A stretch of DNA of 64,000 nt, taken from assembly GCF_011762045.1 (NCBI RefSeq), contig NZ_JAASQS010000007.1, positions 124,001 to 188,000 on the forward strand. Reading direction: 5' to 3'. Each line of letters begins with the position of its first letter. Positions within the stretch are counted from its first letter, which is position 1. Positions 1-64,000 of this stretch are shown here, piece by piece. The notes under the pieces are model-generated. The model was not told the origin of the DNA. It worked only from the letters and a program-made list of their open reading frames with translations, and made no database searches. The stretch comes from Rhizomicrobium electricum. GTDB lineage: Bacteria > Pseudomonadota > Alphaproteobacteria > Micropepsales > Micropepsaceae. Position numbers and translations under genes: made by a program.

Positions 1-2
1 AT

Positions 3-1916
3 CAGCAGGCGCTGCAAGGCCGCCTGCGCGCCCAGATCCGCCGCAACACCTACGATCCCGCCACCGCCACGGTCACGGTGCCGCAATGGCGCGCGAGCGC
101 GATGAAAACCGTGGCCGCCCATTACGAAAGCCTGTTCGGCGACGATCCGGCGACGGAAGTGCTGCGCGAGCACTATGCCATGAAGGACAACACGGTGGCG
201 CAAGCGGAGGATCGCCGCCAGATGGCCGCCTTCTTCTGGTGGACGAGCTGGGCCGCGGTGACCGAGCGCCCCGGTTCCAACCTGACCTATACCAACAACT
301 GGCCGAGCGAGCCCTTGGTCGGCAACCGTCCGCCCGCCACGACCTTCCTGTGGTCGGCGTTTTCGGTGACCTTCCTGCTCGCCGGCATCGCGCTGCTCGG
401 CTGGTATCACGCCCGCACCCATGCGCACGATTCCGAACCCCTGCCGGTGCCCGCCGCCGATCCCTTGCGCAGCGTCGTCATCACGCCGTCGATGCGCGCC
501 ACGGCGAAATATTTCTGGGTCGTGCTGGCGCTGTTCCTGACCCAGATCCTGCTCGGCGCCATCACCGCCCATTATCAGGTCGAAGGCCAGCTCGTGTACG
601 GCTACAAGATGGCCAACCTGCTGCCGTATTCGATCACCCGCACCTGGCACACCCAGCTTGCCGTGCTGTGGATCGCCACCGCGTGGCTCGGCACCGGCCT
701 TTACATTGCCCCGGCGATTTCCGGACACGAACCGCGGTTCCAGCGCCTGGGAGTCAATTTCCTTTGGGTCTGCCTTCTCGTTATCGTGGTCGGCGCCTTT
801 GCCGGACAATGGCTGGCGGTGATGCAGAAGATGGGGCTCGAGCTCAACTTCTGGTTCGGCCATCAGGGCTACGAATACGTCGATCTCGGCCGCTTCTGGC
901 AGTGGTTTCTGTTCGTCGGATTGATGCTGTGGCTGCTCCTGGTCGGACGCGCACTGTGGCCGGCCTTGATGCGCAAGTCCGAGAGCCGTTCGATCACCGG
1001 CCTGTTCTTCCTCTCCGCGGTGGCGATCGGCTTGTTCTATGCCGCCGGCCTGATGTGGGGCCGTCACACCGCTCTCTCCATCGTCGAGTACTGGCGCTGG
1101 TGGGTGGTGCATCTGTGGGTCGAAGGCTTCTTCGAAGTGTTCGCCACCGCGGTGATCGCTTTCCTGTTCACGCGTCTCGGACTGCTCGAAGTGAAGAAGG
1201 CGACCGTCGCCGTCCTGTTCTCGACCATCATCTTCATGGCCGGCGGCGTTCTCGGCACGCTGCACCATCTCTATTTCGCCGGCACGCCGGCACCGGTTCT
1301 GGCCTTGGGCGCCTCGTTCTCGGCGCTCGAAGTGGTGCCGCTCGCCTATATCGGCTTCGAGGCGTACGACCAGTGGCGGCTGGCGGGAGCGACGCCGTGG
1401 ATGCGCCGCTATCGCTGGCCGGTGATGTTCTTCCTGGCGGTGTCGTTCTGGAACATGGTCGGCGCCGGCCTGTTCGGCTTCCTCATCAACCCGCCGCTGT
1501 CGCTTTACTACATGCAGGGCCTCAACCTCACGCCACTGCACGGCCACACCGCGCTGTTCGGCGTCTACGGCATGCTCGGCGTCGGCCTCGTTCTTTTCTG
1601 CCTCCGGGGCATGATGCCGGAGCTGGTGTGGAACGAGAAATTCCTCAAGGCCTCGTTCTGGTGCTTCAACATCGGCCTCGCTTTGATGGCGGTGTGCACG
1701 CTGTTGCCGCTCGGCACCTTGCAGCTTCTCGCCGCCATCAATCACGGCTACTGGTACGCGCGGTCGGAATTGTTCATGCAGCAGCCTTTTGTGCCGCTGC
1801 TGATCTGGATGCGCGTGCCCGGAGATGTCATCTTCAGCCTGGGCGCCATTGCGCTGGCCTTGTTCGTCGCCGGTCTGTGGGTCCGCCCGAAGCGCGAAAC
1901 CGGACGCGAGGACTAG
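3..1916 (+). CDS. norB: Quinol-dependent nitric oxide reductase (qNor), 5'-truncated by window edge
   Basis: The frame is open from base 3, so the N-terminus lies outside the window; about 637 residues are visible, whereas single-subunit qNORs are about 760. The enzyme reduces 2 NO to N2O in the inner membrane using quinol. Visible marks are the qNOR-specific periplasmic segment with RPGSNLTYTNNWP, then a heme-copper-oxidase-like bundle of a dozen helices. Candidate heme and FeB ligands are the His of RTWHTQLAVLW, the His of VVHLWVEGFFEVF, the pair in GTLHHLYFAG and the His pair of PLHGHTALFG. The Glu residues in HLWVEGFFE match those conserved in NO reductases. A SirB2-family gene starts directly after the stop codon. 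No norC-like cytochrome gene is seen, in keeping with the qNOR type. Confidence 0.95.
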   Translation, partial: QQALQGRLRAQIRRNTYDPATATVTVPQWRASAMKTVAAHYESLFGDDPATEVLREHYAMKDNTVAQAEDRRQMAAFFWWTSWAAVTERPGSNLTYTNNWPSEPLVGNRPPATTFLWSAFSVTFLLAGIALLGWYHARTHAHDSEPLPVPAADPLRSVVITPSMRATAKYFWVVLALFLTQILLGAITAHYQVEGQLVYGYKMANLLPYSITRTWHTQLAVLWIATAWLGTGLYIAPAISGHEPRFQRLGVNFLWVCLLVIVVGAFAGQWLAVMQKMGLELNFWFGHQGYEYVDLGRFWQWFLFVGLMLWLLLVGRALWPALMRKSESRSITGLFFLSAVAIGLFYAAGLMWGRHTALSIVEYWRWWVVHLWVEGFFEVFATAVIAFLFTRLGLLEVKKATVAVLFSTIIFMAGGVLGTLHHLYFAGTPAPVLALGASFSALEVVPLAYIGFEAYDQWRLAGATPWMRRYRWPVMFFLAVSFWNMVGAGLFGFLINPPLSLYYMQGLNLTPLHGHTALFGVYGMLGVGLVLFCLRGMMPELVWNEKFLKASFWCFNIGLALMAVCTLLPLGTLQLLAAINHGYWYARSELFMQQPFVPLLIWMRVPGDVIFSLGAIALALFVAGLWVRPKRETGRED

Positions 1917-2315
1917 TTGGAAGCCTATTACGCCGAAATCCGTCTGGTTCATCTCGGTGCCGTTCTGATGAGCGGCACCCTTTTCTTCCTGCGCGGTTTT
2001 GCCGTGACGGTGTTCAAGGCGGCGTGGCCGCACTGGGCGCCGGTGCGCTACCTCACCTACACCGTCGACACCATTCTTCTCACCGCCGCGCTGATGCTGA
2101 CGACGGTGGTGCATCAGTATCCCTTCATCGACGCTTGGCTGACGATGAAGGTCGTGCTCTTGGTGGTCTATGTCGGGCTCGGCACTTACGCCCTCAAGCG
2201 CGGCAAGACGCAAAACATCCGCCTCGGCGCCTTCCTCGCGGCGCTGGCGGTGTTCGCCTTCATCGCCAGCGTGGCGCGGGCCCACAATCCGCTGGGTATC
2301 TTCTCTACGCTGTAG
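1917..2315 (+). CDS. SirB2-family integral membrane protein
   Basis: A 132-residue hydrophobic protein with about four membrane segments. The pattern MEAYYAEIRLVHLGAVLMSG, a central TYTVDTILLTAALML and the ending SVARAHNPLG fit the SirB2 family (named for a Salmonella invasion-gene regulator), whose biochemical role is not established. The start is TTG, immediately after the norB stop, with GAGG about 7 bases upstream inside norB. The next in-frame ATG (1968) would remove the conserved N-terminus. Translation is probably coupled to norB, suggesting a role alongside NO respiration or detoxification, but that is inference. The 3' end overlaps the convergent methyltransferase gene by 11 bp. Confidence 0.8.
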   Translation: MEAYYAEIRLVHLGAVLMSGTLFFLRGFAVTVFKAAWPHWAPVRYLTYTVDTILLTAALMLTTVVHQYPFIDAWLTMKVVLLVVYVGLGTYALKRGKTQNIRLGAFLAALAVFAFIASVARAHNPLGIFSTL

Positions 2316-3162
2316 TCGCGTAGACGATGCCACTGCGGCGCGGAGCGGTGAGGTCGCTGCGCGGTGGTGTGAAATATTCCGCGGTCGCCCGTTCGGGGGT
2401 GAGGAATTCCTGGTTCACGAAGCCATGTTGCGTCAGCTTGGCCGCCATCGCTTCCGGCGTGAAGTCGCTGACATAGGATTCGCCCAGCGAAGCCACCAAA
2501 TCGCGCATCGCCTTATCGCCCTGGCCTCGGTCCGGTTGCTTGAAGGTCAGCGACACCGACGGGTGGTCCGAGGCGTGTGCCATGGCGTCGAGCGAGGCAT
2601 CGATTTCCGCTTCGGTCAGATACATGGTGACGCCGAGCCAGGAGAAGAACACCTTTTCGTGTCGTGCGATCTGTTGCCGTCCCAGAATGTCGGCGAGGGA
2701 TTCGCGGGTGAAATCGGCGGCGGCGAAGGCGAGGTTTTGAGGCTCCGCCCATCCGGCCTTGGCGATCGCTTCGCGCTTCTTCGCTTGCGTTGCCGGATGA
2801 TCGATTTCGAGGATGCGCAAACCCTTCGCCCAATCGGGCTGGCGTAATGCAAAGGTATCGAGTCCGGCGCCCACCAGCACATAGCGGTCGGCTTCGGCTT
2901 GCCGCAGCCGGTCTTCGGTGAAGCGCGAGCGCAGGCAAACGTGCGACCGGAGGCCCCGCCCGTATAAGGTTTGATGCCGCGCGATATGGGCGCGGATCAT
3001 CGCTTCGGCATCGGGGCCGAGCAGCGCCAGCGCGAGCGGGTCTTCGAACAGGAGCGGCGGGGTGTCGAGAATCTGATGCGCCGCGCGCATAAGAGCGACG
3101 CCGAGTGCCGTCTTCGAAGCTTCCTGTTCGAGCATGATACGTCCCGTGCTGGTGTGCTCCAT
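2305..3162 (-). CDS. Class I SAM-dependent methyltransferase (TIGR00027 / leucine carboxyl methyltransferase-like family)
   Basis: About 285 residues. The N-terminus SKTALGVALMRAAHQ, the DPLA segment, the SAM-binding stretch YVLVGAGLDTFALR with downstream acidic LEIDHPATQ, and WLGVTMYLTEAEI are the usual landmarks of this family of putative O-methyltransferases. The substrate cannot be read from sequence. Two starts are possible: ATG at 3162 (chosen) or ATG at 3135, which has GGGA about 6 bases upstream. The open frame extends further upstream, but that part is low-complexity and antisense to the next gene. It is convergent with, and overlaps, the SirB2 gene by 11 bp. Confidence 0.8.
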   Translation of the reverse strand: MEHTSTGRIMLEQEASKTALGVALMRAAHQILDTPPLLFEDPLALALLGPDAEAMIRAHIARHQTLYGRGLRSHVCLRSRFTEDRLRQAEADRYVLVGAGLDTFALRQPDWAKGLRILEIDHPATQAKKREAIAKAGWAEPQNLAFAAADFTRESLADILGRQQIARHEKVFFSWLGVTMYLTEAEIDASLDAMAHASDHPSVSLTFKQPDRGQGDKAMRDLVASLGESYVSDFTPEAMAAKLTQHGFVNQEFLTPERATAEYFTPPRSDLTAPRRSGIVYATTA

Positions 3163-3290
3163 CCTATCGCCATCGGAACGCGCCGCCGCAACACATATCT
3201 CTGAACGGCTGGCGTGGATCCTCGTGCGCGGAGCCGGTGTCTGCGCTATTCTCGGCACAAGCACGGCATTCTCTGAACCGGGGGGCGGCA

Positions 3291-4256
3291 ATGAAGGTTT
3301 CGGTCTTTGCTCTTTGTGCGTTGATTGCATTGGCTGGCAACGCGGCGGCGGAGATTTGGCAACCGTCCGAGCCGCAAATCCCGCTCTGGCCCGAAAAACT
3401 CGCCATCGGCAATCCGCAGGTGCAGGGCGCGGAGACCCTGTACCGGAAAAGCAAGCTGGTCGCCGGCCGTCCTTACGCCGCCATCGTCGATGTCTCGCGG
3501 CCGACCATGACGATTTTTCCGGCCAAAGGACGCAATACCGGCGCGGCGCTTCTGGTCTTTCCCGGCGGCGGCTACGGCGCGCTGGCGATCGATATCGAAG
3601 GTACGGAAGTCTGCGATTGGGCAACCTCCATCGGCATCACCTGTGCCGTCCTGAAATACCGCGTCCCGCAGGAGCGGCACTTTGCCGACTGCAAGTGCGA
3701 GCGCCAGCTGGAGCCCTTCATGGCGTTGCAGGATGCCGAGCGCGCCATGGGCCTGTTGCGCCAGCGCGCGGCGAGCCTCGGAATCGATCCGCACAAGATC
3801 GGCGTCGTCGGGTTTTCGGCAGGCGGCCATCTGGTGACGGCGATCAGCAACGCGACGGGCCGCAATTATGCGGCGGTGGACGCCGCCGATAAGGAAAGCG
3901 CGCGGCCGGACTTTGCCATTGCGCTCTATCCCGGCCATCTGTGGGGCGGCGAACGGACGGCCCCGTTCGATCCAAACGACCTCAAGCTGATGTCGTTCGA
4001 TCAAGTGGTAAGTAGCGCGCCGCCGACTCTCATCGTCCAGGCCGAAGACGATCCCATGGACGATGTCCGCAATGCGATTACCTATTTCCTGGCGCTGAAG
4101 CAGGCCAAAGTGCCGGTCGAGATTCACCTCTTTTTGCACGGCGGTCACGCGTTCGGCCTGAGGCCCACCGCAATGCCGGTCACGCACTGGCCGGCGCTGG
4201 CCGAACAATGGCTGCGCTCGATCGGAATTCTCTCGCCCGCTACCCCGCCTTCTTGA
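3291..4256 (+). CDS. Secreted alpha/beta hydrolase (acetylxylan-esterase-like)
   Basis: A 321-residue protein with a signal peptide (MKVSVFALCALIALAGNAAA, cleavage near residue 20). The alpha/beta-hydrolase landmarks are an oxyanion segment FPGGGYGALA, the nucleophile elbow GFSAGGH, a late acid in QAEDDPMDD and the catalytic His in LHGGHAFGL. This is the architecture of small carbohydrate esterases such as acetylxylan esterases, so deacylation of a polysaccharide or oligosaccharide is a reasonable guess, not proven. The ATG at 3291 follows a G-rich Shine-Dalgarno and places the signal peptide at residue 1. The gene ends 17 bp inside the convergent HxlR regulator gene. Confidence 0.8.
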   Translation: MKVSVFALCALIALAGNAAAEIWQPSEPQIPLWPEKLAIGNPQVQGAETLYRKSKLVAGRPYAAIVDVSRPTMTIFPAKGRNTGAALLVFPGGGYGALAIDIEGTEVCDWATSIGITCAVLKYRVPQERHFADCKCERQLEPFMALQDAERAMGLLRQRAASLGIDPHKIGVVGFSAGGHLVTAISNATGRNYAAVDAADKESARPDFAIALYPGHLWGGERTAPFDPNDLKLMSFDQVVSSAPPTLIVQAEDDPMDDVRNAITYFLALKQAKVPVEIHLFLHGGHAFGLRPTAMPVTHWPALAEQWLRSIGILSPATPPS

Positions 4257-4617
4257 GCGGCCAGTGTTTGGCGATGCGGGGCAGGCTTTCTTCGATCCAA
4301 TCGGCGAGGGCCGCGACTTTTTCCGCCGCCTCGCGGCCCAGCGGCGTCAGCCGGTAATCGACGTGCGGCGGTACTTCGTGGTGATCGGTGCGCAGCACCA
4401 TGCCGTCGGTTTCCAGGCCTTGCAGGGTTTCGGCCAGCATGCGCTCGCTGACGCCGCCGATCTTCTTGCGCAGGGCGCTGAAACGATGGGTGCCGGATTG
4501 CAGCACGATCAGAACCAGAACGCCCCAGCGGCTGGTCAGATGTTTCAAGACCGCGCGCGAGGGACATTCCTCGGCCATCAGATCGCCGCGCTTGAGTTTC
4601 GCCGTTAACGTTGTCAT
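4240..4617 (-). CDS. HxlR-family winged-helix transcriptional regulator (QorR/YtfH-like)
   Basis: A 125-residue protein with the HxlR pattern: a single N-terminal Cys in MAEECPSRAVL, then KHLTSRWGVLVLIVL, the recognition region FSALRKKIGGVSERMLAETL and the wing VPPHVDYRLTPLG. The Cys is where redox-sensing members (YodB, QorR) react with quinones or disulfide stress. The start MTTLTAKLKRGDL at 4617 is chosen; the longer open frame is shadow of the neighbouring gene. It is divergent from a quinone-oxidoreductase-like gene, the same arrangement as E. coli ytfH/ytfG, so it is probably the repressor of that gene and of itself. Confidence 0.88.
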   Translation of the reverse strand: MTTLTAKLKRGDLMAEECPSRAVLKHLTSRWGVLVLIVLQSGTHRFSALRKKIGGVSERMLAETLQGLETDGMVLRTDHHEVPPHVDYRLTPLGREAAEKVAALADWIEESLPRIAKHWPLKKAG

Positions 4618-4656
4618 GGCCGTCCGTCCGGAATCTCGAAGCTTACATTTTTGTTG

Positions 4657-4677
4657 GTACTTACTTTCCGTAATTGT
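4657..4677. promoter_or_regulatory. Candidate HxlR operator
   Basis: The 106-bp divergent region between the HxlR and NmrA-like genes contains the inverted repeat TTAC-TTTCC-GTAA (4661-4673), extended to GGTACTTAC...GTAATTGTGCC. HxlR regulators bind short palindromes of this kind in the promoters they share with their target. The assignment rests on position and symmetry only. Confidence 0.5.
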
Positions 4678-4723
4678 GCCCCTTATATAGCCGGTCGACT
4701 TCAGAGAACAAGGAGCTTCGACC

Positions 4724-5563
4724 ATGACCATTGCCGTGACCGGCGCGACCGGCCATCTCGGCCGTTTGGTGATTTCCGCCCTCAAGAAACATGCAGCCGT
4801 CGTTGCGCTCGCCCGCGATCCCGCCAAGGGTGCCGATCTCGGCGTTGCGGTGCGCCGTTTCGATTACGATACGCCGGAAACGCTGCCGGAGGCGCTCGCC
4901 GGCATCGACAAACTGCTTCTGATTTCCGGCAACGAACTCGGCAAACGCGCGACCCAGCATCGCGCCGTGATCGCGGCCGCCAAAAAAGCGGGCGTTGAGC
5001 TGATCGCCTATACGAGTCTGTTGCGGGCCGATACCACGCCGTTGGACCTCGGCCCCGAACATGCCGCCACCGAAACGGCGTTGAAGGCATCGGGCGTGCC
5101 GTTCGTGATTTTGCGCAACGGCTGGTACACCGAGAACTACACCGCCTCGATTCCGGTCGCGCTCAAGAACGGGGCCTTTATCGGCAGCGCGCGCGACGGA
5201 CGGATCGCATCGGCTGCCCGTGCCGATTACGCCGAGGCTGCCGTCGTCGTGTTGACCGGCGAAGGCCATGCGGGCCGCACGTATGAATTGGCGGGCGACA
5301 CCGCCTATACGCTCGCTGAACTGGCCGCCGAACTGTCGCGGCAGAGCGGCAAGACCATTCCCTATTCCGATCTTCCTCCGGCCGAATTCGCCAAGGCTCT
5401 GGAAGGCGCCGGTCTGCCGCCGGTGTGGGCCGAAGCCTACGCCTCGATGGACGTCGCCGCAGCGAAGGGTGCCCTGTTCGACGATGGCCATGTGCTGTCG
5501 CGGTTGATCGGCCGTCCGACGACGCCGCTTGGCGACACGATCCGGCAAATCCTGGCTGTTTGA
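4724..5563 (+). CDS. NmrA-like NAD(P)H:quinone oxidoreductase (QorB/YtfG-like)
   Basis: A 279-residue Rossmann protein with N-terminal dinucleotide motif VTGATGHLGR, then LLLISGNELGKRATQHRAVI and the family signature YTSLLRADTTPLDLGPEH, followed by ILRNGWYTENY. These features match the NmrA-like quinone oxidoreductases such as E. coli QorB, which reduce quinones with NADPH in the cytoplasm. A ribosome-binding site AAGGAG precedes ATG 4724. Divergence from an HxlR regulator gene supports quinone- or electrophile-inducible expression. Confidence 0.9.
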   Translation: MTIAVTGATGHLGRLVISALKKHAAVVALARDPAKGADLGVAVRRFDYDTPETLPEALAGIDKLLLISGNELGKRATQHRAVIAAAKKAGVELIAYTSLLRADTTPLDLGPEHAATETALKASGVPFVILRNGWYTENYTASIPVALKNGAFIGSARDGRIASAARADYAEAAVVVLTGEGHAGRTYELAGDTAYTLAELAAELSRQSGKTIPYSDLPPAEFAKALEGAGLPPVWAEAYASMDVAAAKGALFDDGHVLSRLIGRPTTPLGDTIRQILAV

Positions 5564-5659
5564 TTACGAATGCCGTTTTTCTGCGAGTGCGTCGCGGTTC
5601 GCTTTACACACCGGCAGCGAATACCCACATAGAAAATGAGTCTGTTCGTTTGATGCAGC

Positions 5660-6067
5660 ATGACCGCGTTCGCACTCGCCGAAACCCAGGTTCCGTCGCT
5701 TCTGATCGAAGCGATGCGCCGCCGCGCGCGCCGTCGGCCCGCAGGAACGCGCGGATTCGATGATGAACGCCGCCGGATAGGGGAGGGGGTACCCCCTCCC
5801 CCCGTCCATACCGCGCATAACAATTATGTTGCCGAATCGGCCGCAGGCTCGGCCAAGACCGCACCGGCCGGGCGCCCGAACAAGGTTGGGGCGCCATTTG
5901 GCAATCGTAATGCGTTCAAGCCGGAACGGGCGGAAGCGAAGGCATTGCTGAAGAATGTGCGGCTCCACATCGCCCGCATGAAAGCTGCGATTGCCGCTGC
6001 CGAAGCGGTTTTGGCGGCGCGCAGAACACTGCCGCCGCGGCGGATCACCTGCCTCATTTATGAATGA
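5660..6067 (+). CDS. Hypothetical protein with GNRNAFK motif
   Basis: An open frame of 135 codons. The central segment GRPNKVGAPFGNRNAFK resembles a motif common in small uncharacterised alphaproteobacterial proteins (GAPxGNRNAxKHG), and it is followed by a helical Ala/Arg-rich tail. The usual KHGRY(T) continuation is not present. The start is uncertain: ATG 5660 lacks a clear ribosome-binding site, and the first half of the frame is Arg-rich and contains a perfect 22-bp palindrome that encodes Gly-Val-Pro residues. The coding part may therefore be shorter or decayed. No function can be given. Confidence 0.4.
   Translation: MTAFALAETQVPSLLIEAMRRRARRRPAGTRGFDDERRRIGEGVPPPPVHTAHNNYVAESAAGSAKTAPAGRPNKVGAPFGNRNAFKPERAEAKALLKNVRLHIARMKAAIAAAEAVLAARRTLPPRRITCLIYE
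5780..5801. repeat. Perfect 22-bp G/C-run palindrome
   Basis: The half-site GGGGAGGGGGT (5780-5790) is followed directly by its exact reverse complement (5791-5801), with no spacer. It lies within the questionable frame at 5660-6067. Nothing about its function is known; it could be a dispersed palindrome or a slippage-prone tract. Confidence 0.75.
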
Positions 6068-6116
6068 CGGCGTCACGCGGCGTATCTGTGCCCGCGTCCG
6101 CATCAAGGCGAAAGCG

Positions 6117-7079
<963 letters not shown>

Positions 7080-7282
7080 GGCCCCGCGCACCCCTTTTGT
7101 GACGTCGTGATGACCGGGCTTGTAGCAAGCGAGGGGGGGTGGGTAAACCCGATTCTGTGTCTCGCGCCGCAATCGCCGCAGGGATTTATGCGAGTGTTGC
7201 CGCGAATAGCGGTGGGAAGTCGTTTACGGCCGCTGAATCGGACTTCACAAATTGCACGAATCGCGTGCGTGCCCGATTCCCG

Positions 7283-8053
7283 TCACACTTCCTCTGTGAG
7301 CACGATGGCCGAAAGGTTGCGGCCGTAGTCCTTTTCGCCCCGGTGTGTGGCTCGGCGGAAGCTGAAAAAGCTTTGCGAGTCGGCATAGGTGTCGCAGCGG
7401 AGCGGGTGGATAACGCTAACACCGGCCGCGGCGAGGCGGCGCACCACATAGGATTCGAGCGCGAAGTGGTAATGGCCGTCGCGGGCGCCTGGCGTGAAGA
7501 AGGCGTCATTATCCGCCGCGGCATCCAGGAAGCGCGTCCGGAAGCCGGCATCCACTTCGTACGAGGTTTGCGCGATGCACGGTCCGATGGCGGCGGCGAT
7601 GCGCGACCGCGTAGCGCCGAGGGTTTCCATGGCGGCGATGACGGCGTCGGTGACGCCGCCGATGGCGCCTTTCCATCCGGCATGGGCGGCGCCGATTACG
7701 CCGGCCTCGGCATCGGCCAGCAGCACCGGGGCGCAGTCGGCGGTGAGGATGCCGAGCGCGATATGCGGCACGTTGGTCGCCATGGCGTCGGCGTGCGGGC
7801 CGTCGCCGATGTCCCACGGCGCCGTGACGGTCACGGCGATGGCGCTATGGACCTGATAACAGGTGACGAGCGTCGCGCCGCCGAGGGCCTCCATCGCACG
7901 GCGCTGGTTCTCGATCACCGCGGCGCGGTCGTCGCCCGAGCCGGGCCCGCAATTGAGCCCGGCATAGAGGCCGGTCGACACGCCGCCCGGCCGGCCGAAG
8001 AAGCCGTGAGCAAGACGCGGGGCCTTCAGGTTCTCCGCCTTAAGGACCAGCAT
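7283..8053 (-). CDS. pgeF: YfiH/LACC1-family purine nucleoside phosphorylase (peptidoglycan editing factor PgeF-like)
   Basis: A 256-residue member of the multicopper-polyphenol-oxidase-like YfiH family, now known to be nucleoside phosphorylase/deaminase enzymes, with some members linked to peptidoglycan editing. The metal and catalytic signature is visible as CYQVHS, LTADCAPVLL, AAHAGWKGAIGG and AAIGPCIAQTSYEV. The start ATG 8053 shares one base with the stop codon of midA (TGATG), so translation is coupled. It is the last gene of the lgt-midA-pgeF operon, an order found in many alphaproteobacteria. Confidence 0.92.
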   Translation of the reverse strand: MLVLKAENLKAPRLAHGFFGRPGGVSTGLYAGLNCGPGSGDDRAAVIENQRRAMEALGGATLVTCYQVHSAIAVTVTAPWDIGDGPHADAMATNVPHIALGILTADCAPVLLADAEAGVIGAAHAGWKGAIGGVTDAVIAAMETLGATRSRIAAAIGPCIAQTSYEVDAGFRTRFLDAAADNDAFFTPGARDGHYHFALESYVVRRLAAAGVSVIHPLRCDTYADSQSFFSFRRATHRGEKDYGRNLSAIVLTEEV

Positions 8054-9141
8054 CAGCCGAACCCGAATCCCGGCGGCTTGGGGGCGCCTTGGGCGACCAG
8101 CACCAGCGCCTTGAAGAGGGCGCCCATCTCGGCCGGATTGACCAGCCGGTCGATGGCGATCGCGATGTCCCTTGCGTCGGTGGGGTTCGACTTGATCAGC
8201 CGCTCGCCGCGCTCGCCGATGCCGAGATCGGCCAGGAAGTTGCACTGGGTGGTGGGCCCGTACACCGCCGCACCGCCGGCTGCAGCCGCCCGCGCCAGGG
8301 CGAGGAAGTCGACGTGCGCCGACAGATCGCTGTCGCCCGGCTCGTTGAGCACGTCTGCGGGTTTGCCGTTGGCAACCGCCTGCAACGTGTCGCCGAAGCC
8401 GGCCGAATCGTAGCCATAGTCCATGATCAGAGCACCGCCGCCCTGCTTGGCGACGGCACGTCCGATCTCTTCCGCCAGGGCAAGTGCTGCCGGCGAGACC
8501 TCGTAAACGGCCCCATCCTTGGCGGTGCCGCGGCTCGGCGGCAGCAGCGTCGCGGAATTGGGGACGGGATCGGGATTGAGGGCGAAAGTGAGGGCGCCGT
8601 CCTTGTTTCCCACCATCCGCTCGCACCAGCCGCGTTCCGTTTTCACGTACTGATGCACCGGCAGGCAATCGAAGAACTCGTTGGCGATGAGATAAAGCGG
8701 CCGGTCGGTGAGAGCGTCGTCGAAGCGTTCGTGCCAGGCAATATCGGCGCTGGTCAGTTTCAGCTTCTCACGTTGCATGGTCATCAGCGCGGGGCTCGCT
8801 TCCACCAGCACGATCTCCGCCACGGCAAGGAACTCGGGTGCTGCTGCCGTAATGGCGCGCAGTGCGTCGGCCATCAATGTGCCGCGCCCCGGTCCCATCT
8901 CGATCAGGCGGGGATTGGCTGGACGGCCTTGGTCATACCAGGTCTGTGCGACCCACAAGCCCAGCATCTCGCCAAAGGTCTGGCTCACCTCGGGCGAGGT
9001 GATGAAATCCCGTCCGATCGTCTGGCGCGCGGTATAGGAACCGCCTTCGGCGTCGAACTGGCAGAGGTTCATGTACTGGGCGACCGAAATCGGGCCTTGG
9101 GACTCGATCCAACGGGCAATTTTGGTGGCGAGCGGATTCAT
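8053..9141 (-). CDS. MidA/NDUFAF7-family SAM-dependent methyltransferase
   Basis: A 362-residue class I methyltransferase of the DUF185/MidA family, whose eukaryotic member NDUFAF7 methylates an Arg of complex I. Landmarks are the N-terminal PISVAQYMNLCQF, the GGSYTARQTIGRDFITSPEVS segment (split here by family-wide conserved residues), the SAM loop LIEMGPGRGTLMADALR and IANEFFDCLPVHQY. ATG 9141 has a strong AGGAGG and overlaps the lgt stop by four bases (ATGA). The bacterial substrate is uncertain. Confidence 0.93.
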   Translation of the reverse strand: MNPLATKIARWIESQGPISVAQYMNLCQFDAEGGSYTARQTIGRDFITSPEVSQTFGEMLGLWVAQTWYDQGRPANPRLIEMGPGRGTLMADALRAITAAAPEFLAVAEIVLVEASPALMTMQREKLKLTSADIAWHERFDDALTDRPLYLIANEFFDCLPVHQYVKTERGWCERMVGNKDGALTFALNPDPVPNSATLLPPSRGTAKDGAVYEVSPAALALAEEIGRAVAKQGGGALIMDYGYDSAGFGDTLQAVANGKPADVLNEPGDSDLSAHVDFLALARAAAAGGAAVYGPTTQCNFLADLGIGERGERLIKSNPTDARDIAIAIDRLVNPAEMGALFKALVLVAQGAPKPPGFGFG

Positions 9142-10100
9142 GACGGCCTCCTGCCCCATTCGGGCTTTTTGTATGCGATCCAGATAAACAACGCCGCGGC
9201 CGCCCACATGGGTATCGAAAGCAGCATGCCCATGCTGAACCAGCCTGCGATCATAGACTCCGAGTCACGGAAGAATTCGGATGAGGCGCGCGCCAACCCG
9301 TATCCGGCGAAGAACAGTCCGGTGACGAGGCCGGGACGTTCGTGCAGATGAAACCGCCGGATCGCCCATTGCAGCGCCGCGAACAAGAGGATGCCTTCGG
9401 TGAAGGCTTCGATGAGCTGGCTCGGATAGCGCGGCTCCAGTCCAGCCGGGCAACCGCGATAGAGCGCGTACAGGTTGCGGCTGCAGAACACCATGCCGAG
9501 CGGCGAGTCGGTGACCTTGCCCCACAGCTCGCCGTTGATGAAATTGGCGATGCGGCCGAAGAACAGCCCGATGGGCGCAACCGAACAGGCGAGATCGCCG
9601 ATCGCCAGGATGTTGAGTTTGCGGCGGCGGGCGAACAGAACCACCGCGAGCGCGACGCCGATCAGGCCGCCGTGGAACGACATACCCAGAAGGCGCGGCA
9701 TGTAGATATGGAACGTCTGCCCGAACAGATGGAGCGAACTCGGTTCCCAATAGGCGAGGAGGTTGAGCGGATTGGTAAGGTAGGCCATCGGCAATCCGCC
9801 GCAGTCGCGTCCGCCGGGCCAGAAGCCGCAGTAGAAAATGCCGTAGAACAGGTCGTAGCCGAGCCGGCCGCCGATGACGACGCCGAGCGTGGCCCAGACG
9901 AACAGATCGCCGATGTCTTCGGCCGTGGCCGGTGGCTTGCCGTCGAAGGGCGCCCGCCGCCACAGCGACTTCTGCGCCAGCATTTTCACGATCAGCCACC
10001 AGGCGGAAAGCAGCCCGGCGATATAGGACAGGGCGTACCAGCGGACCGCGAACGGACCAAGCTGGATGGCGACCGGATTGAACTCGGGATAGTCTAGCAT
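9138..10100 (-). CDS. lgt: Prolipoprotein diacylglyceryl transferase
   Basis: A 320-residue inner-membrane enzyme that transfers diacylglycerol from phosphatidylglycerol to the lipobox Cys of prolipoproteins. It shows about seven membrane segments, the periplasmic-facing SFHGGLIGV and the Lgt signature GRIANFINGELWG. MLDYPEFNPVAIQLGP at ATG 10100 matches the usual start; a GTG four codons upstream (10112) is possible. First gene of the lgt-midA-pgeF operon with 4-bp and 1-bp overlaps downstream. Confidence 0.96.
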   Translation of the reverse strand: MLDYPEFNPVAIQLGPFAVRWYALSYIAGLLSAWWLIVKMLAQKSLWRRAPFDGKPPATAEDIGDLFVWATLGVVIGGRLGYDLFYGIFYCGFWPGGRDCGGLPMAYLTNPLNLLAYWEPSSLHLFGQTFHIYMPRLLGMSFHGGLIGVALAVVLFARRRKLNILAIGDLACSVAPIGLFFGRIANFINGELWGKVTDSPLGMVFCSRNLYALYRGCPAGLEPRYPSQLIEAFTEGILLFAALQWAIRRFHLHERPGLVTGLFFAGYGLARASSEFFRDSESMIAGWFSMGMLLSIPMWAAAALFIWIAYKKPEWGRRPS

Positions 10101-10203
10101 TGAGGTTACCACGCGCTGCTTCGCCTTGGTCTGTCAAGAAGGCTTCGGTGAAGCTCCCGTAACAGGGACGCACTAGCAGATATTAGAGTCGGAACAAGGA
10201 CAT

Positions 10204-10458
10204 ATGCCGATGCAGAACGACAATCCCTTCCTCGACGGCCTTGCCAGGCTCTTCACCGATGCTGCCGGTGCGGCGCAAGGGGCAAAAAGCGAATTCGAAT
10301 CCTTCTTGAAACAACGCTTCGAAAAGCTGATTGCCGACATGGATCTGGTCCGCCGCGACGAATTCGAAGCCGTCAAGGCGATGGCCGCCAAGGCGCGGGA
10401 GGAAAATGAAGCCCTGGCCCGCCGCCTCGAAGCGCTGGAGCGGCGCACGACTCCGTGA
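10204..10458 (+). CDS. ubiK: UbiK/BMFP-family accessory factor
   Basis: An 84-residue protein. The N-terminal half has DNPFLDGLARLFTDAAGAAQ and the C-terminal half is a coiled coil with VRRDEFEAVKAMAAKAREEN and LARRLEALE, the signature of the BMFP/YqiC family. In E. coli the member UbiK assists the aerobic ubiquinone-biosynthesis complex and has membrane-fusogenic activity. AAGGA sits 7 bases before ATG 10204. It is divergent from lgt and upstream of ybjN and proC, a frequent alphaproteobacterial order. Confidence 0.9.
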   Translation: MPMQNDNPFLDGLARLFTDAAGAAQGAKSEFESFLKQRFEKLIADMDLVRRDEFEAVKAMAAKAREENEALARRLEALERRTTP

Positions 10459-10613
10459 TGTCGCGCCGCGGAGCCGCCGCTGAATCGGTGCCGCCCGAAA
10501 ACTGTGAATAGCGGAATCCGTCCCATGACGGTTTGAGTCAGACTCTTGTGCTTGCGCAAAATGTTGTGGCAGCTTGGCCCGCAACTGCTTCGTTTTGCGT
10601 CGCGCCTGGAGTC
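10449..10613. promoter_or_regulatory. Cluster of six GANTC (CcrM-type) sites before ybjN
   Basis: GANTC pentamers occur at 10449, 10482, 10514, 10535, 10541 and 10609, i.e. six in 165 bp; the pair at 10535-10545 forms GAGTC-A-GACTC. GANTC is the target of the cell-cycle methyltransferase CcrM in alphaproteobacteria, and clustered sites in promoters can make transcription methylation-dependent. Further sites lie before ubiK (10186) and before proC (11140, 11146). The regulatory role is inferred. Confidence 0.45.
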
Positions 10614-10619
10614 TGGTTA

Positions 10620-11123
10620 ATGACGGTCATCCACCAGGAACAATCCATCAGCCGGCCGCATCCGCTCGATCTTCTCGAGCGGACGGTGGAGGAGAACGGC
10701 TGGGCGTACGAGCGCGCCGGTGCCGACGAGCTCAATCTATCGGTGGCGGGACGCTGGTCGGACCATCATTTCAGCTTTACCTGGCGCGAAGATCTGGCCT
10801 CGCTGCATCTTTCGAGCGCGTTCGACATGCGCGTCAAAGGCGAAACCCGCCTCGTCGATATCGCCGCCCTGTTGATGTACATCAATGCCCGCCTGTGGAT
10901 CGGCCATTTCGACCTGTGGCCCGAGGACGGCACCATTGTTTTCCGCCACGCGATGATCTTCCCCGAGGCGCACGCCTCGGCTTCGCAGATGGAATGCCTG
11001 CTCAATCTGGCGCTGGAGGCCTGCGAGCATTATTACCCGGCGTTCCAGTTCGTGCTCTGGGGCGGCAAGTCGGCCCAAGAGGCCGTGGCCGCTGCCATCC
11101 TGGAGTGCCAAGGCCAAGCCTAG
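10620..11123 (+). CDS. YbjN-domain protein
   Basis: A 167-residue protein of the YbjN family (a type-III-secretion-chaperone-like fold). Visible marks are HPLDLLERTVEENGWAYER, a beta-rich centre WSDHHFSFTWREDLASLHLS, LLMYINARLWIGHFDLWPED and the end YPAFQFVLWGGKSAQEAV. The alphaproteobacterial form is conserved between ubiK and proC but has no assigned biochemical role. ATG 10620 begins MTVIHQEQS; the open frame continues upstream without conservation. The promoter region is rich in GANTC sites. Confidence 0.85.
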   Translation: MTVIHQEQSISRPHPLDLLERTVEENGWAYERAGADELNLSVAGRWSDHHFSFTWREDLASLHLSSAFDMRVKGETRLVDIAALLMYINARLWIGHFDLWPEDGTIVFRHAMIFPEAHASASQMECLLNLALEACEHYYPAFQFVLWGGKSAQEAVAAAILECQGQA

Positions 11124-11207
11124 CCGGCTCTAGAAGCGTGAATCGGAATCGATCAGAGTGTGCGATCCTCTTCCGTCTGAAGAGGACGATGATTCACGGA
11201 GGTTGAT

Positions 11208-12008
11208 ATGGGCACGCCAATTCTCATCGTCGGCGCGGGAAAAATGGGCACGGCCCTGATCCGCGGCTGGACACGGGTAGGCCTCGGTCCGATCACTGCC
11301 GTCGAGCCCAATCCGTCCGACGCGTTAAAGGAGACTTGCGTCAAGATCGTGCCGGCGCTGGACGCCGTACCGGTCGGCAAATGGCGCGCTGCCGTGGTGG
11401 CCCTGAAGCCGCATATCGTCCGCACCGAAGCTGCCAAGCTCGAAACGATCGCGAGCACCGGGACATTGATGATTTCCATCGCCGCCGGCACCGATACCGC
11501 ATTGCTGCATCGTGCTTGGGGCGAAAACGCGTCCATCGTGCGCGTCATGCCGAACACGCCCGGTGCGATCGGCAAGGGTGTCTCTGGGCTGTACGCCGTC
11601 CCTGGCGTATCGGCGGCCGACCGCGAATTTGCTCAGACGCTAATTGCTTCCATCGGTCAGACGGTGTGGCTGGACGAGGAAACCATGATCGATGCGGTCA
11701 CAGCCGTGTCGGGTTCGGGGCCCGCCTATATTTTCGCTGTTGTTGAGGCCCTGGCCAAAGCGGGCGAAGCGGCCGGGCTGCCGCCGGCGGTTGCGGCCCG
11801 TTTGGCACGGGCGACCGTGACCGGAGCGGGGGCCTTGCTCGAGGCCGACACACGCGATGTTGCTGCCCTGATCCGCGATGTCGCCACGCCGGGTGGCACC
11901 ACGGAAGCGGCATTGAAGCATTTGCAGGCCGCCAACGGTTTGCCGGATGTGATCGCGCGGGCGGTCGCTGCCGCCAAGGCGCGGGCCGAGGAATTGGCAC
12001 GCGGCTGA
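11208..12008 (+). CDS. proC: Pyrroline-5-carboxylate reductase
   Basis: A 266-residue cytosolic enzyme that catalyses the last step of proline synthesis, reducing pyrroline-5-carboxylate with NAD(P)H. It has the N-terminal Rossmann motif LIVGAGKMGTALIRGW, the segment RVMPNTPGAIGKGVSGL and the C-terminal family signature VTAVSGSGPAYIF followed by DVATPGGTTEAAL. GGAGG lies before ATG 11208. Convergent with the TBDR gene at 12050. Confidence 0.96.
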   Translation: MGTPILIVGAGKMGTALIRGWTRVGLGPITAVEPNPSDALKETCVKIVPALDAVPVGKWRAAVVALKPHIVRTEAAKLETIASTGTLMISIAAGTDTALLHRAWGENASIVRVMPNTPGAIGKGVSGLYAVPGVSAADREFAQTLIASIGQTVWLDEETMIDAVTAVSGSGPAYIFAVVEALAKAGEAAGLPPAVAARLARATVTGAGALLEADTRDVAALIRDVATPGGTTEAALKHLQAANGLPDVIARAVAAAKARAEELARG

Positions 12009-12021
12009 CCCTCTGCGGAAA

Positions 12022-12037
12022 ATGCGCCGCGGCGCAT
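12022..12037. terminator. Perfect 16-bp palindrome between convergent genes
   Basis: ATGCGCCG followed directly by CGGCGCAT lies in the 41-bp gap between the stop codons of proC and the TBDR gene. A hairpin here could act on both transcripts, but there is no T-run, so intrinsic termination is doubtful. Confidence 0.35.
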
Positions 12038-12049
12038 GTCCGGCGGAGC

Positions 12050-15000
12050 TCACATCCGGTAGTGCAAGCCGACAGTAATGCGGCGGCCGTAATCGACCAC
12101 ATCGAGGACTTGCTCGGCGAAGCGTCCGCGGGTCGAGTAGGTCGAATTGAGGACGTTCATCACCTCGCAATAGACGTCGATGTTGTCGCTCAGGGCATAG
12201 CTGGTCGACATATCGATATTCCAGCTCGTGTCGACAAAGGTGGGTTCGGCACCGAAAGCGGAATAGTTCTGCTGTTGTCCGAAATGATCGAGATAGCTGT
12301 CGCGCCAGTTGGCTGCGATGCGAATCTCAAATCCGCCCTTGTCGTAAAATGCGATCAGATTGGCGGAATCGGCCAATCCCGTCACTGCGAACCCGCTGGT
12401 GGTAAGGTCGTGCGGATCGTAGGGCTTGTTGGAACCGACCAGCGTGCCGTTGACTTGAAAGCCGAAGCCGGTGTCGCCGAACACGTGCTGCAACGCCACC
12501 TCTAGGCCGTAGACATGGGCGGTCGGTCCGTTGATGTAGGATGAGATCCGGAAGATCGCCGGCGCACCGGTTGTCGGGTCGATGACGTTGTTGATCGTCT
12601 GGGCTTTGGCGCTCGAGACGATGAAATTGGTCACGTTTTTGAAGAAGCTGTTGATCGAAATGTACGAATTCGGCGCGTAATACCAGTCCGTCGCGAGATC
12701 GACGTTATCCGATAGGTATGGCTCCAGGTCCGAATTGCCGCCGGTTGCCACCAGCGAGCCGACACGTTCGGACGCCGTCAGGTTCATGATCGGCGTGAGA
12801 TAGTTCAGCGGCGGCCTCGTCAGCGTGCGCGAGGCGCTGAGCCGGACATCGACCGCATCACTGAGTTCCAGGGTAAGATCGATATTGGGTAGTATGTAAT
12901 AATAACTCCGGTGATTGCTGACCGGCTTTTCGTAGTCGTAGGAGACCTGGAAGGCGGTGTGATCCGACGGCATTACCGAAAGCGCAGTAGGCAAGCGCTG
13001 GATGCCGTCGGAGGTGACGTCGGTGGACTCGGCGCGCAGGCCGGCGTGATATCGCAGCGACAGCCCTTTCACCGTGGATCTTCCGGTCACCACCAGATAG
13101 CCTGCGAAATTATCCTCATGGATGCGCTGATAGTTGGCCGGGTCGAACGCCAGCGAGAATTTGCCCCGATAGGCCGGGCTGCAGCAGCCCCAATTGAATC
13201 CCGGAATCGTCGTCGGCGTCACGGGATCGCCCAGGCTTTCGATGTGGCTGATCACCGCCACGGGATCAAAGCTGAGAATGCGCGCCGGCAAGGCGTCCGC
13301 CCCGTGCCAGCCCGAGATGAAATTCGCCGTCGAGAAGCTTGCGGTGAACAGGTTTGCTGGCAAAGAGACGCCGGCAGGAAGTCCGGCTGCGCCGCCTGTC
13401 GAATAGGTATTGTGGGAAGCGGGACCATAGCCGGAAAACGCCTGCCAATGGTTGTTGGCGAAATCCTGATAGTTCGCCAGCGTCATGTGATTGGAGAGGT
13501 GATGGAAACCGGCGGCGATCCGCAGCGGTTCGTCTTCCCAGCTCACTTCGAGTTTGGCCTGATTGACGAGATAGCGGTTGCGCTGGCCGATCATCACGAC
13601 AACGTGCGACCCCAGCAGACTGGGATCGAGAAAGCGGTCCGCATCACCGTGCGGTCCATACGCCGTATAGTAAGGCAAAACGTGATTGCCGCCGGCCGCC
13701 ACTGAAATGCCGATATCGCTGCCGTTGATGCCCGTCGGCGTCGAAGGGCCGTATCCGATATTGGCGCTGTACTCGCCGAGCTGTCCGCCCGGATTGAGCG
13801 ACGACAGTGCGAGATCGACATCGGCGAGAATTGTGAAATGGTCGTCCGGCTGGATGCGCAGGTTGGCGCCGATATCGTAGCTCTGCAGCACCTGTTCGTT
13901 GATCTGCGCATCGAAATCGGTCGGCGTGTTGGGACGTACGAAACCGGTAATGGTGCCGTCCTTGGACGTCGTCACGTGCCGCATTTCGGAGGCGTTATTC
14001 CAGATGGCGTAGCCGTTCTGCCGTTCCTTGAGGTCGTTGCGCGTGAAGTTGGCGTTGACCGTCGCCTGCACCCGGTCCGATGGCTGCCACTGTAGAACGG
14101 CCAGTGCGTTCTCCCGCATCTGCCAGTTTCGGATCTGATAGACGCCGTAGTCCTGAATGTACCAAACCGGCCGCGATGTATCGGGGTTCGGCGTCGGGCC
14201 GCAGGTCTGGGTCGCTCCGGCGAACTGGCACGGATCGAGATAAGTGCCCTCCCAGCCCCACACCGAGGCTTCATTGCTGCGGCTCTTGGTTTCGGCATAC
14301 GCCCCAGCCACAAGCACGCCGAAGCGTCCGCCGGCAAAGGTGTCGCTGATCAGCACGTTGCCGTTGGGCGTGAAGTGCCCAGTTTCCGGCGTGTAGGTGG
14401 TCGATGCCGAGGCCACAAGCCGACGGCCCGGCGTATCGAGCGGTTTGGGATAGATGACGTTGATGGTGGCGCCGATGGCACCGGCCGAAAGCGACGGATC
14501 GGGACTCTTGAGGATATCGACTTCCTGCACCAGGTCGGAATTGAGTGCGGAGAAGTCGAAGGCGCGATTGGAGACGCCGGACGGGATCTTCCGGCCTTCG
14601 AACAGGGTTTCGTTGAAGGTCGGCCCGAAGCCGCGCACGGTGATTTCGGTCGGCTCGCCGGTCGAGGAGTTGATGCCGCTGAGGCTGGTCACGGCACGAT
14701 TGACCGTCACGCCGGGGACGCGCATCAGCGCGGTGGCGAGATTGGCGTCCGGAAAACGTCCCGTATCTTCGTGCGTTATGGCGTCGATCAGGCCGACTGC
14801 GCTGCGCTTGATGGAGAGATTGCGTTCCAGCGAGCCGCGGATGCCGGTCACGATGATGGTTTCGGGCTCGCGAACGGTAGCCGCCCGAGGTGTTTCAGGG
14901 AGGGCTTCCGGTGCTTCCGGCTCAGTCGGGCGAACGGCTGGAGCAAGCGGGCGGACGATGAGTCCGCCGATGCCGTCGGATACGACTTCTAGACCGGAGC

Positions 15001-15256
15001 CGGCGATGGCACTGGAGATCGCATCGATGGCAGACATCTTGCCGTTCACGGCAGCCGCGAGGCGGTCGCGCACGGTTTCGGGCGCGAACAGGACGTTCAC
15101 CCCCGTTTGATGGGCGATATCCTTGAGCGATTGGGCCAGAGGCTCGGCGGGAACATGAACCTCGCCTGCGCAGGCGAGCGTTCCGCTGGCCGCCAACACC
15201 GCTGCCGTCGCCCAGTGTCCTAACCGACGAGGTCCCGGTGTTTTGCCCCCGACCAT
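12050..15256 (-). CDS. STN-domain TonB-dependent outer-membrane receptor (transducer type)
   Basis: A 1068-residue receptor. The order is a signal peptide (to about residue 30), a secretin/TonB short N-terminal domain (LAQSLKDIAHQTGVNVLFAP, residues about 35-105), a Pro-rich linker, a plug beginning ETIIVTGIRGSLERNLS with ALMRVPGVTVNR, and a long beta-barrel ending in VGLHYRM. The STN domain binds FecR-type anti-sigma factors, and fecI- and fecR-like genes lie directly upstream, so it both imports a ligand and signals its presence. Its plug resembles carbohydrate-type receptors of Caulobacter and Xanthomonas more than classical FecA. The ligand is unknown; no siderophore genes are near. Confidence 0.9.
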   Translation of the reverse strand: MVGGKTPGPRRLGHWATAAVLAASGTLACAGEVHVPAEPLAQSLKDIAHQTGVNVLFAPETVRDRLAAAVNGKMSAIDAISSAIAGSGLEVVSDGIGGLIVRPLAPAVRPTEPEAPEALPETPRAATVREPETIIVTGIRGSLERNLSIKRSAVGLIDAITHEDTGRFPDANLATALMRVPGVTVNRAVTSLSGINSSTGEPTEITVRGFGPTFNETLFEGRKIPSGVSNRAFDFSALNSDLVQEVDILKSPDPSLSAGAIGATINVIYPKPLDTPGRRLVASASTTYTPETGHFTPNGNVLISDTFAGGRFGVLVAGAYAETKSRSNEASVWGWEGTYLDPCQFAGATQTCGPTPNPDTSRPVWYIQDYGVYQIRNWQMRENALAVLQWQPSDRVQATVNANFTRNDLKERQNGYAIWNNASEMRHVTTSKDGTITGFVRPNTPTDFDAQINEQVLQSYDIGANLRIQPDDHFTILADVDLALSSLNPGGQLGEYSANIGYGPSTPTGINGSDIGISVAAGGNHVLPYYTAYGPHGDADRFLDPSLLGSHVVVMIGQRNRYLVNQAKLEVSWEDEPLRIAAGFHHLSNHMTLANYQDFANNHWQAFSGYGPASHNTYSTGGAAGLPAGVSLPANLFTASFSTANFISGWHGADALPARILSFDPVAVISHIESLGDPVTPTTIPGFNWGCCSPAYRGKFSLAFDPANYQRIHEDNFAGYLVVTGRSTVKGLSLRYHAGLRAESTDVTSDGIQRLPTALSVMPSDHTAFQVSYDYEKPVSNHRSYYYILPNIDLTLELSDAVDVRLSASRTLTRPPLNYLTPIMNLTASERVGSLVATGGNSDLEPYLSDNVDLATDWYYAPNSYISINSFFKNVTNFIVSSAKAQTINNVIDPTTGAPAIFRISSYINGPTAHVYGLEVALQHVFGDTGFGFQVNGTLVGSNKPYDPHDLTTSGFAVTGLADSANLIAFYDKGGFEIRIAANWRDSYLDHFGQQQNYSAFGAEPTFVDTSWNIDMSTSYALSDNIDVYCEVMNVLNSTYSTRGRFAEQVLDVVDYGRRITVGLHYRM

Positions 15257-15330
15257 GTGCCCCCTCGAGACGGACTATCCGCCTGACCTGATTGAGGATC
15301 AGTGATGATCAGCATATGCCTCCCCTGCCG

Positions 15331-16275
15331 TCAGGTTCTATTTGCCGGAGCCGGATACGGCTCAAGCCTGACCTGATCTTTCTCGACTTCCAGTATGACC
15401 GGAAGCAGGCTGGCAATGGAATGGGCAAACGCCACATTATCGCCAACCCGATAGACGCCGCTGATCCGCAGTCTCGCTACGGTTGCATCGGTGACGGCCA
15501 ATTTGACCACCGAATACCGGTTCATCTCCCGGATAGCGTCGGAGATGGCTTCATTGTCGAAGACCACCTGTCCGGTTTGCCAGGCCAGCAGAGGCGCCAG
15601 ATTGGGCCGGTCGGTGCGGCTGCCATGTTCGCCGGCAATGAAGCGGTCCCCGGCGCGCAACGCATAGTTCTGCCCGGCGCCGTTGGCTGAGACCTCGGCC
15701 GCCCCCTGGGTCAGCACCACGCAAACCTCGTTTCCGTCGCGGCGAATGTCGAACGTGCAATGCCGCGCAGTCACCCTATCTGCCGCCGCATCGACTACGA
15801 ATGGGCGCTTGTCATTCTCCTGCAGGTGGAAATTGCAGCGTCCGCGTTCCAGAGCCACGGTGCGGGTGGTGCTGTCGAAATGGGCGCGGATCTTGGTGTC
15901 TGCGTCCAGGAAAACCTGTGTCCCGTCTGGAAGAACAGCATGTTTCTGTTCGCCAATTCCCGTTTCGTACGTGCTGGCCGCCGCTTGCTGCCAGACGGCG
16001 ACAAGAACGCCGGCAGCCGCCAGCGATCCTACTCCGGCCAGAACCGCGCGCCGGTGGGTACGCCGCGGCAGAGCAATCGGCTCATCCCAAGCCGCTCCTG
16101 CAGCTTCCCAGATTTCGGTGACCCTTTCGAACGCGATGGCATGCCGTGTGTCCCTGGCGAGCCAAGCCCGGAACGCCGTCTCGTCGTCGGCGCATTTGTC
16201 GTCGGCCCGGAGGCGGGCAAGCCACGCCGCCGCCTCAGCCCTGATTTCGGGGGAAATATCGGTTACCAACGCCAT
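15331..16275 (-). CDS. FecR-family anti-sigma factor / sigma regulator
   Basis: A 314-residue protein. The cytoplasmic N-terminal part (DUF4880-like, EAAAWLARLRADD, FRAWLARDTRHAIAFERV) should bind the sigma factor. One membrane segment lies at about residues 84-102 (AVLAGVGSLAAAGVLVAVW). The periplasmic FecR domain has VLPDGTQVFLDADTKI and a C-terminal region that would contact the receptor's STN domain. The start is one base after the sigma-factor stop (TGATATG). It transmits receptor occupancy to the ECF sigma factor. Confidence 0.92.
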   Translation of the reverse strand: MALVTDISPEIRAEAAAWLARLRADDKCADDETAFRAWLARDTRHAIAFERVTEIWEAAGAAWDEPIALPRRTHRRAVLAGVGSLAAAGVLVAVWQQAAASTYETGIGEQKHAVLPDGTQVFLDADTKIRAHFDSTTRTVALERGRCNFHLQENDKRPFVVDAAADRVTARHCTFDIRRDGNEVCVVLTQGAAEVSANGAGQNYALRAGDRFIAGEHGSRTDRPNLAPLLAWQTGQVVFDNEAISDAIREMNRYSVVKLAVTDATVARLRISGVYRVGDNVAFAHSIASLLPVILEVEKDQVRLEPYPAPANRT

Positions 16276-16276
16276 A

Positions 16277-16762
16277 TCACCAATCTCGAGTCCATTCGGT
16301 CAAAAACAGCGCCGCTTTCGCAATGTGTTTTTCCACGGCGCTCTGGCTGATTCCGAGATGAATCGCGATCTCGCGGTATTTCATCCCTTGCAGCCGGTGC
16401 ATCAAAAAAATCTCCCGCGTCCGCGGCGTCAGCCTGGCGAGGCCTTCCTTCACCCTAGCTAGACGTGCGCGGGCCGCGATTACCTCATCTTGCAATGGCG
16501 CGTCGTCAGGCCGCTGAACGTCCTGATTGAGGTCGTCCGGCGCCCACAGTCGCTCGTGCCGATGGATATCGATAGCAATATTACTCGCTGTCCGCAGGAG
16601 AAAGGCGCTCGGATTATCAACGGCATGACCGGCACGGTACTGCTCCAGGCGGATATAGGCGCTGTGCAGCAAATCTTCCGCGTCGCCGCGGCCGCGGGTG
16701 TGACGCATCACCAGCTTAAGCAGCTTGTTCCAATAAGCCCGGTCGGAAGGCTCCTCGGCCAT
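16277..16762 (-). CDS. FecI-like ECF RNA polymerase sigma factor
   Basis: A 161-residue protein with sigma region 2 (HTRGRGDAEDLLHSAYIRLE, with LRTASNIAIDIHRHE after it) and region 4 (LTPRTREIFLMHRLQGMKYR and HLGISQSAVEKHIAKA). Size, domain content and the order sigma, FecR, STN receptor identify a cell-surface-signalling ECF sigma factor. It probably drives the receptor gene and perhaps genes elsewhere. The 226 bp upstream (16763-16988) holds its promoter and the hairpins ending the RND operon. Confidence 0.92.
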   Translation of the reverse strand: MAEEPSDRAYWNKLLKLVMRHTRGRGDAEDLLHSAYIRLEQYRAGHAVDNPSAFLLRTASNIAIDIHRHERLWAPDDLNQDVQRPDDAPLQDEVIAARARLARVKEGLARLTPRTREIFLMHRLQGMKYREIAIHLGISQSAVEKHIAKAALFLTEWTRDW

Positions 16763-16906
16763 TCTTTCCCCCTGATGGAGCTAACTATATCAGCGGTCCG
16801 TGCGGGCTCAGACGTCAAATTTCCACGATGGTAACGAATGGTATCAGGCGCAATCCTCGGACATATCGCGCGTTTTGGAGCGGCGCGTGCGATAAATCCC
16901 TGAAAT

Positions 16907-16937
16907 GACGCGAGGGCGCAGCGAGCGCTCTCGCGTC
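16907..16937 (-). terminator. Hairpin downstream of the RND operon
   Basis: Arms GACGCGAG (16907-16914) and CTCGCGTC (16930-16937), with an inner GCGC/GCGC pairing, form a long stem. It lies about 50 bp past the RND pump stop codon on the transcribed strand. There is no clear T-run. Confidence 0.4.
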
Positions 16938-16956
16938 GGTTTACCAACTTCCCCAA

Positions 16957-16982
16957 CCGGTGACGAAAAGACGCGTCACCGG
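16957..16982 (-). terminator. Second hairpin immediately after the RND pump gene
   Basis: CCGGTGACG (16957-16965) and CGTCACCGG (16974-16982) give a perfect 9-bp stem with an 8-base loop, starting 6 bp beyond the pump stop codon. With the hairpin at 16907-16937 it probably ends the operon and stabilises the transcript. Confidence 0.5.
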
Positions 16983-16988
16983 CTGATT

Positions 16989-19900
16989 TCATTCCGCCGG
17001 CGAAACCGCGCCGCCTGGAGCGTCGCGCCGGGCCGGTGATGTCAAACGGACTTCCAGCATTCTGAGCGCCACATAGAACACCGGGGTGAGGAACAGACCG
17101 AAGAAGGTCACGCCCAGCATGCCGAAGAACACCGCCACACCCATGGCGTGGCGCATTTCGGCGCCGGCGCCGGTGGAAAGCGCCAGCGGTACCACGCCCA
17201 TGATGAAGGCGAACGACGTCATCAGGATCGGCCGTAGCCGCAGCCGCGCCGCTTCCACGGCCGCTGCCACGATGCTGCGGCCTTGATGTTCAAGATCGCG
17301 GGCAAACTCGACGATCAGAATGGCGTTCTTGGAGGCAAGGCCGATCAGCACGAACAGGCCGATCTGGGTGAAGACGTTGTTGTCCCCGCCGGTGAGCCAG
17401 ACGCCCATGACGGCCGAGAACAGGCACATCGGGACGATCAGGATAATGGCCAACGGCAGGACCAGACTTTCGTACTGTGCCGCCAGCACCAGGAAAACGA
17501 GCAGAACGCACAAAGGAAAGACCAAGAGAGCCGTGTTGCCGGCCAGGATCTGCTGGTAGGTGAGGTCGGTCCATTCGTACCGCATGCCCTTGGGCAGCGT
17601 TTCGTCGAGGATTTTCGTGATCGCCGCCTGGGCCTGGCCGCTCGAATAGCCGGGCGCCGGTGCGCCGTTGAGATCGGCGGAACGGAAGCCGTTATAGCGG
17701 GTGGCGCTGTCCGGTCCCACCGTCTCCGACAGTCTGATGACCGAACCGAGCGGGACCATCTCGCCCGCGGCGTTCTTGGTGCGGAGCTTCAGGATGTCGT
17801 TGGGATTCGACCGGAACGGTGCGTCGGCCTGCGCGATCACCTGATAGGTACGGCCGAATTTGTTGAAGTCGTTGACGTAGATCGAACCCAGATAGATCTG
17901 CATGGTGTCGAACACGTCCTGCACCGAAACGCCGAGCTGCAGCGCGCGGGTGCGGTCGAGGTCGGCATCGAGCTGCGGTACGCCGATGTTGAAGTTCGAA
18001 AACACGCCGCCAAGCTCCGGCGCCTGACGTGCTTTCATCGCCACGGCTTTCATCGCCGCGTCGAGAGCCTCGTAGCCCTGGTCTGTGCGGTCCTCCACCT
18101 GCAGCTTGAAGCCGCCGATCTGGCCGAGGCCCTGGACGGGTGGCGGCGGGAATACGGCAACGATGGCATCCTTGATGCCGAGATACTTCATTTGCAGACT
18201 TTGCGAGATCGCCTGTCCCGACAGCTTAGAGCCCGGCCGGTCCGAGAACGGCTTCAGCGTGACGAACACGATGCCGGCCGACGGGCTGGTAATGAAGCCG
18301 TTGATGGAAAGGCCGGGGAAGGCCACGGCGCTTTCCACGCCCGGCTCCTTGAGAGCGATATCCGACATCTGCCGGATCACCGCTTCGGTGCGGTTGAGCG
18401 TGGCACCCTCCGGCAGCTGCGCGAAGCTGACGAGATACTGTTTGTCCTGCAGCGGCACGAAACCCGGCGGCACGAGCTGGAAGCCGACATAGGTGAGGCC
18501 GAGCAGCACCGCATAGACGATGATCGCCCTCGATTTGTGCCGCAGCGTGACGTTCACACCGCGGCTGTAGCGGTCGGAGCCCGAATGGAAAATACGGTTG
18601 AAGCCGCGGAACAATGGGCCGCCGAACCGGTCCATCTTGCGGGTCAGCCAATCCTTCGGTGCATGCGGTGATCTGAGCAGCAGTGCCGCCAGGGCAGGCG
18701 ACAGGGTGAGCGAGTTGAACGCCGAAATGATGGTCGAGAACGCGATGGTGAGCGCGAACTGCCGGTAGAACTCCCCCGTCAATCCGGAGATGAACGCCAC
18801 CGGCACGAACACTGCGCACAGTACCAGCGCGATGGCGATGATCGGGCGGGTCACCTCCCGCATGGCGCGCAGTGTGGCGTCGCGCGGCGTCAGCCCGTCT
18901 TCGATGCCGCGCTGAACGTTCTCCACCACGACGATGGCATCGTCGACCACAATGCCGATGGCGAGAACCAGTCCGAACAGCGACAACGCATTGATCGAGA
19001 AGCCGAACAGATACATTGCCGCGAACGTGCCGATGATCGACACCGGAACGGCAAGCAAAGGAATGATCGAGGCGCGCCAGGTTTGCAGGAAGAGGATGAC
19101 GACGAGGACGACCAGTGCGACCGCTTCAAGCAGCGTGTGCACCACGGCTTCGATCGAGCCGCGCACGAACACGGTCGGATCGTAGACGATACGGTACTCG
19201 ACGCCGGCCGGGAAATTCTTCGAGAGCTCCGCCATGGTGGCACGGACCTTGTCGGAGATCTGGATGGCGTTGGAGCCTGGCGCCTGGAAAATCGGAATGG
19301 CCACCGCAGGCTGATTGTCGAGCAGCGAGCGAAGACCGTACTGGGAGGCGTCGATCTCCACCCGCGCGACGTCCTTCAGGCGCGTGACGACGCCGCCATC
19401 CTGCTTGATGATGATATCGGAGAACTGCTCGGGGTCGCTGAGCCGGCCTTGCGCATTGATCGGCAGTTGCAGTTCGCCGCTCTTGCCGTAGGGCGGGCCG
19501 TTGATGACGCCGGCCGCGACTTGAACATTCTGCCGCCGTACCGCGGCGACGAGTTCGTCGGCGGTAATGGAGCGCTCGGCCATCTTGTCGGGATTGAGCC
19601 AGAGGCGCATGGCGTAGTCGCCCGAGCCGAAGATCTGGACCGAACCGACGCCGTCGATCTTGGCGAGCTGGTCCTTGACGTTCAGCACCGCGTAGTTTCG
19701 CAGATACAGAGTGTCGTAGTGTTTGTTGGGCGAGATCAGGTGCACGACCATGGTGAGGTCGGGCGAGCTCTTGGCCGTCGTTACGCCGAGATTGCGCGTC
19801 ACATCGGGAAGGCGCGGCAATGCCTGGTTGACGCGGTTCTGAACCAGCTGCTGGGCCAGGTTCGGATCGGTGCCGAGCTTGAACGTCACCGTCAGGGTGA

Positions 19901-20168
19901 GCTGGCCGTCGCTCGCCGCCTGCGAGGACATATAAAGCATGCCCTCGACGCCTTGGATCTGCTCTTCCAGCGGCGTGGCGACGGTTTCCGCGATTACTTT
20001 GGGGTTGGCACCGGGAAATTGCGCCCGCACCACGACCGACGGCGGCACGACCTCGGGATATTCCGAGATCGGAAGCTGAAAGAGGGCAATCAATCCGGCG
20101 AGGAAGATCGCGACCGAGATGACACCGGCGAAGATCGGCCGGTCGACGAAAAACCGGGACAGGTTCAT
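16989..20168 (-). CDS. RND multidrug efflux pump, inner-membrane permease (MexF-like, HAE1 family)
   Basis: A 1059-residue permease with twelve membrane helices and two large periplasmic loops. It starts MNLSRFFVDRPIFAGVISV and contains the HAE1 features LPISEYPEVVPPSVVVRA, PGANPKVIAETVATPLEEQI and the TM4 proton-relay region GIVVDDAIVVVENVQRG with adjacent Asp residues. It matches MexF more than AcrB in the first periplasmic stretch (VVHLISPN, YDTLYLRNYA). ATG 20168 is chosen; seven extra codons upstream are unconserved. It exports amphiphilic drugs with the adaptor encoded upstream; no outer-membrane channel gene is present here, so a shared TolC-type protein is needed. Confidence 0.95.
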   Translation of the reverse strand: MNLSRFFVDRPIFAGVISVAIFLAGLIALFQLPISEYPEVVPPSVVVRAQFPGANPKVIAETVATPLEEQIQGVEGMLYMSSQAASDGQLTLTVTFKLGTDPNLAQQLVQNRVNQALPRLPDVTRNLGVTTAKSSPDLTMVVHLISPNKHYDTLYLRNYAVLNVKDQLAKIDGVGSVQIFGSGDYAMRLWLNPDKMAERSITADELVAAVRRQNVQVAAGVINGPPYGKSGELQLPINAQGRLSDPEQFSDIIIKQDGGVVTRLKDVARVEIDASQYGLRSLLDNQPAVAIPIFQAPGSNAIQISDKVRATMAELSKNFPAGVEYRIVYDPTVFVRGSIEAVVHTLLEAVALVVLVVILFLQTWRASIIPLLAVPVSIIGTFAAMYLFGFSINALSLFGLVLAIGIVVDDAIVVVENVQRGIEDGLTPRDATLRAMREVTRPIIAIALVLCAVFVPVAFISGLTGEFYRQFALTIAFSTIISAFNSLTLSPALAALLLRSPHAPKDWLTRKMDRFGGPLFRGFNRIFHSGSDRYSRGVNVTLRHKSRAIIVYAVLLGLTYVGFQLVPPGFVPLQDKQYLVSFAQLPEGATLNRTEAVIRQMSDIALKEPGVESAVAFPGLSINGFITSPSAGIVFVTLKPFSDRPGSKLSGQAISQSLQMKYLGIKDAIVAVFPPPPVQGLGQIGGFKLQVEDRTDQGYEALDAAMKAVAMKARQAPELGGVFSNFNIGVPQLDADLDRTRALQLGVSVQDVFDTMQIYLGSIYVNDFNKFGRTYQVIAQADAPFRSNPNDILKLRTKNAAGEMVPLGSVIRLSETVGPDSATRYNGFRSADLNGAPAPGYSSGQAQAAITKILDETLPKGMRYEWTDLTYQQILAGNTALLVFPLCVLLVFLVLAAQYESLVLPLAIILIVPMCLFSAVMGVWLTGGDNNVFTQIGLFVLIGLASKNAILIVEFARDLEHQGRSIVAAAVEAARLRLRPILMTSFAFIMGVVPLALSTGAGAEMRHAMGVAVFFGMLGVTFFGLFLTPVFYVALRMLEVRLTSPARRDAPGGAVSPAE

Positions 20169-20187
20169 GACTGCTCTCCAAAAGCGC

Positions 20188-20280
20188 AACCGGAAAAGTG
20201 CAAAGCGGCTTTCAAGTCAGCTGCGCGACAGAAGATGGTGATCGACACGACCGGAAAAATGCGAGGCAGTTTTCCGGTCG
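20188..20280. repeat. Pair of related CCGGAAAA-type palindromic repeats in the adaptor-pump gap
   Basis: The second unit (20248-20280) is a perfect 11-bp inverted repeat, CGACCGGAAAA ... TTTTCCGGTCG. The first (20188-20213, ACCGGAAAAGTGCAAAGCGG) aligns with it at about 20 of 25 positions but has lost its right arm. Short palindromes of this sequence type are dispersed in many alphaproteobacterial genomes. In the transcript they would form a hairpin between the adaptor and pump cistrons and might set their ratio. Confidence 0.6.
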
Positions 20281-20301
20281 TTCTGGTGGCAGAGATGGTG
20301 T

Positions 20302-21459
20302 TCAGCGCGATGCGATTTTGGACTGCACCAAAACCGGCGCGCCCATGGCAACATGCTGCACGCCGTCGACGATGACCTGATCGCCGGTTTTGAGGCCGCT
20401 GAGTACGACCCGTTCGCCGTCGTTGGCGGCGCCCAACTGGATCTCGCGCATTTCCGCCTTCTGGCCTTTGCCGACGATATAGACGAACTTCTTGTTGAGG
20501 TCGGCAACGATCGCGCGCTCCGGAACGGTAATCGCGTGGCGGTGGTCGCCGGCGCCGAGACGCACCGAAACGAACATGCCTGGAACCAGGCTGCCATCGG
20601 CGTTGGCGAACTTGGCCCGCGCCCGGATGGTGCCCGAGCCGGTGTCGATCTTGTTGTCGAAGCTGTAGACCATGCCCTTGTAGGCGTGACCTTCGGTCCC
20701 CTGCACGGTCATCTCGACCGGCAGTTGCTGCTCGTCCGCCGCGGTCTCCGCGCGGGCATGCACGGTGCTCAAATAGGTCTGCTCGTCGACTTCGAAATCG
20801 GCATAGATGCCGTCATTGGAGACGATCGAGGCAAGCAGCGGGGCGTTCGGCGCGGTCTGCACCAGATTGCCGATTGTCAATTCCGGCCGGCTGATGCGGC
20901 CGGTGATCGGCGCCTTTACATACGCGTGGTCGACGTCGACCGCAGCCTGACGCACAGCCGCTTCCGCCACGGCAACGTTGGCGATTGCCACTTGATGGGC
21001 ATTGACGCGCTGATCGTACATACTGCGCGCGATGGCATTCGCCTTGATGAGTCCGTTGCCGCGTTCGAGTTCCGTCTTGGCCAACGCCGCGTTAGCTCGC
21101 GCTGAGGCAAGATCGGCCCTGGCTTTGGCAAGCGTCGCTTCGTAAGGCCTGGGATCGATCACCAGGAGTACTTGTCCGGCTTTGACGATCTGTCCGTCCT
21201 TGAAGCGGACCTCGGTGATGCGCCCGCCCACCTCAGGCCGGATCTCGGCGTAATCGACCGCATTGAGGCGGCCCGAAAATTGAGACCACAACTGCACATC
21301 GTGCGGTTCGACGCGCGCGACGCCGACCGGCACGGCCTGGGGGGCGCCCTGCGCCGCCTTGGCGGTGGTGCCGACGCCGAAGACGAACGGCAGCGCCAGC
21401 AGCGCCCCAAGCGCCGCTGCAAGAAAAACCCTCGGATGTTTGCGGACTATTGCAACCAT
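20302..21459 (-). CDS. RND efflux periplasmic adaptor (membrane-fusion protein, MexE-like)
   Basis: A 385-residue protein with an N-terminal signal/anchor segment (FLAAALGALLALPFVFGVG), a lipoyl half-motif VGGRITEVRFKDGQIVKAG, a coiled-coil hairpin (about residues 105-165), the second lipoyl half YVKAPITGRISRP, a beta-barrel domain (YADFEVDEQTYL) and a membrane-proximal domain with ITVPERAIV. It links the RND pump to the outer-membrane channel. It is first in the operon, 133 bp before the pump gene, and divergent from a TetR regulator. Confidence 0.93.
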   Translation of the reverse strand: MVAIVRKHPRVFLAAALGALLALPFVFGVGTTAKAAQGAPQAVPVGVARVEPHDVQLWSQFSGRLNAVDYAEIRPEVGGRITEVRFKDGQIVKAGQVLLVIDPRPYEATLAKARADLASARANAALAKTELERGNGLIKANAIARSMYDQRVNAHQVAIANVAVAEAAVRQAAVDVDHAYVKAPITGRISRPELTIGNLVQTAPNAPLLASIVSNDGIYADFEVDEQTYLSTVHARAETAADEQQLPVEMTVQGTEGHAYKGMVYSFDNKIDTGSGTIRARAKFANADGSLVPGMFVSVRLGAGDHRHAITVPERAIVADLNKKFVYIVGKGQKAEMREIQLGAANDGERVVLSGLKTGDQVIVDGVQHVAMGAPVLVQSKIASR

Positions 21460-21528
21460 GATGCCGCTCCACTATTTTGTAATGAACGTCACAGATAAGT
21501 TCGTCGCGCGTCTCTTCAAGAGCGTTTC

Positions 21529-21544
21529 TGTAACAAGTGGTACA
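21529..21544. promoter_or_regulatory. Candidate TetR operator in the efflux divergent promoter
   Basis: TGTAACA-AG-TGGTACA is an imperfect inverted repeat (6 of 7 positions per arm) in the 113-bp region between the adaptor gene and the TetR gene. Position and symmetry fit autoregulation and repression of the pump by the adjacent TetR protein. Confidence 0.45.
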
Positions 21545-21572
21545 AAAATTTTGCATGGGAGGTAGTTGACGA

Positions 21573-22196
21573 ATGGGTCGTCACCGCGAGTTCGATCTCG
21601 AAGAGGCCTTAGCCGCCGCCCAAAAGGTGTTTTGGCTCAAAGGCTACGACGGTGCGTCGATCAGCGATTTGACGGAGGCGATGGGCATCAATTCGCCCAG
21701 CCTTTACGCAGCGTTCGGTTCCAAGCAGGGCCTGTTCAAGGCCGTGCTCAATCACTACGACGCCTCGCGCGAAAAGGTGATGGCGAAGATTCTTGCCGAA
21801 GCCACGGCGAAAGATGTCGCTGCGCGCTATCTTTCGGCACTCGCCGATTATGCGACGGACAAAAAGCATCCGCCGGGCTGTCTGATGATCAAGGCCGGCC
21901 TGTCGCCGGGAGAAGGCGAGATCGCCAAACAGCTCGCCCGGCACAAGTCGGCTATGGAGCTGGCGCTGCGCGAGCGCTTCGAGTGTGCCAAACGGCAAGG
22001 CGATCTGCCCAAAAGTGCCAATCCCGGTGCGCTGGTCCGCTATCTTCTCGCGATCGGCAGCGGGTTATGTGTGCAGGCGGCTTCGGGAGCAACACGCGAG
22101 GAACTGCGCGCCATGGCCGAATTGGCGCTGGTGGGATTTCCGCGATCCGAAAAGAAAAAGGCGGCCGTCAGGAAACTTGCGCCGGCCGCCGTTTAG
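21573..22196 (+). CDS. TetR-family transcriptional regulator of the RND operon
   Basis: A 207-residue repressor. The DNA-binding domain covers residues about 8-55 with EEALAAAQKVFWLKGYDGAS and the recognition helix ISDLTEAMGINSPSLYAAFG. The C-terminal domain contains KHPPGCLMIKAGL, a form shared with a common AcrR-type subgroup, and would bind the inducer. It is transcribed away from the adaptor gene and so is likely its local repressor. The gene ends with a hairpin-forming GC stretch. Confidence 0.92.
   Translation: MGRHREFDLEEALAAAQKVFWLKGYDGASISDLTEAMGINSPSLYAAFGSKQGLFKAVLNHYDASREKVMAKILAEATAKDVAARYLSALADYATDKKHPPGCLMIKAGLSPGEGEIAKQLARHKSAMELALRERFECAKRQGDLPKSANPGALVRYLLAIGSGLCVQAASGATREELRAMAELALVGFPRSEKKKAAVRKLAPAAV
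22160..22190 (+). terminator. Hairpin at the 3' end of the TetR gene
   Basis: GGCGGCCG (22160-22167) pairs with CGGCCGCC (22183-22190), followed by GTTT. The stem lies inside the last codons, just before the convergent phosphorylase gene, and may serve as terminator. Confidence 0.4.
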
Positions 22197-22211
22197 GAAA
22201 ATGAAAGCCGT

Positions 22212-24599
22212 TCAGCCGAGAACGACCTCCACTTTTGCGAGGCTTCCATCCGGCTGCGCGGGTACTTCGCGAACGGGTTCGCCGTTGAGCGCGATCGCCT
22301 TCACGCCCTTCGAGACGTGCGCAGGATTGCTGACGGTGATGTCATAGGTGGCGCCGCGCCATTTCCGTGTCACGGAGAATCCGTCCCACTCAGGCGGAAT
22401 GCAGGGATCGATGAGAAGGCTCGCGAACCCCGGCCGGATGCCGAGAATCCATTTGGTGACGGCAATGTAGTTCCATCCCGCGCTGCCGGTCAGCCAGGGA
22501 TGACGGGCGCGGCCATGACGGCGGTGTTCGGCGCCGTAGACGAACTGACAATAGGAATAAGGTTCGGCTTCGCGCGTCTCGACCTTGTCGTTCTGATTAT
22601 ATGGCAGCATCGAATCGTAGAACCGCATCGCGCGGGCGCCCTGTCCCAGTTTCGCGGCGGCAATCACCGCCCACGGATTGGGATGGGAGAAAATGGCGCC
22701 GTTCTCCTTGATGCCTTTGTAGACGCGGCCCATGAAGCCGATCTCGTCGTTGGGCTTGGAGAACGAAGGCTGCAACAGATGCAGCCCCCACGGCGTAAAC
22801 AGATGTTCGTCCATGGCGTCGAGGGCGCTTTCCGCGCGGTCGCGGCGTACGGCGCCTGAAATGACGGCCCAGGTGTTGCTTTCGAGAAAGATCTTTGCCT
22901 CTTCGCTGGCACGCGTGCCGATCTTGAGGCCCGAAGCCGTGGTGCCGCGGGCATACCACAGGCCGTCCCACAACTCGCGCTCGCAGGCGTCGCGCACGTC
23001 TTCGGCTAGTGCTGCGTAGCGGTCGGCATCCTTCTCGCGGCCAAGGAACCTGGCTGCCTCGACGAAATTCGTCAACGCCCAGAAATGCAGGAAGCTGACC
23101 ATGCCGCTCTCGCCGCCGCCAAGATTCAAGCAATCGTTCCAGTCGGCACGCAGGCCTTTGCAGATGCCGGAAAGGCCCACCTGCCGCGCCGAGAAGTCGA
23201 GCCCGGCTTTCATGTGCTGCCACACAGTGCCGATGCCTTCGTCGGCAAACGGCACCAGTTCGTCGAACAGCGCCGTCTCACCGGTCTCCTTCACATACTC
23301 GCAGATCGACGGGATCAGCCAGAGATGGTCGTCGGAGCAGGCGTGCTCGATGCCGTGAATATAGGACGATTTCGCCGGCGCGTGCGCAATGGTCGGGCTT
23401 TTGAATTCGAGCTTCTTCTGTGGCTTGAACCACGCCGGATCGAACAGGTGTAGCCCATATCCCTCCCGCACCTGGCCGTGCAGCAATTCCTCGATGCGCT
23501 GGCGCACTTTCTTCGGATTGGTATGCGGCACCGCCATGATGTCCTGGCTGGTATCGCGATAACCAAGACCGGTGCGCCCGCCAACCTCAATGAAACTGGC
23601 GAAGCGGCTCCAATGCACGCAGGTCTCCGCTTGGTACAGCGTCCAAATATTGGCCATAGTATCGAGACCTTCGTGCGGGGTCTTGGCCTCGAAGACGGCG
23701 CACTTCTCGTCCCAATAGCGCTTCAGATCGGCGAATGCGGCATCGACGGCGGCAAAGTTGCCGTACTTGGTTTTCTTTTCGACGCCGACGTTGCGGTTGC
23801 CGTAACCGGTTACGAACACCAGCCTCCGGGCCTCGCCCGGCTGAAGCGTGATCGTCTTTTGCAGGCTGGCGCAGTGATTGCCGGTGAGTTCCTGGCTGCC
23901 GCTGCACCGACCGCTTGCCACCGCCAACGGATCGCGCTCGCTGCGATAATCGCCGATGAAGGCCTCGCGCACGCTGTCGTATCCGTCGGGTTCGAAGGAG
24001 GCGGCATGATAGTGATAGGTCCAAGGCTCGTAATAGAAGTCGTACTCGATCACACCCTCCGCATAGCTCGAGCCGGAAGCGTAGAGCGACATCTGCAGGT
24101 TCTGGTTGTCGATCTCGATGTGATGGAAACTCCATTCGAGATAGCTGAACACCGCGATTTCGCGCGGAGTCGTGCCCGTATTGGTGATGCGAACGTCCCA
24201 GATCTCGACATCGTCTTCGCGGGTGATGAAAACGAGTTGTTCCGCGCGAATGCCTTTGTATTCGGAACTATAGCGTGAATAGCTAAGCCCGTGGCGGCAT
24301 TCGTACTCGGCTTGGTCCAGCGGCTTGCCGACCGGCTGCCACGACACGCTCCAGAAATCGCCGTCGGCCTGATCGCGCAGATAGATCCAATGCCCCGGCC
24401 AGTCCATCGGCACGCCGTTGGGGCGAAACTTGGTGATGCGGCCATGTTCGGCGTCGCGATAAAAGGAATAGCCGCCGGCATTGTGGCTGAGTACGGCACA
24501 CATGTCGTTGACGCCAATATAATTGGTCCACGACACCGGCACATCGACGCGGTCGATCACGTATTCGCGGTTTTGGTTGTCGAAATATCCGTAACGCAT
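22212..24599 (-). CDS. chbP: GH94 N,N'-diacetylchitobiose phosphorylase
   Basis: A 795-residue glycoside phosphorylase that splits (GlcNAc)2 with phosphate into GlcNAc-1-P and GlcNAc in the cytoplasm. The start MRYGYFDNQNREYVIDR, SHNAGGYSFYRD, DFWSVSWQPVGKPLD, QAETCVHWSRFASFIEVGG, GRTGLGYRDTSQD and ENGAIFSHPNPW closely follow the characterised Vibrio proteolyticus enzyme (801 residues). The catalytic acid is expected at Asp486 in GLRADWNDCLNLGGGE. ATG 24599 matches homologues; a GTG at 24611 overlapping the preceding stop (GTGA) is an alternative coupled start. It is last in the chitin operon, directly after the mutase fusion that would take its GlcNAc-1-P. Confidence 0.93.
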   Translation of the reverse strand: MRYGYFDNQNREYVIDRVDVPVSWTNYIGVNDMCAVLSHNAGGYSFYRDAEHGRITKFRPNGVPMDWPGHWIYLRDQADGDFWSVSWQPVGKPLDQAEYECRHGLSYSRYSSEYKGIRAEQLVFITREDDVEIWDVRITNTGTTPREIAVFSYLEWSFHHIEIDNQNLQMSLYASGSSYAEGVIEYDFYYEPWTYHYHAASFEPDGYDSVREAFIGDYRSERDPLAVASGRCSGSQELTGNHCASLQKTITLQPGEARRLVFVTGYGNRNVGVEKKTKYGNFAAVDAAFADLKRYWDEKCAVFEAKTPHEGLDTMANIWTLYQAETCVHWSRFASFIEVGGRTGLGYRDTSQDIMAVPHTNPKKVRQRIEELLHGQVREGYGLHLFDPAWFKPQKKLEFKSPTIAHAPAKSSYIHGIEHACSDDHLWLIPSICEYVKETGETALFDELVPFADEGIGTVWQHMKAGLDFSARQVGLSGICKGLRADWNDCLNLGGGESGMVSFLHFWALTNFVEAARFLGREKDADRYAALAEDVRDACERELWDGLWYARGTTASGLKIGTRASEEAKIFLESNTWAVISGAVRRDRAESALDAMDEHLFTPWGLHLLQPSFSKPNDEIGFMGRVYKGIKENGAIFSHPNPWAVIAAAKLGQGARAMRFYDSMLPYNQNDKVETREAEPYSYCQFVYGAEHRRHGRARHPWLTGSAGWNYIAVTKWILGIRPGFASLLIDPCIPPEWDGFSVTRKWRGATYDITVSNPAHVSKGVKAIALNGEPVREVPAQPDGSLAKVEVVLG

Positions 24600-24607
24600 G
24601 TCTTCAC

Positions 24608-26779
24608 TCACGCAGAAGCAAACTGTTTCAACCAGGCGATCAGTTCCGCCGCTTTTTCCGGGCTATCGGCTTCGGCCGCGAGCCGCAGTACGGGTTCGGT
24701 GCCGGAGAAGCGCAACTGGGCCCAGTTGTCGTTTTCGAGATAGAGTTTGGTGCCGTCGACGTGGCTGATGCGTTCGACGGCATATCCCGCCACGGTCGTG
24801 CACGGGTCCTTCTTGAGCCGTTGCGGGATTGCGATCTTCATTTCGGGCGTCGCCGGGAAGTTCTCTTCGGCGCTATAAAGCCGGCCGGTAATCGCCCAGA
24901 CTTTTTCCTGCAATTCGGAAATCTTCGCCTTCGTGCGCGCCACCATTTCGACCACGATGCCGGAGGCGAAGATGCCGTCCTTGCCCAAGATGTGACCGCG
25001 GATGGTCAGGCCGCCCGAGGATTCGCCGCCGAGAAGTGCGTTGTCCGCGACCATGCCGGCCGCGATGTGCTTGAAGCCGACCGGCGTCTCGGTGCACTTC
25101 TCGCCGAACGCCTTGGCAAGGCGCTCCAGCAGATGCGTAGTGGAGAGATTGCGCACCACACCGCCCGTCTGGCCGCGCACTTCGTGCAGATACCAGTAAA
25201 GCAGCACCAGTACGTCGTTGAACGAGATATAACGGCCGCGATCGTCCAGCAGTGCGATGCGGTCGGCATCGCCGTCCATGGCGAGACCCAGGTCGTAGTG
25301 ATCCTGCTGCATCATGTTGATGAGATCGCGCATGGCATCGGGATCGGGCGCCGGACTGCGGCCGCCGAACAGCGGGTTGTGGCGATTGTGGATGAAGTGA
25401 CAGCGGCAGCGCCCTTCGGTCAGTAGCGTCTCCAGCGTCAACTGCCCGACGCCGTACATCGGATCGATCGCCAGCCTGAGCCCCGCCTTGCGGATCGCGT
25501 CCATGTCGATCAGGGCTTCCACGGCGTCGATGTACTGGTTGGTGAAATCCTTCACCGCAACGATCCCGGCCTCAATGGCGAGGTCGAGCTCCAGTTTGAT
25601 GACATCCGCCGTGGTCAGCGCATTGGTCTCGGCCGCAATGACGCGGGTCTCGTCATCCAACAACAGCGAGCCATCACCATGGAAGACTTTCAGGCCGTTC
25701 CATTCCGGCGGGTTGTGGCTGGCGGTAAAGGCGAGGCCGAAGCCCGAGCCCAGCATCGCGGTGGCGTAGTTGATCAGTGGGGTTGGTGCGTCTTCGTTGC
25801 AGAGGATCGTGGGGATGTTGTTACCGGCAAACACCTCCGAGGCCGCCTCCGCGGCCTGGCGCGACAGGAAGCGCCGGTCATAGCCGACGATCACGCCCTT
25901 TTTCTCAAGACCCTTCCGGGTGATCTCGTTGGCAAGCGCTTGGGAAAGGCGGCGCACGTTGTGCATCGTAAAGCCTTCGCCGATGATGGCGCGCCAGCCG
26001 CCGGTGCCGAAGGCGACTTCGTTTTCTTCTTCCTGCCGATGCGGTCGGAACAGCCGCTTTTGCAGGATGAACGCGGCGGCTTCGAGATCGCCGGCGTCGT
26101 TGATGCCCCGCACTTCGTCGACATCGTAAAGCTGATAGCTGTCCACCTTGAGACCCGAGTGGAGGAGCTGCTTGACGCAGTCGGTCAGGCGGATTTCGCC
26201 GCCTTTGGCCGCAACACGTTTCAGAGCATCGAGAATGGTGGCGGCTTTCACGATATAAGCACCGACATTGAGTTCGCGGATGGCTTTGGTTTCGTCGTCG
26301 GCTTCGGTTTGCTCGACGATGTCGAGAATTTTTCCGTGCTCGTCGCGTCGCACCCGGCCATAGGGCAGGTCTTGCGGGACATTGGCGGTGAGCAGGGTCA
26401 GCGATACGCTCTTGAGCCGATGCCGGTTCAACAAGCCGCGCAAGGAGGCCGGGCGGAGCAACGGCGTGTCGCCGTAAAGAATGAGAAGGTCGCCGTCGAA
26501 TCCGGCCAGGGCATCGGCCGCCTGCAACACGGCATGGCCGGTACCGAGCGGCGTGTCCTGGATGACGAGCGCCGGCTCCCAGCCGACTTCCATTTGCACC
26601 GCCTTGAGGGTGCCCGGCGCGCTCACCACGATGACGTCGCGCGGCGCCACCAAGCCTTTCAGGTTGCGGATCACATGTCCGAGCACGGTGGTGTCGCCCA
26701 GCGGCTGGAGTTCGAGAGCGCCGGTTCCGCTCGAAAGCGGCTTCTGTCCGGCGGCGAGAATAAGGGCTTTCAGAGTCAT
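24608..26779 (-). CDS. Fusion of GlmU-like nucleotidyltransferase and alpha-D-phosphohexomutase
   Basis: A 723-residue two-domain protein. Residues about 1-243 align along their length with the GlmU uridylyltransferase domain: GTGHA (79-83), YGDTPL (Asp104), YGRV, VEQ (Glu156), ELNVG (Asn171), GEIRLTD and GIND (Asn227). However, the signature loop is rebuilt: LILAAGQKPLSSGTGALELQ lacks the usual GTRM and the Lys of PK. Residues about 255-723 form a phosphohexomutase: FGTGGWRAIIG, phosphoserine loop TASHNP (Ser354), metal loop DGDADR (502-507), sugar loop GGESSGG (584-590) and phosphate loop RFSGTEP (690-696), all intact. Between the permease and chitobiose phosphorylase genes it is expected to convert GlcNAc-1-P to GlcNAc-6-P. 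The nucleotidyltransferase activity is open. Confidence 0.88.
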   Translation of the reverse strand: MTLKALILAAGQKPLSSGTGALELQPLGDTTVLGHVIRNLKGLVAPRDVIVVSAPGTLKAVQMEVGWEPALVIQDTPLGTGHAVLQAADALAGFDGDLLILYGDTPLLRPASLRGLLNRHRLKSVSLTLLTANVPQDLPYGRVRRDEHGKILDIVEQTEADDETKAIRELNVGAYIVKAATILDALKRVAAKGGEIRLTDCVKQLLHSGLKVDSYQLYDVDEVRGINDAGDLEAAAFILQKRLFRPHRQEEENEVAFGTGGWRAIIGEGFTMHNVRRLSQALANEITRKGLEKKGVIVGYDRRFLSRQAAEAASEVFAGNNIPTILCNEDAPTPLINYATAMLGSGFGLAFTASHNPPEWNGLKVFHGDGSLLLDDETRVIAAETNALTTADVIKLELDLAIEAGIVAVKDFTNQYIDAVEALIDMDAIRKAGLRLAIDPMYGVGQLTLETLLTEGRCRCHFIHNRHNPLFGGRSPAPDPDAMRDLINMMQQDHYDLGLAMDGDADRIALLDDRGRYISFNDVLVLLYWYLHEVRGQTGGVVRNLSTTHLLERLAKAFGEKCTETPVGFKHIAAGMVADNALLGGESSGGLTIRGHILGKDGIFASGIVVEMVARTKAKISELQEKVWAITGRLYSAEENFPATPEMKIAIPQRLKKDPCTTVAGYAVERISHVDGTKLYLENDNWAQLRFSGTEPVLRLAAEADSPEKAAELIAWLKQFASA

Positions 26780-26780
26780 G

Positions 26781-28100
26781 TCAGTTTGCTCCGGATTGGC
26801 GGGGCTCGCCGTCCGTGTTGCGGAAGGGCACCAGCCAGGAAACGAGGAATGAGGGGATGGTGGCGATCATCACCCAGATAAAAAATTCACGATAACCGAG
26901 TTTGTCGCTCAGCATGCCTGAGACCGCCGAGGGGATCAGGAAGCCGAGATTCATCACGGAGGTCGCGAACGCGTAGTGTGCGGTGCGGTAAAGGCCGGGC
27001 GCGATCTGCTGCATCATGAAGAGTTGCAGGCCGATGAAGCCGAACCCGTAGCCCAGATATTCCAGGCTCACGAGGCTGGTGATCAGCGTCACGTCATGGG
27101 GCTGGGTAAGGGCTAGGACGAGATATACCGCGAACGGAATATTGAACCCGGCGCACAACACCAGAAGCGATCTTCTGAGACCCCGCCCGGCGGTGAAGTA
27201 GCCGGCGGCGAGCGAACCCAGAATGAAGGTGATCGGCGGAAACACGCCGTACATGACGCCGATGTCCTGGGTGGAAAGTCCGAGGCCGCCCGCGTCCCGC
27301 GTGGCCCGCATGAACAGCGGCACGATCTTGATCGCCTGACCTTCGGCGAAGCGGTACAGCACCAGGAACAGAATGCCCCAGAGGATGTATTTCTTTTCGA
27401 AGAAGGTGACGACCACATCGAGGACGGTGTGCCAGCCCTTCTTGTCGTCCGGAAGGCGGGCGCCCTGCGGCAGGAAGATCGCATGCCAACCGGCCACGGC
27501 GGCGAGCAGAAGGCCGAAACCGCCCATCGCCAGCGTCCACGCCGTCACCGGGCCGTAGTGTTTTTCCAGCCAGCCGGCGATCCAGACGAACCCGCCCTGG
27601 CTGAGGATCTTGCCCACATTGTAGAAGGCGCCTTGCCAGCCGACGTAGCGCGCCTGGTCTGTGGCCGACAGCGTGGTGACGTAAACGCCGTCGGCCGCGG
27701 TGTCGTGTACCGCCGAATTGATCGCAATCAGCCCGAAGAAGATCAGCGTCCAGGTGAAGAGATCGGGCAGGTGCAGGCTCAGTGCCAGAAGACCGAAGCA
27801 AAGGCCGCCGCCTATTTCGGTCGCCAGCACGAAGGCCTTCTTGGTACGGAACATTTCCACCAGCGGCCCCCACAGCGGCTTGATCGCCCAGGGGATGGCG
27901 ACGAGGCTGGTGAAGAACGCGATCTCGGCATCCTTGAAACCCAGGCTCTTGTACATGAGCACAGCCACGACGTTCACCATCACGTAAGGCAAGCCTTCCG
28001 CGGTGTAGAGCGTGGGGACCCAAAGGGCCGGATGTGAAATGCGTGTACTGGTCTTCGACTTGTCCGCTGGCGCTGGCGCCGCGGCGTCGTCAGTGGTCAT
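26781..28100 (-). CDS. MFS transporter (AmpG-like), probable chitobiose/GlcNAc-oligosaccharide permease
   Basis: A 439-residue inner-membrane carrier with twelve predicted helices. The first part (YTAEGLPYVMVNVVAVLMY, LVAIPWAIKPLWGPLVE) resembles the AmpG/acetyl-CoA transporter branch, which carries GlcNAc-containing muropeptides, rather than the NagP branch. Its position between a chitinase gene and the GlcNAc-1-P mutase/chitobiose phosphorylase genes makes intact (GlcNAc)2 the best candidate substrate; this is inference. ATG 28100 has GAGGA upstream and lies 11 bp inside the chitinase 3' end; the downstream gene begins one base after its stop. Confidence 0.85.
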   Translation of the reverse strand: MTTDDAAAPAPADKSKTSTRISHPALWVPTLYTAEGLPYVMVNVVAVLMYKSLGFKDAEIAFFTSLVAIPWAIKPLWGPLVEMFRTKKAFVLATEIGGGLCFGLLALSLHLPDLFTWTLIFFGLIAINSAVHDTAADGVYVTTLSATDQARYVGWQGAFYNVGKILSQGGFVWIAGWLEKHYGPVTAWTLAMGGFGLLLAAVAGWHAIFLPQGARLPDDKKGWHTVLDVVVTFFEKKYILWGILFLVLYRFAEGQAIKIVPLFMRATRDAGGLGLSTQDIGVMYGVFPPITFILGSLAAGYFTAGRGLRRSLLVLCAGFNIPFAVYLVLALTQPHDVTLITSLVSLEYLGYGFGFIGLQLFMMQQIAPGLYRTAHYAFATSVMNLGFLIPSAVSGMLSDKLGYREFFIWVMIATIPSFLVSWLVPFRNTDGEPRQSGAN

Positions 28101-29208
28101 CGGTATCCTCGGAAAAGGCGGGACTGGCACTGCGCTGCCGGTCGAGCAGGACGCGTGCTGTCAGTTCCAATTCCCGGGGTGAGACGACGACGGGGTGGCC
28201 GCAACGGGGCAGTTTCTGGTCTTTCAGAATGTGCCAGAGCATCGCTCCGTCCTGCGGATTGGCGGCGTTCGAAAGCGGCCCGTCTTTAAGGGCGCGTTCG
28301 ACCGAATAGGGTTTGTTCACCGGATTGCCGAATTGGTCGGCCTTGATCCGCGCGCCGGGGCACACCGCTTTATCGTCGGTGGCCACCAGACGCGCGGGCC
28401 CCCAACCTTCGGGAGCAGTTTCGAATCCGATGTTGAGGGTAATGGTCGATGGAACCAGGGCGCGGTAGAGCGACCACGCCTTGACCGGGTCGAATTCGTC
28501 GACGCCGGCGTCGTAGCTCATCACATTGATCATCGAGAGCCTGGCGAACAGGCTGTTGTCGGCAAAGACGAGGCGCTCGCGCCCAGTGCGGCCGTCCCAG
28601 ACGCCGCTCTTGCCGCCGCACGGTGCGGTGCCGGTCGCTTTGGTGCAATCGGCGCCGGTCGACCACGCCGCCAGCGACAGCATTTTTCCTCTCGCGGCAT
28701 TCGATAGTGCCCGGATGGCGCCGCGATATTCGGCAATCTGCTTGAGGCCGGTGCCGTCGGTTTCGTAATCGACGTCGATACCATCGAGACCCATATCGCT
28801 GACGAATCGTGCCAGCGCCGCGGTATTCTTGCCCGGTTTGTCGGCTTCGGCGGCGAGCGGCGCCCAGTTGAGATAAGTTGCTCCGCCGACTGCCAGAACG
28901 ACCTTGGTACCGCGCGCTTGCAGAGCCGCGATTTGTTTTTTGAGTGCGTCGGGACTGCTGGCGAATTGCAGGCCCGTCCCTGACCAAGTCTTGCCGTTCC
29001 AGGCAAAGTCGGGTTTCGCGAAGGCCAGGATCACATGAGTGTAGCCCGTCGGTGTCGCCGAAAGCTTGGCAGCAGTCGCTTCGAACCAGCTCGGATAATA
29101 GCCGACCAGAGCGCGGCTATCGCCGGCGTGGGCCGCAACCGCGGTCGACAACAGCAGAGCGGCGAGGCTTGCCTGCAACACGCAGCGATGTAGGCCCCGC
29201 GTTTTCAT
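28090..29208 (-). CDS. Secreted GH18 chitinase
   Basis: A 372-residue single-domain chitinase. A signal peptide ends near residue 28 (AVAAHA). The barrel begins ALVGYYPSW, has the VVLAVGGATYLNW strand and the catalytic motif DGIDVDYE at residues 142-149, with Glu149 as acid. MINVMSYD supplies the later conserved Tyr-Asp. No chitin-binding domain is seen, so it probably trims soluble oligomers in the periplasm or outside. The gene overlaps nagA by 4 bp (ATGA) and the permease gene by 11 bp, showing it belongs to the operon. Confidence 0.92.
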   Translation of the reverse strand: MKTRGLHRCVLQASLAALLLSTAVAAHAGDSRALVGYYPSWFEATAAKLSATPTGYTHVILAFAKPDFAWNGKTWSGTGLQFASSPDALKKQIAALQARGTKVVLAVGGATYLNWAPLAAEADKPGKNTAALARFVSDMGLDGIDVDYETDGTGLKQIAEYRGAIRALSNAARGKMLSLAAWSTGADCTKATGTAPCGGKSGVWDGRTGRERLVFADNSLFARLSMINVMSYDAGVDEFDPVKAWSLYRALVPSTITLNIGFETAPEGWGPARLVATDDKAVCPGARIKADQFGNPVNKPYSVERALKDGPLSNAANPQDGAMLWHILKDQKLPRCGHPVVVSPRELELTARVLLDRQRSASPAFSEDTDDH

Positions 29209-30338
29209 GGCACCCGACCGCCAATGAAGGTTTTCACGACCTCGAAAGCGTCGTTCATCAGCACCAGATCGGCACGGGCGCCGGGCGCGATCACGCCTCT
29301 TTCGTTCTCGAGTCCGAGAAATTCCGCCGCGTTGGTGCTGGCAAGGCGCGAGATCGTGGGAAGATCGACACCGAGATACCCGACCGTCTTCCTGACGATC
29401 GCGGCCATGTCGGTGGCACTGCCGGCGAGGGTGCCGTCCGGTCCATAACAACAGCCATCTCTGGTGGTGATGGTGCGCCCTTGCAGCACAAATGTCGGAT
29501 CGCCGCCGACCGGCGGCATGGCGTCGGTCACCAGCATCAGCCTGCGCGACCCGCGGACGGTATAGGCGATCCGCAGCGCTGCGGGATGGACATGATGACC
29601 ATCGCCGATGATGCCGCACCAACTTTCGCGATCGTCGAGTGCGGCGCCGACCACGCCGGGGGCGCGGTGATTGAACGGCGACATCGCATTATAGAGATGG
29701 GTGAAACCGCGCGCCCCGGCCTTTAATGCGGCGTTGGCTTCATCATAGCTGGCGTCGGAATGGCCGATGCAGACGATCACGCCCGCTTGCGACAGCGCCT
29801 TGACGTCGGCCGGTGTCGTCACGTCGGGCGCCATCGTCACCATCGTCTTGCCGTGCTTCAGCGACGAGAGAATGGCGATGGCGTCGGCATCGAGCTTGGG
29901 AAATTCCTTCGGGTTGTGGATGCCGCGGCGCTTGGGGCTGAGATACGGCCCTTCGATATGGATGCCGATGATGCCCGGTACGCCGGCTGCCACGGCGGCG
30001 TCTACCGCCGCAATGCATTTGGCGATGCCGTCGAGACCGGTCGAGATCACGGTCGGCATCAATGCCGTAGTGCCGAAGCGGGCATGCGCCTTGGCGATGG
30101 CAGCGAGCCCTTCGACGGTGGGCGTGTCGTTGAAGAGGACGCCGCCGCCGCCGTTGACCTGCACATCGATGAAACCGGGAATCAGTGTGCTGCCCTCGAG
30201 ATCGACGGTTTCGGCCCCCTGGGGTACTGCCTTTTCGGGGACGATCGCGATGATGCGTCCGTTGTCGCACAACAGCGCTTTGTCCGAATGAATTCCTTCG
30301 GGCGTCAGGATGCGGCCATGGACGAATGCGATAGTCAT
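29205..30338 (-). CDS. nagA: N-acetylglucosamine-6-phosphate deacetylase
   Basis: A 377-residue cytosolic amidohydrolase producing glucosamine-6-P and acetate from GlcNAc-6-P. It has PGFIDVQVNGGGG, the metal Glu in GIHIEGPYLS, His in IGHSDASYDE, the THLYNAMSPFNHR segment, GDGHHVHP and the catalytic Asp in LVTDAMPPVGGD. The start at 30338 shares one base with the preceding stop (TGATG). The position between the deaminase and chitinase genes fits the convergence point of the PTS and phosphorolysis routes. Confidence 0.95.
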   Translation of the reverse strand: MTIAFVHGRILTPEGIHSDKALLCDNGRIIAIVPEKAVPQGAETVDLEGSTLIPGFIDVQVNGGGGVLFNDTPTVEGLAAIAKAHARFGTTALMPTVISTGLDGIAKCIAAVDAAVAAGVPGIIGIHIEGPYLSPKRRGIHNPKEFPKLDADAIAILSSLKHGKTMVTMAPDVTTPADVKALSQAGVIVCIGHSDASYDEANAALKAGARGFTHLYNAMSPFNHRAPGVVGAALDDRESWCGIIGDGHHVHPAALRIAYTVRGSRRLMLVTDAMPPVGGDPTFVLQGRTITTRDGCCYGPDGTLAGSATDMAAIVRKTVGYLGVDLPTISRLASTNAAEFLGLENERGVIAPGARADLVLMNDAFEVVKTFIGGRVP

Positions 30339-31366
30339 CAAAGGGTCTCGGTCACTTTGTTGAGCAGCGGTGGATTGTCGGGATTCATGCCGCGGGCGCG
30401 CGAAAGCTGCTCGGCCATGCGGTAGAAGCTTTGCAGCATCAGGATCGGCTGCAACGCCGGATGGGCATCGACGGTCGGCAGAACCAACGCCCGCGGATCG
30501 TCGAAGCCGGCCAGAAGAATGTCGGCGCCGCTTTGTGCCAGCGCTGCAATCAGGTCCTCCACGCCGGCACGGGTTTCGTCGTCCTGACTGAGGATGAAGG
30601 CGGGAAAGCCGTCCTTGGCCAGCGCCATCGGGCCGTGGCGTACTTCGGCTGCGCTGAAGGCTTCGGCATGAAGACCGCAGGTTTCCTTGAATTTGAGGGC
30701 TGCTTCCTGTGCCGCGCCGAAGCCGACGCCGCGCCCGATCACATACAGGTCCCGCGCGCCCGCCAGATTTTCCGCTGCCTTGGACCAATCGAGATCCCAG
30801 GCCTGGACCATTCTCGCCGGCAGCTCGTTCAGGGCGTTGGTGAGCGAAGAGTCGCCGGCCCATGCTGCCACGAGGTGGGCGATTCCTGCGACTGTGGCGA
30901 GGTAGGATTTGGTCGCTGCCACGCTCTTTTCCGGCCCGGCATGCAGCGGAATGGCGACATCGGCTTCGGTCGCAAGCGGCGAATCGATGACATTGACGAA
31001 CGCGACGGTGAAGGCGCCCGCCTGTTTGGCCGCCTGAAGAGCCGTGACGATGTCGGGACTTTTGCCGCTCTGCGAGGTTCCGATCAGCACCGTGCCTTTG
31101 AGATTGGCCTTGGCGCTATAGACCGAGCTGACCGAGGGCGCCGCCGACGAGGTCAGGATGCCGAGCCGCGTTTCGATCAGGTATTTGGCGTAGGTGGCCG
31201 CGTTATCGGAGCTGCCGCGCGCCAGCGTCACCACCGCATGCGGTGCCAGTGTCTTCAATCGCGCAGCCGTTGCGGCGATCAGGGCGGCATTGACGGCGCT
31301 CTGGCGTGCAATCACGTCAGGGGCTTCCGCCGCTTCACGAAACATCAGGGTCTGAACGTCAAGCAC
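30338..31366 (-). CDS. SIS-domain glucosamine-6-phosphate deaminase (NagB-II/AgaS-like)
   Basis: A 342-residue protein with two SIS sugar-isomerase domains: VVTLARGSSDNAATYAKYL and LIGTSQSGKSPDIVTAL in the first, YVIGRGVGFGAAQEAALKFK and AAEVRHGPMAL in the second. It lacks the glutaminase domain of GlmS. In nag operons of proteobacteria this type (NagB-II) replaces classical NagB, converting glucosamine-6-P to fructose-6-P and ammonia. It lies three bases after the GntR gene and overlaps nagA. Confidence 0.9.
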   Translation of the reverse strand: MLDVQTLMFREAAEAPDVIARQSAVNAALIAATAARLKTLAPHAVVTLARGSSDNAATYAKYLIETRLGILTSSAAPSVSSVYSAKANLKGTVLIGTSQSGKSPDIVTALQAAKQAGAFTVAFVNVIDSPLATEADVAIPLHAGPEKSVAATKSYLATVAGIAHLVAAWAGDSSLTNALNELPARMVQAWDLDWSKAAENLAGARDLYVIGRGVGFGAAQEAALKFKETCGLHAEAFSAAEVRHGPMALAKDGFPAFILSQDDETRAGVEDLIAALAQSGADILLAGFDDPRALVLPTVDAHPALQPILMLQSFYRMAEQLSRARGMNPDNPPLLNKVTETL

Positions 31367-31369
31367 GCG

Positions 31370-32113
31370 TTACTCCGAAGCGTTGAGTTCGGCGACGAAG
31401 TCGTAGGTGTCGCCGCAATAGTAGGATTGCGAAAATTCGACGATGCGACCGTCGCCGAGAAAGCCGCGGCGCTCGACCAAAAGACCGGCGTCTCCTTCCT
31501 TGCCGTGCAACAATTCCGTCTGCTGTGCCGTTAAAAGCACAGCGCGCAAGCGCTGCAGCGCCCGTTGCGGCCGGTAACCTGCCTTATCCAAGGCGTCGTA
31601 CAACGAGGCCTGCACGGCATCGATCGACGGCAGCACGAAGGTCGGAAGAGTGCAGAATTCCAACGACATCGGGGTGTCGTCGGCATAGCGCAAGCGGTTG
31701 AAGTGGTAGACCGGCGTGCCCGGCGCGAAGCCCGTTGCCATCGCCTCCTCGGGCGATACGACGCCCTGGCTCTTCTTCAGCCAGACCGAATGCGGACTTT
31801 TCCCGCGGCTGGTCATGTCCTCGGTGAAGCTCGACAGCTTGGAAAAGCTCTTCTCGACGCGCGTCGCGACGAAGGTGCCGGAGCCTTGGCGGCGGGTCAG
31901 AAGTCCTTCCGAAACAAGCCCATCCAGCGCTTTGCGGACCGTGATGCGGGAGACTGCAAACTCCTCGGCCAGGTCGCGTTCCGGCGGCAGCGCGTCTTCC
32001 GGGGCCAGGAGCTTCATCTCGATGGCGCGCCGAAGCCCCCGCTGGAGCTGTTGGTAAAGCGGCAGGCTGTGGTCCTCGTCGAGGTTGCCGATCAAGGCCG
32101 AAAGGGAAGTCAC
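31370..32113 (-). CDS. GntR/HutC-family regulator of the chitin operon (NagR/NagQ-like)
   Basis: A 247-residue repressor: an N-terminal winged helix (PLYQQLQRGLRRAIEMKLLA, VSRITVRKALDGLVSEGLL, RRQGSGTFV) and a C-terminal UTRA ligand-binding domain (SSFTEDMTSRGKSP, YHFNRLRYADDTPMSLE, LLVERRGFL). GTG 32113 is preferred because GGAG lies 6-9 bases upstream; a TTG at 32173 would put the operator motif inside the gene. It is first in the nag operon; related regulators respond to GlcNAc-6-P or glucosamine-6-P. The paired motifs upstream are its likely binding sites. Confidence 0.9.
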   Translation of the reverse strand: MTSLSALIGNLDEDHSLPLYQQLQRGLRRAIEMKLLAPEDALPPERDLAEEFAVSRITVRKALDGLVSEGLLTRRQGSGTFVATRVEKSFSKLSSFTEDMTSRGKSPHSVWLKKSQGVVSPEEAMATGFAPGTPVYHFNRLRYADDTPMSLEFCTLPTFVLPSIDAVQASLYDALDKAGYRPQRALQRLRAVLLTAQQTELLHGKEGDAGLLVERRGFLGDGRIVEFSQSYYCGDTYDFVAELNASE

Positions 32114-32166
32114 CGGTGTCTCCGTAAATGGTCTCAAGAGGGCCGGAATTTGTGGGACCCGACCTA

Positions 32167-32183
32167 ATACCAATGCAATACCA
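32167..32183. promoter_or_regulatory. GntR operator candidate, copy 1 (nag operon side)
   Basis: ATACCAATGCAATACCA; its reverse complement shares the 14-mer TGGTATTGCATTGG with copy 2 at 32290-32307. It sits about 55 bp upstream of the GntR start codon, where it can control the minus-strand nag operon. The sequence is itself partly symmetric. Confidence 0.6.
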
Positions 32184-32264
32184 CGAAGCCCCTATACGTC
32201 GTCAATCTAAAAAAGCGGCATATTTGACGCGTCCATTGCCGCATTATCGGGCATAAATTGGTTC

Positions 32265-32307
32265 TTGACAGGGCCGCCCAATTTGAGAATGGTATTGCAT
32301 TGGATAT
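32265..32307 (+). promoter_or_regulatory. Receptor promoter with GntR operator candidate, copy 2
   Basis: A consensus -35 element TTGACA (32265-32270) is followed at normal distance by the -10 region, which is covered by TGGTATTGCATTGGATAT (32290-32307). This shares 14 identical bases with the inverted copy at 32167-32183. A repressor bound here would block the promoter of the TonB-dependent receptor. The 292-bp divergent region contains no gene. Confidence 0.6.
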
Positions 32308-32405
32308 CAATTGGGCGATCCAGACGGGGGCCGCCCAGGATCCAAATGGGGGCGGCGAAGGGCAGTTCGGCGCACTCTGGGGACAAAAACAGAGAGGATT
32401 GAGCC

Positions 32406-35159
32406 ATGAAGTTGAGGAGAGTGTTTGCAGGGTCCGTAAGCGTATTGGCCTTGGCGAGTCTGGCCGCGCCGGCCCTGGCCCAGGATACGGTGGAGACCGT
32501 GGTCGTGACGGGCATTCGCGCGTCGATGCAGCGCGCCATGGACATCAAGCGGGAGGCCACCACGATCGTGGATGCGGTGTCGGCGGAAGACATCGGCAAA
32601 TTCCCGGACAAGAACGTCGCCGACGCGTTGCAGCGCGTTCCGGGCATCAATACGGTTTCGGCGGCATCGGGCGAGGGCGGTTTCGACGAAAACGACCGTG
32701 TGTCGACCCGTGGCACCAGCGCGAGCCTCACTCAGACACTTGTCAACGGCCACGGCGTGTCGACCGGCGACTGGTTCATCCTCGATCAGTATCAGGACAT
32801 CGGGCGTAGCGTGTCGTATTCGCTGTTCCCGGCGGAAATCGTGTCGAGCGTGAAAGTCTACAAGAGCCAGCAGGCCGACTTGGTGGAAGGCGGCGTTGCC
32901 GGTTCGGTCGACATCATCACGCGCAAACCGCTCGACTTCAAAGATAACATTACATTAGAGGCAAGTGCCGAGGCCGCCTACACCACGCTGCGTGGCGATA
33001 CCACGCCGCAGTTCAACGCCTTGGCGGCATGGCAGAACGATACCCATTCCTTCGGCGTCATGCTGCAGGGATTCTATGAGCAGCGAAACATTCGCCGCGA
33101 CGGCCAGGAATTCCTCGGTTACTCGGCGTTCCAGCAGTACGTTCCGGCTCACACCGATGCGGGCGGCAATGCCGTTGCTGCCAGTGGCGATCTGGCGACC
33201 AGGGACCATCCCGATCTCGTCGGCGTCAATTATCCGACCCTGATCGGCTCGGCCTATTTCGAGCAGGAACGCATTCGCCAGGGCGGCGATGTGGCGGTCC
33301 AGTTCCGTCCTTCGAACAGCCTCGAATTCAATTTCGACGCCTTCTATTCGCATATGGGAGCCTCGAACAAGAACAACAACTACATGTTCTGGGGTTCGAA
33401 ACAGTTTGCGGGTCCGACGGCCAACGTTCCCACCTCCTACTCGATCGTGAATAACACGCTGGTTGCGGCCTCTCTCCCGGCGAAAGCCGGTCTCGCTCCG
33501 ATCGTTGCCGACTTCATCATGCGGCCGCATTCGATGAGCGATGCCTACTATTTCAACGGCGAAGTAACCTGGAATCCGACCGAGACGACGACGGTCAAGC
33601 TGAAGGCAGGCTATACGCGCGGCGCAGGTACGACACCGCAACAGGCGGCGTGGGAAGGCATGGTGGCGGCAGGCACAGGTGCGCCTTCAAGCTATGATTT
33701 CTCGAGCGGCGTCGCCAAGGTCGGCGTCACGGGCGTCGATCTGTCCAATCCGGGCGTGCTGGTGAATGACTGGGCTTGGGGTGCGGTGTCGAAGGCATCG
33801 GATCGCGAATTCTATTTCCAGGGCGACGTCGAACAGGAAGTAAAGTTTGGGCCGTTCCAAACCCTGAAGGCGGGCGTGCGCTATGCCAATCATAAGCACA
33901 AGTCGGATATCTGGGACGGCGGCGTCTCCTACGGTCCTGGACTTGGCTATACGGGCTCGGATGTCTCGAGCGACAACTATCCTTCGGACTTCGCCGACGC
34001 ATTCAGGATCAGCGGCATGCTGACCAATGTCCCGAAGGGCGACATGTCCAAGATCGTCAACGTGCTCAGCACCGTCAAGAGTTGGCGTACCTATACCCAG
34101 TCGGCAGCCGACGTTACGCGCGGTTCGCGCTATATGTGGTCGGGTTCGACCGACGTGCGTGAGCAGACCTTCGCCGGCTACGCCATGGCTGTGATCGGGG
34201 GCGAGCGCTGGAAGGGCAACTTCGGCCTGCGCGTAGTCAGCACGTCCGAGAAGATCATCCAGCCGGTGAACGGCACGGCGGCCGTTGGCGGGGTCTGCCC
34301 GGCGGCGGGCGATATCTACAGCGACTTCGGCTGCTTCCACTACAATTCGCTGGAGAAGACCTATTGGGACATCCTGCCCAGCGCCAATCTCTCCTTCAAT
34401 ATCACCGATAATCAGACACTGCGCTTTGCGGCGGCTGAAACGATGGCCCGTCCGGACTATTCGGCGTTGGGCGGCGCGGTCAATCTCACAGACCTTACGC
34501 ACGTCGGTTCGGGCGGCAATCCGCAGCTGATGCCGGTCCGCTCCGCGAACTATAACCTCAGCTACGAATGGTACTATGCACCGCAGGCGATGGTGTCGCT
34601 CGGGGTCTTCTACATGGACCTGTCGTCCTATGTGACCAAGGGCGTGACCAAGGGAACCTATCTCGACATGCTGCTAACCGGCCAGGGTGCGCCGGTGTAC
34701 TCGGTCTACGACATCACCGCGCCGTACAATACGTCCGGTCATGACGAAGGTATCGAGTTCCAGCTGCAGCAGCCGATCTGGGGCGGCTTCGGTGTGATCG
34801 CGAACTACACCTATACCACCGGTGCCGAAACCGGCGGTGGCGCGTTGGTCGGCAACGCCAAGAACACCGCGAACCTCAGCGGCTATTACGAAAACGACTG
34901 GCTCAGCGCGCGCGTGTCCTACACTTATTCCTCGGCGATGCTGGTCGGCATGGACCGGTCCGCACAGGAATTCCAGAACGCTTACGGGCGGGTCGATGCC
35001 TCGGTGAACGTCTCGGTGACCGACAATCTCACCGTTACGTTCAATGGTCTCAATCTCACCAACCAAACGCTGAAGTATTACGCTAAGAACGCGACTATGC
35101 CGCGCGCGTTGTACTCGAACGGCAGCCAGCTCTACGCCGGCATTCGTTTCAAGTACTGA
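32406..35159 (+). CDS. TonB-dependent receptor, probable chitooligosaccharide importer
   Basis: A 917-residue outer-membrane receptor. It has a signal peptide (to AAPALA-Q, residue 25), a TonB box/plug start ETVVVTGIRASMQRAMDIK, the plug stretch DIGKFPDKNVADALQRVPGI typical of the TonB-Xanth-Caul carbohydrate receptors, and a 22-stranded barrel ending YAGIRFKY with terminal aromatic. It has no STN domain, unlike the receptor at 12050. AGAGGA precedes ATG 32406. It is divergent from the nag operon and shares its operator motif, so (GlcNAc)n oligomers are the likely cargo, by analogy with the Caulobacter GlcNAc/chitin receptor. Confidence 0.92.
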   Translation: MKLRRVFAGSVSVLALASLAAPALAQDTVETVVVTGIRASMQRAMDIKREATTIVDAVSAEDIGKFPDKNVADALQRVPGINTVSAASGEGGFDENDRVSTRGTSASLTQTLVNGHGVSTGDWFILDQYQDIGRSVSYSLFPAEIVSSVKVYKSQQADLVEGGVAGSVDIITRKPLDFKDNITLEASAEAAYTTLRGDTTPQFNALAAWQNDTHSFGVMLQGFYEQRNIRRDGQEFLGYSAFQQYVPAHTDAGGNAVAASGDLATRDHPDLVGVNYPTLIGSAYFEQERIRQGGDVAVQFRPSNSLEFNFDAFYSHMGASNKNNNYMFWGSKQFAGPTANVPTSYSIVNNTLVAASLPAKAGLAPIVADFIMRPHSMSDAYYFNGEVTWNPTETTTVKLKAGYTRGAGTTPQQAAWEGMVAAGTGAPSSYDFSSGVAKVGVTGVDLSNPGVLVNDWAWGAVSKASDREFYFQGDVEQEVKFGPFQTLKAGVRYANHKHKSDIWDGGVSYGPGLGYTGSDVSSDNYPSDFADAFRISGMLTNVPKGDMSKIVNVLSTVKSWRTYTQSAADVTRGSRYMWSGSTDVREQTFAGYAMAVIGGERWKGNFGLRVVSTSEKIIQPVNGTAAVGGVCPAAGDIYSDFGCFHYNSLEKTYWDILPSANLSFNITDNQTLRFAAAETMARPDYSALGGAVNLTDLTHVGSGGNPQLMPVRSANYNLSYEWYYAPQAMVSLGVFYMDLSSYVTKGVTKGTYLDMLLTGQGAPVYSVYDITAPYNTSGHDEGIEFQLQQPIWGGFGVIANYTYTTGAETGGGALVGNAKNTANLSGYYENDWLSARVSYTYSSAMLVGMDRSAQEFQNAYGRVDASVNVSVTDNLTVTFNGLNLTNQTLKYYAKNATMPRALYSNGSQLYAGIRFKY

Positions 35160-35167
35160 GAGAGATA

Positions 35168-35198
35168 CCGTCCCGGGCACCGCGCCCGGGACGGTTCC
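35168..35198 (+). terminator. Terminator of the receptor gene
   Basis: CCGTCCCGGGC (35168-35178) and GCCCGGGACGG (35184-35194) form a perfect 11-bp GC stem with a 5-base loop, 8 bp after the receptor stop, followed by TTCC. Confidence 0.7.
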
Positions 35199-35233
35199 TC
35201 GGCGGTACCTCTTCCCGAGATTGCCATCGTCTT

Positions 35234-35265
35234 CGCGGAGCGGCTTTGCCCTCCGCGTTTCTTTT
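35234..35265 (+). terminator. Second hairpin with T-rich tail
   Basis: CGCGGAG (35234-35240) pairs with CTCCGCG (35251-35257), followed by TTTCTTTT. It lies between the receptor gene and the convergent sulfotransferase gene and is probably a back-up terminator for the receptor transcript. Confidence 0.5.
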
Positions 35266-36697
35266 AGTCTAGAGCTTGCAATAGCGGACCGAGCCAGTGT
35301 TCGTAGCGCCGCCAGCGTCCGATCGAACTCGTATAAATGGGGCGGCGCACCTGAAATTCGCTTTTGGTTCTGACCGCGCGTCGTGTTTCGTAAAACCTCA
35401 GACACGCCTCGTTCCAGTCCAGTCCGCAAAAGGCGACAAGCCGGCGGGCTTCGGTCTCAAAATCGGCGATCAGACGTTCATAGCGGATCTGCAAGAGCGA
35501 CTCGCCCGGCAAGACGGTGCGCCAGTGAGACATCAACGCCTCGGCAGCTCGATAATACCGTCCCAGCTCGCCAAGGTCGTAGGCGTAGTTGAGACCGCTG
35601 GCGAAGAGCTGCGTGTAACAGGAAAAGCAAGTGTCGCACGCATCGCGCACGACATGGATGAGCCGCGCCCGCGGCATCGCCAGATGCAACAGCCCCAAAT
35701 GGCGGAAATTGGCCGGCAGCTTGTCGACGATGCGCTTTGCCCCAGGTGCCAGCGCCGCCAACCTGACGGCGTAATAGCCGCCGAAACGCCTGAGGCCTTC
35801 CCTGCCCAGCTCGGCCAACCCGGCGGGATAATCGGGGCCGGCGAAATCGCCATCAATCAGGTCCCGCACATATTGCAGCTCGCCGGCGCCGTGCACGTCG
35901 GGATGGCTGGCGAGAATCTGCTCTACCAGCGTCGTTCCCGAGCGCGGCATGCCGACCACGAATATCGGGACCTCGCTCGGGTGGCCCGCGCCCGCGAACG
36001 GCGTCATTGCCTTGGCCGTATAGGTCTCTTTCAAGCCGCGAAAAAACGCATTGACCCCGTTTTCCTCATACGGCACCAGCGCGCGATAGATCCGGTTTCC
36101 TTCCGCCAGATGTGCGAAGGCTTCGTCGCACCTTTCCAGCTCGTCATAGGCCTTGAACAGCGCGAAATGGAGCTCGGCACGCTGGCGGCCGGAGAAATGC
36201 TGCTCATCACGCGTCAGTGCTTCCAAGGCGATCAATCGCGTGTCGTTGGCCGTAAAGCGGGCGCTCTCGGCCAGCATGTAATGGAATGTCGGATTTCCCG
36301 GATTGAGCGCAACGGCACGGATAAGCGCCTCGCGGGATTCGTCGAAGCGTCCGACCTGCTTCAGGAGGCGGCCGTATACGAAGTGCACCGCTGCGTTGTG
36401 CGGTTCTGCTTCGATAAACTGTTCAAGTCTCCCGATCGCCGCCTGCTGGCGACCGCTGGCCTCCAAAGCTTCGGCAAGCCCTATCAATGCACCGGCATGG
36501 CCGGGACGGGCGGCAAGCACCTGTTCGAACCGATAGGCCGCTTCGTCTGCCCGCCCGGTCTGGCTGCAAATGTGCCCCAGTCCGTACAGAACGTCCGGCT
36601 CGTTCGGGAACGCTACCAGCGCGGCACGATAATGGTGCTCGGCTTCGTCCAGGCGTCCCTGCCGGTGCAGTGCGACGGCGGCTTGGAAGTCATTCAT
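35264..36697 (-). CDS. TPR-repeat sulfotransferase
   Basis: A 477-residue protein. Residues 1 to about 200 are tetratricopeptide repeats (e.g. ALHRQGRLDEAEHHYRAAL and GLGHICSQTGRADEAAYRFE). Residues about 243-477 are a sulfotransferase domain with the 5'-phosphosulfate loop VVGMPRSGTTLVEQIL (PRSGTT 251-256) and the 3'-phosphate segment RLIHVVRDACDTCFSCY. It would transfer sulfate from PAPS to an unknown acceptor, possibly a sugar or a protein. ATG 36697 begins MNDFQAAVALHRQG. It sits in the middle of the chitin island on the opposite strand and has its own promoter; a link to chitin is not shown. Confidence 0.88.
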   Translation of the reverse strand: MNDFQAAVALHRQGRLDEAEHHYRAALVAFPNEPDVLYGLGHICSQTGRADEAAYRFEQVLAARPGHAGALIGLAEALEASGRQQAAIGRLEQFIEAEPHNAAVHFVYGRLLKQVGRFDESREALIRAVALNPGNPTFHYMLAESARFTANDTRLIALEALTRDEQHFSGRQRAELHFALFKAYDELERCDEAFAHLAEGNRIYRALVPYEENGVNAFFRGLKETYTAKAMTPFAGAGHPSEVPIFVVGMPRSGTTLVEQILASHPDVHGAGELQYVRDLIDGDFAGPDYPAGLAELGREGLRRFGGYYAVRLAALAPGAKRIVDKLPANFRHLGLLHLAMPRARLIHVVRDACDTCFSCYTQLFASGLNYAYDLGELGRYYRAAEALMSHWRTVLPGESLLQIRYERLIADFETEARRLVAFCGLDWNEACLRFYETRRAVRTKSEFQVRRPIYTSSIGRWRRYEHWLGPLLQALD

Positions 36698-36844
36698 CCG
36701 GTAGTGCTCGTGCTCGTACACTGTGCACTATCCGATGTTTTTGTGAGACGGGCGAGTGCTTTATGCGCTGGCATGCGGTTTTTGCGCTTTGCAGCCTTGG
36801 AGGGCGCCGATAGAGTGCCTTCTGTTTCGACGCGGCCCGCCAAA

Positions 36845-39055
36845 ATGCTTTTTCGCTTGCGATTGACGGCAGTCGTTCTTGCCGTGCTGCCGTTCGTAGG
36901 TGCCCCGGCTGCCGATTTGAGCTTGATCCCCTGGCCGCGCGCGCTGACGCGGGAGCCGGGCACGTTCCGTCTTGCGGCGGCGACGCCGATCGTCTGTACC
37001 GGGACGAATGATGCAGGTTGTGCTGCCGCTGCCGACAGGCTGCGGGCTTGGATCGCCAAGAGCCGCGGCTTGACGCTATCGCAAGCTGCCTCCGGTCCTG
37101 CCATCGTGTTTCGGCGTACCGTGGCGCCGGCGGGCGAGGGTTATCGCCTCACCGTCACGCCCTCGAATATCACCATCGAAGCGGCGAGAGATGCCGGATT
37201 TCTCTACGGCGCGGCGACGCTATTCCAACTGGCGACGCAGCAGGCGGGCGCCACAGGCGAGATCGATATTCCCGCCGTGACCATCGACGACGCCCCGCGC
37301 TTTGCTTGGCGCGGACTGATGCTCGATTCCGTCCGTCACTTTCAGCCGCCCGCCGCCGTCAAGACGCTCCTCGACGCGATGGCGTGGCATAAACTGAATG
37401 TGCTGCATTGGCATCTGGCCGACGATCAGGGTTGGCGGATCGAGATCAAGAGGTATCCTCGCCTGACCCAGGTCGGCGCATACCGGTTCAACAGCCGTGA
37501 AGGCCGTTATGGCGGCTATTATACGCAAGCCGAAATCCGTGACATCGTGGCCTATGCGAAAGCGCGCAACATCACCGTCGTGCCGGAAATCGAGATGCCC
37601 GGCCATGCGCTGGCAGCGATCGCTGCCTATCCGCGGCTCGGGTCGGTCAAGCGCGTCTCCAAAGGTCCCTCGGGCGATTGGGGCGTCTTTCCCTATCTCT
37701 ACAACGTGAACGACACGACCTTCGCGTTTCTCGAGAATGTTCTTTCCGAAGTGATGGCGCTGTTCCCGTCGCCTTACATTCACATCGGCGGCGACGAAGC
37801 TCCCAAGGATCAATGGGACGCTTCACCGGAAGTACAGAAGCGGATGCGGGCGCTCGGCATATCGGACACCAAGGCCTTGCAAGGCTATTTCACCGACCGC
37901 ATCGGCAAATTCCTGCTGGCCCATGGCCGACGTCCGATCGGCTGGGACGAGATTATCGAAGGCCACCCGTCGCCCGACGCGGCCGTGATGAGCTGGCGCA
38001 CGGTCGAAAGCGCCAGCGAGGCGGCCAACCTCGGCCATGACGTCGTGCTGTCGCCGGCACCGACCTACTATCTCGATTATTGTCAGGCGCAGCGCCTGGG
38101 CGAACCGACCTGCCGTGGCCCGGAAATTCCGCTGCGTGAGGTTTACGCCTTCGATCCTGCGCCGAAGGGGGCGCTGGAGAAGCATCTCATCGGCGTGCAG
38201 GCGAACGCCTGGACCGAACACATGCCGACGCCGCAGGCGATGTTCCGGGCTGTGTTCCCGCGCGCCGCCGCCCTCGCCGAAACCGGCTGGTCGACGGAGC
38301 ACGACTGGAACAGATTTGTTGGAGCACTGCCGGCTCAGTTTGACCGCTACGCCGCGTTCGATTTGCCGTATGCGCCGGTCGTGTTTGCGGTCGATGTCGG
38401 GGCGGAGCCGTCGCCGGCCGGCGCCCGCATAACGCTCACCAATCAGGCCAAGTTCGGGGCACTTCGCTACACGCTGGACGGCTCCGAGCCGGGACCGAAT
38501 TCGCCTCTCTACACGGCGCCGTTCGAAACCGCGATGCCGGTAACGCTGGAGGCGGCCACCTTTTCCGATGGACAGCGAATCGGTCCGGTCACGTCGAAAC
38601 GCCTCGATGCGTCGTCGATTTTGCGCCGTAGTTCGTGGACAATGAATCAGTGCACCAATGACCTGCCGCTGGCCCAGAGAAGCCGCGACGGCAAGGTGTC
38701 CATGGTCAATGTGATGCATCCGTGCTGGATCTACCGGCACGCCGATCTTGGCGCTCTCAAGGGGCTCGATGTCTCTGTGGCGCCGCTTCCGTTCAATTTC
38801 CAGCTGATGCACGACATCACCAAAATCCCGCTCGATCCGAAGGCGGCGCGCAGCGGCCAACTCGAAATCCGGCGTGACGATTGCGCGGGCCCGGTACTGG
38901 CGATCGTGAAACTGCCGAAGACGCGCGGCTATCGGACGATCCGCACGACGTGGGCGTCGCAGGCCGGTGTCCACGACATCTGCCTCAATTTTGCACGCCG
39001 CAAGGTCGATCCGGTCTGGGCGATCGATTGGGTTCAGCCCTTGCGCAAGGAGTAA
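36845..39055 (+). CDS. Periplasmic GH20 beta-N-acetylhexosaminidase
   Basis: A 736-residue hydrolase with a signal peptide (LTAVVLAVLPFVGAPA). It has a GH20b-like N-terminal domain (to about residue 145), then the catalytic barrel from FAWRGLMLDSVRHFQP, WHKLNVLHWHLADDQGWRIE, VVPEIEMPGHALAAIAAYP and the active-site pair Asp317-Glu318 in IHIGGDEAPKDQW. Trp motifs (GWDEIIEG, VMSWRT, QANAWTE) line the pocket. The C-terminal 200 residues include a chitobiase C-terminal-like domain (LRYTLDGSEPG) and a second beta domain. It releases GlcNAc from chitooligomers for the PTS encoded directly downstream (2-bp gap). Confidence 0.93.
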   Translation: MLFRLRLTAVVLAVLPFVGAPAADLSLIPWPRALTREPGTFRLAAATPIVCTGTNDAGCAAAADRLRAWIAKSRGLTLSQAASGPAIVFRRTVAPAGEGYRLTVTPSNITIEAARDAGFLYGAATLFQLATQQAGATGEIDIPAVTIDDAPRFAWRGLMLDSVRHFQPPAAVKTLLDAMAWHKLNVLHWHLADDQGWRIEIKRYPRLTQVGAYRFNSREGRYGGYYTQAEIRDIVAYAKARNITVVPEIEMPGHALAAIAAYPRLGSVKRVSKGPSGDWGVFPYLYNVNDTTFAFLENVLSEVMALFPSPYIHIGGDEAPKDQWDASPEVQKRMRALGISDTKALQGYFTDRIGKFLLAHGRRPIGWDEIIEGHPSPDAAVMSWRTVESASEAANLGHDVVLSPAPTYYLDYCQAQRLGEPTCRGPEIPLREVYAFDPAPKGALEKHLIGVQANAWTEHMPTPQAMFRAVFPRAAALAETGWSTEHDWNRFVGALPAQFDRYAAFDLPYAPVVFAVDVGAEPSPAGARITLTNQAKFGALRYTLDGSEPGPNSPLYTAPFETAMPVTLEAATFSDGQRIGPVTSKRLDASSILRRSSWTMNQCTNDLPLAQRSRDGKVSMVNVMHPCWIYRHADLGALKGLDVSVAPLPFNFQLMHDITKIPLDPKAARSGQLEIRRDDCAGPVLAIVKLPKTRGYRTIRTTWASQAGVHDICLNFARRKVDPVWAIDWVQPLRKE

Positions 39056-39057
39056 TC

Positions 39058-41502
39058 ATGGTCACGGTGCTGGCGCCGATGACCGGATGGGTGGCCCCGC
39101 TGGGCGAGGTGCCCGATCCGGTATTTGCCGACAAGATTATGGGCGACGGCGTCGCTATCGACCCTACCGATGGACGGATCGTGGCGCCGTGCAATGGCGT
39201 GATCGCGACGCTTGCCGCACACGCTTTCACCATTCGTGCTGCCAGTGGTATCGAGATTCTCACCCATGTCGGTCTCGATACCGTTGCGCTCAAAGGCGAG
39301 GGCTTCAAGGCCTTGGCGCGTGAAGGTCAGGTGGTCAAGGCGGGCGATCCGGTCTTGATGGCCGATCTCGATTTCCTTGCCCGCAACGCCAAAAGCCTGA
39401 TCTCGCCCGTGATCGTCGTTGGCGGCGAAGGCCTGCGCATCCTTCGCCGGGCGGAGAATTGTGAAGTCGTAGCTGGTGCATTTCTGCTGGAAATCGCCGC
39501 GCTCGGCACTGCGCCCGAGGCCGCCAGCGGTACCGCGACCGTGACAGCCAAGGCGGTCGTCGCCAGCGAACATGGTCTGCATGCCCGTCCGTCGGCGTTG
39601 ATCGCCACTACGGCCAAACGCTTTGCCGGCGAGATAACGCTTACCTGTCGCGGCCGCAGTGCCAACGCCAAGAGCGCGACCGCCATCATGAGCCTTGGCG
39701 TGCACCAGGGCGACGAAGTCGCGATTAGCGCTCCCTCGCGCGCCGCCACCGATGCCATCGTCGCGGTCGTGGCCGCCGTGGGCGAGCGGGAGCATCGTGT
39801 GCTGGCGCCGGCCCTTGCTCCGCGTGCGCTGCCGTCCAACACAGCAACACGGATTCACGGCATTGCTGCCGCGCCCGGCCGGGCTGTCGGCGTTGCCGTG
39901 CAGATGAGCGGGCGCGAGATCGCGGTGGTGGAAGCGGGGCGCGGCATCGCCGCCGAAACCAAGGCGTTGCGGGAAGCTATTGCCCAATTGCGCGCGCGTT
40001 TGGAGCGGACGGCGACTTCGGGGGATCGCGTCCGTCGCGAAATCCTGTCGGCGCATGTGGCGCTTCTTGATGATCCCGATCTTGTTGCGGCGGCCGAAAA
40101 GAAGATCGGCGAGGGCAAGAGTGCGGCGTTCGCCTTCCGCAGCACGGTTCGCGTTTCCGCGGAGCGCTTGCGGACGATGGACGACATGCGGATGCGCGAG
40201 CGGGCCGGCGATCTCGTCGATCTCGAGCGTCAGGTGCTGGCGCTTCTCACGGGGGCGACGGCCGCGCCAGAACGCGCTTTGCCGCCGGGCGCCATCCTGA
40301 TCGCCGAAGAAATCCTTCCCTCCGATCTGAAGTCCGGCATTGCAGGTTTTGTTTCGTCCGGCGGCGGACCGACCTCTCATGCTGCGATACTTGCTGCGGG
40401 CATGAACATCCCCGCTCTGGTCGGCGCCGGGCCGCAGGTGCTGGCGATCCGGGAGGGTGGCGAACTTCTTCTCAATGCGGATGATGGTTTCGTCGATCTA
40501 GCGCCTGATGCGGCCGCGGTCGCCGACACCAGACAGCGCGTCGCGGCGGCAGCGGCTCGCCGCCAGCGGGAACAGTCCGAAGCGGTGTCCGATTGCGTCA
40601 CGGCCGACGGCGTGCGGGTGGAAGTCTTCGCCAATCTCGGCAAGGGCGCCGCCGAAGCGGCGGAAGCGGTGGGGCTCGGCGCCGAAGGCTGCGGCGTGCT
40701 CAGGACCGAGTTTCTGTTCATGGATCGCGAGACCCCGCCGAGCGAAGACGAGCAGTTTGCCGCCTATCAAGGCATCGCCGACGCGCTCGCCGGCCGTCCT
40801 TTCATCATCCGCACCTTCGATATCGGTGCCGACAAGCCGGTGCCGTATTTGCACTTCCCGCCGGAAGACAATCCGCAACTCGGTCTTCGTGGCGTACGCA
40901 CGGCGAGCGTCTGGCCTGAACTTCTGACGACCCAGCTCAAGGCGGCCGCGCGCGTCAAAGGGCAGGTGAGGATCATGCTGCCGATGATCACCGCGCCGCA
41001 CGAAATCCGTGCAATCCGCACTGTGCTCGCCGGGATGGGCGCGTCGCTGCCGCTCGGTGCGATGGTGGAGACGCCGTCCGCCGGTCTGCTGGCTGACCAG
41101 TTGGTGGCGGACGCCGACTTTCTTTCCATCGGCACCAACGACCTCACGCAATACGTATTGGCCATCGATCGCGGGCATCGCGCCTTGTCGGGGCAGCTCG
41201 ATGCGCTGCATCCGGCCGTGCTGCGCCTGATCGCCCGTGCGTCCGACGCGGCCAATGCCGTGCACAAGTCCGCTGCGGTGTGTGGCGGCCTCGCTGCCGA
41301 CCTGGTGGCCGCGCCGATCCTGATCGGACTCGGCATTTCCGAACTGTCGGTGCCGCCGCCGGTGGTCCCGAGGCTGAAAGCGGCCATCCGCCGATTGAAT
41401 AGCGACGCCTGCCGCACCGCCGCGCGCGCCGCACTGGAGCTCGAAACGCCCGAGGCTGTGCGCGCCCTGGTCAAAGCCAACTTCGTCGAGGAGGACCGCT
41501 GA
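39058..41502 (+). CDS. PTS fusion protein EIIA(Glc-type)-HPr-Enzyme I
   Basis: An 814-residue phosphocarrier. EIIA (1 to about 150) has LAPMTGWVAPLGEVPDPVFA, a first His55 and phospho-His70 in ILTHVGLDTVALKGEGF. HPr (about 160-245) has ASEHGLHARPSALI with His175. Enzyme I (about 265-814) has the phospho-His441 in GGGPTSHAAIL, GVLRTEFLFMDR, SIGTNDLTQYVLAIDR and the PEP-domain Cys742 in AAVCGGLAAD. One polypeptide can therefore carry phosphate from PEP to the EIIB of the adjacent permease. This A-H-I order is known from GlcNAc PTS systems (NagF-like) of Xanthomonas, Caulobacter and relatives. It overlaps the permease gene by one base. Confidence 0.94.
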   Translation: MVTVLAPMTGWVAPLGEVPDPVFADKIMGDGVAIDPTDGRIVAPCNGVIATLAAHAFTIRAASGIEILTHVGLDTVALKGEGFKALAREGQVVKAGDPVLMADLDFLARNAKSLISPVIVVGGEGLRILRRAENCEVVAGAFLLEIAALGTAPEAASGTATVTAKAVVASEHGLHARPSALIATTAKRFAGEITLTCRGRSANAKSATAIMSLGVHQGDEVAISAPSRAATDAIVAVVAAVGEREHRVLAPALAPRALPSNTATRIHGIAAAPGRAVGVAVQMSGREIAVVEAGRGIAAETKALREAIAQLRARLERTATSGDRVRREILSAHVALLDDPDLVAAAEKKIGEGKSAAFAFRSTVRVSAERLRTMDDMRMRERAGDLVDLERQVLALLTGATAAPERALPPGAILIAEEILPSDLKSGIAGFVSSGGGPTSHAAILAAGMNIPALVGAGPQVLAIREGGELLLNADDGFVDLAPDAAAVADTRQRVAAAAARRQREQSEAVSDCVTADGVRVEVFANLGKGAAEAAEAVGLGAEGCGVLRTEFLFMDRETPPSEDEQFAAYQGIADALAGRPFIIRTFDIGADKPVPYLHFPPEDNPQLGLRGVRTASVWPELLTTQLKAAARVKGQVRIMLPMITAPHEIRAIRTVLAGMGASLPLGAMVETPSAGLLADQLVADADFLSIGTNDLTQYVLAIDRGHRALSGQLDALHPAVLRLIARASDAANAVHKSAAVCGGLAADLVAAPILIGLGISELSVPPPVVPRLKAAIRRLNSDACRTAARAALELETPEAVRALVKANFVEEDR

Positions 41503-43244
41503 TGAAATCCGTCTTCGAGGTCCTGCAGCCTCTGGGCCGCGCCTTGATGCTGCCGATCGCCGTCCTGCCGGCGGCGGGCATTCTGTTGCGCATCGGTCAA
41601 CCGGATCTGCTCAACGTCGCCTTCATCACCGAGGCAGGCAACGCGATTTTCGCCAATCTCGGTCTTTTGTTCGCGGCCGGTGTCGCGGTGGGTCTGGCCA
41701 AGGAAAACCACGGCGCGGCCGCCATCGCCGGCGTGGTGTGTTACGTGGTGGCGACCTACGCCGCCAAGGCCTTGATGGTTGTCCCACCGTCGGAACTTTC
41801 CAGCTACAGCGGCAAGGCGGCGGAGTGGGCTGCCTCCGCGTTCAAGGATCAAACCATCAAGCATCTCAGCGTGCCGACCGGCATCGTGTCCGGCCTTGTC
41901 GCGGGCTGGCTCTATAATCGCTATCACGCCATCAAACTGCCGGAGTATCTCGCCTTCTTCGGCGGCCGCCGCTTCGTGCCGATTGCGGCGGGGTTCTCGG
42001 CGTTGCTGCTCGCGTTCGTCATCGGCACGTCCGGATTCGCCATCGAGCATGCGATGGACGTGTTCAGTCATGGCGTCGTCCAGCTCGGCGCGTTGGGATT
42101 GTTCATCTACGGCGCGCTCAACCGGCTTTTGATCGTCACCGGACTGCACCACATCCTGAACTCGCTGGTGTGGTTCAACCTCGGCAGCTTTCACGGCGTG
42201 ACCGGCGATTTGAATCGCTTCGCTGCGGGCGACCCCAGTGCCGGTGCCTTCATGTCGGGATTTTTCCCGGTAATGATGTTCGGCCTGCCGGCGGCGTGTC
42301 TGGCGATGTATCACACCGCCCGCCCCGACCGGAAAAAGGAGGTCGGCGGCATGCTGGCCTCGATGGCGCTCACGGCTTTTCTCACCGGCGTCACCGAGCC
42401 GATCGAATTCTCTTTCATGTTCCTGGCCCCGCCGCTTTACGCCCTTCATGCCGTCCTCACCGGCTTTTCGATGGTGGTGATGAGCCTCCTGAATGTGCAT
42501 TTGGGTTTTGGCTTCTCGGCCGGATTTTTCGATTACGTGATCAACTTCAACAAGGCGCAGCATCCCTGGCTGCTGGTCCCGGTCGGGATGGCCTATTTTG
42601 CGATCTATTACGGTCTGTTCCGTCTGGCGATCCGCGTGTTCAATCTCAAGACGCTGGGTCGCGAAGAGCCGAGCGCGGCCACCGCTCCGGCCAAGGTCGT
42701 CGATGCCGCCGGGCGGGGGCAGGCTTATCTTGCTGCTCTCGGCGGCACCGAGAATATCGCCAGTGTCGATGCCTGCACCACACGGCTGCGGCTGATCGTG
42801 AATTCGAATGCCGCGGTCGACGAACCCAAGCTGAAGGCTCTCGGCGCCAAAGGATTTGTGCGGCCATCGGCCAATGCCTTGCAGGTGGTGGTAGGACCGG
42901 TCGCCGATCAGGTGGCGAGTGAAATCCGCGCGGCGATGAATAGGCCGCTTGCTGCGGCGCCGTCTGCGCGCCCTGTGGAAACAGCGAAAGCAAAGCCGAT
43001 CCCGCTCGGAGCGGCAGCCGCCTACCTGAAGGCCTTGGGCGGTATCGTCAATATCGGGCGGGTATCGCGTTGCGCCAGCCGGCTGGTCGTCGATCTCAAG
43101 GACCCGAATGCCGCCGATGAGGCCGCTCTGCGGGGTGCCGGTGTCCGGAGCCTCGTGCGTTTTGGCGGCAGCGTGCATTTGATCCTTGGGCCCGACGCCG
43201 ACAAGGTCGAAGCCGGATTGGTCGCCGCCTTGGGAACGCGGTAG
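41502..43244 (+). CDS. nagE: N-acetylglucosamine PTS permease EIIC-EIIB-EIIB
   Basis: A 580-residue permease. The EIIC part (1 to about 385) has ten helices with QPLGRALMLPIAVLPAAGIL, LHHILNSLVWF, GDLNRFAAGDPSAGAFMSGF and the substrate-site stretch GVTEPIEFSFMFLAP. Two EIIB domains follow: the first with phospho-Cys425 (DACTTRLRL), the second with Cys524 (VSRCASRLVVDL), joined by an Ala/Pro linker. It imports periplasmic GlcNAc as GlcNAc-6-P. Ordinary NagE carries one EIIB, and here EIIA is on the partner protein. The stop abuts the convergent dehydrogenase stop. Confidence 0.93.
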   Translation: MKSVFEVLQPLGRALMLPIAVLPAAGILLRIGQPDLLNVAFITEAGNAIFANLGLLFAAGVAVGLAKENHGAAAIAGVVCYVVATYAAKALMVVPPSELSSYSGKAAEWAASAFKDQTIKHLSVPTGIVSGLVAGWLYNRYHAIKLPEYLAFFGGRRFVPIAAGFSALLLAFVIGTSGFAIEHAMDVFSHGVVQLGALGLFIYGALNRLLIVTGLHHILNSLVWFNLGSFHGVTGDLNRFAAGDPSAGAFMSGFFPVMMFGLPAACLAMYHTARPDRKKEVGGMLASMALTAFLTGVTEPIEFSFMFLAPPLYALHAVLTGFSMVVMSLLNVHLGFGFSAGFFDYVINFNKAQHPWLLVPVGMAYFAIYYGLFRLAIRVFNLKTLGREEPSAATAPAKVVDAAGRGQAYLAALGGTENIASVDACTTRLRLIVNSNAAVDEPKLKALGAKGFVRPSANALQVVVGPVADQVASEIRAAMNRPLAAAPSARPVETAKAKPIPLGAAAAYLKALGGIVNIGRVSRCASRLVVDLKDPNAADEAALRGAGVRSLVRFGGSVHLILGPDADKVEAGLVAALGTR

Positions 43245-44228
43245 TTACGGAATCAGCACCGCCGCGCCGGTGAGCCGTCCGTCGCGCAAGTCGGCCAGAG
43301 CCCGATTGGCGTCGGCGAGGGGATACGTCACCGTCGTGGTGTGCAGTTTGTGTGTTGCACAGAACGCCAGGAACTCCTCGCCGTCGGCGCGGGTGAGATT
43401 GGCGACCGATTTGATCTGCCGTTCGCGCCACAGGATCTCGTACGGGAACGACGGGATGTCGCTCATGTGAATGCCGCCGCATACCACTGTGCCGCCGGGC
43501 CGGATGGCACGTAAGGCCGCGGGCACCAATTCTCCGGCAGGTGCGAATAGAATCGCGGCGTCGAGCGGTTCGGGGGCGGCCTTGTCGGAATCGCCGGCCC
43601 ATTCGGCGCCCATGGAAAGCGCAAAGGCCTTGGCGGTGTCGTCGCCGGGTTTGACGAAGGCGAACACGCGATCCCCGCGCGCTTTGGCAACCTGAATGAC
43701 GATATGCGCCGCCGCACCGAAGCCATAGAGCCCTAGCCGCGGTGCCGGTCCGGCCATCTTCAGGCAGCGCCAGCCGATCAGTCCGGCGCACATCAAAGGC
43801 GCAGCTTCCGCATCGCTGTAATTGTCCGGCATAGGGAAAACGAAGCGGACATCGGCGATGCATTCGTCGGCATAGCCGCCGTCGATCTGGTAGCCGGTGA
43901 AGCGCGCGAAGGGGCAGAGGTTTTCCTCGCCGCGCAAGCAATACTCGCAGCGTCCGCAGGCCCAGCCCAGCCATGGCACGCCGACGCGGGTGCCGACCGC
44001 GGGGCCTGCAATTCCGTCACCAAGCTCGACGATACGGCCGATGATCTCGTGTCCGGGCACGATCGGCAGTTTGGGTTCGGTCAGTTCGCCGTCGACGACA
44101 TGCAGATCGGTACGGCAGACGGCACAGGCACTGACCGCGATCCGCACTTGTCCCGGTCCGGGCTTCAGCGGTCCGGATTGTCTGGGAACCAGCGGTGTTC
44201 CCGCTTTTTCGAGGATCATGGCGTGCAT
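43245..44228 (-). CDS. Zinc-dependent alcohol dehydrogenase (AdhA-like MDR family)
   Basis: A 327-residue medium-chain dehydrogenase. The catalytic zinc site is built from Cys and His in SACAVCRTDLHVVDGEL and PGHEIIGRIVE; the structural zinc cysteines are in CGRCEYCLRGEENLC. The cofactor-binding strand LGLYGFGAAAHIVIQVAKA replaces the usual GxGxxG with GFGAAA, as in the AdhA/Mycobacterium AdhC group. The segment GYQIDGGYADECIA is typical of this group. It oxidises alcohols or reduces aldehydes; the substrate is unknown. It is unlikely to belong to the sugar operon because it is convergent with nagE. Confidence 0.9.
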   Translation of the reverse strand: MHAMILEKAGTPLVPRQSGPLKPGPGQVRIAVSACAVCRTDLHVVDGELTEPKLPIVPGHEIIGRIVELGDGIAGPAVGTRVGVPWLGWACGRCEYCLRGEENLCPFARFTGYQIDGGYADECIADVRFVFPMPDNYSDAEAAPLMCAGLIGWRCLKMAGPAPRLGLYGFGAAAHIVIQVAKARGDRVFAFVKPGDDTAKAFALSMGAEWAGDSDKAAPEPLDAAILFAPAGELVPAALRAIRPGGTVVCGGIHMSDIPSFPYEILWRERQIKSVANLTRADGEEFLAFCATHKLHTTTVTYPLADANRALADLRDGRLTGAAVLIP

Positions 44229-44266
44229 GGACGGACTCTAGCGCGCTCGCCGCGCCCGTCCAAGCA

Positions 44267-44677
44267 TCAGCGAAGTCCCTTGCTGCGCAGGAACTGGCAG
44301 TACTTTTTGTCTTCCGCCATGATGTGCCCGAGCAGCCAATAACGCAGGAACGTAATCAGTTCGAGCGACATTTCGATGCCGCCCTTGGCCAGAAGCGTGT
44401 CGCGATACTCCAGCACCTGCTGGCGCAGCTCTTCATGCGCGATGCGATGGGCGGCCTTGTCGGGATAGTCAAACTTATCGAACAGCTCTTCCTCATGCCC
44501 GAAGTGCCGCACCGTGTAGTCCACGAGCTCGTCCAGCGCGCGCTGGGCGACGCTGCGATCGACGCCGTGTTCGAACGAGTCGTGCAGCCCGTTGATGATG
44601 GCAATGAGCTTCTTGTGTTCGTCGTCGAACATCTCGACGCCGACGCTGTACTGGCTGCTCCATTCGATGAGGGGCAT
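44267..44677 (-). CDS. Bacteriohemerythrin (copy 1)
   Basis: A 136-residue single-domain hemerythrin. The diiron ligands are in place: His in FDDEHKKLIAIINGLHD, HFGHEEELF (His, His, Glu), HRIAHEEL (two His) and HIMAEDKKY (His and Asp). Such proteins bind O2 (or NO) reversibly and serve in oxygen supply, storage or sensing. It begins MPLIEWSSQYSVGVEMFD. It is the last of three tandem hemerythrin genes on this strand, 30 bp after its neighbour. Confidence 0.93.
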   Translation of the reverse strand: MPLIEWSSQYSVGVEMFDDEHKKLIAIINGLHDSFEHGVDRSVAQRALDELVDYTVRHFGHEEELFDKFDYPDKAAHRIAHEELRQQVLEYRDTLLAKGGIEMSLELITFLRYWLLGHIMAEDKKYCQFLRSKGLR

Positions 44678-44707
44678 GGTTCTCTTTCGGTAGTTGTTGC
44701 GCAGGTC

Positions 44708-45118
44708 CTACCGGAGACCCTTGCGGATGAGGAAGTCGCCGTATTTGCGGTCTTCGACCAGGATGTGCTGAACCAGCCAGTCGCGCAGGAATACGGCGAG
44801 TTCCTGCGCCAGTTCGCTGCTGTCCTTTTCCATGATCTGCTTGCGATATTCGAAGACCTGCTGGCGCAGCTTGGTGTGAATGGAGATGTGCTCGGCGGCG
44901 TCGGGGTAGGCCCAGTCGTCGAAATACATTTCTTCGTGGCGGAAATGCATGAGCACGTATTCGACGAGGCTGTCGGAAATGCGCTGCAGCGCCAGCCGGT
45001 CGACGCCGGCTTCGACCGTCTCGTGGAGCTGGTTGATGATGGCGATCAGCTTCTTGTGTTCTTCGTCGAAGATCGCGATCCCGACGCTGTAGCCCTTGTT
45101 CCATTCCATGAAGTTCAT
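44708..45118 (-). CDS. Bacteriohemerythrin (copy 2)
   Basis: A 136-residue hemerythrin, same length as copy 1 and sharing most of it (EEHKKLIAIINQLHE, HFRHEEMYF, HISIHTKL, HILVEDRKYGDFLIRKGLR). All diiron ligands are kept. The close match to copy 1 points to a local duplication. It starts MNFMEWNKGYSVGIAIFD. Confidence 0.93.
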   Translation of the reverse strand: MNFMEWNKGYSVGIAIFDEEHKKLIAIINQLHETVEAGVDRLALQRISDSLVEYVLMHFRHEEMYFDDWAYPDAAEHISIHTKLRQQVFEYRKQIMEKDSSELAQELAVFLRDWLVQHILVEDRKYGDFLIRKGLR

Positions 45119-45192
45119 GGGCGCGCCCTTGCCTGTTGTTCTATTTTGTATGGCCGGTGCCGATCAAAAGCTCGTGCCGGGCCGGTTGCAAG

Positions 45193-45579
45193 TCAGTGAA
45201 TCCCGCTGATCCATGCCCCAAAGGTCTTGTCTTCGCCGGTGATGTGGTGGGCCAGCCAATCGGTGATCAGCTTGGTTCCGTCCACCGCATTATTACCGGT
45301 AATATCGCGCCGGAACGCAGCGACTCGCTCTTTGAGCTTGGCGTGCATGCGGCGGTGTTCTTCGGCCCGCGGATAGCCCTCGAAGCGGGCCTCCTCGTGG
45401 TCGAAATGGGTGACGGTGTGGGCCATCAACCGGTCGCAGGTGGCGGCGAGCTGTTCGGATGGCGCACCGGCCATGGCCTGATCGTGCAGCGCATTGATGA
45501 TGTCGAGCAGGTCCTGGTGCTCCGCATCGAACATCGGCACGCCGATGCTGAACTCATCCTTCCAAACCACAAGCGGCAT
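45193..45579 (-). CDS. Bacteriohemerythrin (copy 3, divergent)
   Basis: A 128-residue hemerythrin with MPLVVWKDEFSIGVPMFD, DAEHQDLLDIINALHD, HFDHEEARFEGYP, HRRMHAKLKERV and HITGEDKTFGAW. The ligands are kept, but the protein is shorter and more diverged than the other two, so it is an older member of the set. It is first in the tandem and 75 bp from copy 2. Confidence 0.92.
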   Translation of the reverse strand: MPLVVWKDEFSIGVPMFDAEHQDLLDIINALHDQAMAGAPSEQLAATCDRLMAHTVTHFDHEEARFEGYPRAEEHRRMHAKLKERVAAFRRDITGNNAVDGTKLITDWLAHHITGEDKTFGAWISGIH

Positions 45580-45700
45580 GGCGTCCTCGAGGCATAATCA
45601 ACCTTGCCAGCGTAGCGCGAACGACCGCCTCACCAAGGCGCGGCAAGATGTCCAAGCGGCGCTAGCGGTAAAGTTCCGCCAACCCCGGAAGAACCATGCG

Positions 45701-45749
45701 GGAAGCGCTTGACTCTGAGGGCCTATCAAGCGAACTGTAAGCGCTGTCA
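45701..45749 (+). promoter_or_regulatory. LacI-type operator-like sites before the cellobiose unit
   Basis: Two sites centred on AGCGCT lie before the epimerase gene: GGAAGCGCTTGAC (45701-45713) and TGTAAGCGCTGTCA (45736-45749). The 13-mer GTAAGCGCTGTCA is repeated exactly upstream of the symporter gene at 52339-52351. LacI-family regulators bind palindromes with such a CG-centred core. No LacI gene is in the window, so the regulator would be encoded elsewhere. Confidence 0.55.
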
Positions 45750-45766
45750 GAAGTTCAGGGAAAGAC

Positions 45767-47029
45767 ATGACAAGCGCAGTCGCAGCGGCACCCGCCAAAG
45801 GGGTCGCGCGGTCGCCTCGGGATTGGTCGTCGCGGGTTCGCGCCGAACTGGTGGGCAATATCCTGCCGTTCTGGCCGCGCCATGCCATCGATCGTGCCGG
45901 TGGCGGCTTTTTCGGTGAGATCGCCGACGATTTGACGGTCCGCCCCCACGCCGTGCGCGCGTCCGTCGTGAATACCCGCATCTTATGGACGTTCGCCACG
46001 GCGGCGCGCGTCATCGGACCGGAATGGCGCGAAACCGCCGATTGGGCGTTCGAGACCGTGACCGGCCGCTTCTGGGACATCCAGTCGGGCGGGCTGTTCT
46101 GGTGGCTGGATTGGCAAAGCAAGCCGCTCGCATTGCGCAAGCAGACCTACGCGCAGGCGTTCGGGATTTATGCCCTCAGTGAGTATTATCGGCTGACCGG
46201 CAACGCCACGGCCTTGGACCTCGCCAAGCGGCTATATCAGCTGGTCGAGCAGCACTGTTTCGATCCTCGCCGCGGCGGTTATATCGAGGCGCTCGACCGC
46301 GATTGGAAAGCGCTGGCAGACATGCGGCTGTCCGACAAGGACCTCAACAGTCCCAAGTCGATGAACACGCACCTGCACGTCCTGGAAGGCTACACCAATC
46401 TCTTGCGGGTCTGGCCCGACGAAGGATTGCGGCAACGCCAGAAGGCGCTGATCGAAATCATGCTCAATCGCATCGTCGATCCGGTAACCGGTCACTTCAG
46501 GCTTTTCTTCGACGAGGACTGGACTTCGCTGATCGATAACGTGTCCTTCGGTCATGACATTGAAGGAAGCTGGCTGTTTGTCGAAGCCGCCGAGGTTGTC
46601 GGCGACGCGGCCTTGATCGCCCGCACGCGGGCGGTTGCGCTTCGGATGGCCGGTGCCTGTCTGGCTCAAGGTCTCGATGTCGACGGCTCCATGTTCTTCG
46701 AGGCTGACGGGCAGGGGAACATCCGCGATGCCGACAAGCACTGGTGGGTCCAGGCCGAAGCGGTGGTCGGATTCTACAATGCCTATCAGTTATCGGGCGA
46801 CGCACGGTTCCGCGATGCGGCGCGGTGCGTCTGGGACTACATCGAAAACCATGTCGTCGACCGTGAACACGGCGAATGGCACGCCAAGCTGACACGCGAC
46901 GGCACACCGGTGCGCGGCTTCGAAGATGCGGATGCCGTGCTGGTCGGTCCCTGGAAGTGTCCTTACCACAACGCCCGAGTTTGTTTCGAAATGCTGAACC
47001 GCTTGGGGAATGAGAAAGAAACGCCATGA
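45767..47029 (+). CDS. AGE-superfamily epimerase, probable cellobiose 2-epimerase
   Basis: A 420-residue (alpha/alpha)6-barrel enzyme. The landmarks are RAELVGNILPFWPRHAID, GGGFFGEI, NTRILWTFATAAR, KSMNTHLHVLEGYTNL, VSFGHDIEGSWLF, KHWWVQAEAVVGF and WKCPYHNARVCFEM. The three His in these motifs are the general acid/base residues of cellobiose 2-epimerases and GlcNAc 2-epimerases. The 4-bp overlap (ATGA) with a cellobiose phosphorylase gene favours cellobiose as substrate, giving 4-O-beta-glucosyl-mannose. N-acylglucosamine 2-epimerase is the alternative but is less likely here. Confidence 0.82.
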   Translation: MTSAVAAAPAKGVARSPRDWSSRVRAELVGNILPFWPRHAIDRAGGGFFGEIADDLTVRPHAVRASVVNTRILWTFATAARVIGPEWRETADWAFETVTGRFWDIQSGGLFWWLDWQSKPLALRKQTYAQAFGIYALSEYYRLTGNATALDLAKRLYQLVEQHCFDPRRGGYIEALDRDWKALADMRLSDKDLNSPKSMNTHLHVLEGYTNLLRVWPDEGLRQRQKALIEIMLNRIVDPVTGHFRLFFDEDWTSLIDNVSFGHDIEGSWLFVEAAEVVGDAALIARTRAVALRMAGACLAQGLDVDGSMFFEADGQGNIRDADKHWWVQAEAVVGFYNAYQLSGDARFRDAARCVWDYIENHVVDREHGEWHAKLTRDGTPVRGFEDADAVLVGPWKCPYHNARVCFEMLNRLGNEKETP

Positions 47030-49470
47030 AATACGGCCATTTCGACGATCAGACGCGGGAATACGTCATCACCCGTCCCGACACTCCGATGCCGTGGATC
47101 AACTATATCGGGTGTGAGAACTATTTCGGCATCCTGTCGGCGACTGCCGGCGGCTACTCCTATTACAAGGATGCGCGCCTCAGGCGTCTCACCCGCGGCC
47201 GTTACAACAACGTGCCGATGGATTTCGGCGGCCGTTACATCTACGTGCGCGACAACGCATCGGGCGCATTCTTCTCGCCGTCGTGGATGCCGGTGCGCGG
47301 CAAGCTCGATGCCTACGAATGCCGCCACGGCATGGGTTATTCGATCATTTCGGGCAAGAAGGACGGCATCGCCGCCTCGACCCGCTATTTCGTGCCGGTC
47401 GGCGAGAACCTCGAGATCTGGGACGTCACCGTCACCAACGAGCGCGCGGCTGCCGCCGATCTGTCGCTGTTCTCCGTGGCCGAATTCTGTCTGTGGGATG
47501 CCCAGGACGACGCCACCAACTTCCAGCGCAATTTCTCGACCGGCGAAGTCGAAGTGGTGGACGAAGTCATCTACCACAAGACCGAATACCGCGAGCGGCG
47601 CAACCATTTCGCGTTCTTCGCCTCGTCGGAAAAGCTCGCCGGCTTCGATACCCAGCGTGAAGCGTTCCTCGGTCCCTGGCGCGGCTGGGACGATCCCAAG
47701 GCGGTGGCCGAAGGCAAGTCCTCCGCTTCGATCGCCCATGGCTGGCAGCCGATCGCGTCGAACCACGTGAAGCTCAGCCTCAAGCCGGGCGAAAGCCGTC
47801 GCATCGTGTTCTTCCTCGGTTATCACGAGAACCCGAAGGACCAGAAATTCGATCCGCCGGGCAGCCAGACCGTCAACAAGGCGGGCGTTCTGCCGACCAT
47901 CGCCAAGTTCCGCGATCCCAAGAACGTCGATGCCGCGTTCGCCGCGCTGAAAGTGTTCTGGGACGGCCTCTTGGCCAAGTGCCAGGTCTCGACGCCCGAC
48001 ATTCACACCGACCGGATGGTCAATGTGTGGAACGCCTATCAGTGCATGGCGACCTTCAACATGTCGCGTTCGGCGTCCACTTTCGAATCCGGCATCGGTC
48101 GCGGCCTCGGCTTCCGCGATTCCAACCAGGACCTGCTGGGCTTCGTGCACATGGTGCCGGAACGCGCCCGCCAGCGCATTCTGGATCTCGCGGCGACCCA
48201 GTTCGCGTCCGGTGGTGCCTATCACCAGTACCAGCCGATGACCAAGAAGGGGAACAACGACATCGGTGGCGGCTTCAACGACGATCCGCATTGGCTGATC
48301 ATCGGCGTTTCGCAGTATCTGAAGGAAACCGGCGATTTCTCGATTCTCGACGAGGCGGTGCCGTTCGACACCACGCCGGGCACCGAAGTTCCGCTTTACG
48401 ATCATCTGAAGCGCTCGATCCAGTACGCCCTCGATAATATCGGCCCGCACGGACTGCCTCTGATCGGCCAAGCCGACTGGAACGACTGCCTCAACCTCAA
48501 CTGCTTCTCCGACGAGCCCGGCCAGTCGTTCCAATGCCTGAAAGGCAAGGACGGCAAGCGCGCCGAGTCGGTGTTCATCGGCGGGTTGATGGTCCATTCG
48601 GCCAAGGAATTGTCCGCTCTGGCGCGCGAACACGGCCGTCCCGCGGACGAGGAATTCTACGCCGGCGTGGCCCGCGACATGGAAGAGGTGGTCAAGAAGC
48701 ACGGCTGGGACGGCGAATGGTTCCTGCGCGCCTATGACGATTTCGGCCACAAGGTCGGCTCCAAGGAGTGCGACGAGGGTAAGATCTTCATCGAGCCGCA
48801 AGGCTACTGCGTCATCGCCGGCATCGGCCTTGGCGACGGCCGCGCCCGTCAGGCGCTCGACTCCGTCAAGAAGTATCTCGCCACGCCGCACGGCATCGTG
48901 CTGCAGCAGCCGGCCTATTCGCGTTACCGCATCGAGCTCGGCGAAATTTCCTCCTATCCGCCGGGCTATAAGGAAAACGCCGGCATCTTCTGCCACAACA
49001 ATCCGTGGGTGATTATCGGCGAGACCATTCTCGGCAACGGCGATCAGGCGCACGATTACTACAGCCGCATCTGCCCGTCGGCGCGCGAGGAGATTTCCGA
49101 TCTCCATAAGAACGAGCCGTACGTGTTCTCGCAGATGATCGCCGGCCGCGATGCGCCGACGCACGGCGAAGCCAAGAATTCCTGGCTGACCGGCACGGCC
49201 GCCTGGACGTATTACGCCGCCACCCAGTGGATTCTGGGCATCCGTCCGGAATACCGCGGCCTTCGCGTTGCGCCGGTGATTCCGAAGACGTGGGACGGCT
49301 TCACGGCCACCCGCATCTATCGCGGCGTGACCTACGACATCACCGTCAAGCGTGCCGGCCAGGGCAATCGCATCGCGCTCACCGTCGACGGCAAAACCAT
49401 CGACGGCTCGGTGGTTCCGCCACCGCCCGCGGGCGTCAAGTCCGTCAAGGTCGAGGCGGTATTGAGCTAA
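47026..49470 (+). CDS. GH94 cellobiose phosphorylase
   Basis: An 814-residue phosphorylase giving glucose-1-P and glucose from cellobiose. The landmarks MKYGHFDDQTREYVITRP, RRLTRGRYNNVPMDFGGRYI, EFCLWDAQDDATNFQRN, YHKTEYRERR, MATFNMSRSASTFESGIGRG, AYHQYQPMTKKGNNDIGGGF, YPPGYKENAGIFCHNNPWV and AKNSWLTGTAAW follow characterised Cellvibrio/Cellulomonas cellobiose phosphorylases. The acid is Asp484 in GQADWNDCLNLN. It differs from the chitobiose enzyme at 22212, which carries NLGGGE here. A strong terminator follows. Confidence 0.93.
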   Translation: MKYGHFDDQTREYVITRPDTPMPWINYIGCENYFGILSATAGGYSYYKDARLRRLTRGRYNNVPMDFGGRYIYVRDNASGAFFSPSWMPVRGKLDAYECRHGMGYSIISGKKDGIAASTRYFVPVGENLEIWDVTVTNERAAAADLSLFSVAEFCLWDAQDDATNFQRNFSTGEVEVVDEVIYHKTEYRERRNHFAFFASSEKLAGFDTQREAFLGPWRGWDDPKAVAEGKSSASIAHGWQPIASNHVKLSLKPGESRRIVFFLGYHENPKDQKFDPPGSQTVNKAGVLPTIAKFRDPKNVDAAFAALKVFWDGLLAKCQVSTPDIHTDRMVNVWNAYQCMATFNMSRSASTFESGIGRGLGFRDSNQDLLGFVHMVPERARQRILDLAATQFASGGAYHQYQPMTKKGNNDIGGGFNDDPHWLIIGVSQYLKETGDFSILDEAVPFDTTPGTEVPLYDHLKRSIQYALDNIGPHGLPLIGQADWNDCLNLNCFSDEPGQSFQCLKGKDGKRAESVFIGGLMVHSAKELSALAREHGRPADEEFYAGVARDMEEVVKKHGWDGEWFLRAYDDFGHKVGSKECDEGKIFIEPQGYCVIAGIGLGDGRARQALDSVKKYLATPHGIVLQQPAYSRYRIELGEISSYPPGYKENAGIFCHNNPWVIIGETILGNGDQAHDYYSRICPSAREEISDLHKNEPYVFSQMIAGRDAPTHGEAKNSWLTGTAAWTYYAATQWILGIRPEYRGLRVAPVIPKTWDGFTATRIYRGVTYDITVKRAGQGNRIALTVDGKTIDGSVVPPPPAGVKSVKVEAVLS

Positions 49471-49486
49471 AGCCGGGGGGCAAACG

Positions 49487-49519
49487 AAAAGGGGCCGGAT
49501 TTCTCCGGCCCCTTTTTTT
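49487..49519. terminator. Strong intrinsic terminator
   Basis: AAAAGGGGCCGGA (49487-49499), a 4-base loop and TCCGGCCCCTTTT (49504-49516) continuing into TTT. The stem with A- and T-runs on both sides should work in both directions, ending the phosphorylase transcript and the RMF-like gene on the other strand. Confidence 0.9.
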
Positions 49520-49537
49520 CATGTCGTCAGCGGTGTG

Positions 49538-50065
49538 CTACCAGCGCGCCGCCATTTCGGCGATCGCCCGCGAGGCGATATGGCCGCGGAATCCCTTGAT
49601 CCAGCGTTCGTACTCGGTAGTGCCTTCGTCGTATGGGCAACCGTTCTGCTTGCCGAAGCGGATGGCGAGAATGGCCGACTTGTAGCCTTCGACGAAGGGG
49701 CGGCGGCCTTCGGCCACCGGAATGCTGATCGGTTTCTTGGCCACGGCCGCGACCGGACCGCGGAAACCCTTCCACCAGCGTTCGTATTCCGGCGTGCCTT
49801 CCTCGTAGGGGCAAACGGTATTGCGGCCGAACCGGGTGGCAAGGATCGCCGACCGATAGCCTTCCACGAACGGACGTCGGCCCTCGGCCGAGGTCGAGAA
49901 GGGGCATCCCGCTTTCTTCGTTGCCAGCTTGGCAACCGGCTTGCCGCCGAAGCCGCGGCACCAGCGCTCGTGATCGCCCGAACCCTCGACATAAGGGCAC
50001 GGCTCTATCTTGCCGGTGATGGTGGCGATGTAGCCTTCGAGGAACGGATTGTTGTCGGGCATCAT
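49538..50065 (-). CDS. Protein with three tandem RMF/CrpP-like modules
   Basis: A 175-residue protein made of three repeats: residues about 6-41, 64-103 and 122-161. Each has the pattern (N/R)PF(L/V)EGY, 12-16 residues, CPY with an acidic turn, then E-R-W-x-x-GF. CPY occurs at 23-25, 85-87 and 143-145. This GY...CPY...W..G(W/F)R order is that of ribosome modulation factor (55 residues, one module) and of the CrpP family. Repeats 2 and 3 are near-identical; repeat 1 is diverged, with an extra Cys. If the fold holds, it could bind ribosomes or nucleic acid in stationary phase; this is inference. Start ATG 50065 or 50062. Confidence 0.75.
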   Translation of the reverse strand: MMPDNNPFLEGYIATITGKIEPCPYVEGSGDHERWCRGFGGKPVAKLATKKAGCPFSTSAEGRRPFVEGYRSAILATRFGRNTVCPYEEGTPEYERWWKGFRGPVAAVAKKPISIPVAEGRRPFVEGYKSAILAIRFGKQNGCPYDEGTTEYERWIKGFRGHIASRAIAEMAARW

Positions 50066-50292
50066 GATGGTCGGGCTCGCGTATGACTGCGTTTTGATTT
50101 TTCCGATGGACCAAATGCACCGCGAAAACAGGCAGCAATTTGACAGCTTAAGCTTTTGTCGCAGATGAGCGCGGTTTCGCCACAGCGCCTGCGCAATTGA
50201 TGATCCCGTTTGCTTTCGCTGCTCGCTTCAAGCGTGCGGTGGTGCCGAATGTTTGGGCAGCGATCGCGGGAAATTAACGCGGGACGCAAACA

Positions 50293-50320
50293 AAAAGGGC
50301 CGGTATGAACCGGCCCTTTT
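50293..50320 (-). terminator. Terminator of the symporter gene
   Basis: AAAAGGGCCGG (50293-50303) and CCGGCCCTTTT (50310-50320) enclose a 6-base loop, 22 bp after the symporter stop. On the minus strand the stem runs into TTTTTG. The rest of 50066-50292 shows no gene. Confidence 0.85.
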
Positions 50321-50341
50321 CGCAACAATTTGAAATGTCGT

Positions 50342-52267
50342 TTACTCGGCAGGCACCGCTTCCTTGGCCGCGGCGAGTTCCGAATCCGGATACGCCTTGT
50401 TGAGGTGCCGGAACCAAGTGATGTAGAGCGTCACGCTGGTGACCGTGACGATGCCGAGTGCGATTTCGGCGCGCTGGTATTCGCGGATGACGAAGTAGAT
50501 CGGCATCGCCACCAGCGAGGTCTGCCACACGATGCCGACCACGATATTGAACATATCGCGGAAGAAGTCCGGGTTCGGTTTGAACGACGGATCGGCCGCC
50601 TGGACCTTCTTCAGCACCGGGCCCCAGAAGCCCCACGGACGGGTCTTCTTGTAGAAGTTCATCAGGACTTCGTCGTCTTCGGCCTTGGACAGAAGCGAGC
50701 CCGCGAAGCAGCCGACGAGCGAGATGCCGAGAATGACCGGGAAGCAGACCAGAGCGGTCGGCAGGGTGAGAAAATCGCGCAGCAACTGCGGCAGCGCCGG
50801 GTTGGCCTGCCAGGCGGCCTGCAACTCGGCCGGCAGCAGGAACGGCAGGATCAGCGCCGACAGGATGCCGGTCATCATGCCCCAGAAATACCCGTAACCG
50901 TTGAAGCGCCACCAATACCACTTGATGAGGTTGGACGCCGCATAGCCGCCCCACAGCGCCGAGGTGATCCAGCCCACCACGTTGTTGATCGAGGTGATGA
51001 ACCAGCCGATGCAGATGCCGATCACCACGATGGCGAGCGACGATGCGATGGACAGGCGCACGCAGGTCTTTTCCGACGCGTTCGGATTGATAAAGCGGCG
51101 GTAGATGTCGTTGACGATATAGGGCGGGGCCGCATTCACGGTCGCCGCGAAGTTGGACATGAACGCCGCCAGGAGGCCCGCCACGGTGATGCCGAGAAGG
51201 CCGGTCGGAACCTGGGAGAACAGAGCGTCGGGAAGGATCTTCTCGAAGTCCATCGCCGTGCCCATGGCGTTGATCTGGGTCTTGTAGAGAACCAGCGCCA
51301 GGATGGTGAGGCCCGCCACCATGAAATAGCGCGGCACGTTGAGCACGACGTTGACGACCGCGCTCATCTTGCAGGCGTCGCGGGCGTTGCGGGTGGAGAG
51401 GACGCGCTGCATGTCGTAGTTCGGCGCCGGGCCCGCGGCCGACACCAGGATGCCCTTCGACAGGTACATCAGGAACAACAGGCCGAACAGCGAAGAGCCG
51501 TCCTCCAATATCTTCATGTTGGCCGCCGGCACCGTCTTGGACCAGTCGAGCCCCGTCTGCCAGCCGAAGAAGATGTTGTCCCAGCCGGCCGGAATGGCGG
51601 CTTTGATCGCATCGGGCGCGATCGTGTTCATGGCGATGATACCGATGGCGACCGAGGCGATCGACAGAAGCGCGAATTGCAGCACCTCCGTGATGACCAC
51701 CGAGAACATGCCGCCCTTGACCACATAGAATGCCGTCAGGCCCATCAGGATCAGCGCGTAAAGATTGGCGTTCTGGATCGGATCGCCCGAAAGCTGCCAA
51801 GGCAGGAATTCGGTGGCGAACTTGCCGATGCCCTTGAAGCCGTAGGTGAAGAAGCTGATCACGCCGACCAGGGCGAAGACCACAACGATGATATGCGAGA
51901 GCTGGGCGCCCTTGTTGTCGCCGAAGCGGAACTTGATCCATTCGGCACCGGTCGTAACGCCGGAACGGCGCAGCCAGCCCGACAGATAGACCATCAGGAA
52001 AATCTGGTTGAAGACCGGCCACATCCACGGAATCCAGATGCTTTTCAGCCCGTAGATGAACATCCAGTAGACGAGCAGCATGGTGCCCGCCACGTCGAAC
52101 ATGCCCGAGGCGTTGGACACGCCGAGCACCCACCAAGGCAGCACGTTGCCGCCGAGGAAGTAGTTTTTCGTGCTCTTGGCGGCGCGATGCGACACCCAGT
52201 AGCCGACGATCACGCTCGTCGCGAGAAAGGCGAGAATGATGGCAATATCGATGACGTGTAGGTTCAC
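50342..52267 (-). CDS. Sodium:solute symporter (SSS family), probable sugar importer
   Basis: A 641-residue inner-membrane symporter with about 14 helices. It starts VNLHVIDIAIILAFLATSVI and has the SSS landmarks YFLGGNVLPWWVLGVSNASG, GAEWIKFRFG, FYVVKGGMFSVVITEVLQ and AGLLAAFMSNFAATVNAA. GTG 52267 is chosen because AGGGGG lies 6 bases upstream; the longer ATG form (52321) adds an unconserved polar stretch. The upstream region has the same LacI-type motif as the cellobiose epimerase/phosphorylase operon, suggesting that it imports cellobiose or glucose for that pathway. The substrate is inferred from regulation only. Confidence 0.88.
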   Translation of the reverse strand: MNLHVIDIAIILAFLATSVIVGYWVSHRAAKSTKNYFLGGNVLPWWVLGVSNASGMFDVAGTMLLVYWMFIYGLKSIWIPWMWPVFNQIFLMVYLSGWLRRSGVTTGAEWIKFRFGDNKGAQLSHIIVVVFALVGVISFFTYGFKGIGKFATEFLPWQLSGDPIQNANLYALILMGLTAFYVVKGGMFSVVITEVLQFALLSIASVAIGIIAMNTIAPDAIKAAIPAGWDNIFFGWQTGLDWSKTVPAANMKILEDGSSLFGLLFLMYLSKGILVSAAGPAPNYDMQRVLSTRNARDACKMSAVVNVVLNVPRYFMVAGLTILALVLYKTQINAMGTAMDFEKILPDALFSQVPTGLLGITVAGLLAAFMSNFAATVNAAPPYIVNDIYRRFINPNASEKTCVRLSIASSLAIVVIGICIGWFITSINNVVGWITSALWGGYAASNLIKWYWWRFNGYGYFWGMMTGILSALILPFLLPAELQAAWQANPALPQLLRDFLTLPTALVCFPVILGISLVGCFAGSLLSKAEDDEVLMNFYKKTRPWGFWGPVLKKVQAADPSFKPNPDFFRDMFNIVVGIVWQTSLVAMPIYFVIREYQRAEIALGIVTVTSVTLYITWFRHLNKAYPDSELAAAKEAVPAE

Positions 52268-52338
52268 GGCGGTCCCCCTGTCAGACCTGTCCTTATTGTG
52301 GTGGCGCAGACCTTCCGGCATCGCCCGGACAGTGTCAA

Positions 52339-52351
52339 GTAAGCGCTGTCA
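52339..52351 (-). promoter_or_regulatory. LacI-type operator-like site before the symporter gene
   Basis: GTAAGCGCTGTCA, identical over 13 bases to the site at 45737-45749, lies about 75 bp upstream of the symporter start. CACAAGCGCC directly beside it may be a second half-site. It links the symporter to the cellobiose operon about 7 kb away. Confidence 0.55.
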
Positions 52352-52446
52352 CAAGCGCCTGCCGGGATCAGCGACCAATTGTGCCGACAGCGGAATTAAC
52401 CGTGCCCGCTGCGACAGCTTGTCATGAGGAGACAGCGAGGCTCGCT

Positions 52447-52902
52447 TTAGTGAGGCTCCGCCGGCGGGGGAACGACTTCGATATGGTCGTCATCCGTCAG
52501 CACCACATGCGTTTGGTAATAGTATTTCGCGGTCGGCATTCCGTTGCAGGTGAACACGATCTTCACCCGCTTGGCTTCGCCGGTGACCGCAATCGTCTTG
52601 CCGGTGAAATAGACATCGGGCAGCGCGCCGAACTTCTTGAGAAGCATGGCTGAGACCAGGGGCGGCACGACGACGGTCAGATTGCGCTGGTCGCGATAGT
52701 CGTTTTCCGAATTGAGGAAAATGTTGCTGTCTTCGCGGCCGGTCGCGCGGACGGTCATGACGAACTTACCCGCAACGCCGGCCGGCGCGGCATCGGCTGC
52801 CATTTCGATGGCCCGGCGCGGTGTGATGGTTTCCTGCCCGAAGGCGCCGACGGTCGCCGCACAAAGAGCGACGGTCAGCGCAGCAAAACGGAAAATCGAC
52901 AT
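52447..52902 (-). CDS. Hypothetical periplasmic protein (OB-fold-like)
   Basis: A 151-residue protein with a signal peptide (FAALTVALCAATVGAFG) at ATG 52902, behind GGGGGA. The mature part has IFLNSENDYRDQRNLTVVVP, a central YFTGKTIAVTGEAKRVKIVF and YYYQTHVVLTDDDHIEVV. The regular beta-strands and the GKTIxVxGxA pattern suggest a small OB-like barrel. It was not recognised as a named family. It precedes a large secreted protein gene on the other side by 25 bp, on the same strand and possibly downstream in the same transcript. Confidence 0.7.
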   Translation of the reverse strand: MSIFRFAALTVALCAATVGAFGQETITPRRAIEMAADAAPAGVAGKFVMTVRATGREDSNIFLNSENDYRDQRNLTVVVPPLVSAMLLKKFGALPDVYFTGKTIAVTGEAKRVKIVFTCNGMPTAKYYYQTHVVLTDDDHIEVVPPPAEPH

Positions 52903-52927
52903 GATGTCCCCCCAATACGAATGACGT

Positions 52928-55195
52928 CTACCGATTGCGACGCAGCAGCAGAAACACCACCAATCCGGCGATGATGGAGAGTACCGCCGCGCCGCCGCCG
53001 GCAAACCACCAGCGGTGATGCGATACATAGGTCCGCGCTTCGCGGATCATCAGCTTGCGTTCCATTTGGATGGCCCCCTTGAAATCCGGTGCCGGACATT
53101 TGACGCCGAACGTCGTGGCGAACGGCACCCGTGCACCCTGTTTGACATAGCGCAGCCACAGCGCCTTGGCACGCGCCGGATCGCGGCCCGACCACTCCGT
53201 CGCATGGCATAGCAGGGCCGCAAAGGCCTGGCTCCTTGCCGGCACCAGACCGGCGGCGGTTGCGGCCTCTCCGATAGCGACATAGCGGTAATGGAAGCGC
53301 TGGTCCGGCATGGCCTTGCTGGCGGCAAAGCGGTCCCGTTCGCCTTGCGTGATGAACGGACCGTTCAGCGTGTTGCGGCCGAGGCCGAGTTCGAAATCGC
53401 CCTGCGTGAAGTACTCGTCGGGCGGCCCTTCGGTGCCCATGATCTCCATGCCCGACTGGCGCGCGATGGTCGCCGCTTGGAACAGCGCTTCGGCTTGATC
53501 GACCTTGCCCCACGCATGGTCCGCACGCTTCAAGGCGGCGGCATAGGCCTTGGCGGCTTCGCGCACCTTGTCGGTGGAGAAATAGGCCAGCGCTTCGTCA
53601 TAGCGTTTCTCGCGCATCAGCCGCCGCGCCAGGAGGTCTCGCAGCGTGACCCGGCTGTCGAACGGCGTGCCGTAAGGTGCGGGCTTGCCATCCATCACCG
53701 GCGTCTTTCCGGGCGGCACATGGGCATCGACGAAGGTTTTCAACTCGTCGACCGTCAGCACGCGTTCGGACAGATAGGCGACGTCGGACCAATAGGTGCC
53801 CGACGCCGACCACAGCTTGGCGAGCGCGTCGACATACTCCCCACGCGCCAGCGCCACCACGCCGGATTCGCCGAGTATCAGTTTCCGGCCGTCCTCTTCG
53901 AGGGCGGTCGATGCCGGAAAACCGTGTACCGCCTGGGCATAGAACTTCGCCGCGGCGGCGAGATCGCCTCGCTGGGTAGCGAGTTTGGCTTCGACCCAGG
54001 CTGCCAGCGGGCTCCCCGATTTTCTGGCGAAATCCGCCGCACAGGCCCAGTCGCCGCGGCTGTAGCACAGCGCGGCGATGCGGTCGGCTCCGGCCGGACG
54101 GGTTTGTGTTTTCAACACCGCGATCAGATCGGCGAACACATCCGTCTTGCGCTCGGCCGACAGTTGGTTGTTGAGCTGAATGGTGTTGGGAACGGTATAG
54201 CCGGTGTCGTGGCTGTGATCGTAGGTATTGTTCTCGACCAGCCGCAACGCATACGCCACCATCAGCCGCTGCACTTGCGGTTCGCGCGCCACGGCCGCGA
54301 TGCGGTCGCTGCGGTCGAGCAGGAATTCGGCGACGATGCGCAAGGACTGCATCCCGCTTCCCGAGCCGCGGGCCGCCTGTTCGGCATAAAGCGAAACCGC
54401 TTCGGCGATTTCCTTGCGGAACGGCTCGCTCTGGCGTTCCGGCAGCACGCTGCCGGAGTATTTGTTGGCTTCGGAGTCGATCGACCCTTGGCCGCCCGAG
54501 ACCGTCTTGCCGCCTGCTTCCAGCAGAGCTTCCGCGGCGTAGAGATGCACGCGTGCCTCTTCGCCGTAGCTTGCCACCGCCAGGCCGAGCGGATCGGGCA
54601 CGCCTTTCCGCGCCATGTCGCGTGCCCAATGAAAACCGCTCGCGGTGCCCGGCGCGTCGCGGTTCTCCGCCGCAATCCGTCCGAGCATGTAGGCCGCCCA
54701 TACGGCCCGCGGCTTGCGGAGGTTTTCCGGCAGGCGCAGCACGGTCTCGAACTGGGCCTTGGCGAACGTTTCATCGCCCTTGTGCCAGGCGACCGCGCCC
54801 GCGGTGTAGTGCAGAACGGCGAGCGGCAGGCCTTTGCCCTTCTCCAGCGCCTCGGGTCCGCTCGCGGCCGCGCGCGCCGTGCGCAGGAGGATCACCTCGT
54901 TGGTCGACAGGCCCGCAGTTTCCGCTTCTCCGAGTTCGCGGGCGGCGTTTTCCGCCTGCTGGTCCTTCATTTGCGAAGCCCAGCTGAAATCGAAGCTTTC
55001 GACCGGCTTCAGTTTGTCGGCAGGGGCGGGAGCGAGATGTTTCGCCTCGAAGCCGAAGCTGTTGACCGGCGTCGCCTTCAGGGTCTGGGCGCGTTCGTCG
55101 AGAAGCTGCCAAGGGAAGAATGGTCCGCAGGCGATCGCGGCCGCGCCGCATCCGGCCGCCAGCACCGCTGCCGTCGCGATCTTACGGTTCCACAT
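52928..55195 (-). CDS. Large secreted membrane-anchored helical-repeat protein of unknown function
   Basis: A 755-residue protein. A signal peptide ends near ACGPFFPWQLLDE; the Cys in AAAIACGP could be a weak lipobox. The long central region is all-helical with TPR/Sel1-like features (VLHYTAGAVAWHKGDETFAKAQ, AAAAKFYAQAVHGFP, LMREKRYDEALAYF). A C-terminal membrane helix (AAVLSIIAGLVVFLLL) ends in RRNR. The CGPFFP start is known from uncharacterised proteobacterial proteins encoded beside DUF3142 genes, as here. It overlaps the DUF3142 gene by 14 bp. No catalytic motif was recognised; a scaffold or envelope role is possible. Confidence 0.7.
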   Translation of the reverse strand: MWNRKIATAAVLAAGCGAAAIACGPFFPWQLLDERAQTLKATPVNSFGFEAKHLAPAPADKLKPVESFDFSWASQMKDQQAENAARELGEAETAGLSTNEVILLRTARAAASGPEALEKGKGLPLAVLHYTAGAVAWHKGDETFAKAQFETVLRLPENLRKPRAVWAAYMLGRIAAENRDAPGTASGFHWARDMARKGVPDPLGLAVASYGEEARVHLYAAEALLEAGGKTVSGGQGSIDSEANKYSGSVLPERQSEPFRKEIAEAVSLYAEQAARGSGSGMQSLRIVAEFLLDRSDRIAAVAREPQVQRLMVAYALRLVENNTYDHSHDTGYTVPNTIQLNNQLSAERKTDVFADLIAVLKTQTRPAGADRIAALCYSRGDWACAADFARKSGSPLAAWVEAKLATQRGDLAAAAKFYAQAVHGFPASTALEEDGRKLILGESGVVALARGEYVDALAKLWSASGTYWSDVAYLSERVLTVDELKTFVDAHVPPGKTPVMDGKPAPYGTPFDSRVTLRDLLARRLMREKRYDEALAYFSTDKVREAAKAYAAALKRADHAWGKVDQAEALFQAATIARQSGMEIMGTEGPPDEYFTQGDFELGLGRNTLNGPFITQGERDRFAASKAMPDQRFHYRYVAIGEAATAAGLVPARSQAFAALLCHATEWSGRDPARAKALWLRYVKQGARVPFATTFGVKCPAPDFKGAIQMERKLMIREARTYVSHHRWWFAGGGAAVLSIIAGLVVFLLLRRNR

Positions 55196-56309
55196 GAAAT
55201 TCCCCCTGGCCCGCGTTGCAGCGTGCCCAGCCGATCACCCGCACATGATGGGCGCGGATCAGCACGTTTTGAAGACGGATGAGGGTGTTTTTTTGCGCGT
55301 CGTAACGGTAGCCGCCGACCCCGTCGGCCGGTGTGCAGCGCGCCGGCAGATGCACTGCGCGCGGCGAGGGCGCGTCGGTGTCGCCGTCGTTGGTAAGAAG
55401 GAGGTCGAGACTGCCCGCGGCAAGGCCTGTACGGACCGCGATGCCGACCTTCGCCGCCAGCGGTTTTCCCTGAATGACGGCCGCCAGGGTCGGAAGGCTC
55501 CAGATGCGGGCATCGCCCTTTACCGGCAGCCGGAACCAGACGATTCCCGTGAGGTGGCGCGGCGGGCGGCGGTTCAGGTCGATGAGAAGGGCCGCCACCG
55601 CTTCCGGCGTCGCGGTGAGTTCCTCGGCACTGGCGCCGCCGATCAGTTTCGGCGCTTCGCTCTCCATGGCGATCACGGCGCCGCCTTCGGACCGGATCAC
55701 GCGGGTGCCGTAATCGGGCAGAGCGACACGGAACGGTTTGCCGAGACGGTCGAAGCCGTCGATCCAGCGCCGCGCCAGCCGGACGTCGAACAAGTCCCGC
55801 GACGGGGCTTGCACCGCGTGGACTTGCAGCACGGTTTCGTCGGTTTGCGCCAGCAGTGCCGGAAGGGCAGCGGAATCGAGCCACGCCGGCAAGGCGGTGA
55901 TCGACAGCCGCGCCGGTTTCAGCGCCCGCACCTGTTTGAGGAAGGCGGCATACGCCGGAAGCGAAGCGGTACCGCAGTCGTAGTCGATTTCGAGACCGAT
56001 CCGCCGCGGCCAGCGCGCTTTCAGCGCCGCCAATTCCCGCAGCAGCATTTTAGCATCGAACCGCCGCAGCGTGCCGTCGATCCGCACCACCGCCGTGTCC
56101 GCTTTGGTCCAGTCGACGGCGAAGGATTGCAGATGGCCGTTGCGATCGGTCTCGGCCGCCAGCACGCGATAGCCTGCGAACAATCCCGCTGCATCGTGCA
56201 TCGCCGAGCGCACATCGGGCGTCCACAGCCGCTGCCAGACATAGGCTTCATGCGGCAACGGTCCGGCGGAAGCCGCCGCCGTCATCAGCATGACCGCAAT
56301 CCACCGCAT
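55182..56309 (-). CDS. DUF3142 domain-containing secreted protein
   Basis: A 375-residue protein with a signal peptide (MRWIAVMLMTAAASAG). It starts PHEAYVWQRLWTPDVRSAM and continues with GLEIDYDCGTASLPAYAAFL, LSITALPAWLD and LTGIVWFRLPVKGDARIW. This pattern (YVWQR, IDYDC, LPDYG) marks DUF3142, whose predicted fold is a TIM-barrel reminiscent of glycosidases; IDYDC would be the equivalent of a DxDxE strand but lacks the Glu. It is upstream of, and overlaps, the 755-residue protein gene, so the two probably act together at the envelope. Confidence 0.8.
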   Translation of the reverse strand: MRWIAVMLMTAAASAGPLPHEAYVWQRLWTPDVRSAMHDAAGLFAGYRVLAAETDRNGHLQSFAVDWTKADTAVVRIDGTLRRFDAKMLLRELAALKARWPRRIGLEIDYDCGTASLPAYAAFLKQVRALKPARLSITALPAWLDSAALPALLAQTDETVLQVHAVQAPSRDLFDVRLARRWIDGFDRLGKPFRVALPDYGTRVIRSEGGAVIAMESEAPKLIGGASAEELTATPEAVAALLIDLNRRPPRHLTGIVWFRLPVKGDARIWSLPTLAAVIQGKPLAAKVGIAVRTGLAAGSLDLLLTNDGDTDAPSPRAVHLPARCTPADGVGGYRYDAQKNTLIRLQNVLIRAHHVRVIGWARCNAGQGEFHVEP

Positions 56310-56360
56310 CGCCCGCCCTCGTATCGCGCGGACGAGTCTATACGTGCCGGAACGCCATTC

Positions 56361-56939
56361 CTACGGCGTACAGTCGAACCCGGTGCCGTCGGCGCGCGGC
56401 GTACAGCGGCCCCAGGCCGGGCGAGACAGCGATACTTGGCCGTAGGGGCATATGAGTGTGCCGCCATCGGCGCGCGGCGATCCTTCGAGCCGCAAAACCG
56501 TGGTGCGATCGGTGGCCGACCAGCCCTGCAGCGATTTCGGGTCCACCGTCAGGCGGACGGATATCTCGCGCGGGCAATAGAGCGACGCGGCCGGTTGGTT
56601 CGCGACCGTCGTGACGGGAGGCGGTGGAGCAGAGGGCGGGCTCGCGGGAGCCGGTGATGCGGCGTGCGCGGCATAGTCGTGTGCTTTCCAGCGGCGATAA
56701 TCGTCGCGATCCTTCCAGGCGAGCCATTCCTGGCGGCTGCGGAACATGAACTCGCCGTCGATGTACGGCTTGGGACTCCAGTTGCCGAGCAGTTCGGCCA
56801 TGCAGCGGACCGGTACCGGCAGGCGCTGCACGACGTAAATCCGGCAGTTGCGGTCCGGATCGTAGCCGTCATTGCTCTGAGCCAAGGCGGGTCCGGCACA
56901 AACGGCGGCGATCAGAAACCCGCGCGCAGTCTTGTTCAT
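56361..56939 (-). CDS. Hypothetical secreted protein
   Basis: A 192-residue protein with a signal peptide (GFLIAAVCAGPALA) at ATG 56939. A first domain has DRNCRIYVVQRLPVPVRCMA and FRSRQEWLAWKDRDDYRRW, then a Pro/Ala linker, then a second domain with CPREISVRLTVDP, LICPYGQVSLSRP and RCTPRADGTGFDC. Paired Cys suggest disulfides. The family was not recognised. It lies 51 bp upstream of the DUF3142 gene on the same strand. Confidence 0.65.
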   Translation of the reverse strand: MNKTARGFLIAAVCAGPALAQSNDGYDPDRNCRIYVVQRLPVPVRCMAELLGNWSPKPYIDGEFMFRSRQEWLAWKDRDDYRRWKAHDYAAHAASPAPASPPSAPPPPVTTVANQPAASLYCPREISVRLTVDPKSLQGWSATDRTTVLRLEGSPRADGGTLICPYGQVSLSRPAWGRCTPRADGTGFDCTP

Positions 56940-57057
56940 CGAAAGCCCCCGAGTTCGTCTCTGCGCCTGCATGGTACGCCGCGCCGCATCGGGATGCGCC
57001 GCAGACGGAGGATGAATACGAATGCAGGAATGGGAGCGTTATCGGCCGGTTTTCGCG

Positions 57058-58440
57058 TCAGCCCAGTTCGGCGAGAAGGCTGGCGGCGAAGGTCGAAAGC
57101 GTATCGTCGCGCGCGCCCATCACCACGATCCGGTCGCCCGGCTTGGCCAGCGCAAGCAGCTTGTCGCCGCATTTTTCGCGCGTCGGATAAGCCGTGGCGT
57201 GCCGTCCCGTCGCCGCGATTCCGGCCACGATCTCGCCGCTCGACACGCTACGGTCGACGGTGCCGCCGAAATAGACCGGCTCCGGCATCACCAGCACGTC
57301 GTCGGGGCTCAGCATCCGCGCGAACACATCGATGAAGCCGTCCCGCATCAGTTTCAACGGTCCGAACCCATGCGGCTGGAAGCAGATGAGCAGTCGTCCG
57401 GGGAAGTCGTGCAAGGTCGACAGTGTGGCGGCGATCTTGTCGGGGTTGTGGGCGAAGTCGTCATAGACGGTGATGCCGCCCGCGGTGCCGACCAGTTCCA
57501 TCCGCCGCTTGACGCCGGCAAAGCCTTCGAGCGCTTCGGCCGCTTCGCCGAGCGGCACGCCGACGGCCCGCGCGGCGCCCAGCGCGGCAAGTCCGTTGGC
57601 CACGTTGTGGCGTCCCGGCACGTTCAGCTTCAGGCGCACCGTCTGGCCGCCTTCGCGCACGGCGAAGGCGATGCCGTCCTGGGCGGGCTGAAGGTCGAAT
57701 CCGTAAAGCGCCGCATCGACGTCGGCGAGGCTGAAGCCGACGGCATTGGCGCCCATCAGGGCGGCGGCCTCCTCGTTGTCGCAATTGACGACGGCCGTCG
57801 CCGCTTTGGCGAGGAAGTCGCGGAACAAGACGCGCAATTCGTCCATCGATTTGTGGTCGTGGGCGATGTTGTTGAGGACGGCGATCTGCGGCCGGTAGAG
57901 CGCGATCGAACCGTCGCTCTCGTCGACTTCCGAAACGAACGTCTCGCCTTTGCCGACGCGGGCGCTGGCGAACGGGGCATCGCTGCGGACGAAGTTCTTC
58001 ATCACCGCGCCGTTCATGATGGTGGGATCGCGTCCGGTGGCGGAAAGGATCCATCCCAGCATGCCGGTGGTGGTGGACTTGCCGGAGGTTCCGGCAATGC
58101 CGATCGGCGCCTTGGCGCTGTTGAAGAGGTGCGCCAGCAATTGGGCGCGGGTTTCGATCGGCGCTCCGATACGATGGGCGGCTGCGACGTCGGGCACCGA
58201 GGCCTCGACGGCGGTGGACACCACCACCGTGGTTGCCGGATCGGTGACGCCGGAGCCGTCTTGCGGGAACAGGGCGGCGCCATGCGCCGTGAGATAGGCG
58301 AATTTTTCGGGATTGCGCCCTTGATCGCGGGCGCGGTCCGAGCCGGCGATGTGGGCGCCGCGACCGGCGACGATCATGGCCAGAGGCAGCATGCCGCTGC
58401 CGCCGATCCCGCAGAAGAAATAGCGTCTATCCAGAGTCAT
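57058..58440 (-). CDS. Mur ligase family protein (MurC/Mpl-like)
   Basis: A 460-residue three-domain ATP-dependent ligase: N-terminal Rossmann part ([25 protein letters not shown]), P-loop [27 protein letters not shown] and NNIAHDHKS, and a C-terminal domain with [16 protein letters not shown] and [12 protein letters not shown]. Mpl attaches recycled tripeptide to UDP-MurNAc. MurC attaches L-Ala and normally sits in the dcw cluster. Divergence from an LD-carboxypeptidase gene, which makes tripeptides, favours a recycling Mpl-type role. The P-loop has GTSGKS where MurC and Mpl have GTHGKT. Confidence 0.82.
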
Positions 58441-58482
58441 GCCCCGAGCTTATAAAGCCGTCATCCCGAAGGGAAAAGGCGT

Positions 58483-59325
58483 ATGCGCATCAAATTGGTC
58501 GGCATTGTCGCGCCATCGGCCCGGCTCGATCCGGTAGTGGCCCAGCAAGTGCGCCTGATCGCGGGCGATATGGAGAACGGACCGCACCTTCTCGTTCACC
58601 CCCAATGCCACCTTTCCGACGGTCATTTTGCCGGCGACGACGAGGCGCGCGAGCGGGCTTTTCTGGATATCGCCAACGATCCCCATTTCGATGCGGTGTG
58701 GTTCGCCCGCGGCGGCTACGGGTCCTGCCGCATCGCCGAGCGGGTGCTGGACCAGCTCAACGATTACGCCCGCCAGAAAATTTATCTCGGCTACAGCGAC
58801 GCCGGGTTCCTGCTCGCCGGTCTCTATGCCAAGGGCTGCCATGTGGCGCACGGCCCCATGCCGGCCGATCTGGTCCGCGAAGGCGGCGATGCGGCGGTGC
58901 AGCGCGCGCTCGATTGGCTGAATACCGCCGACGCCATCACTCTGGAGCCGTCGCTCGTGCCCGGTGTGAAGACGGTTGCCTTCAACATGGTCGTCCTCAG
59001 CCATCTGCTCGGCACGCCGCTCGAACCCGATCTCGCCGACCATGTGCTGATGCTGGAGGAGGTGTCGGAGCATCTCTATGCCATCGACCGGCTGATGTTC
59101 CATTTGACCTCGCAACCGGCGATCCGCCGCGTGGCCGGCATCCGGCTGGGACGGGTCAGCGATATTCCGCCCAACGATCCCGAGTTCGGCCATACCCCGG
59201 AGGAGATCGTCCGGGATTGGTGCCGGCGCAGCGGCATCGCCTATCTCGGCCGCGCCGACATCGGCCATGACGCGGCCAACAAGATCGTGCCGTTCGGGGG
59301 GATTTCAGGCGCGACGAGACACTAA
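58483..59325 (+). CDS. ldcA: LD-carboxypeptidase (S66 family)
   Basis: A 280-residue serine peptidase that removes the terminal D-Ala from tetrapeptides during murein recycling. The nucleophile Ser lies in FARGGYGSCRIAERVL, YLGYSDAGFLLAGLYAKG follows, the Glu is in LMLEEVSEHLYAIDRLM and the His in DIGHDAANKIVPFGG. It is slightly shorter than E. coli LdcA and has no signal peptide, as expected for a cytosolic enzyme. It is divergent from the Mur ligase gene with a 42-bp gap. Its TAA stop lies in the left arm of a palindromic element. Confidence 0.9.
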   Translation: MRIKLVGIVAPSARLDPVVAQQVRLIAGDMENGPHLLVHPQCHLSDGHFAGDDEARERAFLDIANDPHFDAVWFARGGYGSCRIAERVLDQLNDYARQKIYLGYSDAGFLLAGLYAKGCHVAHGPMPADLVREGGDAAVQRALDWLNTADAITLEPSLVPGVKTVAFNMVVLSHLLGTPLEPDLADHVLMLEEVSEHLYAIDRLMFHLTSQPAIRRVAGIRLGRVSDIPPNDPEFGHTPEEIVRDWCRRSGIAYLGRADIGHDAANKIVPFGGISGATRH

Positions 59326-59394
59326 AGCAACGGACTTTAGATTCGCTTCATGCCGATGGCAGGACCGGGGTGAATTTAAAATCCAATGCTTTAG
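59322..59394. repeat. 73-bp palindromic element containing both convergent stop codons
   Basis: The 25-bp arms 59322-59346 (beginning CTAAAGCAACGGACTTTAG) and 59370-59394 (ending AATCCAATGCTTTAG) match as inverted repeats at 20 of 25 positions, with a 23-bp spacer. Each end is CTAAAG read inward; the TAA in the left end is the ldcA stop and that in the right end is the kinase stop. It could be a mobile palindromic unit that inserted between the genes, or a bidirectional terminator. Confidence 0.65.
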
Positions 59395-61643
59395 GCGGTT
59401 TTTTTAGTTCCGCCGTCGGTCGGACGCGACGTTTCGGGAATCATGGCGTTGAGCGCCTTGGTGGCATCGTCGAGCGCCCGTTCGGTCTCGGCATCGAGCC
59501 CGCGCCCACCGGCCAGGGCTTCGAGACGGCCAAGCAGCATGGCGGGCTGTATCGGCTTGGCGATGTAGTCGTCCATGCCGGCACCAAGATATTCTTCGCG
59601 CTGGCCCAGCATGGCATTGGCGGTCATCGCGATGATCGGAATGCGCGCCTTGGTGCCCTTGAGCTTGCGGATGCGCGAGGTCGCCGCGACGCCGTCGAGC
59701 TCCGGCATCTGGATGTCCATCAGCACGACGTCGTAGTTTTTCTTCATCACCGCTTCGACCGCCTTGAGGCCGGTGTCGACGACGTCGACGGCGTACCCGG
59801 TCTTTTCCAACAGGGCGAGCACGAATTTCTGGTTGATGCGATTGTCCTCGGCGAGGAGGACGCGCAGCGGCGACCGTGACGCTTCCGGGGCGCTCGCCGT
59901 TTCGGTGGTACGGGGTGCTTCGGACTCGTCGTGGGTGGCGAGGATCGACAGCAGGCAGTCGTGCAGGAATTGCTGGCGCAGCGGCTTTTCGAGCACATAG
60001 TCGAAGCGGACGTTCTCGCCTTCGAGCGCCTGCCGCCCGGCCGAGGTGACCAGCACCAGCTTCACGTCGGCGAACTGGGCGTCGGCGCGGATGTCGCGCG
60101 CCAGTTCGACGCCGGTTTTTCCCGGCATCATGTGATCGAGGAAGATGATGTCGTAGGGCCTGCCGCGGTGCCAGGCGTTTTCCATCTCGCTCATGGCGGC
60201 GAAGGCGTCGGAGCTGGCGGCAGTTTCCATGCCGAGCATGCGCAGGTTGCGGCCGAGCAGTTCCAGATTGGTTGGAATGTCGTCGACCATCAGGGCGCGC
60301 AGGGTTTTGGCGTGCGCCGGCAGACCCTCGGAGGGCGCCGCCGCGATACGCAATTGCGGCAGGGTCAATTCGAACCAGAAGGTGGAGCCTTTGCCGGGCG
60401 TCGACTGGACCCCGATATGGCCGCCCATCAGTTCGACGAGCTGCTTGCAGATGGCCAGCCCAAGCCCGGTGCCGCCATGCCGGCGCGTTGCCGAGGCATC
60501 GACCTGGGAGAACTTCTGGAACAGGCGGATGTGTTCGGCCGCCGGAATGCCGATGCCGGTATCGGTGACCTCGAAGCGCAGCGGGATGTCGGTACCGGGC
60601 AGCGCCGACGTGCGCCGCACCAGGATCGAGACCGCGCCCTTGTCGGTGAATTTGATGGCGTTGCTCATCAGGTTGAGCAGCACCTGGCGGATACGCATGG
60701 AATCGCCGAGATAGACGCCGCGCGCATGCGGTTCGACGAAGACGACGAGATCGAGGCTCTTTTCCCGCGCCTTGCCGGCCATCACCGCCACGGTCCGCTC
60801 GACCGTGCTATTGAGATCGAACTCGCTGGCGTCGATCTCGAGCTTGCCTGCTTCCATCTTCGACAAGTCGAGGATGTCGTTGACGACGGTGAGCATGGCT
60901 TCGCCGGATTCGTGGATCACTTCGGCAAAGCGGCGCTGTTCCGGATTGAGTTCGGTCGCCAGCAGCAATTCGCTCATGCCGAGGACGCCGTTCATCGGCG
61001 TGCGCACCTCGTGGCTCATGTTGGCGAGGAATTCCGATTTGGCCTTGTTGCCGGCTTCGGCCTGTTCCTTGGCGGCGAGAACGGCCGTTTCCGCCGCTTC
61101 ACGCTTGCGCAGCTGCAAGATCAGGACGGAGCCGAGAAGCAGCATCAGGATGGTGATGGCGGTAAGCGCTCCGCCTTCGATCTGGGCGCCCCACCGCCAG
61201 GGCGCCAGCGCCGAGGCGATCGGCCTTGTGGCGAGGACGACCAATCCGCTGCGTTCGGCTTGGGCCGCCATGGAACTGCGGGGAACGGCCGGACTTTTGG
61301 CGCCGGCAGGCCGGATTTCGAGAGTCGTGTCTTCCGGCAGGTTCATGTCGAGCCGGTAGCGGGTGAGGAGCTTGGAGGAAAAGACGAGATCGACATTTTC
61401 CGGACGTTCGTCGCTGGCAACGCCGAAGGGGATGTTCATCTCGAAGGTGGCGAGCATCGCCGCGTAATCGGCATAAGCGCGGGCCGCGGTCGCAAGGTCG
61501 CCGCGTTCTTCGGCGATGCGATCTTTGTATTCGCTGATCGTCAGCCAGACGTACCCGCTCCAGGAAATGGTAAGCAGCGTCAGGATCGTGATAGCGACCA
61601 AGACGCTCGGACGGGCAGCACGGGTTCGAATGAAGCGGAACAT
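59391..61643 (-). CDS. Hybrid sensor histidine kinase with two receiver domains
   Basis: A 750-residue kinase. Two membrane helices (about 12-34 and 158-178) bracket a periplasmic sensor of about 120 residues without a recognised fold. HisKA has phospho-His211 in [15 protein letters not shown]. The ATPase domain has [11 protein letters not shown] (N box), VTDTGIGIP and [13 protein letters not shown]. Receiver 1 (about 447-570) has VDD and Asp503 (FLDHMMPG). Receiver 2 (about 592-715) has AED and Asp643 ([11 protein letters not shown]). No Hpt domain follows, so phosphate must pass to a separate Hpt protein or the receivers gate the kinase. The signal is unknown and no partner regulator is adjacent. 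Confidence 0.93.
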
Positions 61644-61796
61644 GGCAGCCTTCGCGAGTGCCCGCGAAAGCCCCCCGCGCGCACGGTTCGCAAGCCTGGG
61701 CCGGTACAGCTAATGCTTGGTAAATGACGCGGTAAGCAAAAATACGTAGGCGGTGTCTGCGGGGCTCAGTACACGGGGTGGTTGTCTGTTTCCGGC

Positions 61797-61826
61797 TTGA
61801 CTTTTGTTCCCACTTTGTTCTAGTAT
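61797..61826 (+). promoter_or_regulatory. SOS promoter with LexA box before imuA
   Basis: GTTCCCACTTTGTTC (61806-61820) is a perfect alphaproteobacterial LexA box, GTTC-N7-GTTC. It lies in the spacer of a promoter with -35 TTGACT (61797-61802) and -10 TAGTAT (61821-61826), so LexA binding would exclude RNA polymerase. imuA starts 58 bp downstream. The rest of 61644-61796 shows no gene. Confidence 0.9.
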
Positions 61827-61883
61827 TTGGCTTTCCGCCATGCCCCCTCAGGCGCGCACCCCGTGACCGGAGACAGGAGAACT

Positions 61884-62636
61884 ATGTCTTTGAAGGACCA
61901 AAAAATTATGGCCTTGCGCGCCGCCCTCGCGGCGGTCGAGCCGCACGGCGTTCGGGTCGAACTGGGGGTGCCGCGGCTGGACCAGGCTTTGGCGGGCGGG
62001 CTGATGCGGGGCGCCTTGCATGAGGTATTTGCGAGCCCGTCGCATGAGGCGTCGGCCGCGGGGTTCGTGGCGGGGCTTTGCGGGCGTCTGGGCGGGCCGC
62101 TCCTTTGGATCCGCCAGGATTATGCCGGTCTCGAATGCGGCGAGCTGACCGCCACCGGGCTGTTCGAATTGGGTCTCGATCCCGCCCGGCTCCTTTTATT
62201 GCGGGTACCGGATGCGGCGGATGCTCTCAAAGCGGCGTCCGATGCGCTCACATGCGCCGCTCTCGGGGCGGTGGTGATCGAAGTGATGGGATCGCCCAAG
62301 CAGCTCGATCTGGTTGCCTATCGGCGGCTGGCGCTGGCGGCGGGTGAGAGTGGGGTGACGGCCGTTTTGCTGCGCCAGGCCGCGACTTCGTCCGGCATCG
62401 GTGGTGCCGAAACCCGCTGGCTGGTCCGCGCCGCATCGTCGGAAGACGACATCAATTGGGGCCAGCCGGCCTTCGATGTGGATTTGCAGCGGAACCGGCA
62501 TGGGCCGGCGGGGCATTGGGTCATCCAGTGGAGTTGTGACGATGGTGTCTTCCGCCCGACGGATCGCGGCGCTGTGGTTTCCGCGCCTTCCGACCGACCG
62601 TTTGCGGCGCCGGTGGCTGAGGCATCCGCCGCCTGA
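61884..62636 (+). CDS. imuA: Inducible mutagenesis protein A (RecA/SulA-like)
   Basis: A 250-residue protein with degenerate RecA-like features (GVPRLDQALAGGLMRGALHEVF, GLCGRLGGPLLWIRQD, LFELGLDPARLLLLRV, ALGAVVIEVMG). ImuA works with ImuB and the polymerase DnaE2 in error-prone translesion synthesis under SOS control. ATG 61884 follows AGGAG; upstream codons in the same frame are not conserved. A LexA box precedes it and imuB overlaps its 3' end by 95 bp. dnaE2 is expected just beyond the window. Confidence 0.9.
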   Translation: MSLKDQKIMALRAALAAVEPHGVRVELGVPRLDQALAGGLMRGALHEVFASPSHEASAAGFVAGLCGRLGGPLLWIRQDYAGLECGELTATGLFELGLDPARLLLLRVPDAADALKAASDALTCAALGAVVIEVMGSPKQLDLVAYRRLALAAGESGVTAVLLRQAATSSGIGGAETRWLVRAASSEDDINWGQPAFDVDLQRNRHGPAGHWVIQWSCDDGVFRPTDRGAVVSAPSDRPFAAPVAEASAA

Positions 62637-64000
62637 TTGGGGGCTGCCTCTCGTCATCGTCGCCAAACAAGACAACGCGATGCGGCTCACCGCGGTGGAC
62701 CGCAGGGCGGCGGACCTCGGGCTTGCTCCGGGGATGGCGCTTGCCAGCGCACGGGCCATGGTGCCTGCCGTGAAGGTGATGGCGGCCAATGCGCCGGCGG
62801 ATCTGCGGCTCTTGGAAAAGATCGCCGACTGGTGCGACAGCTTCACCCCGCTGGTGGCGCTCGATGCGCCCTGCGGTCTTTTGCTCGACGTCACCGGTGC
62901 ATCCCACCTGTTCGATGGTGAACAGGCGATGCTGGACCGGTTGCGTCGGGCTCTGAAGAAGCAGGGCTTTGCCGTCGCTGGGGCGCTCGCCGGAACCGCA
63001 TTGGCAGCGCGGGCCTTGGCCCGGTATCGCGATGGGACGGTAGTGCCGCCGGGCCGGGACAGCGAAGCCGTATCCACGTTACCGGTCGAAGCGCTGGACC
63101 TCGATCCCGTCACCGTTCACGCCTTCCGCCGTGCCGGTTTGAAGACCGTGGGGCAGGTGGCCGGCCGCCGCCGTGCCGAACTCACGGCCCGGTTCGGCTC
63201 CGGCATGGTGTTCGCGCTCGATACCGCTCTCGGCCGTGCCGACCTGCCGATCTCGCCGCGTCTGCCGCTGCCCGATTACCGCGCCGAACGCCGCTTTGCC
63301 GAGCCGGTCACGGACGAAAAGACGATGCTCGCCACGTTGAATCTGCTGGCGGGCCGGCTGGGGAAAAATCTCGAGGAACGCGGTGAAGGCGCTCGCGCCT
63401 TGCAGGCGGTGTTTTTCCGCGCCGACGGCAGCATCCGCCGGTTGGCTGTCCAGACCGGTGCGCCCACCCGCGAACCGGCGCTGATCGAACGACTGTTCCG
63501 GGAAAAGCTGGATGCGTTGGCCGATCCGCTCGATCCCGGTTTCGGCTTCGACCTCATCCGCCTGGAAGCGGATCGCACCGAACCGTGCCGGGACGAAGCC
63601 GCCGCGCTCGGCAGTGAGACGGTGCCGCAAAAGGAAATCCGCGCCCTGGTGGATCGCCTGACGGCCCGCTTCGGGGCTCATCGGGTGCTGTCGTTCGAAC
63701 CGCGGGATACCCATATTCCCGAGAACGCGTTCGCTGCGGTTCCGGCGCAATATGCGAGGGCGGGCCGGCTCGGCTGGGAGAAGATGCGATCTGCCGGCGA
63801 AGCGCCGTGCCGGCCATTACGGCTTCTGGCGCCCGAGCCGGTCAGTCTGATCGGCGGCGAAGCCTTCCGCTGGCGCCATGTCACCCACAGGATCCGCAAA
63901 CTCGAAGGCCCCGAGCGCATCGCCATGGAATGGTGGCGCGATGCGGCTCCGGATCGCGATTATTACCGCGCCGAAGACGAGAATGGCCGTCGCTTCTGGC
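62542..64000 (+). CDS. imuB: ImuB, Y-family DNA polymerase-like protein (3' truncated by window edge)
   Basis: The frame starts ATG 62542 (VSSARRIAALWFPRLPTDRL) inside the end of imuA, with GGAG upstream, and stays open to base 64000 (486 codons). Marks are LPLVIVAKQDNAMRL, AVDRRAADLGLAPGMALASA, ADWCDSFTPLVALD, LLDVTGASHLFDGE and the helix-hairpin-helix region FRRAGLKTVGQVAGRRRAEL. ImuB resembles Y-family polymerases but is known to lack polymerase activity; it bridges ImuA, DnaE2 and the beta clamp. Its clamp-binding C-terminus lies outside the window. It is translated in a different frame from imuA, probably coupled. Confidence 0.9.
   Translation, partial: MVSSARRIAALWFPRLPTDRLRRRWLRHPPPDWGLPLVIVAKQDNAMRLTAVDRRAADLGLAPGMALASARAMVPAVKVMAANAPADLRLLEKIADWCDSFTPLVALDAPCGLLLDVTGASHLFDGEQAMLDRLRRALKKQGFAVAGALAGTALAARALARYRDGTVVPPGRDSEAVSTLPVEALDLDPVTVHAFRRAGLKTVGQVAGRRRAELTARFGSGMVFALDTALGRADLPISPRLPLPDYRAERRFAEPVTDEKTMLATLNLLAGRLGKNLEERGEGARALQAVFFRADGSIRRLAVQTGAPTREPALIERLFREKLDALADPLDPGFGFDLIRLEADRTEPCRDEAAALGSETVPQKEIRALVDRLTARFGAHRVLSFEPRDTHIPENAFAAVPAQYARAGRLGWEKMRSAGEAPCRPLRLLAPEPVSLIGGEAFRWRHVTHRIRKLEGPERIAMEWWRDAAPDRDYYRAEDENGRRFW

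Follow-up and report, generated by a model that had tools for sequence, protein, structure and literature searches.

The GlcNAc-1-P made by chitobiose phosphorylase (ChBP) is a direct substrate for GlmU too, so chitin degraders have to divide it between use as fuel and use in the cell wall. Proteins that, like the one described here, carry a nucleotidyltransferase fused to a phosphohexomutase are known in the GDP-mannose type, but these two-domain proteins keep the signature loop and are biosynthetic. In the phylum sample, only one genus other than that of the window has a ChBP of this type, and the four ChBP operons that we read for comparison come from it; we take this genus to be Vibrio, given the 1V7V type of its ChBP, 1V7V being a Vibrio enzyme, and the gene order described in the initial annotation. 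In each of them, a stand-alone 470-aa mutase lies directly downstream, in agreement with the separate Vibrio mutase that the initial annotation had mentioned. Finally, in the account given in PMC11228364, GMPPA is a non-catalytic paralogue of GMPPB that binds nucleotide sugar and regulates its partner.

The window analyzed here, 64,000 nucleotides from Rhizomicrobium electricum, includes a chitin operon on the minus strand, whose features are given in the order of transcription.

31370..32173, minus strand, GntR/UTRA regulator (profile matches)
30338..31366, minus strand, SIS protein, NagB-II-type glucosamine-6-P deaminase (NF046059, 345 bits, under the cut-off of 430)
29205..30340, minus strand, NagA, GlcNAc-6-P deacetylase (TIGR00221, 306 bits, above the cut-off of 225.65; start approximate, mechanical ORF to 30863)
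28090..29205, minus strand, GH18 chitinase-like gene (start approximate, mechanical ORF to 29622)
26781..28130, minus strand, AmpG-like MFS transporter, ending 1 base ahead of the fusion start
24608..26779, minus strand, fusion gene, 723 aa: putative pseudo-GlmU nucleotidyltransferase domain and phosphohexomutase
26045..26779, minus strand, N-terminal GlmU-like domain of the fusion, aa 1-245 (AlphaFold pLDDT about 90 across most of the domain)
26702..26746, minus strand, eroded signature loop, aa 12-26 (R18/K25 equivalents L15/L22; low model confidence)
24608..26014, minus strand, phosphohexomutase part of the fusion, aa 256-723 (the four catalytic loops all present)
22212..24611, minus strand, GH94 ChBP, with a 4-base overlap with the 3' end of the fusion

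The coordinates and the length of 723 residues first reported for the fusion are correct, and the strand, left unstated at that time, is minus. The GH94 protein downstream of the fusion scores 1162 bits against 1V7V, a chitobiose phosphorylase, compared to at most 505 bits against other GH94 structures. The AmpG-like transporter might import chitobiose instead of muropeptides. A similar gene also lies directly upstream of the fusion in three Acidobacteriota (L009, L010, and L016). An ordinary GlmU and an ordinary GlmM are encoded elsewhere in the genome. The window includes a second GH94 gene (47026-49467), with a gene of the GlcNAc 2-epimerase family ahead of it, and its product is a cellobiose phosphorylase (1125 bits against 3QDE versus 487 against 1V7V); no fusion adjoins it, and we reject a tie between the fusion and cellobiose phosphorylase. 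The stretch 38881-43241 encodes an EIIA-HPr-EI fusion and, after it, a PTS EIICB protein; this may be a PTS for GlcNAc.

In the 723-aa protein, Pfam recognizes a nucleotidyltransferase domain together with the complete set of four phosphohexomutase domains, PF02878, PF02879, PF02880, and PF00408 each scoring above the cut-off. The left-handed beta-helix acetyltransferase domain of GlmU is absent, and the mutase comes straight after the N domain. Residues 5-243 align with residues 5-243 of S. pneumoniae GlmU (PDB 1G95) without any shift, and residues 256-714 align with phosphohexomutases. The nearest NCBIfam models are GlmU for the front domain (156 bits, cut-off 450) and archaeal GlmM for the rear part (TIGR03990, 288.8, cut-off 439), and the GlmM model TIGR01455 gives 143.7, below its cut-off of 447.55. 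Since both halves score below the cut-offs, the names GlmU and GlmM do not apply to the fusion. No NCBIfam model is dedicated to this family and our literature search found no description of the fusion; the family appears to be undescribed so far. AlphaFold models the full-length protein with a pLDDT of 84.5 and a pTM of 0.84, both domains being confident and the signature loop poor, and the isolated N domain, without a supplied alignment, with a pLDDT of 45, a model that we set aside. A fold search returned only mutases among the matches listed.

A scan for close relatives, with one genome per species, recovered the fusion at 16 loci, spread over Alphaproteobacteria, Acidobacteriota, Chloroflexota, and Actinomycetota. 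A homologue search for the fusion, as proposed in the initial annotation, gave 37 loci besides the window after duplicate removal, in the same four groups, which rules out a sequencing artefact or a one-off fusion. The fusion is sporadic but recurrent: in samples that each include the genome on which the search was centred, 6 of the 96 genomes from the window's own family have it, as do 18 of the 297 from the order that includes Actinotalea, 4 of the 251 from Chloroflexota, and 1 of the 250 from the class of the Solibacteraceae genome with L009, this last being the search-centring genome itself. Within a sample of the window's own class (289 genomes), the sole whole-protein match, among the matches listed, is the window's genome. 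One divergent Chloroflexota fusion (L115, genome G983, about 55% identity) stands among non-chitin genes with no GH94 nearby.

The link to chitobiose phosphorylase that had been drawn from the window extends to most of these loci. In 28 of the 37 other loci, the gene that directly follows the fusion on its strand, after a gap of 0-495 bases, encodes ChBP, and three of these adjacent GH94 proteins, when tested, matched 1V7V roughly twice as strongly as they did cellobiose phosphorylases. Together with the window, these loci show the genetic coupling to ChBP expected of a mutase of the chitobiose pathway. The downstream side of L097 is interrupted by a contig end, and the sequence downstream of L088 differs from that of its near-twin L087. 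No ChBP stands beside the fusion at seven of the 37 loci (L005, L006, L007, L008, L011, L015, and L101); L005 adjoins a GH20 gene, and the genomes of L006, L007, and L008 gave zero GH94 matches genome-wide. At L014 (9001-13744), in a complete genome, the fusion and the GH94 gene are both frameshifted, by error or decay.

The mutase half was initially described as intact, and indeed the window protein has all four loops: TASHNPP at 352, DGDADR at 502, GGESSGG at 584, and RFSGTEP at 690. These Ser, metal, sugar, and phosphate loops, in four domains, place it in the alpha-D-phosphohexomutase superfamily. Ser 354 is invariant in the alignment of the fusions, and dN/dS of the mutase part is 0.01-0.13 in 14 pairs of fusions. 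The Vibrio mutase is its top-scoring stand-alone relative among those compared, with 43% identity versus at most 38% for the others, and in the mutase tree the fusions are scattered over several groups at an unresolved fork. Given this intact mutase and the coupling of its gene to that of a GlcNAc-1-P-making enzyme, the C-terminal domain is likely the mutase that acts on GlcNAc-1-P in the ChBP pathway.

The N-terminal domain differs from GlmU first in its signature loop, which reads QKPLSSGTGALELQ in the window. As stated in the initial annotation, the GTRM/PK signature is lost: in the alignment to GlmU, L15 and L22 occupy the places of E. coli R18 and K25. The GxGTxR...PK loop of GlmU is missing from all 37 distinct fusions compared (36 loci and the window, L014 being omitted for its frameshifts), whereas ordinary GlmU retains it, including the GlmU of the window's own genome. 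Between LAAG and LGD, the fusions have 7-15 residues, none of them common to all 37. This variable length and the lack of any common residue show an eroded loop rather than the "rebuilt" one initially proposed, and rule out a novel conserved catalytic motif. Among the 31 fusions of alignment A1, none has Arg at the R18 position, 30 have Leu, Ile, or Met at the K25 position and one has Arg, so that R18 and K25 equivalents never occur together as Arg and Lys; the column entropy of the loop is 2.16 bits, versus 1.37 for the remaining N domain. The N domain is thus very probably dead as a uridylyltransferase. It seems very improbable to us that the domain is still active as a nucleotidyltransferase, with a changed use of nucleotides, and converts GlcNAc-1-P into a nucleotide sugar: the metal ligands D104 and N227 and the sugar site remain, and 18 of the 31 fusions have an Arg seven residues ahead of L27 that might replace R18, but the window's own clade lacks this Arg, a hydrophobic residue takes the place of K25 in 30 of the 31, the unconserved loop is up to eight residues shorter in some fusions, and the genome already has an ordinary GlmU. 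The same features argue against the earlier suggestion of an enzyme diverting GlcNAc-1-P to UDP-GlcNAc.

The pocket of the domain shows the opposite pattern. GTGHA (79-83), D104, E156, N171, and N227 are all retained in the window protein, as initially noted, and equivalents of E. coli Q76, G81, D105, G140, E154, N169, and N227 are all present and invariant in the 31 fusions. We tested the 11 positions that correspond to contacts with uracil, sugar, and metal in E. coli GlmU; all are invariant in these 31 main-group fusions, compared to 32 of 245 invariant positions domain-wide (hypergeometric P 3e-11, a statistic that ignores the relatedness of the sequences). Some of these residues may be conserved for the fold alone. 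Outside the loop, dN/dS of the N domain is 0.02-0.21 in the 14 pairs, indicating purifying selection at the sequence level and ruling out pseudogene-like decay for the main group. With homologues in four phyla, an invariant pocket, and dN/dS well below 1, the fusion is far beyond chance. The invariant sugar- and metal-site equivalents and the coupled genes would also suit a domain that captures GlcNAc-1-P from ChBP and channels it to the mutase. We regard this as improbable, given that uracil-side Q74, G79, and T80, unneeded for capturing a sugar phosphate alone, are just as invariant, and that this is not an established role of such domains.

The pocket is not kept everywhere. In an actinomycete subclade (L092-L097), GTGHA is replaced by GPADA or GPAAA, the strand of E156 (the YGR-E156 stretch) is deleted, and N171 is replaced by Asp, while D104, N227, the fusion, and the ChBP neighbour remain (except for the neighbour in L097, at the contig end). 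Ligand binding is therefore not required of every member. Because this subclade keeps the domain without the pocket, a dead GlmU domain that oligomerises or stabilises the mutase, or docks ChBP, with no ligand sensing, stays a live alternative. ChBP is adjacent at most loci, and R109, G115, and R119, invariant across the fusions and different in S. pneumoniae GlmU, could form an interface, possibly a contact with the mutase. Nevertheless, such a scaffold has no need for 11 of 11 invariant ligand-pocket positions over four phyla, and we consider it rather unlikely.

The explanation that we slightly favour is a ChBP-coupled GlcNAc-1-P mutase with a pseudo-GlmU domain, probably a sensor of UDP-GlcNAc or GlcNAc-1-P. 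ChBP would liberate GlcNAc-1-P from chitobiose by the phosphorolytic route, the C-terminal domain of the fusion would convert it into GlcNAc-6-P, and NagA and NagB-II would complete the route. Devoid of the phosphate-binding loop, the N domain would have no transferase turnover while retaining the uracil, sugar, and metal pocket; it would bind UDP-GlcNAc (or GlcNAc-1-P) and tune the mutase, thereby balancing catabolic flux against the supply of cell-wall precursors. A pocket kept while the phosphate loop is lost suggests binding without turnover, for which sensing of UDP-GlcNAc or GlcNAc-1-P is the simplest form, and of the two roles initially suggested, sensor or altered enzyme, the former fits the data best, since the catalytic loop is gone and the 31 main fusions nonetheless share an invariant pocket. 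From the sequences, which give the domain make-up, the loop loss, the invariant pocket, the purifying selection, and the ChBP operon, we infer the substrate of the mutase, the lack of transferase activity, ligand binding, and regulation with its sign. A dead domain on a ChBP-linked mutase is highly probable on these grounds, and the sensor role of the N domain has about an even chance: the pocketless L092-L097, the seven loci without ChBP, and the Vibrio mutase without an N domain all speak against it. More tentatively, a GlmU domain converted into a built-in UDP-GlcNAc sensor might allow one protein to decide how much chitin-derived GlcNAc-1-P goes to cell-wall synthesis and how much to energy metabolism.

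Control at the GlcNAc-1-P branch point, between fuel and the cell wall, now has a candidate that can be tested, a pseudo-GlmU domain on a mutase, present in four phyla. It is also a likely annotation trap, as the N domain resembles a nucleotidyltransferase and should not carry that name. Compared to GlmU, the fusion shares the uridylyltransferase domain and the pocket residues, whereas its signature loop is eroded, the beta-helix acetyltransferase domain is absent, and a mutase is attached. The Vibrio stand-alone mutase has the same operon position with ChBP and all four mutase domains, but it is only 470 aa long, with no GlmU-like domain. GMPPA, in the account cited above (PMC11228364), resembles the N domain as proposed here: it is related to nucleotidyltransferases but lacks catalysis, binds a sugar nucleotide, and regulates a partner. 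Unlike the fusion, it is eukaryotic, belongs to GDP-mannose metabolism, acts in trans on another nucleotidyltransferase, and has no mutase attached. If the sensor reading is true, the fusion would bring to bacteria, and within a single protein, the kind of sensing that GMPPA and other inactive nucleotidyltransferases perform.

Follow-up and report, generated by a model that had tools for sequence, protein, structure and literature searches.

A protein with three modules of Rmf/CrpP type, found in a few members of an alphaproteobacterial genus

Ribosome modulation factor (RMF), at 55 aa, is called tiny in one account (PMC11102965); another records it in some gammaproteobacteria (PMC10901736). 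Rhizomicrobium electricum, an alphaproteobacterium, encodes a protein of 175 residues in which three modules with the pattern GY...CPY...W..GF follow one another, and the question raised by this locus is whether the modules belong to the RMF family and, if so, whether such a chain might act on ribosomes. The gene lies in the window analysed here, namely a stretch of 64,000 nucleotides (positions 124,001 to 188,000 of contig NZ_JAASQS010000007.1). No report of a multi-module RMF or Rmf CrpP family was found in the literature searched (open-licence papers only).

A conserved gene and its surroundings

The triple-module protein is present in four of the 96 genomes of the family, that is R. electricum itself and genomes G051 (85%), G025 (58%) and G064 (56%), each with three modules; all four belong to one genus, in which 65 of the 69 genomes showed no such protein. 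The open reading frame and its three fused modules are as the preliminary description gave them, and the strand, on which it was silent, is minus (Table 1). The ATG start opens an MM conserved in all four orthologs. The changes between R. electricum and G051 speak against a mirror reading frame on the plus strand (49535..50086): 53 of the 86 lie at third codon positions of the minus-strand frame, and these are first positions in the mirror frame. The dN/dS ratio is about 0.17 for the same pair (0.096/0.572) and about 0.11 for G025 and G064 (0.072/0.655); the gene is under purifying selection. Here, I show that it is a real and conserved gene of unusual architecture, in which a known building block is put together in a new way.

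Table 1. Features of the triple-module locus, in window coordinates
Feature	Position	Strand	Remarks
Triple Rmf/CrpP-module protein gene	49538..50065	minus	175 aa; ATG at 50065, TAG stop ending at 49538
Module 1 (aa 7-40)	49946..50047	minus	GY, CPY, W..GF; no R11 or R45 equivalent
Linker 1 (aa 41-60)	49886..49945	minus	basic, extra CPF; pLDDT <50 over 41-62
Module 2 (aa 61-103)	49757..49885	minus	R64 ~ RMF R11, R102 ~ R45; 4-residue insert ATRF
Linker 2 (aa 104-118)	49712..49756	minus	
Module 3 (aa 119-161)	49583..49711	minus	R122 ~ RMF R11, R160 ~ R45; 4-residue insert AIRF
C-terminal helical tail (aa 162-175)	49541..49582	minus	predicted helix 150-174, low confidence
GC-rich hairpin, T runs either side	49488..49515	none	fold -35.5 kcal/mol, z -4.4
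Upstream block, stretches conserved in all four loci	50116..50185	minus	CTGTG.C.AAACCGC; CAAATTG.TGCCTGT.TT.GCG

In the four loci the triple-module gene converges with a GH94 gene, itself preceded by a gene for an AGE-type epimerase, and a sodium/solute symporter gene lies on the other side, the intervening content being variable (the neighbours were named by Pfam in the window and by resemblance in the other three loci). The epimerase reaches 366 bits with the NCBIfam model of cellobiose 2-epimerase, below its cut-off of 800. Judged from these genes, the neighbourhood is likely a sugar-use cluster. The hairpin beyond the stop codon reads as a putative terminator serving both converging genes; comparable hairpins were seen by eye downstream of all four orthologs, and a consensus scan gave no entry for it. 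The upstream block is possibly a control region, a candidate put forward on its conservation; it matched no Rfam family at gathering level, and no promoter was found in it by a promoter scan. A tRNA scan returned nothing of use. The window also holds a 755-aa open reading frame (52928-55195, minus) that opens with a signal-like stretch and ACGPFFPW, without a Pfam match at E 0.01 or an NCBIfam match at 1e-5, and a similar one of 740 aa lies near the triple-module gene in locus L133 (11046-13268).

Family membership and anatomy of the modules

The whole protein exceeds the cut-offs of both Pfam RMF (PF04957; 32 bits vs 27.9) and NCBIfam Rmf_CrpP_fam (NF041886; 31.3 bits vs 28), in line with the RMF/CrpP assignment proposed in the preliminary description, whereas single modules stay below them. 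In isolation, modules 1 and 2 score 18.6 and 15.0 bits with the Pfam model, which does not match module 3; modules 3 and 2 score 16.0 and 12.8 bits with Rmf_CrpP_fam, and module 1 just 14.0 bits with the RMF equivalog model of NCBIfam. No isolated module attains a cut-off, and the family call thus depends on the modules summed.

A profile built from 11 gammaproteobacterial RMFs gives 26.3 bits for R. electricum, 29.4 for G051, 26.1 for G064 and 22.9 for G025, the maximum among 2000 shuffles of the R. electricum protein (1393 of which scored) being 9.0 bits. An alphaproteobacterial-type profile (seven single modules and one RMF) gives 75.4, 73.8, 45.5 and 43.3 bits for R. electricum, G051, G025 and G064, respectively, with a shuffle maximum of 9.9 bits (1344 of 2000 scored). 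By hhalign, the alignment of the module proteins matches gammaproteobacterial RMF with 91.0% probability (score 31.6, the best of 200 column shuffles being 20.7) and the alphaproteobacterial single-module profile with 97.3%. The match of the modules to RMF-type profiles is beyond chance, and by these comparisons they are closer to the alphaproteobacterial single-module Rmf/CrpP proteins, to which the best match extends across the whole module (NF041886), than to true RMF. These single-module proteins include genes so annotated on Methylobacterium plasmids and a protein of phage Milano.

The NCBIfam model that matches the protein spans Rmf and CrpP jointly, which brings in a further candidate function, that of a CrpP-like quinolone-modifying protein; CrpP modifies ciprofloxacin, and its residues G7 and I26 are reported to be essential (PMC7918633). 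Nonetheless, the triple-module gene has sugar-use neighbours and no resistance context, and crpP-like genes, even those of P. aeruginosa, are according to the same source not consistently linked to resistance (PMC7918633), so that a role of this kind is very improbable.

Aligned to the RMF profile, C29, P30 and W40 of RMF are kept in all three modules and the position of W44 is occupied by F in all three. Equivalents of both R11 and R45 are found in modules 2 and 3 only, the corresponding residues of module 1 being N6 and G40. The basic N-terminal R3/K5 has no counterpart in any module, the profile matches starting at positions 11-13. The assignment to the superfamily is upheld by the cut-offs, but not that to RMF in the strict sense: R3 and K5 have no equivalent, the W40/W44 pair is broken by the F at W44, the closest profiles are those of the alphaproteobacterial single-module proteins, and three modules in 175 aa take the place of a single domain of about 55 aa.

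The core G..A...G......CPY/NPY.........W..G is found in the three modules of R. electricum and G051, and is partly lost in G025 and G064, namely in module 3, which lacks the CPY and GF motifs, and at the P of CPY in module 2. From the arginine pattern and the motif losses in module 3, at most one or two of the modules, not three, look RMF-competent. The same losses, together with the presence of the gene in only four of the 96 family genomes, could be taken as signs of a tandem expansion, confined to this lineage, that has kept little function and is heading to decay; the low dN/dS ratios, the intact frames, and a start and place conserved in all four genomes speak against such a fate, which is unlikely. 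A fourth weak stretch (residues 51-74, 5.8 bits) joins the CPF of linker 1 to the first helix of module 2; for the Cys is absent from linker 1 of G025 and G064, the module count was set at three.

The charge is unevenly distributed, with a net -2 for module 1 (over aa 1-45), +2 each for modules 2 and 3, and +8 for the whole protein (pI 9.35). A gammaproteobacterial RMF of 55 aa has a charge of +7 and a pI of 10.86, and three alphaproteobacterial single-module Rmf/CrpP proteins are acidic (pI 4.05-5.46). Helices were predicted by AF2 at 7-17/30-39, 65-79/92-105 and 123-137/150-174, that is three helix-loop-helix pairs of low confidence (mean pLDDT 55.3 and pTM 0.31 from the four-sequence alignment; pLDDT 42.6 from the single sequence). 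A PDB sequence search with the whole protein had no RMF among its matches, and the module profile found RMF there at E 1.4 and 1.7 only.

Narrow distribution and age of the repeats

In the sampled genomes of the class, the whole-protein profile matched two of 385 (R. electricum and one single-module protein) and the module profile, at E 0.01, six of 385. Across the phylum, 398 genomes were sampled and 115 had a PF04957 match, mostly as single copies, 23 of these 115 being of the same class. By eye, no contig carried two matches less than 1 kb apart in a first sample of 385 genomes, apart from that of R. electricum, or in two further ones of 398 and 385 genomes; these last two scans missed the R. 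electricum protein too, its single modules scoring too low, so that weak tandems would escape them.

Besides the triple-module gene, no RMF-like locus was found in the R. electricum genome: three other weak PF04957 places there (antisense to rpoB, in DnaJ, and in a frame with a stop) are not RMF-like. At E 0.1 the module profile matched 15 genomes of the family, four of them through the triple-module protein. Of the loci in the other 11, nine were taken for inspection, L019 and L025 among them not being properly read out; L017, L018 and L022 presumably resemble phage portal proteins, and the others inspected look noise-like or out of frame. Spread on plasmids or phages was considered and set aside: a phage search with the protein gave no match, two viral-contig scans revealed no relative, a PHROGs search had no informative match, and plasmids gave two weak matches (E 0.8 and 0.09), one in a stretch of a Rhizobium plasmid whose longest open reading frame (447 aa) is not RMF-like, the other on a Streptomyces plasmid, under an NRPS gene.

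The high similarity of modules 2 and 3 had been ascribed to a duplication either recent or followed by concerted change. The two share 75% identity in protein and 74% in DNA, yet identical codons are found at only 53% of the 32 positions with the same residue, and the dS between them is 1.01 in R. electricum, 0.62 in G051 and 0.64 in G025. Orthologous modules of R. electricum and G051 differ by a dS of 0.48-0.70, lower than that between modules 2 and 3 of R. electricum (1.0), while modules 2 and modules 3 of R. electricum and G025 differ by 1.4 and 1.7, higher than the same value. A recent duplication is contradicted by the dS of about 1.0 and by the codon divergence, from which modules 2 and 3 are best regarded as old. 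As for concerted change, whole-module trees group the two by lineage (support about 0.7-0.9, from very short alignments) and the 4-residue insert is common to modules 2 and 3 of R. electricum and G051 only, a pattern that fits concerted change or a re-duplication before these two genomes split; on the other hand, half-module trees, likewise from very short alignments, are mutually discordant, and the idea stands weakly supported.

Ribosomal and non-ribosomal readings

The protein is a member of the Rmf/CrpP superfamily retained by a few genomes of a single alphaproteobacterial genus. A ribosomal role of RMF type is the leading reading, though held tentatively, and it is nearly matched by a role away from the ribosome. 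The ribosomal reading draws its plausibility from the absence in the genus of long HPF (PF02482 + PF16321), which is ordinarily the dimerising factor. The dimerising C-terminal domain PF16321 was not found in the R. electricum genome; it occurs in 18 of the 96 family genomes, with none among the 69 of its genus (g1), none among the seven of genus g2, and 18 among the 20 of five sister genera (g3-g7), which in g1 indicates a loss, or a marked divergence, throughout the genus. Of the 96, 78 retain PF02482. An RMF-like protein in this genus could supply the former role of long HPF; E. coli RMF is described as acting together with short HPF (PMC11102965).

The sole S30AE (HPF-type) domain found in R. 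electricum (212140-212445 of contig C9; loci L010 and L134, 7087-7899, minus) is fused behind a baeRF family 12/Host_attach domain in one 270-aa open reading frame, so that a domain resembling a release factor and one of a hibernation factor share a chain. An open reading frame of equal length and similar start is present in G051. One source links baeRF families to HPF by gene neighbourhood (PMC6514570).

With gammaproteobacterial RMF the protein shares the GY...G...CPY...W..G..R pattern, the predicted helix-loop-helix and, in modules 2 and 3, the equivalents of R11 and R45. In E. coli RMF, as one study has it, R45 touches the anti-Shine-Dalgarno and is required for dimerisation, R11 is required for binding, and alanine changes at the R3/K5 tail or at W44 weakened or abolished activity (PMC8126665). 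In the ribosomal reading, each module would be an RMF-like helix-loop-helix; modules 2 and 3 would bind the 30S near the 3' end of 16S rRNA and the anti-Shine-Dalgarno, as RMF does, and ribosomes would be silenced or stored when nutrients, perhaps sugar, are scarce. Module 1 and the linkers may add avidity or contact a partner, and the protein, along with short S30AE proteins, could take the role of the lost long HPF. In favour are the cut-offs passed, the shuffle controls, the arginine equivalents, the pI of 9.35, purifying selection, synteny in all four genomes and the PF16321 pattern. Against it stand the lack of the R3/K5 tail, F for W44, the single-module scores, a mean AF2 pLDDT of 55 with no Foldseek match of the model in the PDB at E <= 0.001, and the acidity of the three closest-type single-module relatives, unlike rRNA binders. 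Furthermore, long HPF can be lost without the triple-module protein, which was found in just four of the 69 genomes of the genus, and genus g2 (seven genomes) lacks both PF16321 and the protein.

The same acidity, the absence of the RMF-specific N-terminal residues and the closer match to alphaproteobacterial single modules than to RMF (97.3% vs 91.0%; 75.4 vs 26.3 bits) speak for the module as a general small binding fold, in which case the triple chain would bind some other nucleic acid or a protein. This non-ribosomal reading is almost as credible as the ribosomal one; under it, basic modules 2 and 3 with both arginine equivalents would be a coincidence once ribosomal contact was lost.

As in long HPF, one chain could join ribosomes, although the domains are unrelated. 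Holding several ribosomes, as the preliminary description suggested, may be possible. In its strongest form, modules 2 and 3, linked by about 15 residues, would each dock a 30S, the chain directly joining two ribosomes in place of long HPF, and module 1 might take hold of a third ribosome or tether the chain to another partner; such a covalent staple is improbable, and RMF itself, according to the same E. coli study, does not bridge ribosomes (PMC8126665).

To sum up, the protein departs from RMF by its three modules, the missing R3/K5 tail, F for W44, the insert in modules 2 and 3 and a much lower charge density, and from the alphaproteobacterial Rmf/CrpP proteins, which have a single module and, in the three measured, are acidic. 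The occurrence of a conserved three-module chain in a genus that lacks long HPF offers a natural test of whether linked RMF modules can bind ribosomes with greater avidity or bridge them, and it also bears on the roles of the uncharacterised Rmf/CrpP proteins of Alphaproteobacteria.
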